Below the pieces are notes generated by a model. The model made no database searches, was not told where the DNA came from, and worked only from the letters and a program-made list of their open reading frames with translations. Position numbers and translations under genes: made by a program. Of a stretch of DNA of 64,000 nucleotides, positions 1 to 64,000 are shown piece by piece; position 1 is the stretch's first letter; each line of letters begins with the position of its first letter. The DNA comes from Phallus indusiatus (Eukaryota; Basidiomycota; Agaricomycetes; Phallales; Phallaceae), in assembly GCA_027605045.1 (NCBI GenBank), contig JAQFWX010000002.1, positions 2,542,001-2,606,000 on the forward strand. The letters are read 5' to 3'.

Positions 1-216
1 TTTGGATTTCATTTACATATCTCAATATTCCACGGGAAATCCGTCAACTCGCAGACTTTGAATTATGCTGCTGTGGCTGTTGGCATTGTTGTAGGATACC
101 GCCTGATTCTGTGGGTGGTCAGTGCGCGAAGGTGGTTCAAGGGACGGTCAAACAAGTTGAGTTCAAAAAATAATCTTCTTACTCAGGCTATCGGAAAATC
201 GAACCGAGAAAGGTAA
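1..216 (+). pseudogene. 3' relic of an APC-family amino-acid permease
   Basis: Reading frame 1 gives a C-terminal membrane segment with NYAAVAVGIVVGY followed by LILWVVSARRWFKG. This matches the end of the intact permease at 17576-20073. Compared with that gene one base is missing just after the WFKG codons (gggacggtc here, gggaccggtc there), so the tail changes frame and ends at a different stop at 214-216. The rest of the gene, if present, lies left of the window. It is a pseudogene fragment created by the inverted duplication. Confidence 0.8.
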
Positions 217-1172
217 CCAGCAGCTTCTCAAGATTGGTCCAATGGACTCTGAGAAGTGTTCCCATATGAATTCAAGATGTGCTTTATTCTTGTATAAGAA
301 GTATCGAAAAATGGCCATGTGATCATGATTTCAAGTTTTCATGTGCATCTAATTATATGTGAGATGACAACCATCGCCGTCGTTCTCATATTTTCTCTAC
401 CTTTTGACGTTGTTGCCTTGAGATAAAAAGTTCTCATAGAAAAAAATAAAATGCATCAGCGGAAATGTCAAAACAATCGGAAACTACCTTGTGTGCTGCG
501 ATGCGGCAGACTATCTTAAGAGCATTTAGGTAGGTTGGTGTGGGGGAAAAGTACTTCGCTGTTTGGATAACTGATGGGAAGTGTTCATTCTTGGCTATGA
601 CCGAGTTTAACTACTTCAATATCTGTAGCATATCTTGACGTCCTAAGTAAACTGAATAGTTTGGTAACGGGCCGGGCAGATTGAATCATTACCGACGAGC
701 TGCTTAAGAGGAGAACATTGAATAGAAGAGGAGGAAATTGGCGAATACGAAGTTGGAAAATTTAAGATCGTTTCTAGGTCATCATTATTAGGGCACCAGC
801 CTGCATGTCATGCTGCATGGTTGAGAAGAAGAGAAGAAGTTGGTGGAGTATATCTTCCTCAATTCAATTCACCTGCAAAAAAGACCCTTTAGAAGACGTG
901 TAAATTTGTGAGACTGTCCATGTGATAAACTCAAGGTTATTTCGAGGAACAACTCTAAAAAATACGAGCGGAGGTAGCAAACATCATGAGAGGAGATGTC
1001 AATTTGAGAATTTTAAGGAAGTTCTGAGACATATACGGTTGCTCACCATGATAAGAATTGTTCCATCGAATTGAAATTCATTGAGTTCGAGACTAGAATC
1101 TGCATATAAAAGGAAGTCGAGCAGGACATCATACCTCCAGTATCTCTCATCTGAGCATTCACAATTAGTACA

Positions 1173-1834
1173 ATGTCACATCCCAACACTGGTTCCTATG
1201 TTATCAGCCCCAAGGATGACCTTTCAGACAATCTCGCCGTTGGGATTGTTGCTAATCCTTCTGAAAGACCTGTTCGAGTTGGTATAGGAGGTAATAGGAA
1301 GGTAAACACAGGCGTCGACGCTACTGTCAGACTGTTTCAATAATGACCCTGAGGATCGTGTGTTATGGATAGGAAATATGGATTCTCAAGGACGGTGAGG
1401 ACAGCACCTTCACTGTCTTTGCGGGAAAAGCAACTCCCAGGATTATAAATGGATCGTCACTGAGATGCCGTGAAAGAGTCAATAGCAGCGTTGTTTGATC
1501 ATTCACAACCCTTGTTCTAGAACAATAATCTTTATGCTTCCAACCTCACTCTCACACCTGACAATTTTAGATTTGAGCCTGCTGGAAACGATATTTGGGT
1601 GTAAGCTACTTTAGTGAAAATCGCAACGTTTAAACTCAAATCCGTTTCGCGCAGCATCGCACTTCCCGGCCAGGACTTAGTTCTTACCCTGGATAGGTCT
1701 GTTTTCCCTCCCGTAAGTCTAGTTCAGTCTCAATCTGCTACCCCTGATATCAACACCACTGTTTTGTCTCTCAGTTGACCTTCAAAGCTGCCAATGGATC
1801 TGATGCTCAACGCTTCCAACTCACCCCGGCTTAA
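1173..1834 (+). pseudogene. Decayed copy of the beta-trefoil small protein
   Basis: The five-exon layout of the intact gene at 15879-16546 can be followed. Exon 1 starts MSHPNTGSYVISPKD, exon 2 has EIWILKDGEDSTFTVFAGK, exon 3 NNLYASN, exon 4 IALPGQDLVLTLDRS, and exon 5 LTFKAANGSDAQRFQLTPA before TAA. Exon 2 has lost one base after the FAGK codons (near 1432), which destroys the conserved W-D-Y-K-W stretch. The donor site after exon 2 has also changed from GT to a non-GT dinucleotide. Both lesions argue that this copy cannot make the full protein. The tails remain recognisable, so the decay is fairly recent. Confidence 0.75.
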
Positions 1835-1860
1835 GAAGGCGAAGTTAGCAGTCTCGATCT

Positions 1861-2479
1861 GAAATCAGTTCATCTACATGAAGTTTCTTGAAATATGTTT
1901 CATTGTCTTTTTTTTAAAAAAAGTATAATGTCGCTTATGCAGCCTTGAAACTTGAGTGGTGCGACGCCGTGTTTTTTGTTTGAGGGCTCTGGTGAAACCT
2001 CCTCAAAAAGTCTCCCTTTACTAACTTGGATTAATTCCAACATTCAAGCCTGACGGCGATAATATAGGCAAGGCACATTTGAATGATGCTAAGTTGAACA
2101 TTGACCAAAATTGATAATTGCGACACCACAACGTATTTACGCCGAAGCAAGACGCCTTTATTATAGCCGATTCTGTACGACATGCATAACATGTGAAATT
2201 GTGAAATTAAACCACATATTCATTCATTCATTCCAAAGATATGAATCAAAGTCACACATTTTGGTTTAATTATTATTATGTACAGGCGGCCCGGGTGACA
2301 GAGAAACAAGAACAAGAACAATCACATGGTTTAATTCAAATACAAATGCATACATCCTGAAAATTCAAGAAACGAAACAGTTTATCATTTAAAGACGACG
2401 CCTGTAAACTTCCTCTTCCTGCTTAGCCTGCCACCAATGTTTAATCTCTCTTCCGGAGATTTCTTTCACCATTTCAACA
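1861..2479. other. Intergenic, no gene seen
   Basis: AT-rich spacer with no supported coding region. It contains short simple repeats such as repeated cattcatt near 2220. Confidence 0.5.
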
Positions 2480-3603
2480 CTAGGTACTCGAAAGAGTGAA
2501 CTTGCCAGTGTCAGAGTCATACGTGAGACAGAAGGTGGACACCTCATTAAGGTTCTCAAGAACCTGCTGCCACAAGGGTGGTATTATAGCCGAAATTGGC
2601 GAGGTGACAATCTGGGCCTGTTGATAATTGTAGCCGTTGATTACGTACGCCCTAACGGTGCTCCCAATTCCTGCTTGCCCATCTCCGCCAACTCTACGGA
2701 AGGGTATATCAATTTTCGAGAAAAGTATTCTTTTGAACGCTCGGCTTACACGATGTTGAAATGACGAAGATACACTGGATCACCACCTTCCGGGGGGATG
2801 TATCCTGGTATAATTATTGACATGAAAAGAACCAATATATAGGGTATAACGTGAGGAGAAGGTGCTCACCTAGACCCGCATTCTGGAATATCGAAGTGAA
2901 GTTGACAGCCTGAGTAGCATTGGGGTTGCTGAAAGGAACCACAGGCTATCGGCTGTTCAGTAACACGGAATGCTGGTGGATGTAAAATCCATACTGACGG
3001 TGAAAGTTGTCTCCCCATTACATGTGATAATACCGATCTGATTTCCTACCTGTAGTTTTCCTATTGTTTAATTCTAATCGGCTTCAAGAAAAAAGCATCA
3101 TACCGTAGTTGGAACATTATGACTGGTATTGACAACAATCCCGTTTTTGACCACGCCTAAGATCCAGGTACTTCTGCATCTCATTTCAGAAACAGTTCAC
3201 TACGGAAGATTTTTTGGAGCACATACTCGCTTTGATAAGTCAAGGTGTTGCGCTTGTATCCTTTGATGGATTTGAACAGCATGAATGATATGCCCTCCAA
3301 GAAATGTGATGATCAACCACTTGCCATAAGCAGGAAACTCCATAATTCTGTCAAACAGCTAGTACCACGGCAGTTGCTAAAAACAGGAGATGGAGGTTAC
3401 CTCGCAACGACAGGAAAAAAGGTCTTGTAAGCATTCGTGTTCGTCGGATCGAAAACATCATAAATAAATAAAAGTTTTGCGTCCTTTCCAAGATTGTTGC
3501 TTTTCATAAGGTACGCATGACTGAACGAAGCGAAAGTATATGTTTCAAGAACGTACCTGACAATGTTAACGAATCTTTTAAAAAAGGGGCTATTTGTGGA
3601 CAT
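2480..3603 (-). CDS. Hypothetical multi-exon protein, possibly degenerate
   Basis: I do not recognise the family. On the minus strand exons can be chained from ATG at 3603 to TAG at 2480. The first part reads HAYLMKSNNLGKDAKLLF and DVFDPTNTNAYKTFFPVVA before a GT donor. A middle exon contains LGVVKNGIVVNTSHNVPTT, followed by QIGIITCNGETTFTVSMDF. Later exons read VPFSNPNATQAVNFTSIFQ, GYIPPEGGDPVYLRHFNIV, and a long last exon with GGDGQAGIGSTVRAYVING and DSDTGKFTLSST. Introns of about 50-60 bp with GT/AG ends separate most pieces. Two joins are not clean: after the VVA exon the frame soon meets a stop, and near 2960 a frame change is needed. It is therefore either a gene with small exons I could not place or a recent pseudogene. 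No signal peptide or catalytic motif was recognised. Confidence 0.45.
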
Positions 3604-4420
3604 TCTGTAAATTTGTGATGAGAGCAGAGTTCAACGCGAGGCTACAGGAAGGCCACTTTTGCCATCGTATTTTGCTTGGTTTTTATCCTAATTCCTAAAC
3701 TATCGGTGACATGTACTGCATCACATCGTTTGAATGAATAATGAACGAGAAGCAGAATCAATAACATGCCTGGTAGCCCCGGGCCCGTTCGCCCGTCACG
3801 GTCATAGATGCGACTCAATTCCGAATAAAAGAAGCCGTGTCACTGCTGACAGCGATTAATACGAGTTCTCAATAAGAATTTGAGCTTGGTTGACGAAACC
3901 ATTCAGACATTCGCCTTAAAGAGCTAGTTGAAAGGTCACAAGGTGAGATCTTATGAATAAACGTGTTACCCCACAATGCGGATCCTGCTAGTTTTGTGTA
4001 ACCGTTAGAATTCTTCAGCCTTTCGAAGTGTCTTCCTTCTGGGCTGGCGTATTTGGTATTGCAAACGTGACACTTTCAGTGGAAAGGTGGCTTCGTAAAT
4101 ACGATGAATAAATATCAACGCTGAGTAGCATAAGGACTGTTTGTACGTACATAAACTAAATTACAACTTGAAGATCGCGCTGGAGGTCGGATATGGTCTG
4201 TTCTAAAACACTGGAAGCATTTAGAAAGTTTCTCCGAGATTGTCAAATGGATCGTACACTACTGATCAAAGCGTCCAGCAACCTAGAGTTCTTGTCGTTT
4301 TCTATAGCTGGACAGGGAAAGGGAGTAGATGAATAGTACCAGAGGGGGAGTACGTCTGTCAGAATAACAAACACCCTGTCTACCCTCACTTTAAACGACA
4401 TCCCATCATTCCAAGGCATT
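3604..4420. other. Intergenic, no gene seen
   Basis: No supported coding region or RNA gene was seen in this stretch. Confidence 0.4.
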
Positions 4421-5090
4421 ATGCCATCCGAATCCAAGAAACCTTTCAATGTTGAGGCATCGGTTCAAGAGACACTACCACGTTTGACCGAACGTAACGT
4501 CAGATCTAAACAAACACGGTCAAAAACAGCCTTTGATGAACCAGCGACAATCGGGTTTACCGGAGGTACCTCTGAAGCCTCTCAGTCATTATTCGTGGTG
4601 TTACCGTGTCATCGGCGGAAAAACGATAATATAGAACCCAACACTCTTGATGGCGTTTCGTCGCCGCCATTGGCACAGACAGCGGGTAATTTTTCCCAGT
4701 ATACGAGCCCAGCACAACGTGCTTCCCAATCTATCCAACCCCCTTCTTGAAAAGGCGTCTCCGTCACAAGTAGTATACAATTCTTCTTCCCGACAGAAGA
4801 GCCCTGTGCAAGCTGCTCCCTTGTCCAGTTCTCTTACCACAGTCTCAAGCTCGCCACCGCCCGTACCACAAAATGCGTCAAGTGTTTCGCTTCAACCGAC
4901 TCCTTTGAGAAGGCATGAGACAATGGTTTGTCCAGATTCATTCCTTTCCCAGTTGGAACGGCCGGAATCATAAAAAGCGCCTTTATCGAGACAGAAGCAA
5001 GGGGAAGCAAGGAGCTCACAAGCGCCAGTCAGACGCACTCGCCACCAAGAGCGGCCGGGAAGTCGCGGTGGGGTATAGAGACCATGTGTA
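4421..5090 (+). other. Possible Ser/Pro/Thr-rich coding region, frame broken
   Basis: An ATG at 4421 opens about 110 codons of Ser/Thr/Pro/Gln-rich protein ending near 4750. A second frame then continues with the same low-complexity character (NPLLEKASPSQVVYNSSSRQ and a Ser/Pro run) to about 4973. A third frame holds FIPFPVGTAGIIKSAF up to about 5090. The codon flavour is coding-like, but the joins between frames need very short introns or frameshifts. I could not identify a family. It may be a disordered regulatory protein, a pseudogene or chance. Confidence 0.25.
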
Positions 5091-5099
5091 AGTTTCATA

Positions 5100-6176
5100 C
5101 TGTGGTTTGCTGCTTTCGCCTTTGATAGGAAATATGATGATGTTGAAAGGTGGTCGTTGGCCGGTGAAGACGATTTAGAGCTTTATATATGACTGCCATG
5201 ACAAAGAAATCAAAGTCACGAAGGGTAGAAAAAAAATGGATCTTCTTTAGCTTCTTTTTTCCAGTCCAAAATTACAGCAGCGATGACTCTGATAGCAATT
5301 ACTACAGTCGTTGAGGTCGTTTCTTGCTAGTGATAGCGGTTGTCTTTTAGCTGAGGTATTTAACGACCGGGAAAAACTCAGATGCAAAATCTTGAACTGC
5401 GGCAATTGCCGTGTCACAATGTCACACATCAGCACCAACGCACTGCATACTGGTCTGAGATCTGAGGAACATGTTTTCCTGGTCGTCATCGCGTCTGCTT
5501 TGGGAATCACGCTCATCTTCTATCTAATAAATCTTTTTAATCACCCTCATCAGTATCCACTAAAAGGTGTTACCCGCGCATATCACGGATCCGGCAGACA
5601 CGGAAGAAGAAATCTCTAAATTAGTGGTACCTTCATTGGCTTTACTCTTGGCAATTCGATCCGCTCTTAAAAGCTTATGGAACAAAACTTTTATTGCTTG
5701 TTACCTTGTTACAGTTTTGGAAAAGTGCGGAGTACGCTCCGTTGTGCCTCCCTTCGTCTTTGAAACTACGGATGAAACCATAAATGAATGATTGGAGAAC
5801 ACCCTTGCAACTGATTCATGGTGAGTGGCTGAGAGATTTTTTCGAAGATCAATTGAAGGAGTTTCTTATCTTTGTACTCATTAAGACGCGTCGAAATATC
5901 TTTTGAAACCTGAAAGTACATTTCATACATCATATTTGAGACTGTGCGCGATGACTAGTTATGGACAAGTAGATCTACACCGTCTGCGATGTCTATATCG
6001 TAGAAGACTAACAATTGCTTATTATGAAACAAAAAAGGTACTAAATATCCCCGTTACCATTAACGGATGTAGTGGAATGAACTTTCGGAAGGAGCTGGAC
6101 CCGACGCGTATTCTGTATTTCTAGACCAACTTTCCCAAAATATCGTTGGCACTATAACAAAATCAGGAAAATCACG
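5100..6176. other. Gene-poor stretch
   Basis: Only short unsupported open frames are present and none shows a recognised motif. The stretch lies downstream of the minus-strand terpene synthase and contains its 3' flank. Confidence 0.4.
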
Positions 6177-7386
6177 TCATAAATATACGATATAACGCGC
6201 CTCGAAACACCAAGAACTGTGTCCTCGAACCCAAAGAGCTAAACTTTCGCAGTAAGTCTGAACGTCCTTACAAGCTTGTTCGGATAGACCGAGTGTGACT
6301 ATCGGGATATTGTGCCATTCGTCTAGAAATTGATTTACAATGCGTTCGTGGTAATCCCCAACCCAATCAATGGCAGCTTGAACATCGATGCCGAATTCGC
6401 GCATAGCAACCGTAATTAAGTTGTGAGTGTCATCACCTCGAGCTTGCCTTTCAAAATGTGAGTCCGAGTCGCTAATTCCGTTATGTATAATATTAAAGCT
6501 CTCACTCTCGATTATATGATACCAAATCATTTTCAATCAAAATCATATCAACAGACATAATTGTCAACTTTTCGATGACAGGGTGTTTCATGATATGATC
6601 AGGAATATCCAGATTTATTTCATTCGGGACGAATGAAGGTTTCGCTCCAACAGTTTTTCGACGAACCTCGAAATAGCTTTCAACGGTGCGACAGTGATGA
6701 GTTGTTCTGTCCTTGGCCTGTTCAATCACCCCTTCGAGGTACTCCTGGAAGACATCAATAAAACGACGTTGCACTATTGGTGTCATGCTACGTATTGCAT
6801 TTAACCAGAATCTATCAAAGACATCATTGAGATTGAGTTAGTGAAAATTTTGATCCTGAGGGCGACTCGAGTTTACTGGCGAGCTATTTCCCCTCCAATC
6901 CACTCATCTCCTGGCCTCGGAATGTGTGGATTACGGAATGCGTTTAAAATAATATCCGCTTGAGATTGAACCACATCAGCAGTTCCTTTGTCCGTCTTCT
7001 CATCAATGAATAAAAATAGGCTCATTAGTTCGGACCCAATGCGACAGCCCTCTGCGAGATTATTAGAACGAATATAATAGGGAGAAGTTTTCTGCGACCT
7101 TTATCAAGAAATGGATAGGTCAGCGCCGCTAAAAGGCCTTTATCGGCAGGACCAAAGTCAACCTATTTTGAGACATGGATATTGATACATATGCAAACCT
7201 TAACCTACCTGCTTCAGATTTATAGTAAGCTTCTCGAACAGAATTGACTGAAGCGCCAAAGGACTCTATCCAGTTTAAGGTTTCTGCATTGCAAGTCTCA
7301 TAATGGACATTGATCTTCCGAGACCAAGGCCAGGAAGCCAAAGTGTCGGGAATGTGAATCCAGCATGAAGATGGTTGGGAAGACAT
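6177..7386 (-). CDS. Class I sesquiterpene synthase
   Basis: Predicted terpene cyclase that ionises farnesyl diphosphate with Mg2+ and makes a sesquiterpene hydrocarbon in the cytosol; the product cannot be read from sequence. Five exons run from ATG at 7386 to TGA at 6177. Exon 1 has the family opening IPDTLASWPWSRKINVHYE. After two introns comes the first metal site, LFLFIDEKTD (DExxD). Next is a helix-rich stretch with FWLNAIRSMTPIVQRRF, then the NSE/DTE triad NDLVSYNRE, and near the end WVRGHSSWCFEARYIVY with the usual RY pair. The total is about 330 residues, typical of basidiomycete sesquiterpene synthases. One oddity: intron 1 keeps the frame only if a GC donor is used at about 7212; the nearby GT donor leads straight to a stop. 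The other introns are clean GT-AG. It is unrelated to the TRI5-like enzymes at 44-50 kb beyond the shared fold. A methyltransferase and an oxygenase lie on the other side of a 1.2 kb gap. Confidence 0.88.
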
Positions 7387-8621
7387 GAGATTCCGTTTGT
7401 GATTTCGATTTGCTTCTATATTACTATGGTTTTAAAAAATGATTACAATGATGTTAGAATCATGGTGACTGACTGTGAGGTAGCCCCGAGTATAAACGGG
7501 TAAGTAGAGACGACTTAAAGGTGCAGATGAGAGATTATACAACTGTACCTGTAGTATTTCTGGTTGATAATATATACGTGATAATAAGAAGGTCTGTGCA
7601 CATCGTGAGATGACAATTATACACCAAGTGAGACCTGTGTGGCAACTAAAAACAGGATAATGTCCAATTGTTGACAGGTTAAATTCAAATACCTAATCCA
7701 TCGGGAAACCCACTGAATGTCTGGTATAACCACTGGTACATGTGTGACATCATTATATGCTCCACGAGGTTTAACGGCTTCAATAGTAGTAGATTACACT
7801 CCGCTTTGACCTAGTCTTTAAAGTCAAGTTCCTGTGGAAGAGGCGACAAGGGGCGACCGGCTCGGATTGAAGTTTCGATATGGGTAAGGAAAAGGGCTCC
7901 CAGATTAATTTAGATAAGTAAATTTTCCCAAATTTGGTTACGCTTTTGACGAGGAAAGCCATCGAAGAAGTGCTACGCGAAGGTCGGAGGTACACTTTAT
8001 AGAACTACCGATTCGCCTCTCATTCGCTCCTGAGTTCTGGTTTTACTCGTGTTTCCTAGACGGAAAATTTATTTTTCCGAAGCGTAGTTCGTTACATAAT
8101 AATTGATATTGAACGGCCCGGGGTTTGACGTTTTAGTGGTTCAAGATTAGAAAAATAGGAAGTGTCATAGTTTGGTTTTGAGCTGTAAGCCCTATGAGGG
8201 AGCTTGGCGAGCGCTCCTCGGAATCCACGCTTTGAGATTTCATCTGTTGTCAATCTCCTTTGCATCTCCTATGGACACTCCATTATCGCAGAGCTTCAAT
8301 GAGTTCATAGAAACGGATCGGAAACGGTACGAGACGATAACCATCTCTTCTGGGCATTGTCTTCGTTCGCGTTTACTGACGCGCCATTGAGCCCAGAATT
8401 CCGACAACTTGAGATTTTAGAAGCATGAAACACGTGCGCAGAAGATGTCGATTTATCGAGCGCAGACTAACGACGAGAAAATTTCTGAACACTAAAATTG
8501 ACATTAGCGGAGGTAGGTGCCAATGTGTGACGGTGTGACGGTGCGACTATTAGGACATTTTTGGTTGAAGATAAGGACCATAGTTCATTTGCCATCATCA
8601 CCGGCGATTTAGCTTTCATAT
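7387..8621. other. Intergenic, promoter side of two divergent genes
   Basis: This 1.2 kb spacer separates the minus-strand sesquiterpene synthase and the plus-strand methyltransferase, so it should hold both promoters. No reliable coding region was seen. Confidence 0.45.
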
Positions 8622-9794
8622 ATGGCGGAGATTACTCGTGAATTGCCAACCCCACCAAATAAGGAACCATCCTTAGACGAGAGTCTGTTTAAACCTACTC
8701 AAGCTGAATTAGATTTTCTCAAAATCGCTGTCGATAATGATGAGAAACGTCTCAAGGACAGACTTTTAGCGGTCCAACTCAGGCTAGTTTCCAGTTCCAT
8801 ATAAGCACAATGTTTGATTACAACTAACCGAGAATACATAGGGCATAGTGGGTTTCGCGAACCTTTATGAGACAAACAACAACATTGACCAACCGAAACT
8901 GCTACTTTCTTTCCAGCGATGAATATCCTTATCCGTGTATTCGGGCCTTCCATTTTGTCTCTCTGCTAATGTCGCAAAACCCCGCATACTCCGAAATTCT
9001 GAAAACAGCAGAAGGGTTTTTCGACAGTGACACCCTTGCTCCTATATTCCTTGACCTGGGATGTTGCAGTGAGCATTCAATACTAAATTCGGATTGAATT
9101 AATGATCTTACATAACCAACTCAATACCGCTAACTATAGTGGGCAGTGATGTACGAAAGTTGGCTCTGGACGGGTATCCAGCATCCAGCATCATTGGCTG
9201 CGACCTTCGCCCTCAATATATCACCCTTGGACACGAACTTTTTGGAGACACGAGCGAATCATGCTTGATTCGGTTCATAACCGGAGACATTTTTGAATTA
9301 CCAATGGAAGAAGAGGAAGAACAAGGACGAAACCTGGTTCTTTCCGATGTTACCAACCTCAACCAACTCACGTCTCGTGTTAGGTATCTCTACGTTGGAG
9401 CAGTCTTTCATCTTTTCGATGAGAAAACCCAGCTAGCCATAGCACGACGTGCGGCTAGATTGGTTTCTAGAGATCCAGGTGTCATCATTTTTGGTCGGCA
9501 TCAAGGCCTTGAAGATGCGGGTCAGATACAAAATGACTCACTTGGAAGGTAAGTAATCCCGTGAGACTTCCTTGGCACCCAAACGTTGACAGACCTGTTC
9601 GCCATAGGGACCGTTTCGGACACTCTCCTTTGTCGTGGTCGAAAATGTGGAAAACTGTCTTTAGTGAGACGGATGGGGAAATATACGCTCAAGACAAGGT
9701 CATAGTCAAGGCTGTGCTCTCGAACCCTGGGGCTCTCGGTGGATTGTTGGACTCAATGCATAGAACATTGACATGGAGTGTAAACCTCATTTGA
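8622..9794 (+). CDS. SAM-dependent class I methyltransferase
   Basis: Predicted small-molecule methyltransferase of the fungal family that acts on meroterpenoid-type and other secondary metabolites; the substrate is unknown. ATG at 8622 starts MAEITRELPTPPNKEPSLDE. Later exons read YPCIRAFHFVSLLMSQNPAY, then motif I split by an intron: PIFLDLGCC and VGSDVRKLALDGYPA, followed by the acidic-loop segment IIGCDLRPQYITLGHELF. A Glu-rich patch (EEEEE) follows the GDIFELP stretch. Then come YVGAVFHLFDEKTQ and VIIFGRHQGLEDAG, both typical of this family, and the last exon has GHSPLSWSKMWKTVF. The stop is at 9792-9794. Length is about 290 residues after splicing 4-5 short introns. It sits about 200 bp upstream of the oxygenase and points the same way. 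Sesquiterpene synthase, methyltransferase and oxygenase together could act on one product, but that is inference. Confidence 0.85.
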
Positions 9795-9995
9795 CAGTTG
9801 CTGCCAGTGGTGAATGATAGAATTCTGAATTTGAAAAGATGCCACTTTTTGAATGTTCAGAAAAGATTTGGAAAAGACACATTTTCAAATTGCACTCCCG
9901 GTAGCTGCCGACTCGTCACGATGTCACATGTCACGCGTCATGTATCGTACTAATATGCACTTGCACAGCAGTATACAGGATTCGCCTCTTGGACA

Positions 9996-11198
9996 ATGAC
10001 TACGATCTACGCACCTCCTCCTGGTCCTCCTCCTGTGAGATATGATCCACCACCAGGACCCCCACCTCCTTCTGCTTATCGTCGACTGCCACTTCGCGTC
10101 ACAGAATTTCCCTTGCTGTCCCCCGCAAACGTCCACTCCCTCAGCACACTAGGATTTACCACATTTCCAATCAAGGAACGGGCGGGCTTACACCAGGCAG
10201 CATCATCTCTTTTTGAACTATCAAAGCAATTCTTCAGTCAACCCCAGTCCGATAAAGAACAGTTCATTGTCAAAGACGCCAACGCCCAAGGTTCAGAAGA
10301 AGGCTGGTCACGAGTTGTTGGTGAAAAGGAACTTATTACGTTACGAAGAAGTGGAACAATGTGCCCAAGTTTACTGGAAGATACGGCGAGAGTGTTGTGG
10401 GAAGAATGCGGACGTCTAATGGCGGAGGTTATTGCAGGCGTCGAGCGAAGTCTTGACCTACCTCCGCATTCTCTTGATCCTGTCTTTATCCCTGAATGCA
10501 CTATGCCTCAGGCCGGAGCAAATAGAGTTGAAACGCTTCTTCGTATGTTCAGATACGAACGCAGATCGGAAGAAGAAGAAGAAGCTGCTAATCCCCAGTC
10601 AATCGACAGTAACGACTTCGGGTTTGGCAAGGGACGACTTGTCGCCGAACCACATCGCGATCTAGGAATCTTAACAATAGTTATTGGATCATCTCCTGGT
10701 CTAGAAGTAATGGATACAACCGTTGGGAGTTGGATACCCATTGAACAACCTCCGCACTCAACCTCTGCGCCTGGCGAGCTAACCGCAACTTTACTTGTCG
10801 GAGAAACGCTAACGCAACTTACAAATGGTCGATATCTCCCTGGTCGTCATCGCGTCTTCGTTCCTCCTTTCAAATCTTCCGCACAAGCCACAAACGATCA
10901 TTCTCAATATCGTTACAGTCTCGTATTTGCTCTCAGACCCCACTCATCGGCTATCATATCGACCTCGTCTCTTACTTCTCTTATAACCGGGCCTCATCGG
11001 GTTCCGATAGAAAACGTTAAAGCAGGTGATCTCTTTGCGAGGATCGCGAGGTCCCATTGGAACGTCAATACTGGAAAGAAAGAGCGCGAGGCGCAGAGAA
11101 TACGCTTGCAGGGCGGGTCAACTCTCGATTCCGACGATGCTGGTACCGACGCGAGGGAATCCACACCAAATGAAGAATCTGATAAACGCAATGCGTAA
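9996..11198 (+). CDS. 2-oxoglutarate/Fe(II)-dependent oxygenase
   Basis: An uninterrupted 400-codon frame resembling the isopenicillin-N-synthase-like 2OG oxygenases, which hydroxylate or desaturate small molecules using Fe(II), O2 and 2-oxoglutarate. The iron-binding facial triad is visible: EPHRDLGILTI gives H-x-D near residue 219, and NGRYLPGRHRVFVP gives the distal His near residue 285. The 2OG-binding Arg is in YRYSLVFALRP near residue 315. The N-terminus is unusual, with two proline runs (YAPPPGPPPVRYDPPPGPPP) before the fold begins. The C-terminal 40 residues are charged and probably disordered. It is one of very few intronless genes here, which may point to a retrocopy or simply a compact gene. 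It lies downstream of the methyltransferase on the same strand. Confidence 0.85.
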   Translation: MTTIYAPPPGPPPVRYDPPPGPPPPSAYRRLPLRVTEFPLLSPANVHSLSTLGFTTFPIKERAGLHQAASSLFELSKQFFSQPQSDKEQFIVKDANAQGSEEGWSRVVGEKELITLRRSGTMCPSLLEDTARVLWEECGRLMAEVIAGVERSLDLPPHSLDPVFIPECTMPQAGANRVETLLRMFRYERRSEEEEEAANPQSIDSNDFGFGKGRLVAEPHRDLGILTIVIGSSPGLEVMDTTVGSWIPIEQPPHSTSAPGELTATLLVGETLTQLTNGRYLPGRHRVFVPPFKSSAQATNDHSQYRYSLVFALRPHSSAIISTSSLTSLITGPHRVPIENVKAGDLFARIARSHWNVNTGKKEREAQRIRLQGGSTLDSDDAGTDARESTPNEESDKRNA

Positions 11199-11671
11199 GG
11201 TGCCGAGCTTTTTCACTTTTGAAATGTGGTTACTCAATAATCATTTCTCGGAACTCAGAATGACACCGTCGTCATCGAAGAGAAGAAGCTTCCTTCAAAT
11301 GTTCAGGAAAGCTAAATAACCTCAAGATCAAATGTATTCGTTCGATGTTCTGTAGTTCTGTATTTGTATCCGAGTGTATGTTTGGTGTTAATTAAGCTTC
11401 TTTTTGACCTAACAGTTTTGATGACGTGTCATCGACGACTAACACTGCTTCATATAATTTGTTCCTTATTTTCATCACGGCAAGTGCGATACAGCCAGGA
11501 TCTTAACAATGTCCGTCGGAAGGCCAGAAGACAGGTGGCAGGGGCTTCATAACATCTGTATCATCCTCCATCGGAAGACCTTCCGCCTCACAGCATGTCG
11601 CATAAAACACATTGTTTTCCAAAGGCTGTATCCAACGTCACTCTCAAACAACCCGTTTTACTATCTAAACA

Positions 11672-12511
11672 ATGAAAACCACGATTCTTCGACGGAACGT
11701 TCTGAATATGCTACCGAGCGGCCATCTCAATTTAGACGACACGGCCGAGTCCAACATAACTTGTTGTTCAAATGGCGGTTGTTGCAGAACGGGTCAATTC
11801 TGCATCAAGCACGGGCATGGTTGTTGTTACGATGACAATAAAGAATGTGGTACGTACGTCGAGCACTTGGCTCAAGTTTGAGCTTGCATCAGGATTGTTG
11901 GCTCATATCCTCCTTTCTAATACATAACATCAAAGATGACGGAGGATGCTGTTCAACCGGGTGTGTGTTTTTCGGTCTTCCACAATACAATCATACAAAA
12001 CGCTAAATTCCGATCAAATTGAAGAACATACTGTGTTCCAGGAGGATGCTGTCCTGATGGAAGTGTCTGTACTAATGGCCCGGGAATAACAACGCTCGCC
12101 AACACACTCGTGCCAACTAGTCAGGCAATACAGCCGAACCATTCTCATTCTCATTCTTACCAACATCACGTCAATCAATCGACACTATCTTCATACGACT
12201 TGAGCATCGCCAAAGAAGCCACTTCTTCAGCCATCCAAACTCTTTTGTCAGATACCACAACCACACCTCCATCGACATTAAATACCTCGCCTACTGCGTC
12301 GTTGCAAACAACGGATGACATTCCGACACTTTATATCCCATCGCCTTCATCCATTAGCAACTTGGCCAATTGGTCATATTCAACTACCAACTCTCCAGTT
12401 TTGCCAGTGCCTTTAACTGATAACGAAGGAACACTAAAAAGCAACCCGGGTGGTTATCTACCGTTTTACGTTTTAATGTTAATAATGTTTCTGCGCCGTG
12501 TATTATTCTAA
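11672..12511 (+). CDS. Cysteine-rich protein with double-Cys motifs and hydrophobic tail
   Basis: I do not recognise a named family. Three exons joined by short introns give a Cys cluster with repeated CC pairs: ITCCSNGGCCRTGQFC, HGCCYDDNKECG, DDGGCCSTG and GGCCPDGSVC. This spacing is like small disulfide-rich extracellular modules. A long Ser/Thr/Pro-rich region follows from about 12090 and ends in a hydrophobic tail, GGYLPFYVLMLIMFLRRVLF, before TAA. Ser/Thr-rich stalk plus tail suggests a cell-wall or GPI-anchored surface protein. The start is uncertain: the ATG at 11672 has no signal peptide, while an upstream ATG at 11421 encodes a signal-like MTCHRRLTLLHIICSLFSS that could be a first exon joined by splicing. 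Confidence 0.55.
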
Positions 12512-12634
12512 AGCATTCAATCATATTCATTGAACTTCATATTTTACACTCCAATTTTGTTCGTCTTTGAAGACAAGAGGAAACACCCCAATTCTACCAA
12601 TAATATACAAAGAAATCTAGCCTACACATCATTC

Positions 12635-14045
12635 TCATGGCCCAGCTGGCGGACCAATTTTGAAAATATCTAATGGGAAAGCGTTAGCCATAGCCGTATA
12701 ACCAGCGACATTAGGATGTAAAAAGTCTCCAGAGTCGAATTCAGGATTCAACATGTCGGGCTGCTCCGGATCCGCAACAACTTTATCAAAGTCGACGACC
12801 GCATCAAATGTCCCACTTGAACGAATAAAGGCGTTAACCCTTTGACGGGTCTGCTCTCTAACTGGGTTCGAATACGGCTGAATAGTGGCGTTCCCGCTGA
12901 ATGGTGTAATCGTGGCCGCGTACATGGGTATACCAACCGCATGAACACGCTCGACGATCTGTTTGAAAGCCCAGATAAGTTGATCTCCTATTTCTTGTTG
13001 TGCTTCAGGTGTAGGATCTGCTACACCAATGTCATTGACACCTTCGAAGATCATCGCGAATTTGACACCTGATTGAGCGAGAACATCACGGTCGATACGG
13101 CCCAACGCGTTAGGTCCAAGTCCATCCGCAAGAATCCGGTTTCCACCTGCTGCTTGATTGAGAACGGCGATGTTTTCTGTTCCTGGGTTCTGTTGCATCC
13201 GAGCTAGAACTAGATCGGGCCAACTGTAGAAGCAAAAAACAAATAATGTAAGAAGCTTGAGAGACCAGACGTGCGTTTAGAAGCTCCTGCTTCACGTACC
13301 GGTTGTTACCATTGTCGGTGCTCTCTCGCCCATCAGTAATACTATCACCGACAATAGCAAATGCGGTGGTGGTAGTAGGAGACCAGACTTCAACCGCACT
13401 GGCGAAATACCAATGTTCAACATTCTGCGTCGACGGATCCGTTATATTAACAGCGTTCACATGGTTTCCAAAAGCGAACCAAGAGGTCGTTCTACTGCCG
13501 GGATGAGAGGTGATATCATTCGTAGTCTGTCCTTCAGCTGTGTATAGCGTCACGGTGATCATTGACTGCGGTTTGATTGAGAAATGAATCGGGTCGGAAA
13601 CGACCAGAGCGCCATTGGGAATGGAGACGGAGGAAAGACCGCTGAAAGTCACTTGTTGCAGAGTCTCCGGTATAATGGTAGGCACACCAACGCCGTCATC
13701 TGTGGGTAAAGCGATGGTGACTTGCGTAATAGGCAAATTGGTTACGCCAAAGTTGTTTGAGAAGCGTAGACGGATTATATCGCCTCCGACGGACATATGG
13801 AACGTCTGGCGAATGGTCGAGTTGAAGAAAACGAGTCCGGTTTCGTTGAATGGAGGTGGTGGGAGATTGGCAGATTCTGTTAGTTGGGGCATTGTTACCC
13901 AAGTGTCTACCCAATGACCCGGTTGCACTGCTGCAGATGGAGAAGCAGCCGCGGATGCAGCAGCGGTTGTTGCCGCTGCTATAGCTCCATGGTGAGATGA
14001 GAAAACGAAGGCAACGAGTGAAACCAGACGATATATCGAAACCAT
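12635..14045 (-). CDS. Secreted GDSL/SGNH-type esterase or lipase
   Basis: Predicted extracellular SGNH hydrolase cleaving ester bonds in lipids or acetylated polysaccharides. ATG at 14045 starts MVSIYRLVSLVAFVFSS, a clear signal peptide, followed by an Ala/Ser linker. The N-terminal part (about 200 residues) has a beta-rich region seen in fungal SGNH proteins. Block I is IVGDSITDG with the catalytic Ser near residue 230. A single intron (about 13298-13227, GT...AG) follows the GNNR codons. Exon 2 carries block II Gly and block III Asn (NQAAGGNRI), EGVNDIGV, and the catalytic Asp/His pair in DSGDFLHPNVAGY near the end. Length is about 445 residues, usual for two-domain fungal members. All four SGNH residues are present. 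A TATA-like run on the minus strand lies near 14107. Confidence 0.9.
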
Positions 14046-15878
14046 AGCTCCCAAAGATAGGTAGCGTATGTATAGGGACAAAGACAAAGAGAAATAGTAA
14101 CCACGTCTATTTAAACGCTTTTGGGTTTATACTGCAAGAAGCGATCGGCTGAAGAAGACCCAAAGTACGTTCCTCATTTGGGGTTCTTTCACGGTCCGCG
14201 TCCATCATCGAGTTACGTTAATATGGGTTGATACATTGTCGAACAGGATACGGATAGAGAAGGTATATTTAGCAAATAGGTCATGCTCCATGTATTGAGT
14301 GGAGAAGACGGAGAGGAATACACCAGGAATAGATATTATCCTTCATTTCGTGGCTGGAATCGTGAATTGACGAAGTGAAAAGATGACGATTCTTTGCTCA
14401 TGTGGTTCCAGCGGGTATTGGAGAACGGGACACATGTTTTGACCTCGTGACTCCTGGACGTCGTCAAGTACTTGAATCTATATATATCTGTCATTCTTCA
14501 CCGAGTGTATCAAGTGCATCAAAGGGTTTCTGCGCATGACCATATCCGTAGTAGTAGTGTAGGCGTGGGTATACCAAAGGAGCTGACACGGGGTGCTGAC
14601 CGACAGTAGCTGGAATATTTTAATATGAATATACACGCTGCTCGACCAGTAGAACAATAAACGATCACCTCATGACCACCCAGAAAAATAATCTCTCGCG
14701 AACTCGGAAGCTGTCAGATGAAGAGCCCACTCTGCCCGTCAGAGATTCGACACGACGACCTCGTATTCTCATCATCGCGCTGATGCTCAAACATCTACAT
14801 AAAAATAAATCTCAAAGACGATATTTGAGAAGAAAAAAAAAGAACAGCGTACGATGTTCCATCGCCACGTCACTAACGCAGGATTCGAGAGATTGTAATA
14901 TACATGGCGCAATAGCACGTATGAATCTCGGATAAAACGACAAGGCGGATGGTGCGTTAAGGGTCGAAGAGAACTACAGAAAAAGCATGGAGAAGTGGGA
15001 AACAATCAGAGTTCAACATCAACGGCGATCGTTGTGAACCCCAGTGGTGACGACAGGCGCTTACAGGACACGACGCCATTATACGAGTGCCGTATAAACT
15101 CGTATAAGCGGGTCATACGACTACATTGATGGCCTGTTTTCTCCAAATGAAACCCCCAAACAAAACTTTGTCTTGATCAAGTACATAATCGCCTTCAAAT
15201 AAAGCGTTTTCATCTACTTCCTCTTGTCCAAAAAACATGTAGGTTTATTGTGCCAACTGCAATTTTCGATTTCTACTGACATGGGCCCATCCAAAGTTCA
15301 GTCAGTTATTCACCTAATTTACTTTTGTCAATTGATTCATTTTATAATTTTTTTTCGTGAGAAAATTGCAAGGCGACTGCTTTACTCGTACGTCCAGTGA
15401 CCCTCCCTTTGACAATTAAGGTGAACATTATCTAATTTTATCTCACTTGTGTGGATTGGAGTTTATTCATATCTCCGGAATGAATATGAGTTTTGCTTTC
15501 CCAAATTTCACATGTCATGCAGGATGGCTTGAGTCCCGGTCGGCTATAATAAACGCGTCTTACTTTGGTGTAAAACAAGCATCAATTTTGTCATTCATCG
15601 GGGCAATATTCAAAATACTGTTATTGGAACGACACTTAAATCCACTCCTATGTGTGCCTATTGTTGCCGTCAAGCTCGAATGTTGAAATAATTAGGTTAC
15701 ACCTCAGAAGTTCGATGACGTTTCACATGAACCCTCAAAATCCTAATAAGGCACAAGTCACACCACACAATTTTCAAGACACAAACGACATCATATTTCA
15801 AGAAAACAACAAAAACATATTCCAAGAAATTGCCTACATTCATGTAGGTGGTCTGATTGAGGCTCTTAACTTTGTCTT
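14046..15878. other. Intergenic, no gene seen
   Basis: 1.8 kb between the divergent esterase promoter and the 3' end of the beta-trefoil gene. Only short, unsupported open frames were seen. Confidence 0.5.
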
Positions 15879-17900
15879 CTAAGCCGGGGTAAGTTGGAAA
15901 CGCTGAGCATCAGATCCATCGGCAGCTTTGAAGGTCAACTGCCAGGCAAACCAGCGGTGTCGATATCAGCTAGTAGTACATTACGACTGAAGACTTACTG
16001 CAGGAGAAGCGGTCCTGTCCAGGGTAAGCACCAAGTCCTGGCCGGGGAGTGCGATGCTGCGTAAAACAGGTTTGAGTTTAAATGTTAACGCTTTCATTTT
16101 CACCAAAATAACTTACGTCCAAAGATCTTGTCCGGCAGCCTCGAACCTAAAATTGCTAGGTATGGGAGTAGCGTTGGAAGCATAAAGATCATTGTTCTAA
16201 AACAAGAGTTGTCATTCGTCAAAATAGCGCTGCTATTCATTCTTTCACGCTACCTCAGTGACGATCCATTTATAATCCCAGGGATTGCCTTTTCCCGCAA
16301 AGACAGTGAAGGTGTTGTCCTCCCCGTCTTTGAGAAGCCATATTTCCTATGCATCACAATGAGTCTCAGCCTCGTGACTGAAAACAGCCTTGCAACAGCG
16401 TCGACGCCTGTGCTTACCTTCCTGCCTCCTAAACCGACTTGAACAGGTCTTTCAGAAGGGATACCAGGGACAATCCCAACGGCGAGACTGTCTGAAGGTT
16501 TATCCTTGGGGCTGATAACATAAGAACCAGTGTTGGGACGCGACATTGTACTAATTGTAAATGCTCAGATGAGGGATACTGGAGGTATGATGTCCTGCTC
16601 GACTTCCCTTTATATGCAAATTTGAGTCTCAAAATTAAATAAATTTCACACTCCGTGAAACACTTCGTCTCACGGTAAACAACGGTATATGACTCAGAAC
16701 TTGCTTAAGATTCTCAGATTGACATGTTCTCTCATGATGTTTGTCACCTCCGCTCGTATTTTTTCAAAGTTGTTCCTCGAAATAGCCTTAAGTCTATCAC
16801 ATGTACAGTCTCACAAGTCGGTAATTAGATTACACGTCTTCTGAAAGGTATTTTTTGCAAGTGAATTGAATTGAGGAAGATATACACAACCAACTTCTTT
16901 TCTTCTTCTCAACCACGCACCATGCATGCAGGCTGGTACCATAATAACGGTGACCTACTGGAATAGATCTTCAAGTTTCCAACTTCGTATTCGCCGATTT
17001 CCTCTTCTATTCAATGCTCTCCTCTTAAGCAACCCGTCGGTAATGGTATAATCTGCCCGACCCGTTACCAACACTAATCAGTTTACTGACATCAATATAT
17101 GCTACAGATATTGAAGTGGTTAAATTCGGTCACAGCAAAGCTGCAAAAATGAACACTTCTCATCAGTTATCTAAATAGCGAAGTGGCCTAGACCTTTACC
17201 CCGCATCAATCTATGTGAGATACTCTGTCCGGTGCCGCATCGCGGCAACTTGAGGTTTCCGACTTTTTTGACATTTCCGCTGATGCATTTAATTTTTCCT
17301 GCGAAAACTTTTTATCTCAAGGCCACAACGTCAATAAAGGTAGAGAAGGTAAGAAAAAATATGAGAACGCGGTGATTGGTACTTCAACATATAAATAATT
17401 AGATGCACATAAAAATTTGAAATCATGATCACATGGCCATGTTTCAAAACCTCGCATAAGTATAGCTTTATACAAGAATAAAATACATCTTGAATCTATA
17501 GGGGAGCTTCTCCATCTTGAGAAGCTGCTGGTTACCTTTCTCGGTTTCGATTTTCCGACAGCCCGAGTAAGAAGATCATCTTTCGAACTCAACTTGTTTG
17601 ACCGGTCCCTTGAACCATCTTCGCGCACTGACCACCCACAGAATTAGACTGTATCCCACAACAATTCCAACAGCCACAGCAGCATAATTCAAAGTCTGCG
17701 AGTTAACGGGGTTTTCCTGTGGAAGCATGAAAACTATTGAAATAAATGAAATCCAAAGGACGGCAAGGATTGCGACGGGAAACGAAAGATGGAAGTGGGT
17801 GAAGCGCAAGGTGAAAGGACCCGGAGTGAAGTGCCTGTGGAAAATCAAACGAAAGGCGATGGGAAGGCCTGGAAACAAGTGAATTGGATTCGCTTGATTA
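15860..17900 (-). repeat. Right arm of the large inverted duplication
   Basis: Inverted partner of 1-1860. It contains the intact beta-trefoil gene, about 1 kb of shared intergenic DNA and the last exon of the permease. The spacer between the two arms is about 14 kb. Confidence 0.85.
15879..16546 (-). CDS. Small beta-trefoil-like protein (protease-inhibitor or lectin-like)
   Basis: Five exons from ATG at 16546 to TAG at 15879 give about 140 residues without a signal peptide, the size of fungal cytosolic beta-trefoil proteins such as mycocypins, I66-type inhibitors and ricin-B-like lectins. Exons read MSRPNTGSYVISPKDKPSD; EIWLLKDGEDNTFTVFAGKG then NPWDYKWIVTE; NNDLYASNATPIPSNFRFE with AAGQDLW; IALPGQDLVLTLDRT; and LTFKAADGSDAQRFQLTPA. 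Three similar units each ending in an aromatic or basic strand (W-x-V, D-L-W-T, R-F-Q-L) fit a trefoil. All introns have GT...AG ends and keep frame. The family call rests on size and pattern, not on a strict motif, so inhibitor versus lectin is open. The inverted copy at 1173-1834 is broken. Confidence 0.65.
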
Positions 17901-20073
17901 GCGCGTCCTTGGGGAAAATACGCATTTGCTTCATACCGTAAGAGATGTACAATCCTATAGTGGCAATGCTCGTCGCTGCTGAAAAAGCTACACTACTTCC
18001 AAGCGACGGTAGCCCCAAAATAAAACTTAAAACAACCGCGAGCCAAACTTAGAAAGGGAGCAAGGAATGAGATTTCTTTATCAGTGAGAGCTTTGAAAAC
18101 CAAATGTCAAGATCCTCGAAAGCACCCACCTGTGCGAACGGGAGTTTTCGTCCTCTCGTTAACCTTATGGAAAAACTTGGATCCAGGTAAGGCACCATCT
18201 CGAGAAAACGCATACATCATACGCGAGTTGGACGTGATTGAAAATGTTCCGGCAAAGAACATGCATGTGAATATCACGACCTGATTGTTTTGCAGTCAAC
18301 GAGAGTTCAAAAGTCACAAGACTTGAAATAGCCCCACCATCAACGCGATTGCACCTTTCTCACCTACAGTATCTAACAAAATCTGTGTTACTGGTTGACC
18401 GGTTGGTGAACCAACCGTAGTATCATAGTCTTGTATACTGAAAAGCAGCGCAACAATGAGAAACCATCCTAGGACTGCGCTTACGCATATCGAAATAACT
18501 ATTCCCAGCGGTCCGGATATGGCTGAAAGTTGTTACCAAGTGTCGGCCAAATTTAGTATCAGGGAAGACGACAATAAATGCGTACCGGCGTTATGTGTTT
18601 CTTCCGTCATCTAAATTACATGAAAAAGGACTCCCACAGAAAAGATGAAAATGCTCTCACATGCGCGCTAGCGTCGAAACCTTGTTGTGATATATCAGTA
18701 CACCAAACGCACGGTAAAAAAAAACGACATAAATCCCACCAGTAAGAGTATATTGAGCAATTAGGATCCCAATGACAGCGACATAGCCATCACTAGCTCT
18801 TACGCCCCACCCTATGCTCGACCCATCGACAGCGGTATTATCTACAAAATGTTGGAACACAAACTTAGCAGATTGGTGTTTCGGCGCCTTGGCCAGACAA
18901 ACTATTGCTAAAGATGTTGTCCCGAGGGCGTGCCACCAAATAGAAACAGTGTTGAGAAGGCCAAGGAGGTGTACGCCGAAAGTATTTATTAGACCTGCAA
19001 GATAAGGTGAACATTGGATTGAAACGAGATGAGGTAACCTAAAATATATACCTTGGGCTAGTAGTACAGCTGCGTATATGCCAATGGTAGTTCTCGGAGT
19101 AGGTACGAATGATGTTCCCAATGTTGCCGTAGTAGATATAAATTGTGCTACAGCAAAGCTAATTGGAAATGAATGAGCATCCGAGTTCTTTCGCTATCGT
19201 AGGACAAAGCATACCTAATGCCTGTCGTTACGGCGACTTGTCCTAGCGTAGAGAAAATTTAAAAAGACGTTTATTGACTACGTTAGGAGGAAGTATACAT
19301 ACCCAAAAGATTGAACCACCCTGTTATCTTTTGAAAACCGCAAAAAATCACATGTAGTCGGACATATCGGTCCTAGAGAACAAATAAACTTACCCACGAA
19401 GCCATCGGTGCGTAATGATCAGGTACCATCCTCGCCGCCCAGAAATAAGGACCGCCACTTGTGGGATGGGCGCTGCAAATTTCTAAAGAGTACTCCATAA
19501 AAGTTTTACCCCCCAAATTACCATGGAATTTATACCTCCCATAGCCAGTCCGACCATTAACGTGAAAAAGGCTTGGAATTTATGTTTATAAGAAACGGAA
19601 TCGTAAACGCATTCAATGAGGCTTACAGACAACAACCCAACCCCAAACCATCACAGCTGGCCCCCCAGTGTTCTGATAACGGTGTGAACAAAAGCCAGCA
19701 TAACACTGTGATCGAGTTGCTAACCAATCCATATAAAAACAAGCTCGAAATGCCCTATATGACAAATGGGTACTGGGCTTTAATTTATAAGACGAACACA
19801 TACGGTGATAACGCTGATAATTGAGAACGACACGCCAAAGTTCTACGATATTATCACAGACAATGTTCAATCAGCATCCACACCATACATATATTGAACC
19901 AAGCATACCTGTAGGAGACTAAGACCGCGTTTTAGCTCTTGTTTGTAACCCAGTCGAGCTAGTTCTGCTTCATCACTATTGAACTTGCCGTGACGAGAAC
20001 TATCATCCTTGTCATTCTCAAGGCTGAAAGAGGCGGTGCCCTTCTCGAGGACGATTGTATCAGAATGTACCAT
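17576..20073 (-). CDS. APC-superfamily amino-acid/GABA permease
   Basis: Plasma-membrane or vacuolar proton-coupled transporter of amino acids, GABA or choline. About ten exons run from ATG at 20073 to TGA at 17576. The cytosolic head has DEAELARLGYKQELKRGLSL, the usual lead-in of this family. It is followed by NFGVSFSIISVIT (TM1), GGPAVMVWGWVVV (TM2), an AEICSAHPTSGGPYFW-like loop near 19430-19480, a gating stretch with FDASAHMTEETHNAGTA-like codons near 18580-18680, FTCMFFAGTFSITSNSRMMY with AFSRDGALPGS near 18180-18270, and a last exon with RLIFHRHFTPGPF and two final membrane spans. Order, motifs and expected length (about 520 residues) agree with an intact gene. The 3' exon is duplicated as a broken relic at 1-216. 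Confidence 0.88.
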
Positions 20074-20118
20074 GTAGTCCAGAAGTGTGCTTAAAAAGAC
20101 GAAAACTTCCTAAGAGAT

Positions 20119-20702
20119 GACGAGAATGAATGAAAAGTTATGAGGGTTCTAGCCGTTATCGTGGCATACGTAATGAGTAACGTGAATACTTTCGTCTGCA
20201 TCATTCATCAATGCATCACTTCTCCTGCCGGCGCGCGTTCACACTGTACACGTGCATCAGCATTTTTATGCTCAGCTGCGTTCTTGAGACTAGTGAAAGC
20301 ACCTTACCGTTATCGCGCTTATAAAATTAAAAATCAATCGGGTATTAGGTCAAATAGGTTTAAGGCAGCCTCTTGCCCGAGAAGTCCGGGCCTCTTTCTT
20401 GTATTGGGTACATCATCTGTATTTTCAATTTCTCTATTTCAAACTTAATGTTCTGATTTCGACTATTGCTGTGAATTTGTAAGAAAAGACAGCTATAACA
20501 AACAATATAGAACTGAGCTTGTGAATCACAGGAATTTTCCTGAATTCAATCCAACTACTTGTCTATTTTGTAAAGATTTGTAAGAAATCTGTCAGTTGAT
20601 TTCAAATAAAATTGATGAACGGAAGGTCATGAGAGCTGGATAAGTTCGATTAAGAAAGCAAAATGCGAAAGGAGTCAAAACTTCTTCCAGCTTAGTCCGC
20701 GT
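20119..20702 (+). repeat. Segmental repeat A, copy 1
   Basis: About 580 bp that recurs in the same orientation at 34781-35356 with a few percent differences and small indels. It spans non-coding DNA. Short open frames inside are not conserved in frame between copies. In this copy it flanks the 3' side of the TRI5-like pseudogene. Confidence 0.85.
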
Positions 20703-21337
20703 CGCCGCGCAGTCCGTGACAGTACGAAGAAATTTGACATTATGCGCTACGGCCTCTGCCGAAAAACATTAAGCGCCTTAACTGAACCAAAACTTGACCA
20801 AAACTGTCGTTCGCGAACTTTAGGGATAAGTAACTCAAGCATCTGTAACTTTTGACCCGTATACTTGATACTTAACAATGTTGGTTCTGATAGACGAAGC
20901 AGTGTGACGCCGAATAGTACTTTGATTATTTGTACAGTACACAAAGCCCATGTGAACATTGAAGATAATAAGTTTATAATGTAATAATGCCCAAATCTTC
21001 CAAATGATACTGTTGATTTTGAGCGATGTTCCATTGGCTATAAGAGGTTAACGAAATCCAAAGGGCGAAAAATAGAATAAATTTCGAAAACGATATACGC
21101 GTTCTCTCCCAGATCATCGATCACTACTAGTCACTCATGTCCTCACGCCTCTGCCGCAGCAGGATTGTCCGCTAAGATTGTATAAATGTTTTCCCTTGCC
21201 TTTTTCGAGCTTGGCGAGAACTTCTGAACAAATTTCGTGTTTTGACTTATTCCCACTCTTGGCGCGATTATGAATGTATGTTCAAGTTCTGCGTTGTTTG
21301 CGAGCTCTTCTTTATGAAATGTACAACATAATCGGAG

Positions 21338-21735
21338 TTGTTAGGGCTACTCAGCTCACACTAGAGGGAGGGGATCCTAAGCAAAATATATTGAGAGAAC
21401 TATGCTACTCACCTAGAGGGAGGGGATCCTAAGAGAACAAGCTTAGGGACCCTCACTCTAGGGACAGCGACTATATACATGAAAAACGATAACGCGGCGT
21501 GCGGCCCTGACACAGCTAAGTGCTAGGCGCCCGAACCGAGCCTAAGCGACATGATGTCACGGGCATCACGCCGGGTACGAGCGCGCGACGCGCGCGAGTA
21601 GAGAATGCGAAATAGAGACTGAACAAGGGAACGGAAGATAAAAGTAAAATACGGAAATAGTAAATGGAATGGAAATGAAGTGATGCCGATGATAATAAAT
21701 AGAAAAATGAGAGACGGTGGTAGCGTACCCTGACA
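21338..21735 (-). repeat. 3' LTR (left copy)
   Basis: Direct repeat of 27165-27553. On the plus strand it begins TGTTAGGGCTACTCAG and ends GCGTACCCTGACA. Inside are two copies of a 22 bp motif containing TAGAGGGAGGGGATCC. It differs from the other LTR mainly by a short CG-rich indel near 21580-21595. The start may be off by one base. Confidence 0.95.
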
Positions 21736-21748
21736 CCACCCCCCCTTC
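21736..21748 (-). promoter_or_regulatory. Polypurine tract of the retrotransposon
   Basis: Read on the minus strand, AAGGGGGGGTGG directly abuts the 3' LTR and overlaps the end of the integrase frame. A purine run at exactly this position primes plus-strand DNA synthesis in LTR elements. Confidence 0.85.
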
Positions 21749-24700
21749 AACGAGGCGACGTCCCGACGCCTGTAGCCTCGACTAATGATGCCTGTAACTT
21801 AGAGAAATCGAACCGAGGGCGACGATGGAAAAGAAGACCATTTATCGAGCGTGGCGCACTCGGATGTTCGCGGTGGAATTGCCTAATGAGATCCGGGGCT
21901 GCAATGTTCGACTCGGGTTCCCATTGGTCATGCTCGGGACCATAGCCTTCCCAACGCACCTTGTACTCGAGTCGTCTCCGGAACACGCGACTGTCCAAAA
22001 TCCGTTCTACGACATAGTGTTCACCGTCATCTCTGACCTCAGGAGGCGGAGGGGCCTTAACGCGACGACCCGGGATCGTGTCTTCAACCTTTGGACGTAA
22101 CTTCCCGACGTGGAACACTGGATGAAGCCTTGACATCGACAGTGGTAGACGCAGCTTGTATGCGTGTGACCCGACCTTGCTGACTATCGGAAAAGGGCCT
22201 AGGTACCGGTGCGACAACTTGGCGGAGGGCCTGGTGGTGCGAATGTCGCTCGAATCGAGGTAGACCTTATCGCCAACCTTGTATTCAGGTGCCGGGATGT
22301 GTTTCCGATCGTAGTACTTGGCCATTTCGTCCTTCGACTTGGCTATGGCAGCCTTGGCTTCCTCGATCGTCGATTCCATACGCGTCTTGAACTCGTTGAC
22401 AGATTCGATCTTCGAGTCGGCGACCAACGGTTCGAATCCCATACGAGGATGTCGTCCAGTGTCGAGCTCGAACGGTGTCGCACGCGTAGCTGAGTGTACG
22501 TGGTTGTTATATGCGAACTCAGCCAAGGGCAGTATCTGGTCCCAGTCGTCCTGTCGCTCAGAGGTGAAAAGTCGAAGGTACTGCTCGACCTCTGCGTTGA
22601 CGCGCTCTGTCTGACCATCGGTTTGAGGATGATATGCCGTCGAGGGTGCAAGCCGTATGCCAAGGAGCCTAGAAAGCTCCTGCGTGAAGCGGGACGCGAA
22701 CTGGGGGCCTCTGTCAGAGATCACCTTCAAGGGGAGACCATGGAGCTTCCAGACGTGTTGAAGGTACAGACGGGCTAGACCTGTCGCGTCAAGTGTCGTA
22801 AATGTCGGCACGAAATGAACCCGTTTGGTGAGAGAATCGACGACAGAGAGGATCGCGTCGAAACCGTTGGATTCTGGTAGTTCCACGATGAAATCGACCG
22901 AGATGTGTTCCCAAGGTCGACTTGGTACTTCTGTGGGTCGGAGGAGACCGTAGGGTGCATGGCGTGAAGGTTTCGTACGCAAACACATGTCGCAGGCCTC
23001 AACGTAACGCTGAACATACCTAGAGACACCTGGCCACCAGAAGGTGCGCGAAACGAGCTCGAGAGTCTTGAAACGACCAGGGTGACCGCCGAGTTTGGTG
23101 TCGTGGTGTCTGGAAAGGATTTTCCGACGTAACTCGTCCACGTCGGGCACATAAACCTTGCCACGATAGTACAGGAGGTCCTGGTCTTCAAACCATTCCG
23201 ACGAGTGAGCTGAACGACCACCCAGGGCGCGGAGTGTTGCAACGGCTTTGGACACGCTATCTTCGACCTTGCCTTCTCGATTGGCCTTGCGAATCTGGCG
23301 TAAAAGGTCCTCCTCCTCCCTTTAAGACGGAATGTTTGCAGAGCATTGATTGCAAACATTTCGGGTCGGATTAAGGTGACGCCACGATTGTCGTCCTTTC
23401 CCGAGCCATGATCTGGGCGACGGGATAAGCCATCAGGTTTACCCATCGACTTACCCGGTATATGCTGTAGAGTAAAGTCGAATCGTGAGAGATATACTGA
23501 CCATCTAGCTTGACGACGATTGAGGTTACGCGCGGTCATGAAGTACTCGAGATTCTTGTGATCAGTCCGTATGTCGATAGGGTGAGACGCGCCTTCGAGA
23601 AAGTGTCGCCATTCCTCCAAAGATCGTATGATAGCGAGCATCTCCTTGTCGTGAATCTCATAGTTGCGTTCAACGGGGCTAAGGGCCTTCGAGAAAAACG
23701 CAACAGGGTGCCATTTACCATCCTCGTTCGACAACTGTGAAAGAACCGCGCCTGTTGCGAAGTCGGAACTGTCTGCTTCGACTCTGTAAGGATTAGCGGG
23801 GTTGGGAATGAGGAGGATGGGAGCGGAGGTGATTGACGACTTCAGAGTATTGAAAGCATGCTGACAAGTGTCGGACCAGACGAAGGGAGTGTCCTTCTTG
23901 GTTAACCCGAACATGGGATTGGCAATGCGCGCGAAATCCTTGATGAACCGACGATAAAAGTTGGCGAAACCTAAGAAGGACTGCACCTCAGTGACGTTCT
24001 TCGGGATAGGCCAGTCTCTGACACCCGAGACTTTCGCGGGATCCATCTCTACGGTGTTCTCGGAAATGACGACACCCAAATATTCGATCTTAGTCCGACA
24101 GAACTCGCACTTCTCTGCCTTGAGATACAGCTTGTGCTCGCGGAGACGTTCGAGAACACGTCGTGTTACCTGGTCATGCTGTTCCCGATTCCGAGTATAG
24201 ATGAGGATGTCGTCAATATAGACGGCAACGACACCTTCTGAGATCATGTCCTCGAAGATCTCGTTCATCATCGTCTGGAAGGTCGCAGGGCTATTTGTGA
24301 GGCCAAAGAACATTACTAGGGGCTCGAAAAGACCACGGTTGGTGCGGAAAGCGGCCTTCCACTCGTCTCCTTCCTTTATCCGCACGTTGTTGTAACCCCA
24401 GCGCACGTCCAGCTTGGTGAAGTACCGAGCACCTTGCAATTTATTGATGAGCTCTGAGATCAGGGGCAACGGGTAACGGTTCTTAATCGTCATAGCATTC
24501 AGCGCACGATAATCTTGAATGAGACGGAGAGAGCCATCCTTCTTCTTGATGAAGAATACCGGGGATGCCATTGGTGACTTGGAGGGTCGGATTCGTCCAG
24601 ACGCAAGGTTTTCTTCCAAAAACGCATCTAACTCGGCCTGTTCGTTGGGCGACAACGGGTAGATCTTACACGACTTGGGCTCAGAACCTGGCACAAGTTC

Positions 24701-25690
24701 TATCGGGTGATCCCATTTCTTCGACTGCGGCAACGAGTCGAACGACTCCTTCGAGAAAATGTCGGCAAAGTCGTGGAACATCTCTGGTACGATGTCCCGA
24801 AAGCCTCTGGGAGCTGGCGCGTCCGAGTTATTGGCGTGGGCCTGGGCTAGTCGTTGGGAGATGGTCTCTGTGGCATATATGCGGTGAACGTCGGGCTCGT
24901 CGGGCAGCATCGATATCGCGAACAGTCTGTCGCCTTCTTCAATCTCAGACTCGACGTCAACCAAGTCTGGTATATCAGGGTCATCGGCTTCAGTGCTGTC
25001 AAGTTCTGGCAGAGGTGCGCGTCGGATCTGCTGGAATGCACGCTTAGAAAGCTTACCCGCTGGCCAGCGCGGAGCACAAGACCGACAACTAGGGCTGCAG
25101 CGCATGAACTCTACTTGACCAGTTGTATAATCTATAACGGGATTGTGGGCCTTGAACCATGGCAGCCCGAACAAGACGGGATACTTGAGCGAGGTAACGG
25201 CGAACAAGGTACGTTCAGAGTGATCCCGAAAGCGAACGACCAGATCAACGACGTGGGTGATAGAGCCAGCATGATTGGGTGTACCGTCGACGTTAAACAC
25301 GGGAATCGGTTTAGCAAGACGTACGGAGGGAAGTCGATGTTTCTCGACAAAGTTGCGATCGAGGAACATACCGCTAGCCCCAGTGTCTAGCATGGCCTTG
25401 CTGTGCAGCAAGGTCCCAGTGTCAACACTCTGCAGCTCTACAGGGATCTCCAGCTTCTGCGTACCAGCGGTAGCTGCGAGTCGGTATTCACTTGGCAACG
25501 AGCGACGTTGAGAAGGCGACAGCATACATGGAGTTGAAACAGAGCGTGTAGCAGGTGGAGGCGATTCTTTGGGTTTATCAGGGGATGCAGCAGGGGTAGT
25601 TAGATTCGAATCAGGAGTGTCATTTTGTTCGCGATCTATGTACAAAATGTCGAATCTATTAGATGTCGGCAACGAGGGTGCATCTATCAC
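21747..25690 (-). pseudogene. pol: Pol polyprotein (protease-RT-RNaseH-integrase-chromodomain) with one frameshift
   Basis: The frame opens next to the Gag stop, in the -1 frame relative to Gag, with no ATG at the join (GTG), so frameshifting or reinitiation is expected. The protease active site is LDTGASGMFLD near 25380. Reverse transcriptase shows YIDDILIYTR near 24210. RNase H begins VEADSSDFATGAVLSQ near 23740. A run of G/A in the RNaseH-integrase linker at about 23308-23325 breaks the frame. The integrase frame then continues to 21747 with the zinc region (SRHHDTKLGGHPG and CDMC), the DDE residues in ISVDFIVELPE, VISDRGPQFASRF and YHPQTDGQTERVN, and a chromodomain (VVERILDSRVFRRRLEYKVR, WEGYGPEHDQWEPE). 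All domains look intact apart from this single lesion. Confidence 0.92.
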
Positions 25691-26997
25691 TCGTCGCCGT
25701 TTTGAAAATCCTCTACCTCTGTTGCAGCTACAGTTTCACCTTCTGTCAGAGCAGGGTCGCCACGCGCCTGGGCTTCTAACGCGTCTTTCTGGGCCAGTAA
25801 CTGTACGATACTGTCGTCTAACTCGTCTGGCTGGAGATACCGAATGTCATACGCGCGAGGGCATTCGCGAGCCCAGTGGCCTGCTGCTCCACAGCGACGG
25901 CACCTGGTCGATTCTGGGCCTAAGCGTCGACGAGCAGCGTCAACGTCCATCGGATCATGCCTGACCTGGGGTGTAGGAGCAGAAGCCGCGGGTCTAGGGG
26001 GCGGTGCGGGCATGACCTGGGGTATAGGCCTGGGAGGTGGGTAGGCAGGAGCCTGATAGGAAGGGACAAGGGGCCTCCTCTGGGTCTGGAGGGTCTGATA
26101 CGACGGGAAGGGGTTGGGACGAGATCGATTAATGGGGACCGTCGCGGGATTTGTCTGAGTCGTTCCAGAGCCCACGAGTCGACGGCGAGCAGCGGTGAAT
26201 GCCTCGTTGGAACGTCTGTCCATGTCAAACATGCGTGCTTGCCTGATCCAGCCCTCATAGTCGTGAAGCGTGGGTCGGTCTTTCATCGTCGCTACCAGAG
26301 AGGCAATTGCCGGGTCTAAACCGTTACGAAAGTACGTGTTAATGGCGAGTCCCTCCGTAAAGCCAGCGTGCTCGATGAGCACGCGGAAGGCGTCCACATA
26401 CTCTTCTACAGTTCTGTTGCCTTGGATGTAGCGGTTGGAATAGAGGGTGTTGATGGCATCCTCCTGCTCGGATTGTGGAAAGAAATCCGTTTTGAATCGT
26501 TCTCGAAAGGCGTTCCAGTCGGCGAAAGGTTTTTCTCCTCTTTGGTATCTTTTCAACATAGACTCACTGAAAGCGAGGGCGCGGCCTTCGTTCATGTACG
26601 ACATTGCCCAACCGATCTTGAGTTCATCAGTCTCGAAGTCGCGACTGCATATACTCATGTAAAACTCGACGGTGTTCCAGAAGGCACGTCCTTTGGAGCG
26701 ATCTCCGTCGAACGAAGGAGGTACAGCAGGTCGAGTGTTTCGGGAAGAACGCGAACTTGCTTGATGCTCAGGAGCCGGTGGTTGTCCAGGCGAGGACGCG
26801 TCGTCAGTAGGGGGGTTTTGGGTGGGGGCAGCTCTAGTCGCGTCTCGGATGTCCCGTAGGACCTCAATCATCTGTGAGGCCTGGGATTCTTGTCTTGCCA
26901 TGCGGGCATCCATTTCCGCGAATTGCCGCATGACAATAGTCGCCACATCGTTGAGGGTGACGATCTGGGGTGCAGAGGGTGGAGGTGAAGAATCCAT
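25687..26997 (-). CDS. gag: Retrotransposon Gag polyprotein
   Basis: Forms the virus-like particle and packages element RNA. It has 436 codons from ATG at 26997. The N-terminal 90 residues are low-complexity with Gln/Ala/Pro. A retrotransposon gag domain follows (residues about 100-260; markers GRAFWNTVEFYMSICSRDF and RTVEEYVDAFRVLIEHAGF). Then comes a Pro-rich linker and one CCHC zinc knuckle, CRRCGAAGHWARECP, near residue 385, which binds nucleic acid. No disabling lesion was seen. The stop (TGA) overlaps the first codons of pol. Confidence 0.95.
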   Translation of the reverse strand: MDSSPPPSAPQIVTLNDVATIVMRQFAEMDARMARQESQASQMIEVLRDIRDATRAAPTQNPPTDDASSPGQPPAPEHQASSRSSRNTRPAVPPSFDGDRSKGRAFWNTVEFYMSICSRDFETDELKIGWAMSYMNEGRALAFSESMLKRYQRGEKPFADWNAFRERFKTDFFPQSEQEDAINTLYSNRYIQGNRTVEEYVDAFRVLIEHAGFTEGLAINTYFRNGLDPAIASLVATMKDRPTLHDYEGWIRQARMFDMDRRSNEAFTAARRRLVGSGTTQTNPATVPINRSRPNPFPSYQTLQTQRRPLVPSYQAPAYPPPRPIPQVMPAPPPRPAASAPTPQVRHDPMDVDAARRRLGPESTRCRRCGAAGHWARECPRAYDIRYLQPDELDDSIVQLLAQKDALEAQARGDPALTEGETVAATEVEDFQNGDE

Positions 26998-27151
26998 GAG
27001 AGAGAGAGAAAAGGAAAGGGGTTTTTAAGATGGAGCAGAGGGGTCGATTATAGACGGGACTCGAAGGAAAAATACGACACTGCGATAGTCGGTGTCGAGA
27101 GCGATTTTTCGATAACGAGTGTCGATAGAAACGGCCAGTCTGCGAGTGGAA

Positions 27152-27162
27152 GCTTGTTCTAC
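27152..27162 (-). promoter_or_regulatory. Self-priming primer-binding site
   Basis: On the minus strand, 2 nt after the 5' LTR, is AGAACAAGCTT. Its exact complement AAGCTTGTTCT lies inside each LTR (27258-27268 in the 5' LTR), 33 nt downstream of a TATATA box, where transcription would start. This 11 nt pairing is the arrangement of Tf1/sushi-type elements that prime with their own mRNA 5' end. No tRNA-type TGG primer site is present. Confidence 0.8.
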
Positions 27163-27164
27163 TG

Positions 27165-27553
27165 TTAGGGCTACTCAGCTCACACTAGAGGGAGGGGATC
27201 CTAAGCAAAATATATTGAGAGAACTATGCTACTCACCTAGAGGGAGGGGATCCTAAGAGAACAAGCTTAGGGACCCTCACTCTAGGGACAGCGACTATAT
27301 ACATGAAAAACGATAACGCGGCGTGCGGCCCTGACACAGCTAAGTGCTAGGCGCCCGAACCGAGCCTAAGCGACATGATGTCACGGGCATCACGCCGGGT
27401 ACGGCGCGCGCGCGAGTAGAGAATGCGAAATAGAGACTGAACAAGGGAACGGAAGATAAAAGTAAAATACGGAAATAGTAAATGGAATGGAAATGAAGTG
27501 ATGCCGATGATAATAAATAGAAAAATGAGAGACGGTGGTAGCGTACCCTGACA
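27165..27553 (-). repeat. 5' LTR (right copy) with promoter
   Basis: Promoter LTR for the minus-strand element. Read on the minus strand it has TATATAG near 27300-27294 and the proposed RNA start AAGCTTGTTCT at 27268. That gives U3 of about 285 bp and R-U5 of about 104 bp. Confidence 0.93.
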
Positions 27554-28168
27554 GGAGTTCCATCAGAATCAAGCTACTCTGGGACTTAACGGTAGGAAAC
27601 GTACGGCAAAACATCATTTCCAACAACAACCCACATATCACTGGCAGGCAATGCTTTTATGACTTGCAGTATGTTTGAAGACCCAGGAAAAGGTGATAGG
27701 AAGATCCGTCATATCGCGTATATACCACGGGAAAGGCTCGATATCATGTTTCATTGGAATGCTCAAGAGCTCCGGCTTGATGGAATCTTGTGGTAGTAAA
27801 ATTGAGGGGTTTTATTGAGGGCTACACTGGTAGCATAGGATCGTCGAGGTTCCACATGCGATACAACACTTATAAGAGTTTTGGGAGCTTTGTCGTCAAT
27901 TTAAACAATAAACCTTTTGAAATAAGATGAGCATCACCCACGAAGTATCTATTCCTTGCTAATTGAATAATGCAATCGTAAAAGAAACTTGGGCAACACG
28001 TTACGCAAATAAAATCGGCTTACTTCAATAGGGGATGCCGCTACTAGATGAATAGTATCTTTGAAGGCTTGTTGCCATTCCATTTCACCATTATACAGGA
28101 GACTCTCTATATGATCTTCAAAAACATTGTTTTACGGTTTATACCCATGGCCCATGGAACAAAATTTG

Positions 28169-28577
28169 CATCATGAACAAATGTTTTCGATGCAACTCAG
28201 TCTTACATAACATCACACAACCATCGGCTCGTTGACATGTGAAAGTGGAAGAATGAATAACGTACCGACTTGATAATTACTGTGGAGCTAAAGAGTAGTA
28301 AGCTGAACTAAAATGAGTAGACGTTGATCCATTGAGATTGAAGGAAGAGGTACTTTGACGGTTAAAGGCTTGTAACAGAGTAAAAAAATTTGCCTTAAAG
28401 GTAGAGAAGGGATCTATATCTCTCAAATGGAAAAGTTTGACCAATTCAACTGTTTTTCCAACAGAATCACGCGTATCAAAGGTCGTGTCGATGTTGTTTA
28501 ACCAACAAACGGACGAAATCTTTCGATGTCCACGTCATCATTATCAGCAGTGATGCATCCAGTTTGTTCAAGGCACA
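28169..28577 (+). repeat. Segmental repeat B, copy 1
   Basis: About 410 bp that recurs in the same orientation at 35669-36077. It directly abuts the truncated 5' end of the TRI5-like pseudogene. No gene is recognised inside. Confidence 0.85.
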
Positions 28578-29215
28578 TATCATGATCGACATTGAAAGTT
28601 CCGGAGTTCTCAAAATCATGCATTACGCCCATAATAAATATACTTATGTCGCCAAATATAAGGATCTGGTTCCGGATAGTCCGGCTCGCCCCGGATACTG
28701 CTGACCTAAGTGTTTTCGCGCACGCTCATTGGCCCGTCTGCTCCAGCTTTCCCGCGCGCGATGGTCACCGGCGCTTGCTTGGGTAATCGCGTCGCCATTC
28801 CTTCCTTCTCTATCCACCATCTATCTATCCGTCTATCCATCCATCCCCGCGTCTTTTCATTCATTTATTTATTTCAAAAGGTATGATATTTCTTTTTTTT
28901 TTCTTATATTATCTACAAGCTCACCAACTCTTGAACCTGGGACCAGGGAGCGTCATCTCATCACCATCACCATCACCATCATCATCATCATCCGTCCCAC
29001 TCCTTCGTCTCTTCGTCCTGACCTGGCCCGGTTCGCTGGTAGCGTTCATTCAATGCTCTGTAAATTTGGCAAGGTAAGGTGTGCAATGCGAAAATTGACT
29101 CAGGCGCAGTCGAAACTGACCATGTCCCTTGTCAGCCCACCCGCTGCTATCCATATTCTCTTGATTTAGGAACTTCGAAGCCCTAGCACAGCCGCTTGCT
29201 CAGCTCCCGTCTCCA
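28578..29215. other. Spacer with CAT/CAC and CTAT microsatellites
   Basis: Contains pyrimidine-rich runs (tatccat repeats near 28810-28850) and a CAT/CAC trinucleotide run near 28955-28992. No gene is supported. Confidence 0.6.
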
Positions 29216-29354
29216 TGCACACCCACGATCCAAACTTTCTCGTCCACAGAGCACGCATCCTCGTGCACACCCACGATCCAAACTTTCTCGTCTACAGAGC
29301 GCGCGTCCTCATGCACACCCACGATCCAAACTTTCTCGTTCACAGAGCACGCGC
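29216..29354 (+). repeat. 48 bp tandem repeat, about 2.9 units
   Basis: Three copies of a 48 bp unit beginning TGCACACCCACGATCCAAAC start at 29216, 29264 and 29312 with a few substitutions each. The period is a multiple of three and one frame stays open through it, but no start or homology supports a protein. It lies just beyond the 3' end of the Crypton recombinase gene. Confidence 0.9.
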
Positions 29355-29538
29355 CAGGTGAGTAAATTGGTTCATGTTCCGTAAAACTCTCATGATGAAC
29401 AGCAGTGAACGTTTTCCGGTATCGCATCCTTGTGCAAGCTCCCTTACCACCATTCTTTCCCATAGTCCCCCTGCCTGTACTACCGTTGTCACTACACCTT
29501 CCATAGAAAATATATTATAATTCTTTTAAACATGCTAT

Positions 29539-31752
29539 CTATGCCCGCAATTTTGAAATTTTCCCTCGGCGTGGCTTAGAGTCGCCTCGAGCAATGCGTG
29601 CGATGCGAATTTGCTGCAAAAGAGGTGTGGTACCATTTACAGCTTCAGGGTAGCACTCAAGGAAGAGTTGCTCATCTCGTCCAAAACTACAAATGGGGGT
29701 TTTAATAAATAATAGATAGATAAAAAGAGACTGACCGCTCAAATTCCAGCGCAATGAGTTTTCGCTGATGGTATTTGTTTGCGAAAGCTGGGTGTTTTGT
29801 CCAGCTGAGCTCCCAATCTTTCAGCGCAACACAGTGACCGTCACCTGAGTCCCACTGTTCAACAAAGGCTTTCCACCGTTCCTCAGGAGGGGTGGAAAGT
29901 GAAACATTTGGCACATAGAGACCCGGAGGTAGGCTAGTGTTCTGTCCGGTGGATAATACAGAAGCAGCGGCAAGCTCAGGGGATGCTATATGCATTACCA
30001 TGGTCCTGTGGTGGTCTGGGTTATGCTCGCCTTGTCTGATAATGGATTTGAGATTTCTGCTATCACCGTCGGCAGCCAACTGTGCCTGCAAAATATTGAG
30101 GATATCTGAAAATCGGCCGTCGTCATGTAAAATATTTGATATGGCTGAAGTGACCTTGGCGGTAATAACATCCTCAATTGACGTGAACATGGATTTCATG
30201 TCCGCTAAAGTCACAGGCTGAATTTCACGATGTTCACCCATAAATGATAGATGGGTTTCCGTTGGAATCGGTCTTAGTGCATTGCCGTGACCTTCCTCAT
30301 AATAATGAAGTTCGTCCAGTAGATACCGGATAAGTGTGTCGCGCTGTGTATAAAAATTTATTAATATTTTTGGTTGCACAGAAATCAAAAAAAATTGAAT
30401 CACATGCTCCCCTTCAGCCCAGCCTCCCCACCAGCGAATTGTGGCCAATGTCCACCTCTTGCCAACAGGTGCATACATGAATTGGTGTTGAGCTCCCCCG
30501 CGCCGGAAGCAGTGAGTTGTGAGCCGAACTTCAGAAGAATCAATGCCGGAACCTTCAACGAATTCATTGATCCACCTTTGGATGGTATCATGCGACATCG
30601 GGACATGTTGTTGAATGATCCCGTTGCTGCCAATAGACGGGAAAATCCAGTCGGATGGTGCCAGTGTCCTTCCATACACATGTTCGAGGTAAGAGACCCA
30701 ATTGCGCATGTGAAAATCGAGGTCAGCAGCAGGAAGTTCTGGCCGAGGATATATTTCATACAAATGACCACGGAGCTCCTGCTCCTTACCCAATTTGTTC
30801 TGCCAGTTCTTACGCTGCTCGAGTGAGACCTTCCAGTGGGGAATTTTGAGTTCATCATTTGTCACACAGCCGAAGGCCAGATGCTGACGCTGCATTTTCA
30901 ATGTTTCAAAATTTCTGGAAGCAATAAAGTGAAATAAAAAAATAAGGACAAAAAATAAAATAAACATACCTTGTCCATAGAGTCCAACTGAATGAAGAAA
31001 ATGCGCGCCATCCCAAATGCTTATGAAGCAGCAGCCGGTCTTCACTTGACAGAGAGAGTATGTTGGGTAAAACTAATTTCGAGGGAATAAATAAAAGAGA
31101 CCAGTTATATATGCGTTGGAGCATATGATATGACATTGCTGTTGAGTGAGAGCGCTGATTTTCAGCCCCATGCTTCTTCTTAACAGCATGTATGGTATCC
31201 ATCACATCTACAGAGCATGCCGGATTGCCAAAACTCCTTCCCCTTTCTTCATCCCATCTCCATTCTCCCGATAAATACCTTCTGTATCTCTAGAAAGATT
31301 TTTAGAATTTTCAGAATAAATTCAAGAAAAACATACACATTATCCCAATATTTTTTGAATGCAGCTTGAATACCATCAGCGGTGGAAGCTCCAAGGTTTT
31401 CCTGAAAACACTTGAAGCTGATAAGGCTTGCAAGTGCCCAAGGTGAGGCTCGTGTTGGTGTCTCGTCAAATGCATGAGCTAAATCATTAGAACTCCACTT
31501 CCACGGAGTTTGCAGACCACTTTCAAGACTACCACGAGGACACTCAAAGGTGTTGCCGTCCCGAATACCAGCTATAAGGTCTGTCAGCCACTGCTTTCCC
31601 CTCTGGATATATCCACTGTAGCTAGCGGCGGTATTGGCAGCTGTGCCATGCTTTTTTTTGGACACTTGCTTTACTTGCTCAAGTTCATTGACAGTCAAGA
31701 GCCCCGTCAATGATGCTTTGGGTGGCCTTTTTTTTCGAGGAGCGGCGGGCAT
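29539..31752 (-). CDS. Crypton-type tyrosine recombinase with GCR1_C-like tail
   Basis: Predicted DNA transposition enzyme of fungal Crypton elements, which cut and join DNA through a catalytic Tyr. ATG at 31752 starts MPAAPRKKRPPKASLTGLL. The N-terminal domain follows with TAASYSGYIQRGKQWLTDLI. After introns, the segment LWTR joined to NFETLKMQ may hold the first catalytic Arg. The catalytic HxxR box is THCFRRGGAQHQFM near 30510. RWWGGWAEGEH follows, and DTLIRYLLDELHYYEE holds the likely nucleophilic Tyr. The C-terminal part has WELSWTKHPAFANKYHQRKL, like the GCR1_C DNA-binding domain, and ends RGKISKLRA before TAG at 29539. About 560-600 residues and five or more exons. No disabling lesion was seen, so it may be active. 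Element ends were not found. Confidence 0.8.
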
Positions 31753-33124
31753 GAGAGTGAGATGAAAGTGAGACAATGGTAAAAAGTTCTGCTCGCCGGA
31801 CGCCGATTGAAAAATTGCACCCGTTCACAGCATAAAATGTGGTGACAATGCATCAGGACTCAAGATTGCAGATCTTCTTGCATTTCGGGTTGTAGCACAT
31901 CTTGTATTGCGAAAAAAAAAACTGTAAATACATGGTCTGTGCAGTGTGTACTGCCGACCGGGTAAAAATTTTCTGCTTCAACGACGTTAGTCATGGCCGT
32001 TTATGATAAAAGATGAAACATACCTAGCTAAGTAACTAACTTCAAATGGTACCAAATAAATAAAAATCTATCTGAAAAAGAAAGTTAGAGAGTCAAGTTT
32101 GAGATGACTAGAATCAAATTGCACATACAAGGTGAAATAGCCATCTACCTAGACAGACATGAGAGACAGATATGAAGGATGTTTTACGAGGGAAGGATGA
32201 TCTAAAATCTCGTGAAAAAATTATAATTCAAACAAAAGGCGTACATTCAATATGGTTGTCGCAGACCCAGAAAAATGCATGTTGATTGTCCGACTACCCG
32301 GCAATGGAAAAATATCTGTGTTTGCAATTCATTAAGTGGATTAAGAAGATAGTAAACTCACAATTCAAAGAAATAAGAAAAAATAACACAAGACATAAGG
32401 CCGTCGGAAATAAGAAAATAAGCCTGTGTGAGCAGCCGAGGTGAGCTTATTATGATGTCCAAACATTGATGTCGCACACAGGATTGAATGGAAGTATCTT
32501 TGATAAATTGAATTATATTTTTTATTTTTAAATACAATAACCTAACAACTGAAGTGAAATCACCAGTATTTTTTCAATAAAATATCATAGCAAGCGATGA
32601 ACAAATGAAAAAACCCACCTGTAGTACTGTACCATAGATTACCACCATTCACTAATAGTAAACTGCTGCAGGAATAAAAAAAGTGCTGGTTGTATGGAGT
32701 ATTGGGCCACATATTGAGCGCAAATGTGAATACTCCTTAAAAAAATGACTGTTGAAGTCGTTAAATCACGCATGCGACCAGTTGGTGGTGAACACGAGGT
32801 GTTGCGACAATGTCACTAAAATCATGGATCGGATGGACAAATAGCAAGTGTCCAATTGATTTTCTTACCGATATAACTGTATTACCACTGCCGACTGAGT
32901 GTGTGATGGCTGGAAATTGTTGAATGATGGGCAAGGTCGTGAAAGGAGGTTTGCTTACGACGCGCGTTTACATAAGGATACTAGGTGATCTCTAGAGTAT
33001 CTCGTTAACAAGCGTCACACGATAATAACACTCAGCGTGTTATATTTTAGCGTTCATAGGGACTTAAAACCCCGCACCGTGGGATAGTCGCTAAAATGTG
33101 AGAAGGGACTGGGCACACTCAGGC
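31753..33124. other. AT-rich gene-poor stretch
   Basis: 1.4 kb without a supported gene, rich in A/T runs. It lies upstream of the recombinase start and may be the remaining non-coding part of the Crypton or an older element. Confidence 0.5.
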
Positions 33125-33283
33125 ACACGCCCAATGGGCAGGAAGGTCATTTTCAGGTTACACGCAATTGCCCAATCATGAAATCCCGCTTAACATCGCT
33201 TGGGATTTAATGCCGAAAACTGAATAGAAAACTAAATGGGAGCTGAAAAACGTGAAAATGACCTTCCTGCCTATTGGGCGTGT
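33125..33283. repeat. Small foldback element with 31 bp inverted repeats
   Basis: 33125-33155 (ACACGCCCAATGGGCAGGAA...) is repeated inverted at 33253-33283 with one mismatch, around a 97 bp loop. It ends 10 bp before the TATA box of the first Sulfotransfer_4 gene, exactly where homology with the second copy (46201) starts. No convincing target duplication was seen. Confidence 0.75.
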
Positions 33284-33292
33284 AGGAGTCTG

Positions 33293-33300
33293 TATAAATT
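33293..33300 (+). promoter_or_regulatory. TATA box of Sulfotransfer_4 gene 1
   Basis: TATAAATT lies 56 bp before the ATG. The same motif is at 46202-46209 in front of the third copy. Confidence 0.5.
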
Positions 33301-33355
33301 CTTGCTATATGATTTCAAGAACTATATCAGCCCCTTTCTACAATCACCGTAAAGG

Positions 33356-34378
33356 ATGGTCTTTACTACTAATCCCGATATTCCTCGTGAAAACCCGGCG
33401 CAACTGAAAGTAATCTCATTGGGACTAGGTCGGACTGGGGTGTGTCTTCTTCAAGCAGCTCACGTCTTGTTATTTATGTACATACAGACTCTCAGTCTTT
33501 GCCACGCATTGGAAATGCTTGGCTTCGGCCCTTGCCATCACCCGCGCGTTACTGATATTAACTGGGGGGATTTCGGTCGGGCTGCGAGAGGTATAGTTCT
33601 TGAAAAAAAAAAAACCATCGTACATATAAGATTTCTCAACTGATCCATCAGACCATTGTTCGCCACAAATTCTTGATAACCTTTATCAGGGATTTGTTTC
33701 GGCTGTAGACAATACTGCAGCAATGCTTGCAGAACCGTTATACAGGACATTTCCTGATGCCAAATATATTCTCGTTTGTTTTTCCTGTTCTATCTGCATA
33801 ATCAACAAGTGTAAGCTTTCATACTATAGACTGTTAGAGATCCCGCTAAATGGGCCGAAAGCATGCGAAACACCATTTTAAAGAATATGGAGAATACCAG
33901 AGCATTAAAGTCAAGACTGGCTGAAGGAACAGCCACGGAAGCGGATAAAAGATTATATGAGACATTGGAAAAGATTGGAATGTTTGAATTTGGTGATGCC
34001 TTGCGAAGTAAGCCGCTTATGTGTTCGATTTTGAGATCGGTGCTGTGTTTTACGATCACTTTCATAGATCCACTTCACAAAGGACTTTTAGAAACAGATC
34101 CAGAAGGTTCTATCATAAGACATAACCAATTCGTTATGGAGATGATTCCACAAGAGAAACTACTGGTTTTTAATGTGGCAGATGGATGGGAACCGCTGGC
34201 AAATTTTTTAGGAGTGTAAGCCATATTGTTAATATCATACTCTCATTCCTTTTTTTAAAAAAAATTTTTTTTTCATAGGCCCGTGCCAAATGAACCTTTT
34301 CCTCGCCTCAATGACTCGGCTGAATATTTAAAGTCTGTGGCCACACAAAAACAAAAATTCCTCGATTCGCATTCGTAG
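33356..34378 (+). CDS. Sulfotransfer_4 family protein, copy 1
   Basis: P-loop protein of the fungal Sulfotransfer_4 family. Members resemble PAPS-dependent sulfotransferases, but few have been tested. Six exons from ATG at 33356 to TAG at 34376-34378. The nucleotide loop LGLGRTG is joined by splicing to TLSLCHALEMLGFGPCHHP. Then come NWGDFGRAAR, SAVDNTAAMLAEPLYRTFPD, TVRDPAKWAESMRNTIL (the 3'-phosphate-binding-like R-D-P motif), GTATEADKRLYETLEKIG, HKGLLETDPEGSIIRHNQF, EKLLVFNVADGWEPLANFLG and the terminal PNEPFPRLNDSAEYLKS. About 255 residues, full length. Near-identical to the copy at 46275. It opens the plus-strand gene cluster. Confidence 0.85.
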
Positions 34379-34780
34379 TAATGCGAGTGATCTCTGTGAC
34401 GCTATTTTCAAGTGTTTAATCATGAACCCACCCAATTTATCTCTTTTGAAAAGGACAAAAGAAGAAAGCTATATAAAAATAGCAGACCGTGACCGCTTTG
34501 AGAACGTTTCGTTCGCTCCATATTTCGCCTACGGGTTTACATATTTCAGTAATGCACTAATGCACTTTACCCGCGGAACAAAACTTTGTACACCTCACTT
34601 TGTCCTATCAGAAGTCTGACCCTTCGATATACCTTCAATGGATCGTAGAAGGTGCAGGATAAGACATGGCCTATGGACTCTTGAATTTGGCTGAAATCGC
34701 CATTTTGAGCGTCGACTGGCTGCCGTCAGCTGTGCTTATAGGCTCATAGCAATTCTGCCACGAAACGCAATATCGGAAAT

Positions 34781-35356
34781 TGACAAGAATGAATGAAAAG
34801 TCATGAAGGTTCTAACCGCTATCGTGGCATATGTAATGAATAACGTGAATACTTTCGTCTGCATCATTCATCAAATGCATCACTTCTCCTGCCGGCGCGC
34901 GTTCACACTGTACACGTGCATCAGCATTTTAAGGCTCTTAGCTGCGTTCTTGAGACTAGTGAAAGCACCTTACCGTTATCCAGTCAGGTATTAGGTCAAA
35001 TAGGTTTAAGGCAGCAAATGAATGAATCTCCTACCCGAGAAGTCTGGCCTCTTTCTTGTATTGGGTGCATCATCCGTATTTTCAATTTCTCTATTTCAAA
35101 CTTAATGTTCCGAATTTCCACTATTGCTGTGAGGAAAGACGGATATAACAAACAATATAGAACTGAGCCTGTAAATCACAAGAATTTTCCTGAATTCAGT
35201 CCAGCTGCTTATCTATTTCGTGAAGATTTGTAAGTAAACCTGTCAGTTCGTTTCAAATAAATTGATGAACGGAAGGTCATGAGAGCTAGATAAGGTTCAA
35301 TTAAGAAAGCAAAATGTGAAAGAAGGAGTCAAAAACTTCTACCAGCTTAGTTCGCG
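34781..35356 (+). repeat. Segmental repeat A, copy 2
   Basis: Second copy of 20119-20702. Here repeats A and B are separated by only about 310 bp of unrelated DNA and no terpene synthase relic. Confidence 0.85.
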
Positions 35357-35668
35357 CGCAGGCACTACGGTTTGAGAGCTTTCACTTCAGTCTAACAATG
35401 AACGTAATGTATAATCGATTAATCACCCTAAAGTTACTTCGGGGAGCTAGGATTTCTTTGTCGCTATTACTCTAAGGACAGTGGCGTGTCCAGGGATGGA
35501 TCCAGAAGAGTCCAACGCACACGGCGTTGAGCAATACGGAGCTACCATCTATTCATAAGCCATGTGACGAAGAGTTCGCCATAATCTAAAACTCCTGTGC
35601 TATACTTCGGGTGGATAAGAGGGAATGGCATCCATTTCAAATATTGTGTCGCCGCACAGTCAACGCGC

Positions 35669-36077
35669 GCATCATGAACAAATGTTTTCGAGATGGATGC
35701 AACTCGGTCTTAACATTCGTACAACCATCAGCTCTATGACATGCGAAAGTGGAAGAATGAATAACGTACCGACTTGATAATTACTGTGAGGCTGAAAAAA
35801 TAGTAAGCTAAACCAAAACCAGTAGACGTTGATTCATCGAGGTTGAAGAGGTACTTTGACCGTCAAAAGGCTTGTAATCAGAGTAAAAAAAAATTCCTTG
35901 AAGGTAGACAAATATTTATATATCCCAAATGGAAAGGTTTGGCTAATTTGATTGTTTTTTCAACAGAACCACGCGTATCAAAGGTCGTGTCGATGTTGGT
36001 TAATCAACAAACGGACAAAATCTTTCGATGTCCACGTCATCATTATTAGCAGTGATGCATCCAGTTTGGTCAAGGTG
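35669..36077 (+). repeat. Segmental repeat B, copy 2
   Basis: Second copy of 28169-28577; the match stops abruptly near 36077. Confidence 0.85.
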
Positions 36078-36096
36078 TAGCATTAAAGCTGCCATA

Positions 36097-36333
36097 TCAA
36101 ACTCGGATTCTTACCGTTGTAAAGTTACTATGTCGTGAAATGTTTGGTGGAATGTAAGCTCTTTGAGCTATTACGTTGCTGAAACAGATGAGGAAGTTGA
36201 ACGCTAGTGAACTTCTGAGCATCAACGTCGTGGATAAACATACTATCAGACTGTTTATGACAGTGTCATTAGAAACAGCGCAACCAGCTTTAATGCGTCT
36301 GAGAACGGAAACAAATAAAGATATTGATCTCAC
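36097..36333 (-). other. Possible relic of a membrane protein (DUF6534-like)
   Basis: A minus-strand open stretch reads RRIKAGCAVSNDTVINSLIV then CLSTTLMLRSS and resembles the segment before the sixth and seventh membrane helices of basidiomycete DUF6534 proteins. No start codon or neighbouring exons were found. It is probably a fragment. Confidence 0.2.
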
Positions 36334-36765
36334 GTTCTAAATCACAATGGAACAAAAGGGCAGTCCATCCAATAAGCGGCGCTCGTTGAATCGGAGCTCG
36401 GGCCCCAGTCGGAGTCGGAACCGAGGCTGAATCATTTTCTCAGTCACGGTGATGCGAGGAGGATAGAACCGAAGAATTGTCGATGCAAAAAAGGATGTTC
36501 TCCAAAGAGCTTCCATTGTTCCTTCAGTCACTTGTGTATGTGCTTAATCGAGTCATATCATCAAATAATTCATGTATGATTCACTCAGATCCGGTGTCTA
36601 CATCCATTCTTTCACCGGGCCCTGTCACGGTGAGTCAGTGACTGCTTTTATAAACGATCTCCGGTCAACGTTAACATCCCATAAAAGTACTTCACGAGAA
36701 AGTATATTTTTCCATATACTCTAACAGAAATTTTCTCTACCTGATTATTCAATAATCGATCAACA

Positions 36766-37782
36766 ATGACTCTTGGTCGTGAAAATCCCGCGCCTTTAAA
36801 GGTCATTGGAGTAGGCTTAGGACGAACCGGGGTGAGTCTCCGAACAAGTGACTCCAATCGATTGGTCGTTGACGTTTTCTCTGGTTGGTAACAGACTCTT
36901 AGTTTGCATACTGCATTGCAGATATTAGGTTTCGGACCATGTCATCATCCTATAATCGAAGGAGTTGACACAGATCAGCTTGTTCGATTCGCGAACGCAA
37001 CAAAAAGTATGTTGGGAAACATGTAATCCTTGCCCCAACGCTATCTCATGCAAATCTTCAGATCCTTCACCAGAGGTTCTTGATGATCTTTATCGCGGTT
37101 ATGTATCAGCAGTTGATGTTACCACCGCGATACTGGCCGAACCATTGTATAAAGCATTCCCCGATGCCAAATTCATTCTCGTCAGTTAATTGTTCTTTGA
37201 CGCGGAGCAGAAGGCTTGAATAATCTTTGACTTGACTATGCAGACGGTTAGAGACCCTAACAAGTGGGTTCAGAGCATGAAAAAGACTACCCTGGTATAC
37301 TTTGCAGAAATCAACGAACTCGAGGCGAGAATTGCTTCTGGGACTGCAACCGAAGAAGATCATGTCAAGTCCAATCGACTGAGAGAACTGGGATCCTTAG
37401 AATGGGGAGAACTGTATCAACGTATGTTTTGGAGATTATAATCATGACCGCATCATCACTGATGGTATTCTCTATGATATAGAAGGTTACCACAAAGGTC
37501 GTTTGGCGACAGACTTAGAGGGAGAATTCTTACGACACAAACAATTCATCACCGAGCTGATTCCTTCAGAAAAGCTACTTATTTTTGATGTCGCAGAAGG
37601 GTGGGGCCCGTTGGCTAAATTTCTAGAAGTGTAAGTTCTGAACAAAATCTTCACAATTTTTTTTTGCTTAACGCGTATATGACAGACCAGAGCCGAAGGA
37701 ACCCATGCCTCGCCTCAACGATACCGCGCAGTTCGAGACGACAACGAAATCATGGTCAGACAAAATTGGTGGTACTGTTTAA
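36766..37782 (+). CDS. Sulfotransfer_4 family protein, copy 2
   Basis: A more diverged paralogue of the copies at 33356 and 46275. Exons begin at ATG 36766 (MTLGRENPAPLKVIGVGLGR), with the P-loop completed by TLSLHTALQILGFGPCHHP after the first intron. Then come EVLDDLYRGYVSAVDVTTAI, LAEPLYKAFPDAKFIL, TVRDPNKWVQSMKKTTL, GTATEEDHVKSNRLRELG, GYHKGRLATDLEGEFLRH, EKLLIFDVAEGWGPLAKFLE, and a tail PEPKEPMPRLNDTAQF ending TAA at 37780-37782. About 265 residues, no lesion seen. All introns have GT/AG borders at the same places as in the paralogues. The substrate is unknown; its position suggests a role in the terpenoid cluster. Confidence 0.85.
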
Positions 37783-38579
37783 TTAGTCGTGCATATCGTT
37801 ATTTGCTACTATGTAAGAGTAACAATCAAGGGCCGAATAAGAGTTTTATACCACCTCAACATATTGAACTATTCTTGATGCTTGAACTGACTCCGCCAAA
37901 CATGCATCCTGGTACGAATCCGAGCTAAATGTACATATCCTCCATGGTCCAAAGTGAGCGCCATAGACCCCTGAACATTACGACAATATATTATTCATTC
38001 AATGACTAGGACGGTGTTATGCAACGCATGACGGCTTTATATAATACCAGTTCTTATGATATTTTCGTCATTGAGAGCCAAATTTTCACGTCCAGGACTC
38101 AACGAGATTCAACTGGTCAAGTTAATCGAAAATAGGTATAAGAGCCGGTGCCTGAGGCTTGGCCCCGGGAGTTTTCATCTCTATGTGGGATCTAATCAGT
38201 ATCCTTAGAATCTGCTACTTCATCGATTTTCCACATGATTTCAGCGAGGATTATTTATCATCAGTAATAAAGAAATCGTTAAGCGGAATCGAAGGGAATC
38301 TACTGTATCCAATTGAGCTCCCTGATTTGGAAGTGTGTCTAATGACGTCATTTCGCCCCCGGAAAATTGCCGGACTGCAAAGGATTGACCAGTGCTATTG
38401 TGTATATACCCCTGTTATACCGCGGACTTATGCAAGCCTTATTTCGGGGTTGAACACGATGATCCTGGCATGGCCGGGATGACCACTGTTTCAAGTATTT
38501 AACTGGACGAATGAAAGCTTGTTCAACAAAAGTCCTTCTTTAATACTTGTTTCTCTTCCCATCGATATCATCGTTGACA
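37783..38579. other. Intergenic, no gene seen
   Basis: Spacer between Sulfotransfer_4 copy 2 and the aldo/keto reductase. An open frame near 38160-38480 lacks an ATG and any recognised motif. Confidence 0.45.
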
Positions 38580-40033
38580 ATGTCTCAGTCCGAAATCCCC
38601 CAAGCTTCATATCGCTACCTTGGTGAATCGGGTTTACGCGTCTCCGTCCCCATCGTATGTATTGATTAGCTGGCTGCTTTGCTTCATTTTCGTTTGTGCT
38701 TAAGATTTGTCTGCCAGCTGGGTGGAATGAGTATTGGTAATCCCAAGTGGAACGTAGGTATATCATTTCATCGAGAGGTTCACAGATATGCTAAAGGGAT
38801 CTCTATAGCCAATGTCGCAGGGCGAAGACACGGTACATTTGTCCTCCTTTGCTCAAAGACTCCTCTCATACTAATGCTGCAAACAGGCGCTGCTACTATT
38901 GAAGGCTGCCTGGGACTGCGGCGTCACAACTTGGGACTTGGCCAACATGTATAGCAATGGTGAATCCGAAAGGCTTGTCGGGAAATTTATAAAGCAGGTA
39001 CGACGGTTGATTACTTTTCGCTCGAATGAAATCGTTCTCATAATTAATGTAGTACAATATTCCTCGCAAAAACCTCGTGTTGATCGACAAATGTCGTTTT
39101 CTTGTAAATCACGAGGATCCAACACATATCACAAGTCTTTGGAATTATGAGCTCAAGAACCATCGCGACTACGTCAACCAGGGAGGATTATCAAGGACAG
39201 CTATACTCAATCAAGTCCAAGACTCTTTGGAAAGACTAGGAACCGACTATCTCGATGTTTTGATGATCCACGGACCAGACATCAGTGTCAAACTGGAAGA
39301 GACAATGAGAGTTCTCAACGAGCTCATTGTTTCGGGGAAGGTCAGATACATTGGTACTTCAAACATGAAGGTTTGGCATATTGCCGAATTGAACGCCATA
39401 GCCGAACGACATGGATGGGCAACAATCTCCTGTGTCCAAATTGAATATTCACTGATATATCGAGCGGAGGTAAGTTCCTCACGTTTATGAGACTTTGTGA
39501 CCGTCTTAGCATCTATCGATTTAGGAAGCCGACATGATTGACTACTGCAAATATAAAGGGATAGGCATTATTGCTTACGGAGTTTTGGCACAAGGATATC
39601 TCGCCCGTCCCATTGGAGTTGAAACCGTCCGGAGTAAATTTTACAAGGACACTCGCGCCGAAATGAAGTTTAGGAAATCCGACCTCGAGATAATTGAACG
39701 TGTCGCCACGGTTGCTGAAAAACGCGGTCTAAAAAGAAGCCAAGTCGCTATTCTCTGGGCTCTCAAAACACTTGTCAGCCCTGTCGTCGGGGTGAACAAC
39801 GTAAGTTCATTGTTTTTGAGTCTCAAAAAGAATAACTAAGGAAACTCATTTTCGTCCAGCCCGATAGATTATTTGAGATAGCGTCTGTCGCTGGAAAGAG
39901 CATCACTGAAGAGGATATCAAGTTCCTGGAAGAACCGTGAGTTCTTTTTAGCTTTTATCTCTTACACTACCTATTGATTTTCGTTAGATACGAGCCTCAA
40001 ATTCTTAAATACTTCCCCCCGGACAACTGGTGA
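38580..40033 (+). CDS. Aldo/keto reductase (aryl-alcohol dehydrogenase type)
   Basis: NADPH-dependent reductase of aldehydes or ketones, cytosolic, TIM-barrel fold. Exons start at ATG 38580 (MSQSEIPQASYRYLGESGLR). Next are LGGMSIGNPKWN and AAWDCGVTTWDLANMYSNGE, which holds the catalytic Asp and Tyr. NLVLIDKCRF carries the Lys position and DYLDVLMIHGPD the His position, so the AKR tetrad is complete. GKVRYIGTSNMKVWHI and SCVQIEYSLIYRAE are typical later motifs. YGVLAQGYLARP and LWALKTLVSPVVGVNN precede a short last exon ending QILKYFPPDNW before TGA. About 340 residues, seven or so exons. One short exon near 38800-38880 is uncertain. In this cluster it could reduce an oxidised terpene carbonyl. 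Confidence 0.88.
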
Positions 40034-40612
40034 TCTGGAGCAGCCTGTTTAATAAGGATACTCGCTCAAATGACTTCTGCGATTATACATTTGCAAAAAC
40101 GGAGCAAGATACTAAGTAATATGTATGTATTGTGTAAATAGTACAAAACATGGTCGGAAGTTGAAATTTGAAATTTGCAAGCTGCGCGAGACGCCGCAAT
40201 TGACCGTGAGACATATAACAAGCGTAATTCATTTTTCATCCCAAAACGCCGTGTCAAACAATGAAAGAGAAAGCTAGCTCACTATTTGGAAATCTTACTT
40301 TACACAGCATTCTTTCCAGCCTGATAACAATCGTTCGTTAAAGCTGTTTTCAACGGTTTAATCGATTCATTCTGTCATTTTTTTGCCGGTGTCGTTCTGG
40401 CCAGAGATGATCGTATGCCCTCCGTTCCTCTACGGATCTCATGATCTCAAATTTCTTTTGAGATATGCATGCGCATGCGGCCATCGCCGCATTCGCAAAA
40501 CACCGCGGCGTTACAATTTTGTTCGTGGAGAGTATTCAAGTGCCCAGCTTATTGTATGAGCCTACGTATAAATCTTTAGAAGTCCCTCTGCATCAGAGTG
40601 CTTTTCTATTTC
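40034..40612. other. Intergenic promoter region of the glycosyltransferase
   Basis: No gene seen. TATAAAT at 40567-40573 lies 40 bp before the glycosyltransferase ATG. Confidence 0.5.
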
Positions 40613-42701
40613 ATGATGCCAAGCAGTGACAGCGAGATTACATGTCATATTCTGATAACTGTCTTTCAATCATGGGGTAAGATATATTCACATTTCAGCA
40701 AGACACTCATCTAAATCATCTGTTAGGTCACTATAAAACTGCCATCGGCTTCGCATGCAAGCTCCTTCAAGAATGTCCTAGTGGTCTCTTGATAACCTTT
40801 CTCAGCGCTGGAAAGCATACCGATCTTGCCGAAATAGAAGCGGAAAACAATTTCATTCACAGAGATACGTCTTCCAAACGGAATCTTCGGTGAGCACCTA
40901 TCCTATCAATAAGTCCAGAGGTGCTATATACAGAGGTAGTTTCGTCCATCTAGGTGGTCAAGGCACGTCATTTATGGACTTGAGCGTATGCCTTCTCCAA
41001 AACTTTCCGTCTCTTTGCGAAATCTTGTTTTCTCCCGGAAAGTCAATCGAATCGCTCGATGGGCTGGTCTACATCAATCCGCGCAAACCGGATGTCTTCA
41101 TTTGCGACGTAAATTGACTACAATTTTGTTCATTTATTCTTTATCACTAAAATTTACCATCTACTAGATATTTTCTCTTGACCTATGCAAAACCTTTCGA
41201 GAGTCTCCAGGCTGTACCGCTTCAGTATTAACGTGGATATCTTCTGGAATTGGGGCCTCTTTGCAAGTTATGGGGCCCGAAGCATTAGGAGGACCAGGAG
41301 ATGTTCCAGCTAAGGCTAAATTACTGGCTGCCGAAAGTGGTGGAAAACCCTCTGAGATAGAGATGGAGGTAATGTTTTCTGTACCTATTATCCTGTATTA
41401 TATTTAACAGATATGCTGGGTCTACAGTTGTACAGGCCCACGAAAGGAGATGTTCACCATCTTTTTGGGGGAATTAACAGGTATGATTATGAGCAGTTTC
41501 CGCAAGGCCATAATATAGATGTATGTCCGGATTTACTTACCGTTCGTATCTTTTGAAATGACCTGCTTTGTTAAGCCTATCTTTCCTCTGCTGGTTCATG
41601 TTTATAATCAAGCTCATCGGTTGGTTTAATTTTAAGAATTGACCCTGAATTCTGGTGATAATTTTACCACTTTCATAGAATGTTCATGGATACCGATGGA
41701 TTGTTAATCGCAAGTAACACTGTTTTCGAACCAGAAGCCATTGAGGCCTGCAAAAAGTGGTGCGACGAAAGGGGGAAATCCTGTTATGCTGTTGGCCCGT
41801 TTACGGTTGAAGTTGACCAATTAGAAACTATGCAATTGCTATCCATAAAATCCAGTGATATGGCTGCTAGAACAATCAATTTCATGGATCAAGTATATGC
41901 AAGTCATGGCGCGCAATCTTTGCTTTTTGTAGGTGTAGATGTCACTGCACTGCATTCTCATTGACTTTGATAAATCATTGTTAGTTCTCATTTGGAACAA
42001 TCTATTCGCCAAACGCACAAAGTCTGTTCGCCTTTCTTAGAGTCATTCTGGATTTAAATATCCCTCTGGTACGTAAAATCTTTCATTCTTCTGTCTCACA
42101 ATCAGTGTATAAACGGCATGGTTGCAGCTGTTTCTACACGAGCCAACGCGCCACGGAGAATTACCTCTTGAATTGAAAGCCGATCTAGATGCGTCTAACA
42201 TTGTCCATGTTTGCGCATGGGCATCTCAGGAACTAGTGCTTAGCCATAAAGCTACTGGATGGTTTTTGACACATTGTGGTTTGGGCGGCATAGCAGAAAC
42301 TATCTATCATGGCGTTCCTATGTAAGCGCCCCTAAAAAAACGCTCATCGCTGACGACGGATGCAAACCTTTTTCAGGATAGCATGGCCTATTCATAGCGA
42401 TCAACCCTATCAGGCGGCATATTGCGCGTTGAAGCTCGGAATCGCATACGAGCTATTAGAGGTAAGAATAATAGAAGGTTTGCGGCCACTTTACAGAGGC
42501 GTTACACCTACCGGGACCACCGAAGCTATCATCGAAGAAGCTCGTACTGTTTTAAAGAATGCTTTTGGCGAAGATGGTAAAACGAAACGAATTAACGTGG
42601 AGAAGCTGAGAGAAAAGATGAGGCTATTGTCGAAAGAAGGCGGTGATTCATTAGAGGACGCGAGGAGATTCATCTCGAAATACGTTCCAACAATGGCATG
42701 A
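40613..42701 (+). CDS. UDP-glycosyltransferase (GT1 family)
   Basis: Transfers a sugar from a UDP-sugar to a small lipophilic acceptor. ATG at 40613 starts MMPSSDSEITCHILITVFQS and, after a short intron, GHYKTAIGFACKLLQE, the usual G-H-x opening near the acceptor site. Middle exons include SGIGASLQVMGPEALGGPGD and FMDTDGLLIASNTVFEPEAI then CYAVGPFTVE. The donor-binding motif near the C-terminus is WASQELVLSHKATGWF followed by THCGLGGIAETIYHGVPMI and AWPIHSDQPYQAAY, with the conserved His, the HCG and the terminal D-Q pair. Stop at 42699-42701. About 500 residues over eight or more exons. Same strand as and about 580 bp after the aldo/keto reductase. Confidence 0.88.
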
Positions 42702-44271
42702 GTTGGTTTTTTTCTGTTCCTCGCACTCAATTACAAGGATAATTCAACTACGTCCGCGATTTGATCTAATTAATCCCTATATCATATGCGATAGATTACC
42801 GGAAGAGGGAAATCCACCTAACTGGCCGTCCATAAGCTCGATAAACTTTGAATATCAGAGTTCCCCTCAACACTCCAGAGTGAGCTCGTACTCTGTCTTA
42901 AGATGGGATCTTGGTTGATTTACATTATCATGAGGTATATGACCCTAAATCTCCCCACTCGACGCGTTAGTGAGGTACTAGTAAGTCATATTAAACTGAC
43001 CTAAGCTTTCCTATCACACGTAAAACTTTATACACATGAATTGATACCTTCACGTCGTTATTCCCATCGAGTAACAACCTGAAACGCTTGGAAGCTACAA
43101 GCTGTATATCATGATGAGCTGACATCGCGAACCAATTTAAAGACGGGATGGTGAGAGTCTTAAGGTACGATTGACTAACGCTAGTCTCAGACTAATTGAC
43201 GACGGAGCTACTAATTTATCGGATATGAAAATGGAAAAGAATAGAAGTTTATGAGGAAACTACTACTCAGGACCAGTGAATCAGGTATCTTGAGAGTCCA
43301 GACTTTTAATTGTTATATAATCTCAGACTTAGCTTTTTTGATGAGGAAGTAGTCCTCATCAAGAGCGTAGCATATATTGAGTAAAGAGATGCGTCGCTAG
43401 ATGGAAATGGTAAATATTTGTTCGGAGATACGGCATTTAGCCGATACAAGCACATTTGTCCGAGCTTCTCTAATTGAGTTACATCCTGCTTGATCATATC
43501 CAACCGAAGTCCATGTGGCCATGGGGCGTTTCTAAGTTTGGTAAATCCACGTGCAACCTTATTCAAAAACGATTAACTCCGTTTTGCCTCTTTTGACGCC
43601 CGTAAAGTGAGATCCTCTTATTTCTGAATTCACTGATGCACTTTACTACTGACATTCCTCGAGGCACCTTTCCGCGATAGTAATGGAATTTCAATCGGGG
43701 GCGCTAAACTTCTACTGTTAGCACTAAGTCACTCGGAGCAGACGGGATTCGTTTCTAAGTAATGACTCGCCAAGGCGTTATTGACAAAGCGAATGAGCAT
43801 AGTAATAATTACATTAATATCGAAACACCGATCACCGGTGATAATAAACTCGACAACGGATCTCTTCTGATCGTAATTCGAGCCGTTGTTCATGAGCATC
43901 TGTAACAGAAGTAGCCAGAAGAGAGCATGGTGAACCAAAGTTATATATTTACAGCATAAAATTGAGTTGCCAACGACCAAATGACTCATGGGAGCAGTTC
44001 GTGATCTCACGCAGCGGCGATGCCGCCACTAGAGGCCGCATCACAAAAGCCAGAGACTCCGAACCAACGCGCGAGCACTAGTTTTGGCACAAACTAGCTC
44101 CGTTAGCCCTCGTTCTTTTCCCCGAGGTGTGATTTTTAATGACGTATCTTTTGATCTATATTGCCAGGGGGAGGGGTATTTAAGTCCCTTGTTGACTGCA
44201 TATCGGGTAGACTAAACAAGCTGAGAAGGTATTCCCAGTCTTCCAGAGTGTCATCTCACCTTCAACTCCAA
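42702..44271. other. Intergenic, no gene assigned
   Basis: A minus-strand open stretch near 43306-43566 is coding-like (RLDMIKQDVTQLEKLGQMCL) but has no ATG and no known relative, so it was not called. A TATTTAA box near 44177 probably serves the next gene. Confidence 0.4.
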
Positions 44272-45535
44272 ATGCAAGAGCAATCTTCGACGCTGAATGA
44301 TTTTCAATCCTCTCCGTTATGTGGTGATTTTCCAAATGGCTATCAGGCCGGTATGTTGTCCTTCCATATCCTGACTCGCCCCACGATAATGATCACCGGA
44401 TAATAAGATCGTGTTGCATGCATTGTGAAAAAATTTCTAAAGGATATGGAATTCGTTCCTACGGGAATCAACCCTACGAACAAAGCCGTAGAGGATTATA
44501 TGGAGAGTCTGATGTATAATCGAGGAATAGAATGTGATCGACTCAAAAGTACAATTAATTTGGCGGCATCCCTCGTTGAAGTAAGCAAACATGAACATTA
44601 AATCTTAATTGCTTAACCTAATTCTTCAATTAGATTGGTTATCATCATTGCACTTTAGACGAGAAAAGAAATCTCTCATTGTTTAACTGGTACGAGCATG
44701 TATTTGATTCAGTTTTTGTGAAAGAGAGGTATGACACTTTATATGATAGGTTCGCTCTCTATTCAGATGATAGCATTCGCAAAAACCCTGTTCCATTCAG
44801 TGAATTTGGCTCGCGACTCCTGCGACGGCAGCCTCAATTAGACCCCGTTCTAACCATATATACTGAAGTGTTGGACCGCATGTGGGACTTTTACGATCCT
44901 ATTGCTGCCAGTACGATTCTCAATCAAACCCTCAATTTCCTCACGGCAAGTTGTATCGAACCTGAATTGGAAAAGATTTCAATGAAAGATGGCATTGAGC
45001 GTTTTCCATGGTATATGCGTGACCTGACTGGTCTTTCAGTCGGGTTTGCGTTATTTGGATTCGTCAAGAGTGGAAACTTCGACATCATGCAAGTCGTTCA
45101 AGCTTTACCTGATATGAATTTCTGGATTTGTGTCAGCAACGATCTACTATCGTAAGCTCGACCTTATGAGTTATTACTCAATACTTACAAAAATTGGTAT
45201 TATAATAGGTTTCATAAAGAAGAGCTGGCAAACGAAACAGGGACATATATCGATAATCGCGCCAGAAACGAAAACAAATCACGATACGAAATTTGCGTGG
45301 ATATTGTCGCTGAACTGAGGCAAGCGAGAGAGAACATCTATGCGATATTAGCTGATAATCCTGCCGCAATGAAGACGTGGAAAACCCTCGAGATAGGATA
45401 TGTGTAAGTCATTCGCATAGATCAATTTCATCCTTCTCGGTTCTTACGCCTTCTATAGCGAATGGCATCTATGGCAGGATCAACGGTACCGTTTAAAGGA
45501 TCTGGGTATTTCATTATCTTCGTGTGGGCTTTAAC
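44272..45535 (+). CDS. Trichodiene-synthase-like (TRI5-like) sesquiterpene synthase A
   Basis: Predicted class I terpene cyclase of the TRI5 superfamily, acting on farnesyl diphosphate; the product is unknown. Six exons from ATG at 44272 (MQEQSSTLNDFQSSPLCGDF) to TAA at 45533-45535, about 330 residues. Exon 2 has FLKDMEFVPTGINPTNKAVE. An intron after LFNW joins to FALYSDDSIRKNP, the first metal motif. It keeps the DDS but has no Asp at the fifth position. IPELEKIS-like and FPWYMRDLTGLSVGFALFGF stretches follow. The NSE/DTE triad is NDLLS joined across an intron to FHKEE. The last exons read LADNPAAMKTWKTLEIGYV and EWHLWQDQRYRLKDLG; the W-H-L...R-Y-R-L pattern is a TRI5 hallmark. The next gene downstream, 740 bp on, is a Sulfotransfer_4 gene. 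Confidence 0.9.
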
Positions 45536-46274
45536 ATTATAAACTACTTCTCTTAATGTATAACCTATAATTTCATTAATCTAACAAACAGAATGTTGTT
45601 ATATAATACATGTGCCCTGTGAACACCGAATGCTTAACGAATTTGAGATGTTACTCTTCGACCAATGACAAGCAGGATCTCGGCCGCTTTTCCGCCGTTC
45701 TCATATGTATATCTCCTTTCACCTCTATTCCTTGAAGTTTGCAAGGTTTCCTGGAAGCAATTAGGTTCTTTTCAAACCAACAAAATTATTCCTCTATCAG
45801 AGTGTGAATTAAGTCAAAAATCAAAGACTTCTATTCTTTCAATGAGGCAATGCCACGGCCTGTACATACTAGTAGCTTCGTATGTGGTTGATGGCAGGAC
45901 TCCCGGCAGGAGGAAAAGTGCGCAAAATGCCGAAACTACGTCACAACCTTTCGTCACGCTGGCAACTCTCCACTCATTTTCTCAAGCTCAACGAACCAGC
46001 GTCTGTTCCACTTGAATGAGCCCAACCCTCGAAACCCGAGGCTTTATATACATCTTTGCGGCAGTTGAGGCGTTTTTGTCGCAGTGAACGCCGGATGTTT
46101 CACGTGTATCACGGACAAATATACCCTCGAGGTATGTCATTAAGCCAGGTTTGGATGCCCGTATGCCGAAGGCATGAATCATTGTAAAGTGCACGAAATT
46201 CTATAAATTCTTGCCATCTGATTTCAACGATCATATCAGCTCATATCAGCTTCTTTTTACATTTAGCTTAAAAG
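45536..46274. other. Intergenic, no gene seen
   Basis: Spacer between TRI5-like A and Sulfotransfer_4 copy 3. TATAAATT at 46202-46209 is the likely promoter box of the latter. Confidence 0.5.
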
Positions 46275-47670
46275 ATGGGCTTTACTACTAATCCTGATAT
46301 TCCTCGTGAAAACCCGGCGCAACTGAAAGTAATCTCATTGGGACTAGGTCGGACTGGGGTGTGTCTTCTTCAAGCAGTTCACGTCTTGTTACTTATGTAC
46401 ATACAGACTCTCAGTCTTTGCCACGCGTTGGAAACGCTTGGCTTCGGCCCTTGCCATCATCCGCTTGTTGCTGTTGCTGATATCAACTGGGGCGATTTCG
46501 GTCGGGCTGCGAGAGGTATGGTTCCCGAAAAAACCTACATACAAGATTTCTCAGCTGGTTCTTTGTTCCAATAGACCATTGTTCGCCACAAATTCTTGAT
46601 AACCTTTATCAGGGATATGTCTCGGCTGTAGACAATACTGCAGCAATGCTTGCAGAACCGTTATACAGGACATTTCCTGATGCCAAATATATTCTTGTTT
46701 GTTTTTCTTGTTATATCCGTCTAATCAACAAGAGTAAACTTTCATACTGTAGACCGTTAGGGATCCCGCTAAATGGACCGAAAGTATGCGAAACACGATT
46801 TTAAGGAATGTGGAGGATACCAGAGCAATTAAGTCAAAACTGGCTGAGGGAACCGCCACGGAAGCGGATAAAAGGATATTTGAGAAATTGGAAAAGGTGG
46901 GAATGTTTGAATATGATGATGCCTTCCGAAGTAAGCCGCTTATGTGTTCAATGTTGAGATCGGTGCTGTGTTTTACGATCACTTTCACAGATACGCTTCA
47001 CAAAGGACTTTTAGAAACAGATACAGAAGGTGCTATCATAAGACATAACCAATTCGTTATGGAGATGATTCCGCAAGAGAAACTGTTGGTTTTCAATGTG
47101 GCAGAGGGATGGGAACCGCTGGCAAATTTTTTAGGAGTGTAAGCCATATTGTTAATATCATACTCCCATTCCTTTTTTAATAAAAATTATCATAGGCCCG
47201 TGCCAAACGAACCTTTTCCCCGCCTCAATGAGTCGGCTGAATTTTTAAAGTCTGTGGCCGCACAAAAAGAAAAAAATTAATGATTCGCATACATGATAAT
47301 GCGAGTATCTCTATGTGACGCTATTTTCAAGTGTTTCTTCATGAATCTTCCCAATCTATCTTCTTGAAAAGGAAGAAGAAAGCTATATTAAAATAGCAGA
47401 CCGTGACCGCTTCGAGAACGTTTCGTTTGCTCGATATTCGGCCTACGGGTTTATCTCGGTCATGGACTTCACCCACGGAATAAAACTTTGTACACCTCAA
47501 TCTGTCCTATCAAAAGTCTGACCCTTCAATATACCTTCAATGGATCGTAGGAGGCGCAGGATAAGATATAGCCTACGGACTCTTGAATTAGGCTGAAAAG
47601 GTCATTTTGAGCTTCGACTTGGCTGCCACCGTCAGCTGTGCTCATAGCAATTCCGCCAAGAAATGTAATA
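46201..47670 (+). repeat. Segmental duplication C, copy 2
   Basis: Second copy of 33292-34775, including the gene and 3' flank. Confidence 0.9.
46275..47280 (+). CDS. Sulfotransfer_4 family protein, copy 3
   Basis: Near-identical to the gene at 33356, with the same six exons. ATG at 46275 gives MGFTTNPDIPRENPAQLKVI then SLGLGRTG; later exons read TLSLCHALETLGFGPCHHP, HCSPQILDNLYQGYVSAVD, TVRDPAKWTESMRNTIL, GTATEADKRIFEKLEKVG, HKGLLETDTEGAIIRHNQ, EKLLVFNVAEGWEPLANFLG and PNEPFPRLNESAEFLKS before TAA at 47278-47280. Two extra codons after HHP distinguish it from copy 1. Compared with copy 1 the reading frame is kept at every indel, so both look functional. It lies directly after TRI5-like A, and with it forms a two-gene unit that appears again at 48591-51793. 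Confidence 0.87.
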
Positions 47671-48590
47671 TTGGAAATTTGTCTATTATATGAAATCAAC
47701 ACGAAACTAGTAGATTGCTGTGGACCACATTCGAACGTAGATGTAATATGAACGACTTCTCAGTTAATTCTCAAAATCACGGGCCGCTCTTAGTTTGTAC
47801 GGCCGATAGCTTTCTCAGGGCTCATTGCCATCCTAAGCCAGTGACTTCTCATACACCTCGTGTCGAACCGAGCCAATGACAGCTTATGTCTCCCCTGCGA
47901 CAGCAAACCAGGGTTATTTTGCACACACACCCCAAAATGTTAAACAAACCCGTCATGACCTATATATAGTGAATAATGAAAACAACAAAATTTTTAAATC
48001 TCACTCCAATTACGTCAACCCTAACTTGAGGGCCAAGAGGCTCATTTGAAGTCGAGGATTCGGACTTCTCCTCGGTCACCGGTCACCGTCCACTGTTACT
48101 GAGTCTTGACACACAATTCCCCACCCTCTCAAAGCAGCGCAGAAAAAGAGCACTACGTTGGCATCACATTTTGAAGAGAAATATTACTCGGCAATTGATT
48201 TCGACCGATTGTAGAAAGCCCCGTCCGAGTCTCTCAAGCTATGACGAAAACTAATGTCCGATATCTAATAGATCGGAGCGATTCGAATAGAAGGACGGTG
48301 TTAGCGTCTTAACAATTTCAAACGTAAGCCCTGAAAACTCGGCACTGGTAAGCAGTTTTGATACTGACAACTGTGATACGAAATCGGTATACCTATCATT
48401 CCATATCACCGCCTCGTCATGACACTTAGTCCTGGCACCGAAAGACCTTCACCTGGCTTCTATTGCAGTATAATATATCAAACCCTGACGGACCTTGATT
48501 TTACTAAGTGTGTATTTAAACCACTTGTTGACCGTGTATCTTGAAAACACAACAAACTTCGAATAATCCCCCCTTCCCCTATAATCACAA
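47671..48590. other. Intergenic promoter region of TRI5-like B
   Basis: No gene seen. GTATTTAAACC near 48512 is TATA-like and lies about 80 bp before the ATG. Confidence 0.45.
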
Positions 48591-49852
48591 ATGACAGAGA
48601 AAACTTGGAAGCCCGTTGATTTTCATTCCTCCTCTTCTCCGGGCCTCTTTCCAGATGACTATCAAGCAGGTATGCTGTACATCATCAATGTCTTAGACCT
48701 TGCATGAGCTGATTCCTATCCGCACGGACCGCAATCAAGAACGAGTTGTATCCATCTTGAACACATTCCTAAGAGATATGGACTTTGTTCCCATGGGTAT
48801 CAACCCTTCGAATAAGGCGGTTGAAGACTATATGGAGAATCTAATGTATGAACACGGAATACAATGTAAAAAATTAAAAAGCACCATTCACTTAGCGGCT
48901 TCCCTTATTGAGGTAAGCCAAAATTCACTTTCGTAGACCTTCCCTCGCTCTAGTCTTGTAAAATAGCTCGGATATAATAAGTGTACCGTAGACGAGAAAC
49001 GAAATCTGGCATTATTTAATTGGTAAGGAAATTAATTTGTATGCGGTCAATATATGTTGACATCGTTCGGTTATGACAACATCTAGGTTTGCCATCTATA
49101 TAGATGATAGCATTCCTAAAGACCCAACTCCCTATCGTGAATTTAACTCGCGAGTTTTTAAACGTCAACCACAACTAGATCCTGTTCTTAACATATTTGC
49201 CGAAGTACTCAATCGCATGTGGGAATTCTATGATCCTGTGGCTGCCACTTTTATTCTCAACCAAACTTTCAACTTCCTCACTGCAAGTTGTATCGAACAA
49301 GAGTTGCCGAAGATTCCAATGAAACACGGCATCGACCGTTTCCCTTGGTTTATACGCGATCTAACCGGTCTTTCCGTTGGTTTCTCTTTGTTTGTATTCG
49401 TCAAGAGTGGAAATTACGACATAATGAAAGTCGTCCAAGCTTTCCCCGACATGAATTACTGGGTTGCTGTGACGAACGACCTATTATCGTAAGTTCACAA
49501 AATGTAACTCAATTGATTTGGAATCACGTACGACGATTACAGGTTTCATAAAGAGGAGGTCGGGGGCGAAAAGGGAACCTACATTTATAATCGTGCCCAG
49601 AATGATAACAAATCACGATACGAAACCTGCTCAGAAATTGTGGCTGAGCTGAAACAAGCGAGAGAGAACGTTCACGCGATATTAGCGGATAATCCTGCTG
49701 CATTAGAGGTATGGAAGATGTGGGAAATAGGATATGTGTACGTTGTTTCATTTCTTCTTTCCCATTGAGAGTCCTTATGATGCCACAATAGCGAATGGCA
49801 CCTCGCTCAAAACCAACGGTATCATTTGGAGGATATTGGCTTCATATTATAA
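48591..49852 (+). CDS. Trichodiene-synthase-like (TRI5-like) sesquiterpene synthase B
   Basis: Paralogue of the gene at 44272 with the same six-exon layout. ATG at 48591 gives MTEKTWKPVDFHSSSSPGLF; exon 2 reads NTFLRDMDFVPMGINPSNKA and YEHGIQCKKLKSTIHLAAS. The first metal motif is FAIYIDDSIPKDP. QPQLDPVLNIFAEVLNRMWE, IPMKHGIDRFPWFIRDLTGL and the split NSE triad NDLLS/FHKEE follow. The end reads LADNPAALEVWKMWEIGYV and EWHLAQNQRYHLEDIG, stop TAA at 49850-49852. About 320 residues. Intron 1 is slightly longer than in gene A; the acceptor after cgcaatcaag restores the frame. Metal motif spacing is unusual in the same way as in gene A, so the trait is shared and not an error. A broken Sulfotransfer_4 gene begins 300 bp downstream. 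Confidence 0.9.
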
Positions 49853-50147
49853 ATGGAAACTTTGCATAATGTATATTAGAACGATTGTGTACTTCATCAC
49901 ACCAGTATTACAAGTATCAGTCATGTCGACTAGGTAATTATATGACAGCTGGATCGATCAGGATGATAGATTCAAGTTGTACCGAATAGATACTCAATAA
50001 ACCTCTGTTTTATCACATAAAATAAAGGTGTCCCGTATCTTAATTCAGTAGATATTCCTTGTCATCGCTGCGGAATGACTTTGAAAAGGGTTGGGAACTT
50101 GGGAGCTTGGGATGCCAATGTCATTAACGTCTTACAAACAAATTAGG

Positions 50148-51793
50148 ATAACGGGGAATAGACAGTTATTGCACTGGGGCTGGGACGAACTAGGGGTCGG
50201 CACCGTACCCGTATTACGGCGCCGTATCCGTTACGAACGAGGGTGTCACTGATTCACCCGTATGCCGAAGAACGACTTTTGGTATACGGATACGGCCGTA
50301 CCGTTTACGGCCGTATTGGCCGTATATACGGTTTATACGGATTATTTGCCTGACATGGGGCAAATACTGATAGAACCCTAATATTTTTGGTTTAAATGCA
50401 TTTAAAACTTGTCTATTAAGTATGGACAGCAACTATATGCAAAATCTACTCTATTGGCACTGATTTACACAAATTTCCCAACTGGCTTCAGCTTCCGGCG
50501 TCTTTGTGGCTTATGTCATTATTTGACGCCCAATGTGACATGCGTGATATTTGGTTCCTTCAAGGCCTGAAGGCTTCAACTAGGCTGGGAAAATGGCGTA
50601 GACGAGCTCAAAATATCTCAAAATCACTTGAGAGATCTTAAAATGTGTATATGTACTGTTATCATTCAATATATCACATCTATTCGACTTTTAGCAAACC
50701 GTATACCGTATATGCCGTAATACGGTGTATACGGTCTGTATACGTTCCGATGGAGCTCGGAGTTAGCTGTTATACGGCATGGATACGGTACGGCAATGTC
50801 CGTATTGGTGCCGTATTTTATACGGCCGTAGCGTATACGGTACGGTGCCGACCCCTAGGACGAACAGGAGTATCTCATATCAAGATTTCCTGAGTGGCGA
50901 ATACCGTTGCTGATCATTCTACAGACTCTCAGTCTCTGCCATGCGTTAGAGAAGTTAGGCTTTGGACCTTGCCATCATCTTTTTGTTGGTTTTAAATCAG
51001 TTGATTGGGGCGGATTTGCGAAAGCTTCAAAAAGTATACCGAACTGATAATTAGGAATTAAAAAATATTAAATTAGGAGCTAGAGAATCCCTCTCCATAA
51101 GTTTTAAACAAGCTTTATGGAGGATACGTCTCGGCGGTGGATAATCGTGCGGCGATGCTAGCAGAGCCATTGTATAAGGCATATCCGAATGCCAAATTTA
51201 TTCTAGTCGGTCTTTTACTATCTGAAATTGAAAATATGAAGTATATATTAACTTCAGCTCAACAGACGGTCAGAGACCCTGTCAAATGGGCCGAGAGTAT
51301 GCGGAATACTATTCTAACAGGTCAGGCAGAGCTCAAAGGAACACGTTCCAGGCTTGCTGCGGGAACAGCCACAGAAGCAGATAAGGCAGTATACGATAAT
51401 ATAATGAGAGTTGAATTCTTAGAATGGAACGACACCTTTTTTGGTAAGTTCTATAAACAAGCCCGTGATCATCTTCACGAATAGAGCTGTCATGTTATTA
51501 GATGACTTTCACAAAGGTTTGCTGGAGGACGATCCAGAAGGAGCGATACTAAGACATAATCAATTTGTCATGCAACTGATTCCTCCTGAGAAATTGCTGA
51601 TTTTCGACGTAGCGGAGGGATGGGCCCCGCTAGCCAAGTTTTAAGCCGTGTAAGTGTCTCAGAAACCGCTGTTTGAACGTCTATAATTCCGTCTTTTATC
51701 GCCTATCATTCTAGGCCTGAACCGAATGAATCTTTCCCTCGCCTCAATGAATCAACCAAGTTCACAGAGAACAGACGTGAAATGTGGATGTAA
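50148..51793 (+). pseudogene. Sulfotransfer_4 pseudogene, copy 4, interrupted by a hAT element
   Basis: Exon order of the family is still visible: VIALGLGRTG (split by the element), LSLCHALEKLGFGPCHH, AVDNRAAMLAEPLYKAYPNA, TVRDPVKWAESMRNTIL, GTATEADKAVYDNIM, HKGLLEDDPEGAILRHNQF, EKLLIFDVAEGWAPLAKF and PEPNESFPRLNES, stop near 51791. Lesions: no start codon where others have ATG, a TAG four codons before the P-loop, a 667 bp insertion inside the P-loop codons, and a stop in place of Leu after LAKF. It sits directly behind TRI5-like B, mirroring the A/copy 3 pair. Confidence 0.88.
50191..50857. mobile_element. hAT-type miniature inverted-repeat element
   Basis: 667 bp with perfect 19 bp terminal inverted repeats, TAGGGGTCGGCACCGTACC at the left and its complement at the right. 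It is flanked by the 8 bp target duplication GGACGAAC (50183-50190 and 50858-50865). An 8 bp duplication and TAGGG-type ends are typical of hAT transposons. The subterminal 150 bp at both ends are packed with CCGTAT/ATACGG motifs, probable transposase-binding sites. There is no transposase gene, so it depends on a helper element elsewhere. Confidence 0.93.
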
Positions 51794-53188
51794 CTTGTTT
51801 TCCCGTACTAGTACTTTCCTTATCACGTCTTTGCTTTTCTGTAAGACAACATCAATAAAAAGAAAAGAGGAGAAAAAAGAATCAGAGTTTGTTCCATTGC
51901 CTCATTACGAAAATAGATTGACAACGTAACACACGCAATTCAGGTAGAGAAAGAAAACAAAAATGAAGCGGCGCGTGAGGATTATTATGCCTAGGCATAT
52001 CCCGCACTTGTAGACGCAGGATTCGATTCGAAGACTTCTGATTTTTGATTTATGCGTTTTTCCCACTGCGCTTCGGCGCCCGACATCCTCAAATCTGATT
52101 TTACCAATCCTGAAGCCTGAACTCCTCCGGATTATGGTTTTACAAGCTCGATATGACATTGACGTACTATAATTCTGGGTATTACATAAAAGTAGCTCGA
52201 AAATGCTGTTGACGAATAATTGCGCATATATCAATCTGTGCAGTGTCATTTTCTTGTCAGATTCGCATAACATCATTAACAACTGGAATCCATTCATTGC
52301 CACTGAAGATGTTGTCACACCAAATCGAGGGGGAAAATAAAACTATATGCTGTGGACGACGTAGCCAATTAGTGCTACCGTAGTACTAGTCTCGTGTAGC
52401 TTGTATGATTAGCACGGCCCTAGATTCGTAAAACAACGGAGAGGTGGCCGTCGAGAACCTAATTGATGAGTGAGAAGACATCTTAGTCGATAATTTGACA
52501 GGGAATCTCTTATCTAGTTCGGTATATTCGATGACGATAAGCACGATATATGCTGTAACCGCCCTTGATGAAGAACGATACAGTCTGAAAACGAGATGTA
52601 TGCTAACCTGACACACCATATTAGTATCCACATTAGTGAAATCTGTCACCATGATACAACCAAACTCTCTATTCGCTAGTCTTAGAGCTCCTAAATGAGT
52701 TCCCTGACCATCAATTTCGAAGAGGGACAGACACGTGTGTAATAGCCGGGAGGGAAATTCACCGTAACGATGCCCATATGCCCGAAAATTTACCCCATCT
52801 TAGACCGTAACTTAATTAAAGGGAGTAGTTAGAGCATCAAAACATTCACACGTCAAAGGGACAACAATCTATACCGTACAGCAAGGATCAAAGGACAAAA
52901 GGGGAGGGTCAACTTGAACGTGGGGACCAGTATGGTCTCAGAGGAAACCCGAAGTATGCCCGTTATATCAAAATAGCAGATCATGAAACGACGGCATATA
53001 AATGCGGAAATTGTTGTAAAACGACTAGACCATATAGCACAGGGAAATAAAAACCCTAGTCCGAGGGGAATGTGATCGCCCCTTCAACGTTCTAACATTC
53101 ACGGGCGTTATCGTAGAAGTAATTAGTGCACACACTGAGTCCTGACCGAGTCTTTTTTTCCGACGATAACCCCGCGTAGCTTAAAACA
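51794..53188. other. Gene-poor stretch
   Basis: No supported gene. A minus-strand open frame at 52386-52652 starts with ATG but shows no recognised family. Confidence 0.4.
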
Positions 53189-53523
53189 ATTGCATTGAGA
53201 TTGGGCAGAGCAGGGTCGGTTGTGTGTTCACAGTGTTCCTCATTTGATAGGTACGACGAAGGACAAATACATTACCCTTGCTGCTTGCTGATCAAGTCTT
53301 AGTCTCCGTCATGCATTAGGAAAGTTGTGTTTTAAACCCTGCCATCATACGAAGGTATCTCCATTTCGCGAGAAATTGCTGGTTTTTGAATGTATTTAGC
53401 AAAGGCTTCAGAGACCCCTCAACTCTCTTCATCATACCAGACCCCAAAAACAAATGAACCTTTCGAACTCCATCAAATCGAGGAATAAGTTCTTCGAGAC
53501 AAACTGGATGTAATTCGACTTAA
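53189..53523 (+). pseudogene. Sulfotransfer_4 relic, copy 5
   Basis: Fragments in the right order: a P-loop relic (ALRLGRAG-like codons, 53189-53214), then a LSLRHALGKLCF-like stretch followed by the CHH codons (53294-53348), then an EKLLVF relic near 53378, and a terminal stretch matching the last exon of copy 4 up to TAA at 53521-53523. Most of the middle exons are deleted. It marks the right edge of the cluster. Confidence 0.7.
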
Positions 53524-54272
53524 AAGGAGAACAACCGAGAGCACTTTGGGTAATGTCATCCACGAAGCTTCGTCCTTAGTTATTTCTATGGACAGCCCCA
53601 AACACTTACTCGCAGTAGTTGAAATAGACTGGTATGACCCGTGTAACGTTACGAGAGAGTCCGGCTAATGTTTTGCTGTTAACACCTGCCCTACCAGTCG
53701 TTGTGGGTTCAATGCATATTCATCCTCACCCAATGTAAATGATATAGTTAGTAGTAAGAAACCGAGATGTATATTTATAAAAAAAGAGATTTTTTGTTCA
53801 GATAGTTAGATTGAATAAAACAGGAAAGATAGGGGAGGAAAACAAAAGAAAGAAAGGAAAGATGTATTCAAAGGCTTTTTGTGTGTATATATGTGTGTAG
53901 TGTGTATGTGTGCGAGTGCGCGTGTGCGAGAGAACTACAGAAAGTTTTCATTAAGAGGAAGGGAGGAAGGGTAGGAGGATAAAGAGTATAAAAAAGAGCC
54001 ACGCTAATGAAAAACGATTTAGCCAAATTCATCTCAACCTAACGAAAAAACCAATCCACCCAACGTGATAAATAAAGCAAAAAGAAGAAATACAAACAGA
54101 AAAAAGGAATAAGGAAAGAGAGAAAGAAAAATAATCCGAGCCTTCATTTCAATTCATGCACCTCCGATATAAAAAAAAAGCTCCTTACACTAAATAGCTT
54201 CACCAGTGAAGCTAGTGAAGCCACCAATCAATCATTATCATCATCATTATACACCGCTCTTTCTTCCCATTT
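53524..54272. other. Intergenic, purine-rich, with GT microsatellite
   Basis: Contains a TG/TA run near 53880-53932 and a purine-rich stretch to 54180. No gene seen; it includes the 3' flank of the xylulokinase. Confidence 0.55.
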
Positions 54273-57200
54273 TTACCAAATTCCATCCCAAACTCCACTC
54301 TCAAGTCTAACCCACTCAAACAACATACTAGCATAGCATACAAAAGCATCATCATCAGGCTCCGCAACTTTAACCAATCCAAACTGTGCATCCGCATCGT
54401 TCGTCGTCAACGGTGCTATCGGATGAAGCGTCGATGTCAACGGTACAGGCGTCGGAAGCGGTCCAATCAACGACGTAAGTGGACCAGGCTGCTGTTGTTG
54501 TGATGATAGTTGCTGATGGTGGAGAGACGTGGTTGTTAAAGATAAAGTCGGGATGGGTGCCGTTGTTGTGGTGGATGATGCAAGTGGTGGTGCCGTTCCC
54601 GGAGTATTCGCAGGTGATGGTGAATAAGGAAGAAGCGATGATGACAACAACGACGATGACGATGAAGAAACATTAACACCCGTAGGAATAGGATACTTGT
54701 AAACACCAGACTCCCTAGGCACACCTTCCTCGTTTTCTTCTAACACAACACTCATACCATCACCAGCACCTTCACCGCCATTATTGCCGGAAGGATTAGC
54801 AGCTTCTTCTTCCTCTTCATCTTCTTCGACAACAATCTCATTAGCCAAAGCAAGATTAGACTTGGCACGATGTAAACCTCTTCTAGGCGTTTTCGAAAGG
54901 TACGACGTCAACGGAGACGGAGACGGTAAACCGCTTAAACCAGGTGGTGATACAGCAGACGTAGGCGTCTGAAGCCCGTGCGACGATGAAAATGGCGACG
55001 ATGCCGACGAGGACAACGTTAATCCGAATCCTAGTCCAACTCCACTCAACCCGGAGCCCAAACCGGCATTAGCCTGTTGTTGCTGTTGTTGTTGACCACC
55101 AGAAGCGGAATAACCCTGGTACTGAGATACAGACTGAGCTTGAGCCCACCGTTTGGCAAGCAACCATCTAATATCATCTTCAAACGACGTCGTCGAAGGT
55201 GGAGGAACAGCCGAAGGTGAAGATGAAATCGAAGAACTGTTCAGCCCCGCTCCTCCTCCCGATACACGTTTGTACCCCCACCGAGCCAAATACGCCGCTC
55301 CCATTCCAGCACGCGAAGGAATACGAGCCAGCGCAGCATTCAACATGCCCACATCCGAAGACGAACTCGAATCATCACCGCCGACGTTACCCTCCTCTTT
55401 ATTGCTTTCCTCACCACCACCACCAGCAGAAGAAGAACCGCCCTGTTGCAACGCAGTAACAAGTCCCGCCCAGACAACACCTTCCTCTAACACACTCTGC
55501 GGCACAAAAACTGGGCAATTGAAAACTTCTCCGACAACATTCACGATAGAAGGGAAATATGACGCCGATCCCGTTGCGAATATGCGTTTGGGGAGAGGAG
55601 CGGAAGTGTATGGGCTAAATGGGAGAGACGACGATGTGGGTGAGGAAGAAGACAGTGGTGTTGATGTGTAGCCATGACCATTAGGAGTAGTAGATGCCAC
55701 AGCTGTATTCGTAGCCGTGTGGTGTCCATTCAATAATACGCTCCCATTCGCACTGGCATTGTTGGAAGTCGCACCACCTGAACCAGAAGCAGCAACAATC
55801 CTTCCAAATCGAGTTCTGAAACCCATAATCTGTCCTTCAATAAGACACCTCGGATTAGCTCTCAAATCTCTAAACTCGACAGCCTTCGTTCCATTTTCAA
55901 AGCGATATATTCCTCTCGCCGATTTTCCTTCTGGATGGTTTTGAGAAGACCGAGATTGAGACAAGAGCTTTGTTGTTGTTGGCGGGGTTGCGTTAGAGGG
56001 AGTGATGTAAGTGGATTCATATTCCGGTTGAACAAACCAGAACGAAAACAGTTTATCATCCAACCTATAAGAACGCGTTTATCAGTAACCTAAGAACCCA
56101 GAAACCCTATGGTTCGAAACGTACCCTATACTCCCACCAGGCGGGACAATAGCCACAAGCCTATCAAACGCACTCCAACTCTTGGTATACATATCTCTAG
56201 CCAACATCCTCGGAACATCACCATTTCGAGAAGTGATGATAGATATCCATTTACGAGAAACATCTGAGCCTGAACCTTGGTCTTGGGCTGATGATGATGT
56301 GATTTGGGTTTGGGTTTGGGCAGGATGAGGGAAAGATTGGGTTAACGTCGAGGGATGTGGTGGAGAGGTAAAAGCGGGGGATGAAGATGGCCCTGGTGTC
56401 GACATGACCATTGCGTCTTGTGTGCCAAATGAAATTACTGCATCAGAAGATGTAGGGACTAGGGAAAGGTATGTCGCAATGTGGGTGGACGTGAATGAAT
56501 GAATGATAGTGTCTACAAAAGAAAGTATGAGTGAAAAGAAACATATAACAAAGAGAAAACCAAACAAAACAGCACCTTTTCCGAATCCATATTTCTTAGA
56601 GAAATAGCCAGCGATGGAACCAGCCTCCTTATCCTCACCAGCACCAATCATATTCAACACTCTCTGCACCTCAGTTTCACTCTGATCACCACTTGCATTT
56701 TCACCATCGACAACGAACTTCACGGTATTCATATTCCATTTCCACTCCCACTCGTTCTTACTTTTCTGAGCCGTCAACGAAGCGTAATCCAATAAACCCG
56801 AAGCCAGAGCATCCGCCACATTGGCACTCGGTTTACCACCACCCGTTAACACGGCCACAAGGAACGCACCCAAGCCAGACACGGCATCAACATTTTTCCA
56901 AACCTCGGGCATGGTTAGACGGAGTTTTATCATCTGTGCAGCTACTAAGCCAGATACGGGACCCGCAAATGCGGAAGTACCGCACTGTGCGGCCATATTG
57001 GACGCCGAACCATAATGCGTGTCTTGTAAAAGCAGAGCAAAAGGGGTTGTGGATGTGTCAGTAGGCGTTGGAGTGATCGGAAGGGCGAAAAAGGGTGAAG
57101 AAGAAGGAGAAGAGGGCGAGGTTGCAGACGGGGAGGAAGAGGAGAAGAAAAGTGATTCCAGAGACGGTACCGCGTTTGGATCACTAGCATTGTCAGCACT

Positions 57201-57778
57201 GCCGCTCAATACACCACCAAAGCTGTCTGAGGAGGAAGAAAACGCGGCAGACTGGTAGAACACGGTACCGGCAAAAGTGGAGCCGCTTATGGAGCGAACA
57301 TAGCTCAAATTGGTGCGAGCTGCCAATTTGGAAAGGAGAGCATCCAGAGCTGCAAGTATGGTAGAAAGAGCGAGTGTAGGAGCCGGAGCCGACGAAGACG
57401 GGGAGGGTGTTGGAGTTGGAGGATGGCTTTGGGACGAGTTTTGGTTCAACAGTGGGTTCGGACTCGCGTTTGAATTAGGGCTTAAGCTTGCTGAAGGCGA
57501 GGAAGATGGATTGAGACCAGAGTTAGTTAAGGAACTGTGAGAGAAAAATAACAAAGCACATTCAGTTTTTTACCCGGCAACGACGACGAGAGTACAGCAC
57601 TCTAGTCTCGGGAATTCGGAACTTACCCAGTACTGCTGTTCTCGAACAGGACCGAGTCTGCAATAATGACATCAAGGGTATCATCAATGACCACACCGCG
57701 CAAAGCGTCTGGCGTAAGATCCAAACCGAGATAATAAATCGGTTTGGGAGAAGAAATAGGGGCGGAGTTGGATGTCAT
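54273..57778 (-). CDS. D-xylulokinase-like FGGY carbohydrate kinase, very Ser-rich
   Basis: Phosphorylates D-xylulose with ATP, feeding the pentose phosphate pathway. Four exons from ATG at 57778 to TAA at 54273. Exon 1 holds the sugar-kinase opening YYLGLDLTPDALRGVVIDD and IIADSVLFEN. Exon 2 has CGTSAFAGPVSGLVAAQMIK and KKYGFGKG. Exon 3 has SDAVISFGTQDAMVMSTP (ATP-binding region) and NGDVPRMLARDMYTKSWSAF. Exon 4 has GIYRFENGTKAVEFRDLRAN then FATGSASYFPSIVNVVGEVF, MGAAYLARWGYKR and AFVCYASMLFEWVRLE. The total is about 1,090 residues, roughly double the usual 550-600. Long Ser/Pro/Thr/Gln-rich insertions, including poly-Gln, separate the conserved blocks. Some kinase motifs, such as the catalytic Asp loop, are hard to place, so activity is uncertain. 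Confidence 0.8.
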
Positions 57779-59512
57779 GATAGTTTGTCTACAGTGTTAA
57801 CTTTTTTTTGCCTTTTTTTCCTTTAATTCCGAGTTTAAATTTTAAAGTTTAAAGTATTTGAGTTGTATAGACTTGAACGATGCGTTGAAAAAACCGCGGT
57901 GGTGTCTGCGTTTCCCCGTTGTGTAATTTTTTTGACAGATGACAGTAACCGGGTATTTTAGCTGCAGTTTTGTTTTTTTTGCTGTCGGGATTGAATTTAG
58001 GAATGTGTGATATGGTATGATAGTGGTATGGGAGTAATAATGATTGAAGATGAGAGGGGTATTGGATGATAGGATAAAGGGAGACAAATAGCGCAGATGG
58101 AGTAAGGTAATCACAAAGCACGAACAGAGGACGACGAGGAACAAAAATTGCTTGGACAAGCTAAGCTAAGCAGACTCAGCGGTGGGAAATTATGACCGAA
58201 TCATCGTACAGGCGAGAGTGCCCCGTGACACAATCTGTGACAATCTCGGCACTGAAAGGGAAATTACAGCGCCTAAAAATAATATCATGTACCATTCGTT
58301 GCCATGTTTGCTCTGCTCTGCTCTGGACCTCTTGGTGCAGTCGGAGGACAGTGACTCCTCAACGAGCTCAGCACAAACTATCTTATTCTTAGTATTAGTA
58401 GAAGGGGTTTATGACGATCATTGAAGAAGCTGTGGGAATACTTGGCCGCAAGTGCGGCATGAATGGACAACGTCGGGGCTGTGCGACCCCGAATCGTGGA
58501 AAAACTCATGCATGCATCGAACATGGAGCAATATGTAATACGTAAAAGAAGAGGCGTCGTTGGCCTTTTTTCTAAAAAAAGACTACTTACTTACCCCCCG
58601 CGGTGCCGGCGTGTTGGTGCAAATGCTTATTTTGATTTGCGTGAATCCCTCCAGAAGTCTTTGATTTTGAAAGCAAAAATTGGAAATTGGCAAAAATGAA
58701 GATACGGATTGGATATCAATGACGACACGGATTCACTAATTTCACACTGCGGCCTATACCATACATCTACACTGTCAGCCCATGCCAACCCCGTGGCGCA
58801 ATCATTACTCCGTCATAACATATTGCATTGTATAAATACAAATCTTCTCCCATCAAGATTACTCACGAAACCCTTGACAGGCTATTCCTTTTAATTTGAG
58901 GCAATTAACCTTCATAATGACAGATTCTCATTTCATCACATTAAGAGCCGGCATGCGAATTCGAACATGCATGAACAGGTGTGCCTATAATTAATGAACT
59001 CAACTGACGATAATGAGCAGATCCATCGATAACGGTATTAAATTAGATTTTATCTCCTTGGTCAACGCAACTGCCATATCATATGAGTCACTAATAGTCA
59101 CGACCCAATCGGGGTCAACTGCCAACTTGAAATAACACCCATGTAATCAAATAAAATCAAAATGCTTATCTAGTCTACACACCCAGTACGTTGTCCTATT
59201 AAAAGTATTTTAGTACAAAACTAATGTAGCATCCTTCAGGGGCAATCTCACGCCCTTCCCGGATTGGTATATAAAACCCAGGACAATCCCTCATCACTAA
59301 CTTCTGCAATTAATATGTTCAAATTCTCGAATTATAACCGCAATTCAGCAATGGTACTATTATAGGACGGGGATTGAGTCGAGCAGGAGTGACAGGGTAA
59401 ATATCTCGTGGTCGGAAATAACATCATTTAACATACTATAGCTACTACAGCCTGAATCCGAGCAACGATAAAGCATTGCTTGTTCGTTTTCGGGTTTCTA
59501 ATATCCAAAAAA
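57779..59512. other. Intergenic between xylulokinase and SDR
   Basis: No gene supported. It contains the xylulokinase promoter, one copy of a dispersed repeat near 58725-58815 and AT-rich DNA. Confidence 0.5.
58725..58815 (+). repeat. Dispersed repeat D, copy 1
   Basis: About 90 bp matching 61530-61616; the core GCCAACCCCGTGGCGCAATC is identical in both. No coding content. Confidence 0.7.
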
Positions 59513-60797
59513 TCAAGAGGTAGAAGGGTTCACAGCGACGCAACCCCCATCGACAACAAGCTCTTGTCCTGTCACGTAGCATCCAGCACGGGAAGCAAGA
59601 TAGAGAACGGTCGCCGCAATTTCTTCTTCTCTATTCGTCATAGATTATCATGTGAGTATGAGAGGGATAAAATCACTCATAAGAAGGAAGAACATACGTT
59701 CCACCGCGATCAGCGGGTAATTTCTGTATTCCCATAGAGATGCGATTAGCTTTATCCCCATTGAGAGTGTTCCCCTCATTAGACGTCATTTCCGTAGGCC
59801 ATGCACCTGGCGCAATCGCATTCACTCTTATAGGAATTTTCCGCAATCCGAGTTCTGTAGCTAGCATTTTGGTGATATGCGTAGCTGCTGCTTTAGCTGA
59901 GTTGTACGCGAACTAGGGTTAACGAAAGGAGTCAAAAAAATCAATTAGACTACTGAATAAAGAATAATGAAGCTTACATGGTTTTGAGACAATTTCATAA
60001 CCCCACTTATACTTGTGATGTTTATAATTGAAGATGTGAATCCGCCTCCAATATGGCGCGTTCCTTGTTCCAAGAGGCCCAGAAACGCAACGGATAGGAA
60101 GAACACCGAAGAAACGTTGACAGAATACAGATCGGCCCAACCTTCGAATCCTTGGATGTCGAAAAGAGCTCGACCTAACGTTGCCGTGTCTTTACACTCT
60201 GGAGCGGCGGGATTACTGAAAAATGAGGCTACAGGACCGACTTGTCCGGCACTTAATTTAATCAATCAAAATCTTGTAATCAACGTTGGAGAGAAAGAGA
60301 CAGAGGAAAACTGACTTGTTTACGAGAAGATGAAGTTTTCCTTCTGTTCTTTCGATATGTTCAACAAGGGATGATATACTTTGTTTATCGGTGACATCAG
60401 CAACTATTCTGCATAAAAGATCCGGCATGGAATCGAAAAGGGAGCGTCAGAAGCTAATCACGGAGGGAAGGGGAATAATCGGTAAAAAAAAATAAGAAAA
60501 CGCACGGTATAATCGAACCACTATATTCTTCTCCATCGGTCAACTTGGCAGCTTTATCGAGCACTTCTGCTCTTCGTCCTGTAATGTACACGCGTGCACC
60601 ATTACTGGCAAGCCCTTTAGCGATCTTGAACGGCAACAAGTTGATCAGCAAAAGATCGCCACCTTTTTAGGGAAACACGATGATTGTGGTACAATTACTC
60701 AAATACTTACCATCAATCCGATTCCTGTTCCGCCTCCAGTTACAACGGCAACAAAATCAGAAACATCAAATAATGCTTGAGATTTCAGATGCGACAT
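59513..60797 (-). CDS. Short-chain dehydrogenase/reductase
   Basis: NAD(P)-dependent oxidoreductase with a Rossmann fold. ATG at 60797 starts MSHLKSQALFDVSDFVAVV and continues TGGGTGIGLM, the cofactor loop (TGxxxGIG). The next exons give GLASNGARVYITGRRAEVLD and RIVADVTDKQSI with the adenine-binding Asp. NNAGQVGPVASFF is restored across an intron. IINITSISGVMKLSQNH carries the catalytic Ser and FAYNSAKAAATHITKMLATE the YxxxK pair. RVNAIAPGAWPTEMTS follows, and the C-terminal YVTGQELVVDGG motif is encoded near 59550. Stop TGA at 59513. About 300 residues over six exons. Classical SDR, no lesion seen. The substrate is unknown. Confidence 0.88.
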
Positions 60798-62100
60798 TTT
60801 TTTAAAGGGGTGCGAGGGGGAGGATCAGCGCAAACAGTAGCTTTCAAATAAGTGGTTTAAGATGAAAGAGAAGAAGAAGAAGAAGAAGAAGAGAAACAGA
60901 GGTGTGGATTCAGATAAGCTTAAATAGCGTTACGCCAGACCCCTACGAGTCGCTGTCAATCTAGCGCACATTTCCGTAGAGCGCGTCGGAGAACGTCAAG
61001 TAAATTCGAAATTCCGGAGCGCGAAAACAACAGCCCGCGTTAGAAGGAAATTTGCAATGGCTTGTTGTACTTACAAATCGATTGCGGTTGGAATGCACCT
61101 CATGCACACTGGCAGAAATTACGTATGTTCGGGCAAAACTTCCAGAGTTAGAAAAGCGATTCGCCTTTTTAAAACGCGGAAACCAATTACATGATCTGTT
61201 CCCACGGTTTGCTTTTTTCCCGACACGGAATTGATTTTTTTTTTTGCGAACGCGTTTAATCAACGCCAAGACCTGTCCGAAATCCTTCCTCCCTCTTTCC
61301 CCTTTTCTTGCTCGTCTTTGGGCTATCAAAAACTTCCATCTACGGTTGTAAAACTGTTAAAATTAATGAATGTTTCTAGATGTCTCTGGAAACATTCCAA
61401 GGTTGAAACCTTGGATAACATTGTTATGTACCTTCGCGTGTAATTGGCGATAAACCGAGTGGACTTACAGGATAAGGAAGGGAGCGGCGGGGACTAAACC
61501 CTAAATCACATCATGAGTTGGATATTAGACACAGGACCATAAATTTTGCACTGTGGCCTATACCATGTATTACACTGTCAACCCATGCCAACCCCGTGGC
61601 GCAATCATCACTTTGGAAATTAGCCACCCTTATTTTACAAAGTCAGATACAACCATTTCCGGGACCAGACAACCCGACGCTACGACCACTGAGACTAGGC
61701 TTGCTCCATCGCGACAAAGGTGATTCGGCGGGTTTATGTGTTATATTAGAAATTTGGAAAGTAAGTTAGTTTTACGCGGCAAGCGGTGGAGGACTCGGAG
61801 CAGTGGTGTATTAAGCCTTTGTGGTTTAGAAAAGATATCGTTTTTTCAACGCGTCGTTGGCCACGTTTTGAACTGTGCTCCGTCTGTGCCAGTTTTGGAA
61901 AAGGAATCTGGATGCCCTTAGTAACATTTACCCATGAGACAGAATTCGGTAAGTCTATATATTACGTCGAGAAGTTTACTGATGATTGTTGACGTTGATG
62001 GTCGATAACAGGTTCGAGCTCATCTTGCACCAATGAATTATTTCGTTGATAATCGATACATGTTATATAAACCTTGTCGCGAGAAATCTATCGCCGAGTG
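60798..62100. other. Gene-poor stretch
   Basis: No supported gene. A GAA microsatellite lies at 60868-60893 in the SDR promoter side, and the second copy of repeat D is near 61530. Confidence 0.45.
61530..61616 (+). repeat. Dispersed repeat D, copy 2
   Basis: Matches 58725-58815 in the same orientation. It begins near GGCCTATACCATG and ends CGCAATCATCAC. Confidence 0.7.
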
Positions 62101-62697
62101 ATTTTTTGGTCCCTGTGTTCAGCTGCGGTAGACATTCCATCGCTGCTCAGGAAGAGCCCTGCGGAAGGGGCAGAAGTCAACAGGCTCGGTGCGTGATTGG
62201 AGCTGGTGGAAGGTGACTTGGACCGCTCCCCCATGACTCCGACCGTGGTCACCGACCACCACCCCGCCGAGTCTCGCAGTCGATTCTCCCTCCCATTCGT
62301 GCTCCACGAACTGGCCGTTGAGCTAGGCAATGTTAACGGGAATCCGCAGCCGTTCCTGGCACTAGGTTCATCATAGAAAACCAAGTTGAGAGTTAAGTTA
62401 AAAGTTGAGTTGAGTAAAAGTTGAACGTTGAGTTGAGTTTGCCAACTGAGAGAGTAATAAAGTTGACTAGGGTGGGTCTAGACGCCGCAGGACGGGCGAG
62501 GAAGTGCGACCACCTTTCGCCTCGATCCTGCCGTTCCTATTTGACCCTGCCGTAAAGGCACGTTCTGAACTGTTCTGAAACGTCAAGCTGTCCGGAATTG
62601 AGACATGAGATGTCTGCCGCGCTCTCCTCTTACTCTGGTGGTACATACCATCATCATCGGTAGAGCTATTATCAAGCGCAAACCCAATCAGACCCAA
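62101..62697 (-). other. GC-rich island with possible coding exons
   Basis: Two open minus-strand stretches (62697-62467 and about 62330-62119) are clearly more GC-rich than their surroundings. The second follows a good AG acceptor and reads LNGQFVEHEWEGESTARLGG and VTFHQLQSRTEPVDFCPFRR. They are separated by a GTTGAG-rich low-complexity run at 62380-62460. No family was recognised and no ATG fits cleanly. Confidence 0.25.
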
Positions 62698-62716
62698 TCC
62701 TCCATGTGAAGTGATC

Positions 62717-63398
62717 GTTGATTCGCCGGACGGTATACACTACCCCATTTGTAACGAGAACGAAACAACCTTCATTTCCATGTTAATCAGTCAGGATATC
62801 CTCGTCGATTTCAAATATATGAGTCCTCGACTCTATTCGTATTCTGTTCTGTTCCGGCAACTGAGCCTTTCAATAATACCGATGTTGACGAAACTGTGGC
62901 TTTTTCAAAAGAACTGCGTATGCCAGGTACTAATGAACTATTTTCAAAATAAAAGTTTCTACGCGCATTAAAAACAATAGAACTAACCCTGATCTTGCAC
63001 AATATATCAAGTATGACAAGATGTACTAGAATTCAACTACCTTGGCAACGATCACAGATCCCAACATCGCTAAAGGACAAGTCGGAATAGCAGTGCTACA
63101 CGCCACACGCCACACGCCACACGCGTTCAGCTGAGCAGGAATAGCATCGGTAATAATCTGGGTTTCATCTCCAAAGCACATCCCGCCGTCTAAGAGTCTT
63201 CCAGATCACGGACTGGCATGAACCATTGAAAACTTCGCACCCAATTTCAAGTGACACCAGAGCTCTAATGCATGATGACCGTGGTGTTGCGTGTGAACAC
63301 GCTGACACGACTCATTACTCGATCATGATCTAAATATTCAAGTTTAAGTATATAAGGGCTCTTTGCTATGTGCAACTTGGAGGATTACAAGTTCAAAC
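62717..63398 (+). repeat. Tandem duplication, unit 1
   Basis: Unit of about 682 bp repeated directly at 63399 onwards. Both units contain the same stretch from GTTGATTC through a block encoding TEPFNNTDVDE in one frame, then a CACACGC microsatellite (63097-63124). Confidence 0.85.
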
Positions 63399-64000
63399 GT
63401 TGATTCTCCGGACGGTATAGACTACCCCATTTGTAACGAGAGCGAAACAACCTTCATTTCCAAGTTAATCAGCCGGGAAACCCTCGTCGATTTCAAATGT
63501 ATGAGTCCTCGACTCTATTCGTATTCTGTTCTATTCCGGCAACTGAGCCTTTCAATAATACCGATGTTGACGAAACTGTGACTTTTTCAAAAGAACTGTG
63601 TATACCAGGTACTAGTGAACTATTTTCAAAATGAAAGTTTCTACGTGCATTAAAAACAATAGAATTAACCCTAATCTTGTCCAATATATCAAGTATGACA
63701 AGATGTATTAGAATTCAATCAACTTGGCAACGATCTCAGATCCCAGCATTGCCAAAGGAGAAGTCGGAATAGCAGTGTCACACACGCCACACACGCCACA
63801 CGTGTTCAGCTAAGCAGGAACAGCATCAGTAATCTGGGTTTCATCTCCAAACACATCCCGCTGTCTGGTAGTCTTCCAGATCACGGACTGGTATGAACAA
63901 TTGAAAACTTCGCATTCAATTTCAAGTGACACCAAAGCTCTAATGCATGGTGATCGTGGTGTTGCGTGTGAACACGTTGACACGATATTACTCGATCATG
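63399..64000 (+). repeat. Tandem duplication, unit 2 (runs off window)
   Basis: Second unit, offset by 682 bp, still matching at the end of the window. The open frame common to the two units differs mostly by amino-acid changes, giving no clear sign of protein selection. Confidence 0.85.

Follow-up and report, generated by a model that had tools for sequence, protein, structure and literature searches.

The question raised by this locus is whether genes for terpene synthases and sulfotransferases that lie together on one strand form one sesquiterpenoid pathway, as a sequence-only reading had proposed, or are neighbors that multiplied side by side. The stretch of DNA that was analyzed, here called the window, comprises 64,000 nucleotides (positions 2542001 to 2606000 of contig C111) of the Phallus (Dictyophora) indusiatus assembly (67.22 Mb, 206 contigs). 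Between 33.3 and 53.5 kb of the window, we found the following genes, all on the forward strand and listed in their order:

33356-34378, + strand: STA, intact Sulfotransfer_4 gene, 6 exons, 244 amino acids (aa)
36766-37782, + strand: STB, intact Sulfotransfer_4 gene, 6 exons, 239 aa, spliced transcript P0032
38580-40033, + strand: aldo/keto reductase (AKR), PF00248 at 219 bits, model without internal stop
40613-42701, + strand: UDP-glycosyltransferase (UGT), PF00201 at 46-48 bits, C-terminal half clear
44272-45534, + strand: TS1, intact TRI5-family sesquiterpene synthase, 326 aa, with SDDSI, NDLLSFHKEE, and RY
46275-47280, + strand: STC, intact Sulfotransfer_4 gene, 241 aa, duplicate of STA, spliced transcript P0152
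48591-49852, + strand: TS2, intact TRI5-family sesquiterpene synthase, 321 aa, with IDDSI, NDLLSFHKEE, and RY
about 50165-51772, + strand: STD, Sulfotransfer_4 gene disrupted by a hAT-like insertion near the phosphosulfate loop and carrying two stops
about 53123-53360, + strand: STE, Sulfotransfer_4 fragment, from sequence comparison

The gene content, the intactness of the genes, and the enzyme classes hold as they had been described. Pfam matches and gene models place two TRI5-like synthases, an AKR, and a UGT on one strand within 20 kb, and the count of three intact and two broken Sulfotransfer_4 genes stands, with intact models for STA, STB, and STC and with STD and STE broken. STA, STB, STC, TS1, and TS2 each have five GT-AG introns (48 to 70 bases) and no internal stop; the UGT start, the UGT N-terminal half, and the portion of STD left of the insert are readings by eye. 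An Asp-Tyr-Lys-His tetrad, which we take to be the AKR motif, is visible by eye in the AKR, which has MtmW and perakine reductase among its nearest solved relatives. The claim that no P450 is present was borne out by a strict scan for the P450 heme motif, which a diverged P450 could escape and which gave zero matches in the window plus 10 kb on each side (84 kb). In addition, a genome-wide P450 search placed none in the window among the 92 of 655 candidates that were scored.

TS1 and TS2, which are 69% identical to each other, match Pfam TRI5 with 67.3 and 72.5 bits, respectively (cutoff, 25.2), and both retain the Asp pair, the NDLLSFHKEE sequence, and the RY pair, covering both metal-binding motifs (Asp-rich and NSE). 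Across 21 aligned TRI5 sequences, N233, D234, S237, E241, R187, and R193 are invariant, and the Asp pair at 109-110 is present in at least 90%. The best solved matches by sequence are the longiborneol synthase CLM1 (E value of 3.3e-22 for TS2), SydA, and trichodiene synthase, with which TS1 and TS2 share the Pfam TRI5 match, both metal-binding motifs, and the RY pair. A fold model of the paralogue P0001, which is 67% identical and is neither TS1 nor TS2, had a pLDDT of 90.9 and returned the same matches, with TM scores of 0.82 to 0.85 to SydA and CLM1. The P0001 model thus has the fold of these known enzymes but is distant from them, with 23 to 26% identity to SydA and CLM1 and 16 to 18% to trichodiene synthase. 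We conclude that TS1 and TS2 belong to the TRI5 type (clade IV) of class I sesquiterpene synthases. This type is common in fungi, with 1,435 clade-4 candidates carrying PF06330 among 5,605 candidates overall, and tandem copies such as those found here account for 25.4% of basidiomycete STC genes, an abbreviation that in that paper does not denote our sulfotransferase STC (both figures from passages of PMC10210940).

TS1 and TS2 would most likely ionize farnesyl diphosphate with Mg2+, isomerize it to nerolidyl diphosphate, and close C1 to C6 to form the bisabolyl cation and from it cuparane- or zizaene-type hydrocarbons, which oxidases encoded elsewhere would then finish. Since epi-isozizaene is a bisabolyl-cation product and 1,6-closure is attributed to clades IV and V, the TRI5 genes of this genome, at any of their 19 places, are natural candidates for synthases of the mushroom's albaflavenone- and cuparane-type compounds, whichever reading of the locus is right; eudesmanes would need another type of cyclase. 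Mushroom enzymes of clades IV and V are said to favor 1,6-closure in a passage of PMC10608071, and the conversion of epi-isozizaene to albaflavenone is described for Streptomyces in passages of PMC6966625 and PMC11767163. Compounds reported from D. indusiata in passages of PMC6966625, PMC10052543, and PMC11767163 include albaflavenone, an antsorane, and eudesmane dictyophorines, together with 5-hydroxy- and 9,10-dihydroxy-albaflavenone and a rearranged cuparane, the last three specifically in PMC10052543.

STA, STB, and STC match Pfam Sulfotransfer_4 (PF17784) with 167 to 179 bits (cutoff, 22.8) over positions 1-214 or 1-215 of the 215-position profile, and all three carry the phosphosulfate-binding loop GLGRTGTLSL. 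By sequence, the solved proteins nearest to STB and STC are Cpz8, SgdX2, and Schistosoma sulfotransferases, and a model of STB (identical to P0032; pLDDT of 94.0) has as its best fold matches Cpz8 with PAP bound, SgdX2, and a Schistosoma sulfotransferase. The STs thus resemble Cpz8 (caprazamycin), SgdX2, and Schistosoma mansoni SULT-OR in sequence, model match, GLGRTGTLSL loop, and the presence of an Asp equivalent to Asp91, but unlike them they are fungal and multicopy. SgdX2 and SULT-OR are reportedly activating sulfotransferases, in which sulfation creates a leaving group. The Asp in question is D78 of STB, conserved in no fewer than 90% of the 40 sequences in an alignment. It aligns with Asp91 of SmSULT after correction for a numbering shift of two residues that Pro16 fixes; according to a passage of PMC12414012, Asp91 holds the substrate hydroxyl in simulations. 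The STs would be PAPS-dependent enzymes that transfer sulfate to small-molecule hydroxyls, the base most likely being the conserved Asp of GYVSAVD. FgSULT1, the phenolic sulfotransferase of Fusarium graminearum, is likewise a fungal sulfotransferase that acts on natural products, but its substrates are polyketide-derived phenols (passage of PMC11026467).

In both families, the pairs that could be measured are under constraint. TS1/TS2 have a dN/dS ratio of 0.14 and STA/STC one of 0.35, indicating purifying selection in each case, and dS is saturated for pairs with STB. With their catalytic residues kept and these low ratios, the TS and ST genes look like maintained enzymes, not relics. In the TRI5 tree, TS2 groups with genes from contigs C161 and C67 (100/100), TS1 comes next (89/83), and the TRI5 pair of the stinkhorn Clathrus columnatus is a separate duplicate (100/100). 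In a tree of 23 ST rows, STA and STC group with the readable part of STD (100/99), and this clade joins STB, the genes of a second array on contig C127, and seven Clathrus genes in a 13-row clade (100/99). These groupings suggest that the TRI5 and ST expansions are largely lineage specific.

For evidence of expression, a protein database was searched with the TS and ST queries, fragments shorter than 0.55 of the query length not being counted as candidates. Database protein P0032 matches STB in 239 of 239 residues, and P0152 matches STC in 219 of 220, which confirms splicing across five introns in each gene. Both proteins are uninterrupted readings on short contigs (the longest are 981 and 1,348 bases), whereas the genomic copies need five introns, so we read the source contigs as cDNA; their source tag, "lgn," presumably denotes Logan assemblies. 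Transcripts were also found for two STs of contig C127 (P0033, 262/262 residues; P0036, 252/252) and for the TRI5 gene on that contig (P0001, 318/318). The TS2 search returned nothing closer than 67% among the matches listed, so neither a TS2 nor a TS1 transcript was found, and no separate STA transcript was present among the best 120 matches listed in the ST searches. Coming from one database search, the absence of TS1 and TS2 is not proof that they are silent. As a check on coexpression, in which tissue and condition are unspecified, transcripts for STB and STC with none found for TS1, TS2, or STA lean against one pathway.

The sequence-only reading had also singled out the linkage of TRI5-like and Sulfotransfer_4 genes as a combination unfamiliar from described pathways. 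This linkage is real at the present locus, but it was not found in Clathrus, among the matches listed, or at any of the 12 other TRI5 arrays of this genome. As far as these comparisons reach, that is the outcome which the earlier reading had itself named as counting against a cluster. The Clathrus TRI5 genes Clacol_010256 and Clacol_010257 are neighbors by number on a 2.63-Mb contig, and the close STs are on a 3.40-Mb contig (Clacol_003406/13/14/22/23/27) and on a 2.76-Mb contig (Clacol_009419); since the contigs differ in size, the TRI5 pair and the listed STs are on separate contigs. The Clathrus STs come from the best 120 matches per ST search, so an ST close to the TRI5 pair could have escaped if it is diverged.

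Within the P. indusiatus genome, merging exon matches by eye gave 19 places in 13 arrays for TRI5; 63 exon matches gave 32 places in 21 arrays for the ST family, probably including haplotype doubles, and UGTs are scarce, with 15 exon matches in 9 arrays. None of the 12 other TRI5 arrays has a Sulfotransfer_4 match within 20 kb: 10 have no such match on their contig, and in the other 2 the nearest lies at 303 and 453 kb. No ST, AKR, or heme motif was found in the stretches around the C161 TRI5 pair and the C127 TRI5 gene or in the 10 kb between the C67 pair, and the genome-wide UGT list has no member near the C161, C127, or C67 TRI5 genes. Conversely, the 10 kb examined at the second ST array, where C127 has four intact STs, contains no TRI5 gene. 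Under random placement, the probability of a TRI5-ST neighbor somewhere in the genome is 0.065 within 5 kb, 0.10 within 10 kb, and 0.17 within 20 kb. For a TRI5, an ST, and a UGT within 10 kb, the expectation over 13 arrays placed at random is 2.7e-4, for families that were chosen post hoc; by our own estimate, allowing for a dozen possible tailoring families raises it to a few percent. The promoters, compared in five groups, share no common 6- to 8-mer, a comparison that has no power because shuffled controls also average at most 0.5. Of the features that mark a gene cluster, a cyclase with tailoring genes close together was found, and colocation in Clathrus (matches listed) or at paralogous loci was not.

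The neighborhood also records how the locus was built, through duplicated segments, transposons, and a third TRI5 gene that the earlier reading had not included:

33293-34781, + strand: duplicated segment with STA and its flanks, 86% identical to 46202-47679 (STC and its flanks)
34781-36075, + strand: spacer between STA and STB, two parts of which are 85% identical to sequence on either side of the broken TRI5 gene (20118-20701 and 28168-28573)
20983-21322 and 27601-28146, - strand: pieces of the third, broken TRI5 gene
21339-27553, - strand: Ty3/gypsy-type retrotransposon between the TRI5 pieces, typed by eye from its open reading frames, long terminal repeats 98.5% identical
50191-50857, + strand: hAT-like nonautonomous element in STD, 667 bp, with 19-nucleotide identical terminal inverted repeats

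The hAT-like insert is flanked on both sides by an 8-bp target duplication, GGACGAAC (read by eye), and near-full-length copies of the element, 89 to 97% identical, occur elsewhere in the genome. Given the position of STC between the two intact synthase genes, and the homology of the STA-STB spacer to sequence bordering the broken TRI5 gene, segments carrying both families may have duplicated together, a possibility that tells against two families multiplying separately. The locus is a site of birth and death of two gene families in a transposon-rich place.

Basidiomycete sesquiterpene clusters, such as those for protoilludene-derived compounds, hold a cyclase with tailoring genes nearby, P450s included. 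The present locus is like protoilludene-type clusters in having tailoring genes close to its cyclases, but no P450 was found here and the tailoring set consists of ST, UGT, and AKR. That it is a real biosynthetic gene cluster for sulfated and/or glycosylated sesquiterpenoids is possible but, in our judgment, doubtful, and we are equally tentative about the roles that its genes would then have, with TS1 and TS2 making the skeleton, an unlinked P450 hydroxylating it, the AKR adjusting a carbonyl, and the STs and UGT conjugating hydroxyls. The proximity of cyclases, AKR, UGT, and STs on one strand, in models without internal stops, speaks for such a cluster, but the 84 kb without a P450 motif and the missing linkage in Clathrus (matches listed) and at the 12 other TRI5 arrays speak against it. 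Similarly, the few UGTs in the genome make the TRI5, ST, and UGT triple rare, and two bacterial relatives of the STs, Cpz8 of caprazamycin synthesis and SgdX2, come from natural-product work, but transcripts were found for STs and none for TS1 or TS2. Hydroxylated sesquiterpenoids are reported from the mushroom in a passage of PMC10052543, but the passages on this mushroom in PMC6966625, PMC10052543, and PMC11767163 name no sulfated or glycosylated terpenoid. We consider it unlikely that the locus is a working pathway in which the STs add sulfonate to 1,6-type sesquiterpenes that carry hydroxyls, such as hydroxy-albaflavenone or cuparane alcohols, whether to yield final products or, as with the related SgdX2 and SULT-OR, to provide a leaving group for rearrangement; if true, this would give fungal sesquiterpenoids a tailoring route based on sulfation. 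More generally, if the genes do form one pathway, sulfation would join the tailoring chemistry of mushroom sesquiterpenoids, with a hint of new polar metabolites in an edible stinkhorn.

Taken together, the gene content, intactness, and enzyme classes of the proposal hold, but the absence of linkage at the other loci tested and the lean of the expression data weaken the reading of one sesquiterpenoid pathway, and the evidence is no better explained by a sulfated-terpene pathway than by two neighboring families that multiply separately. With modest confidence, we infer as the best explanation that two locally duplicating families share one transposon-rich locus and do not form one obligatory pathway; that they are unrelated neighbors, of whatever function, is the broader statement and is probably correct. 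Among such functions, it seems improbable that the STs, perhaps together with the UGT, serve in general conjugation and detoxify phenols or alcohols from decaying wood or bamboo litter, next to unrelated cyclases. The large size of the ST family here (32 places, 21 arrays), its array away from TRI5 on C127, and a Schistosoma relative that sulfates a drug (passage of PMC12414012) are consistent with detoxification, but a lineage-specific ST expansion would also suit specialized metabolism. If the two families do not make up one pathway, the locus cautions that tandem expansion of two neighboring families can mimic a gene cluster.

We also considered whether the locus is a hemizygous island. No allele was found for the cluster, nor for its flanks, which makes the result uninformative on presence in one nucleus. 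Matches across the genome often form near-identical pairs whose members lie on different contigs, so parts of both haplotypes of a dikaryon are probably included in the assembly.

Several additional features were found in the window, among them mobile elements, repeats, and further enzyme-like genes, as follows (window coordinates, with strand where assigned).

1-2064 and 15659-17757: two copies of a repeat in opposite orientation, at 79% identity
9106-11198: methyltransferase-like ORF (score below the cut-off) adjoining a 2OG-Fe(II) oxygenase, ~22 kb left of STA, the first intact Sulfotransfer_4 gene of the neighbourhood
21339-27553: Ty3/gypsy-type element between the two pieces of the TRI5 pseudogene, with LTRs 98.5% identical
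29702-31824, minus strand: Crypton-like ORFs, similar to those of tyrosine-recombinase elements
50191-50857: member of a hAT-like non-autonomous element family, with copies on several contigs at 89-97% identity
59945-60740, minus strand: short-chain dehydrogenase-like exons with a TGGGTGIG motif
62716-63327 and 63398-64000, right edge: direct repeat of ~600 bases, 90% identical

The likeness of the Crypton-like ORFs was judged by eye, and a Pfam scan of them returned no match; the single ORF scanned from the short-chain dehydrogenase-like exons likewise had no Pfam match.

Across the whole assembly, we found many near-identical loci paired on different contigs (C34/C157, C2/C150, and C1/C45). 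This pairing suggests that haplotypes were left uncollapsed, and the gene-family counts from this assembly may be inflated. Among the TRI5 paralogues on contigs C161 and C67 (L018-L021), the Asp-rich motif is altered, reading YIEDN or YIDGD, and one gene model is without the Asp pair. These altered motifs may mean that the enzymes bind metal differently, or they may stem from a mistake in the splice models. A second Sulfotransfer_4 array, of four intact genes, lies on another contig (L045; G000:C127:334000-343999), and two of the four are exact matches to database transcripts (P0033 and P0036).
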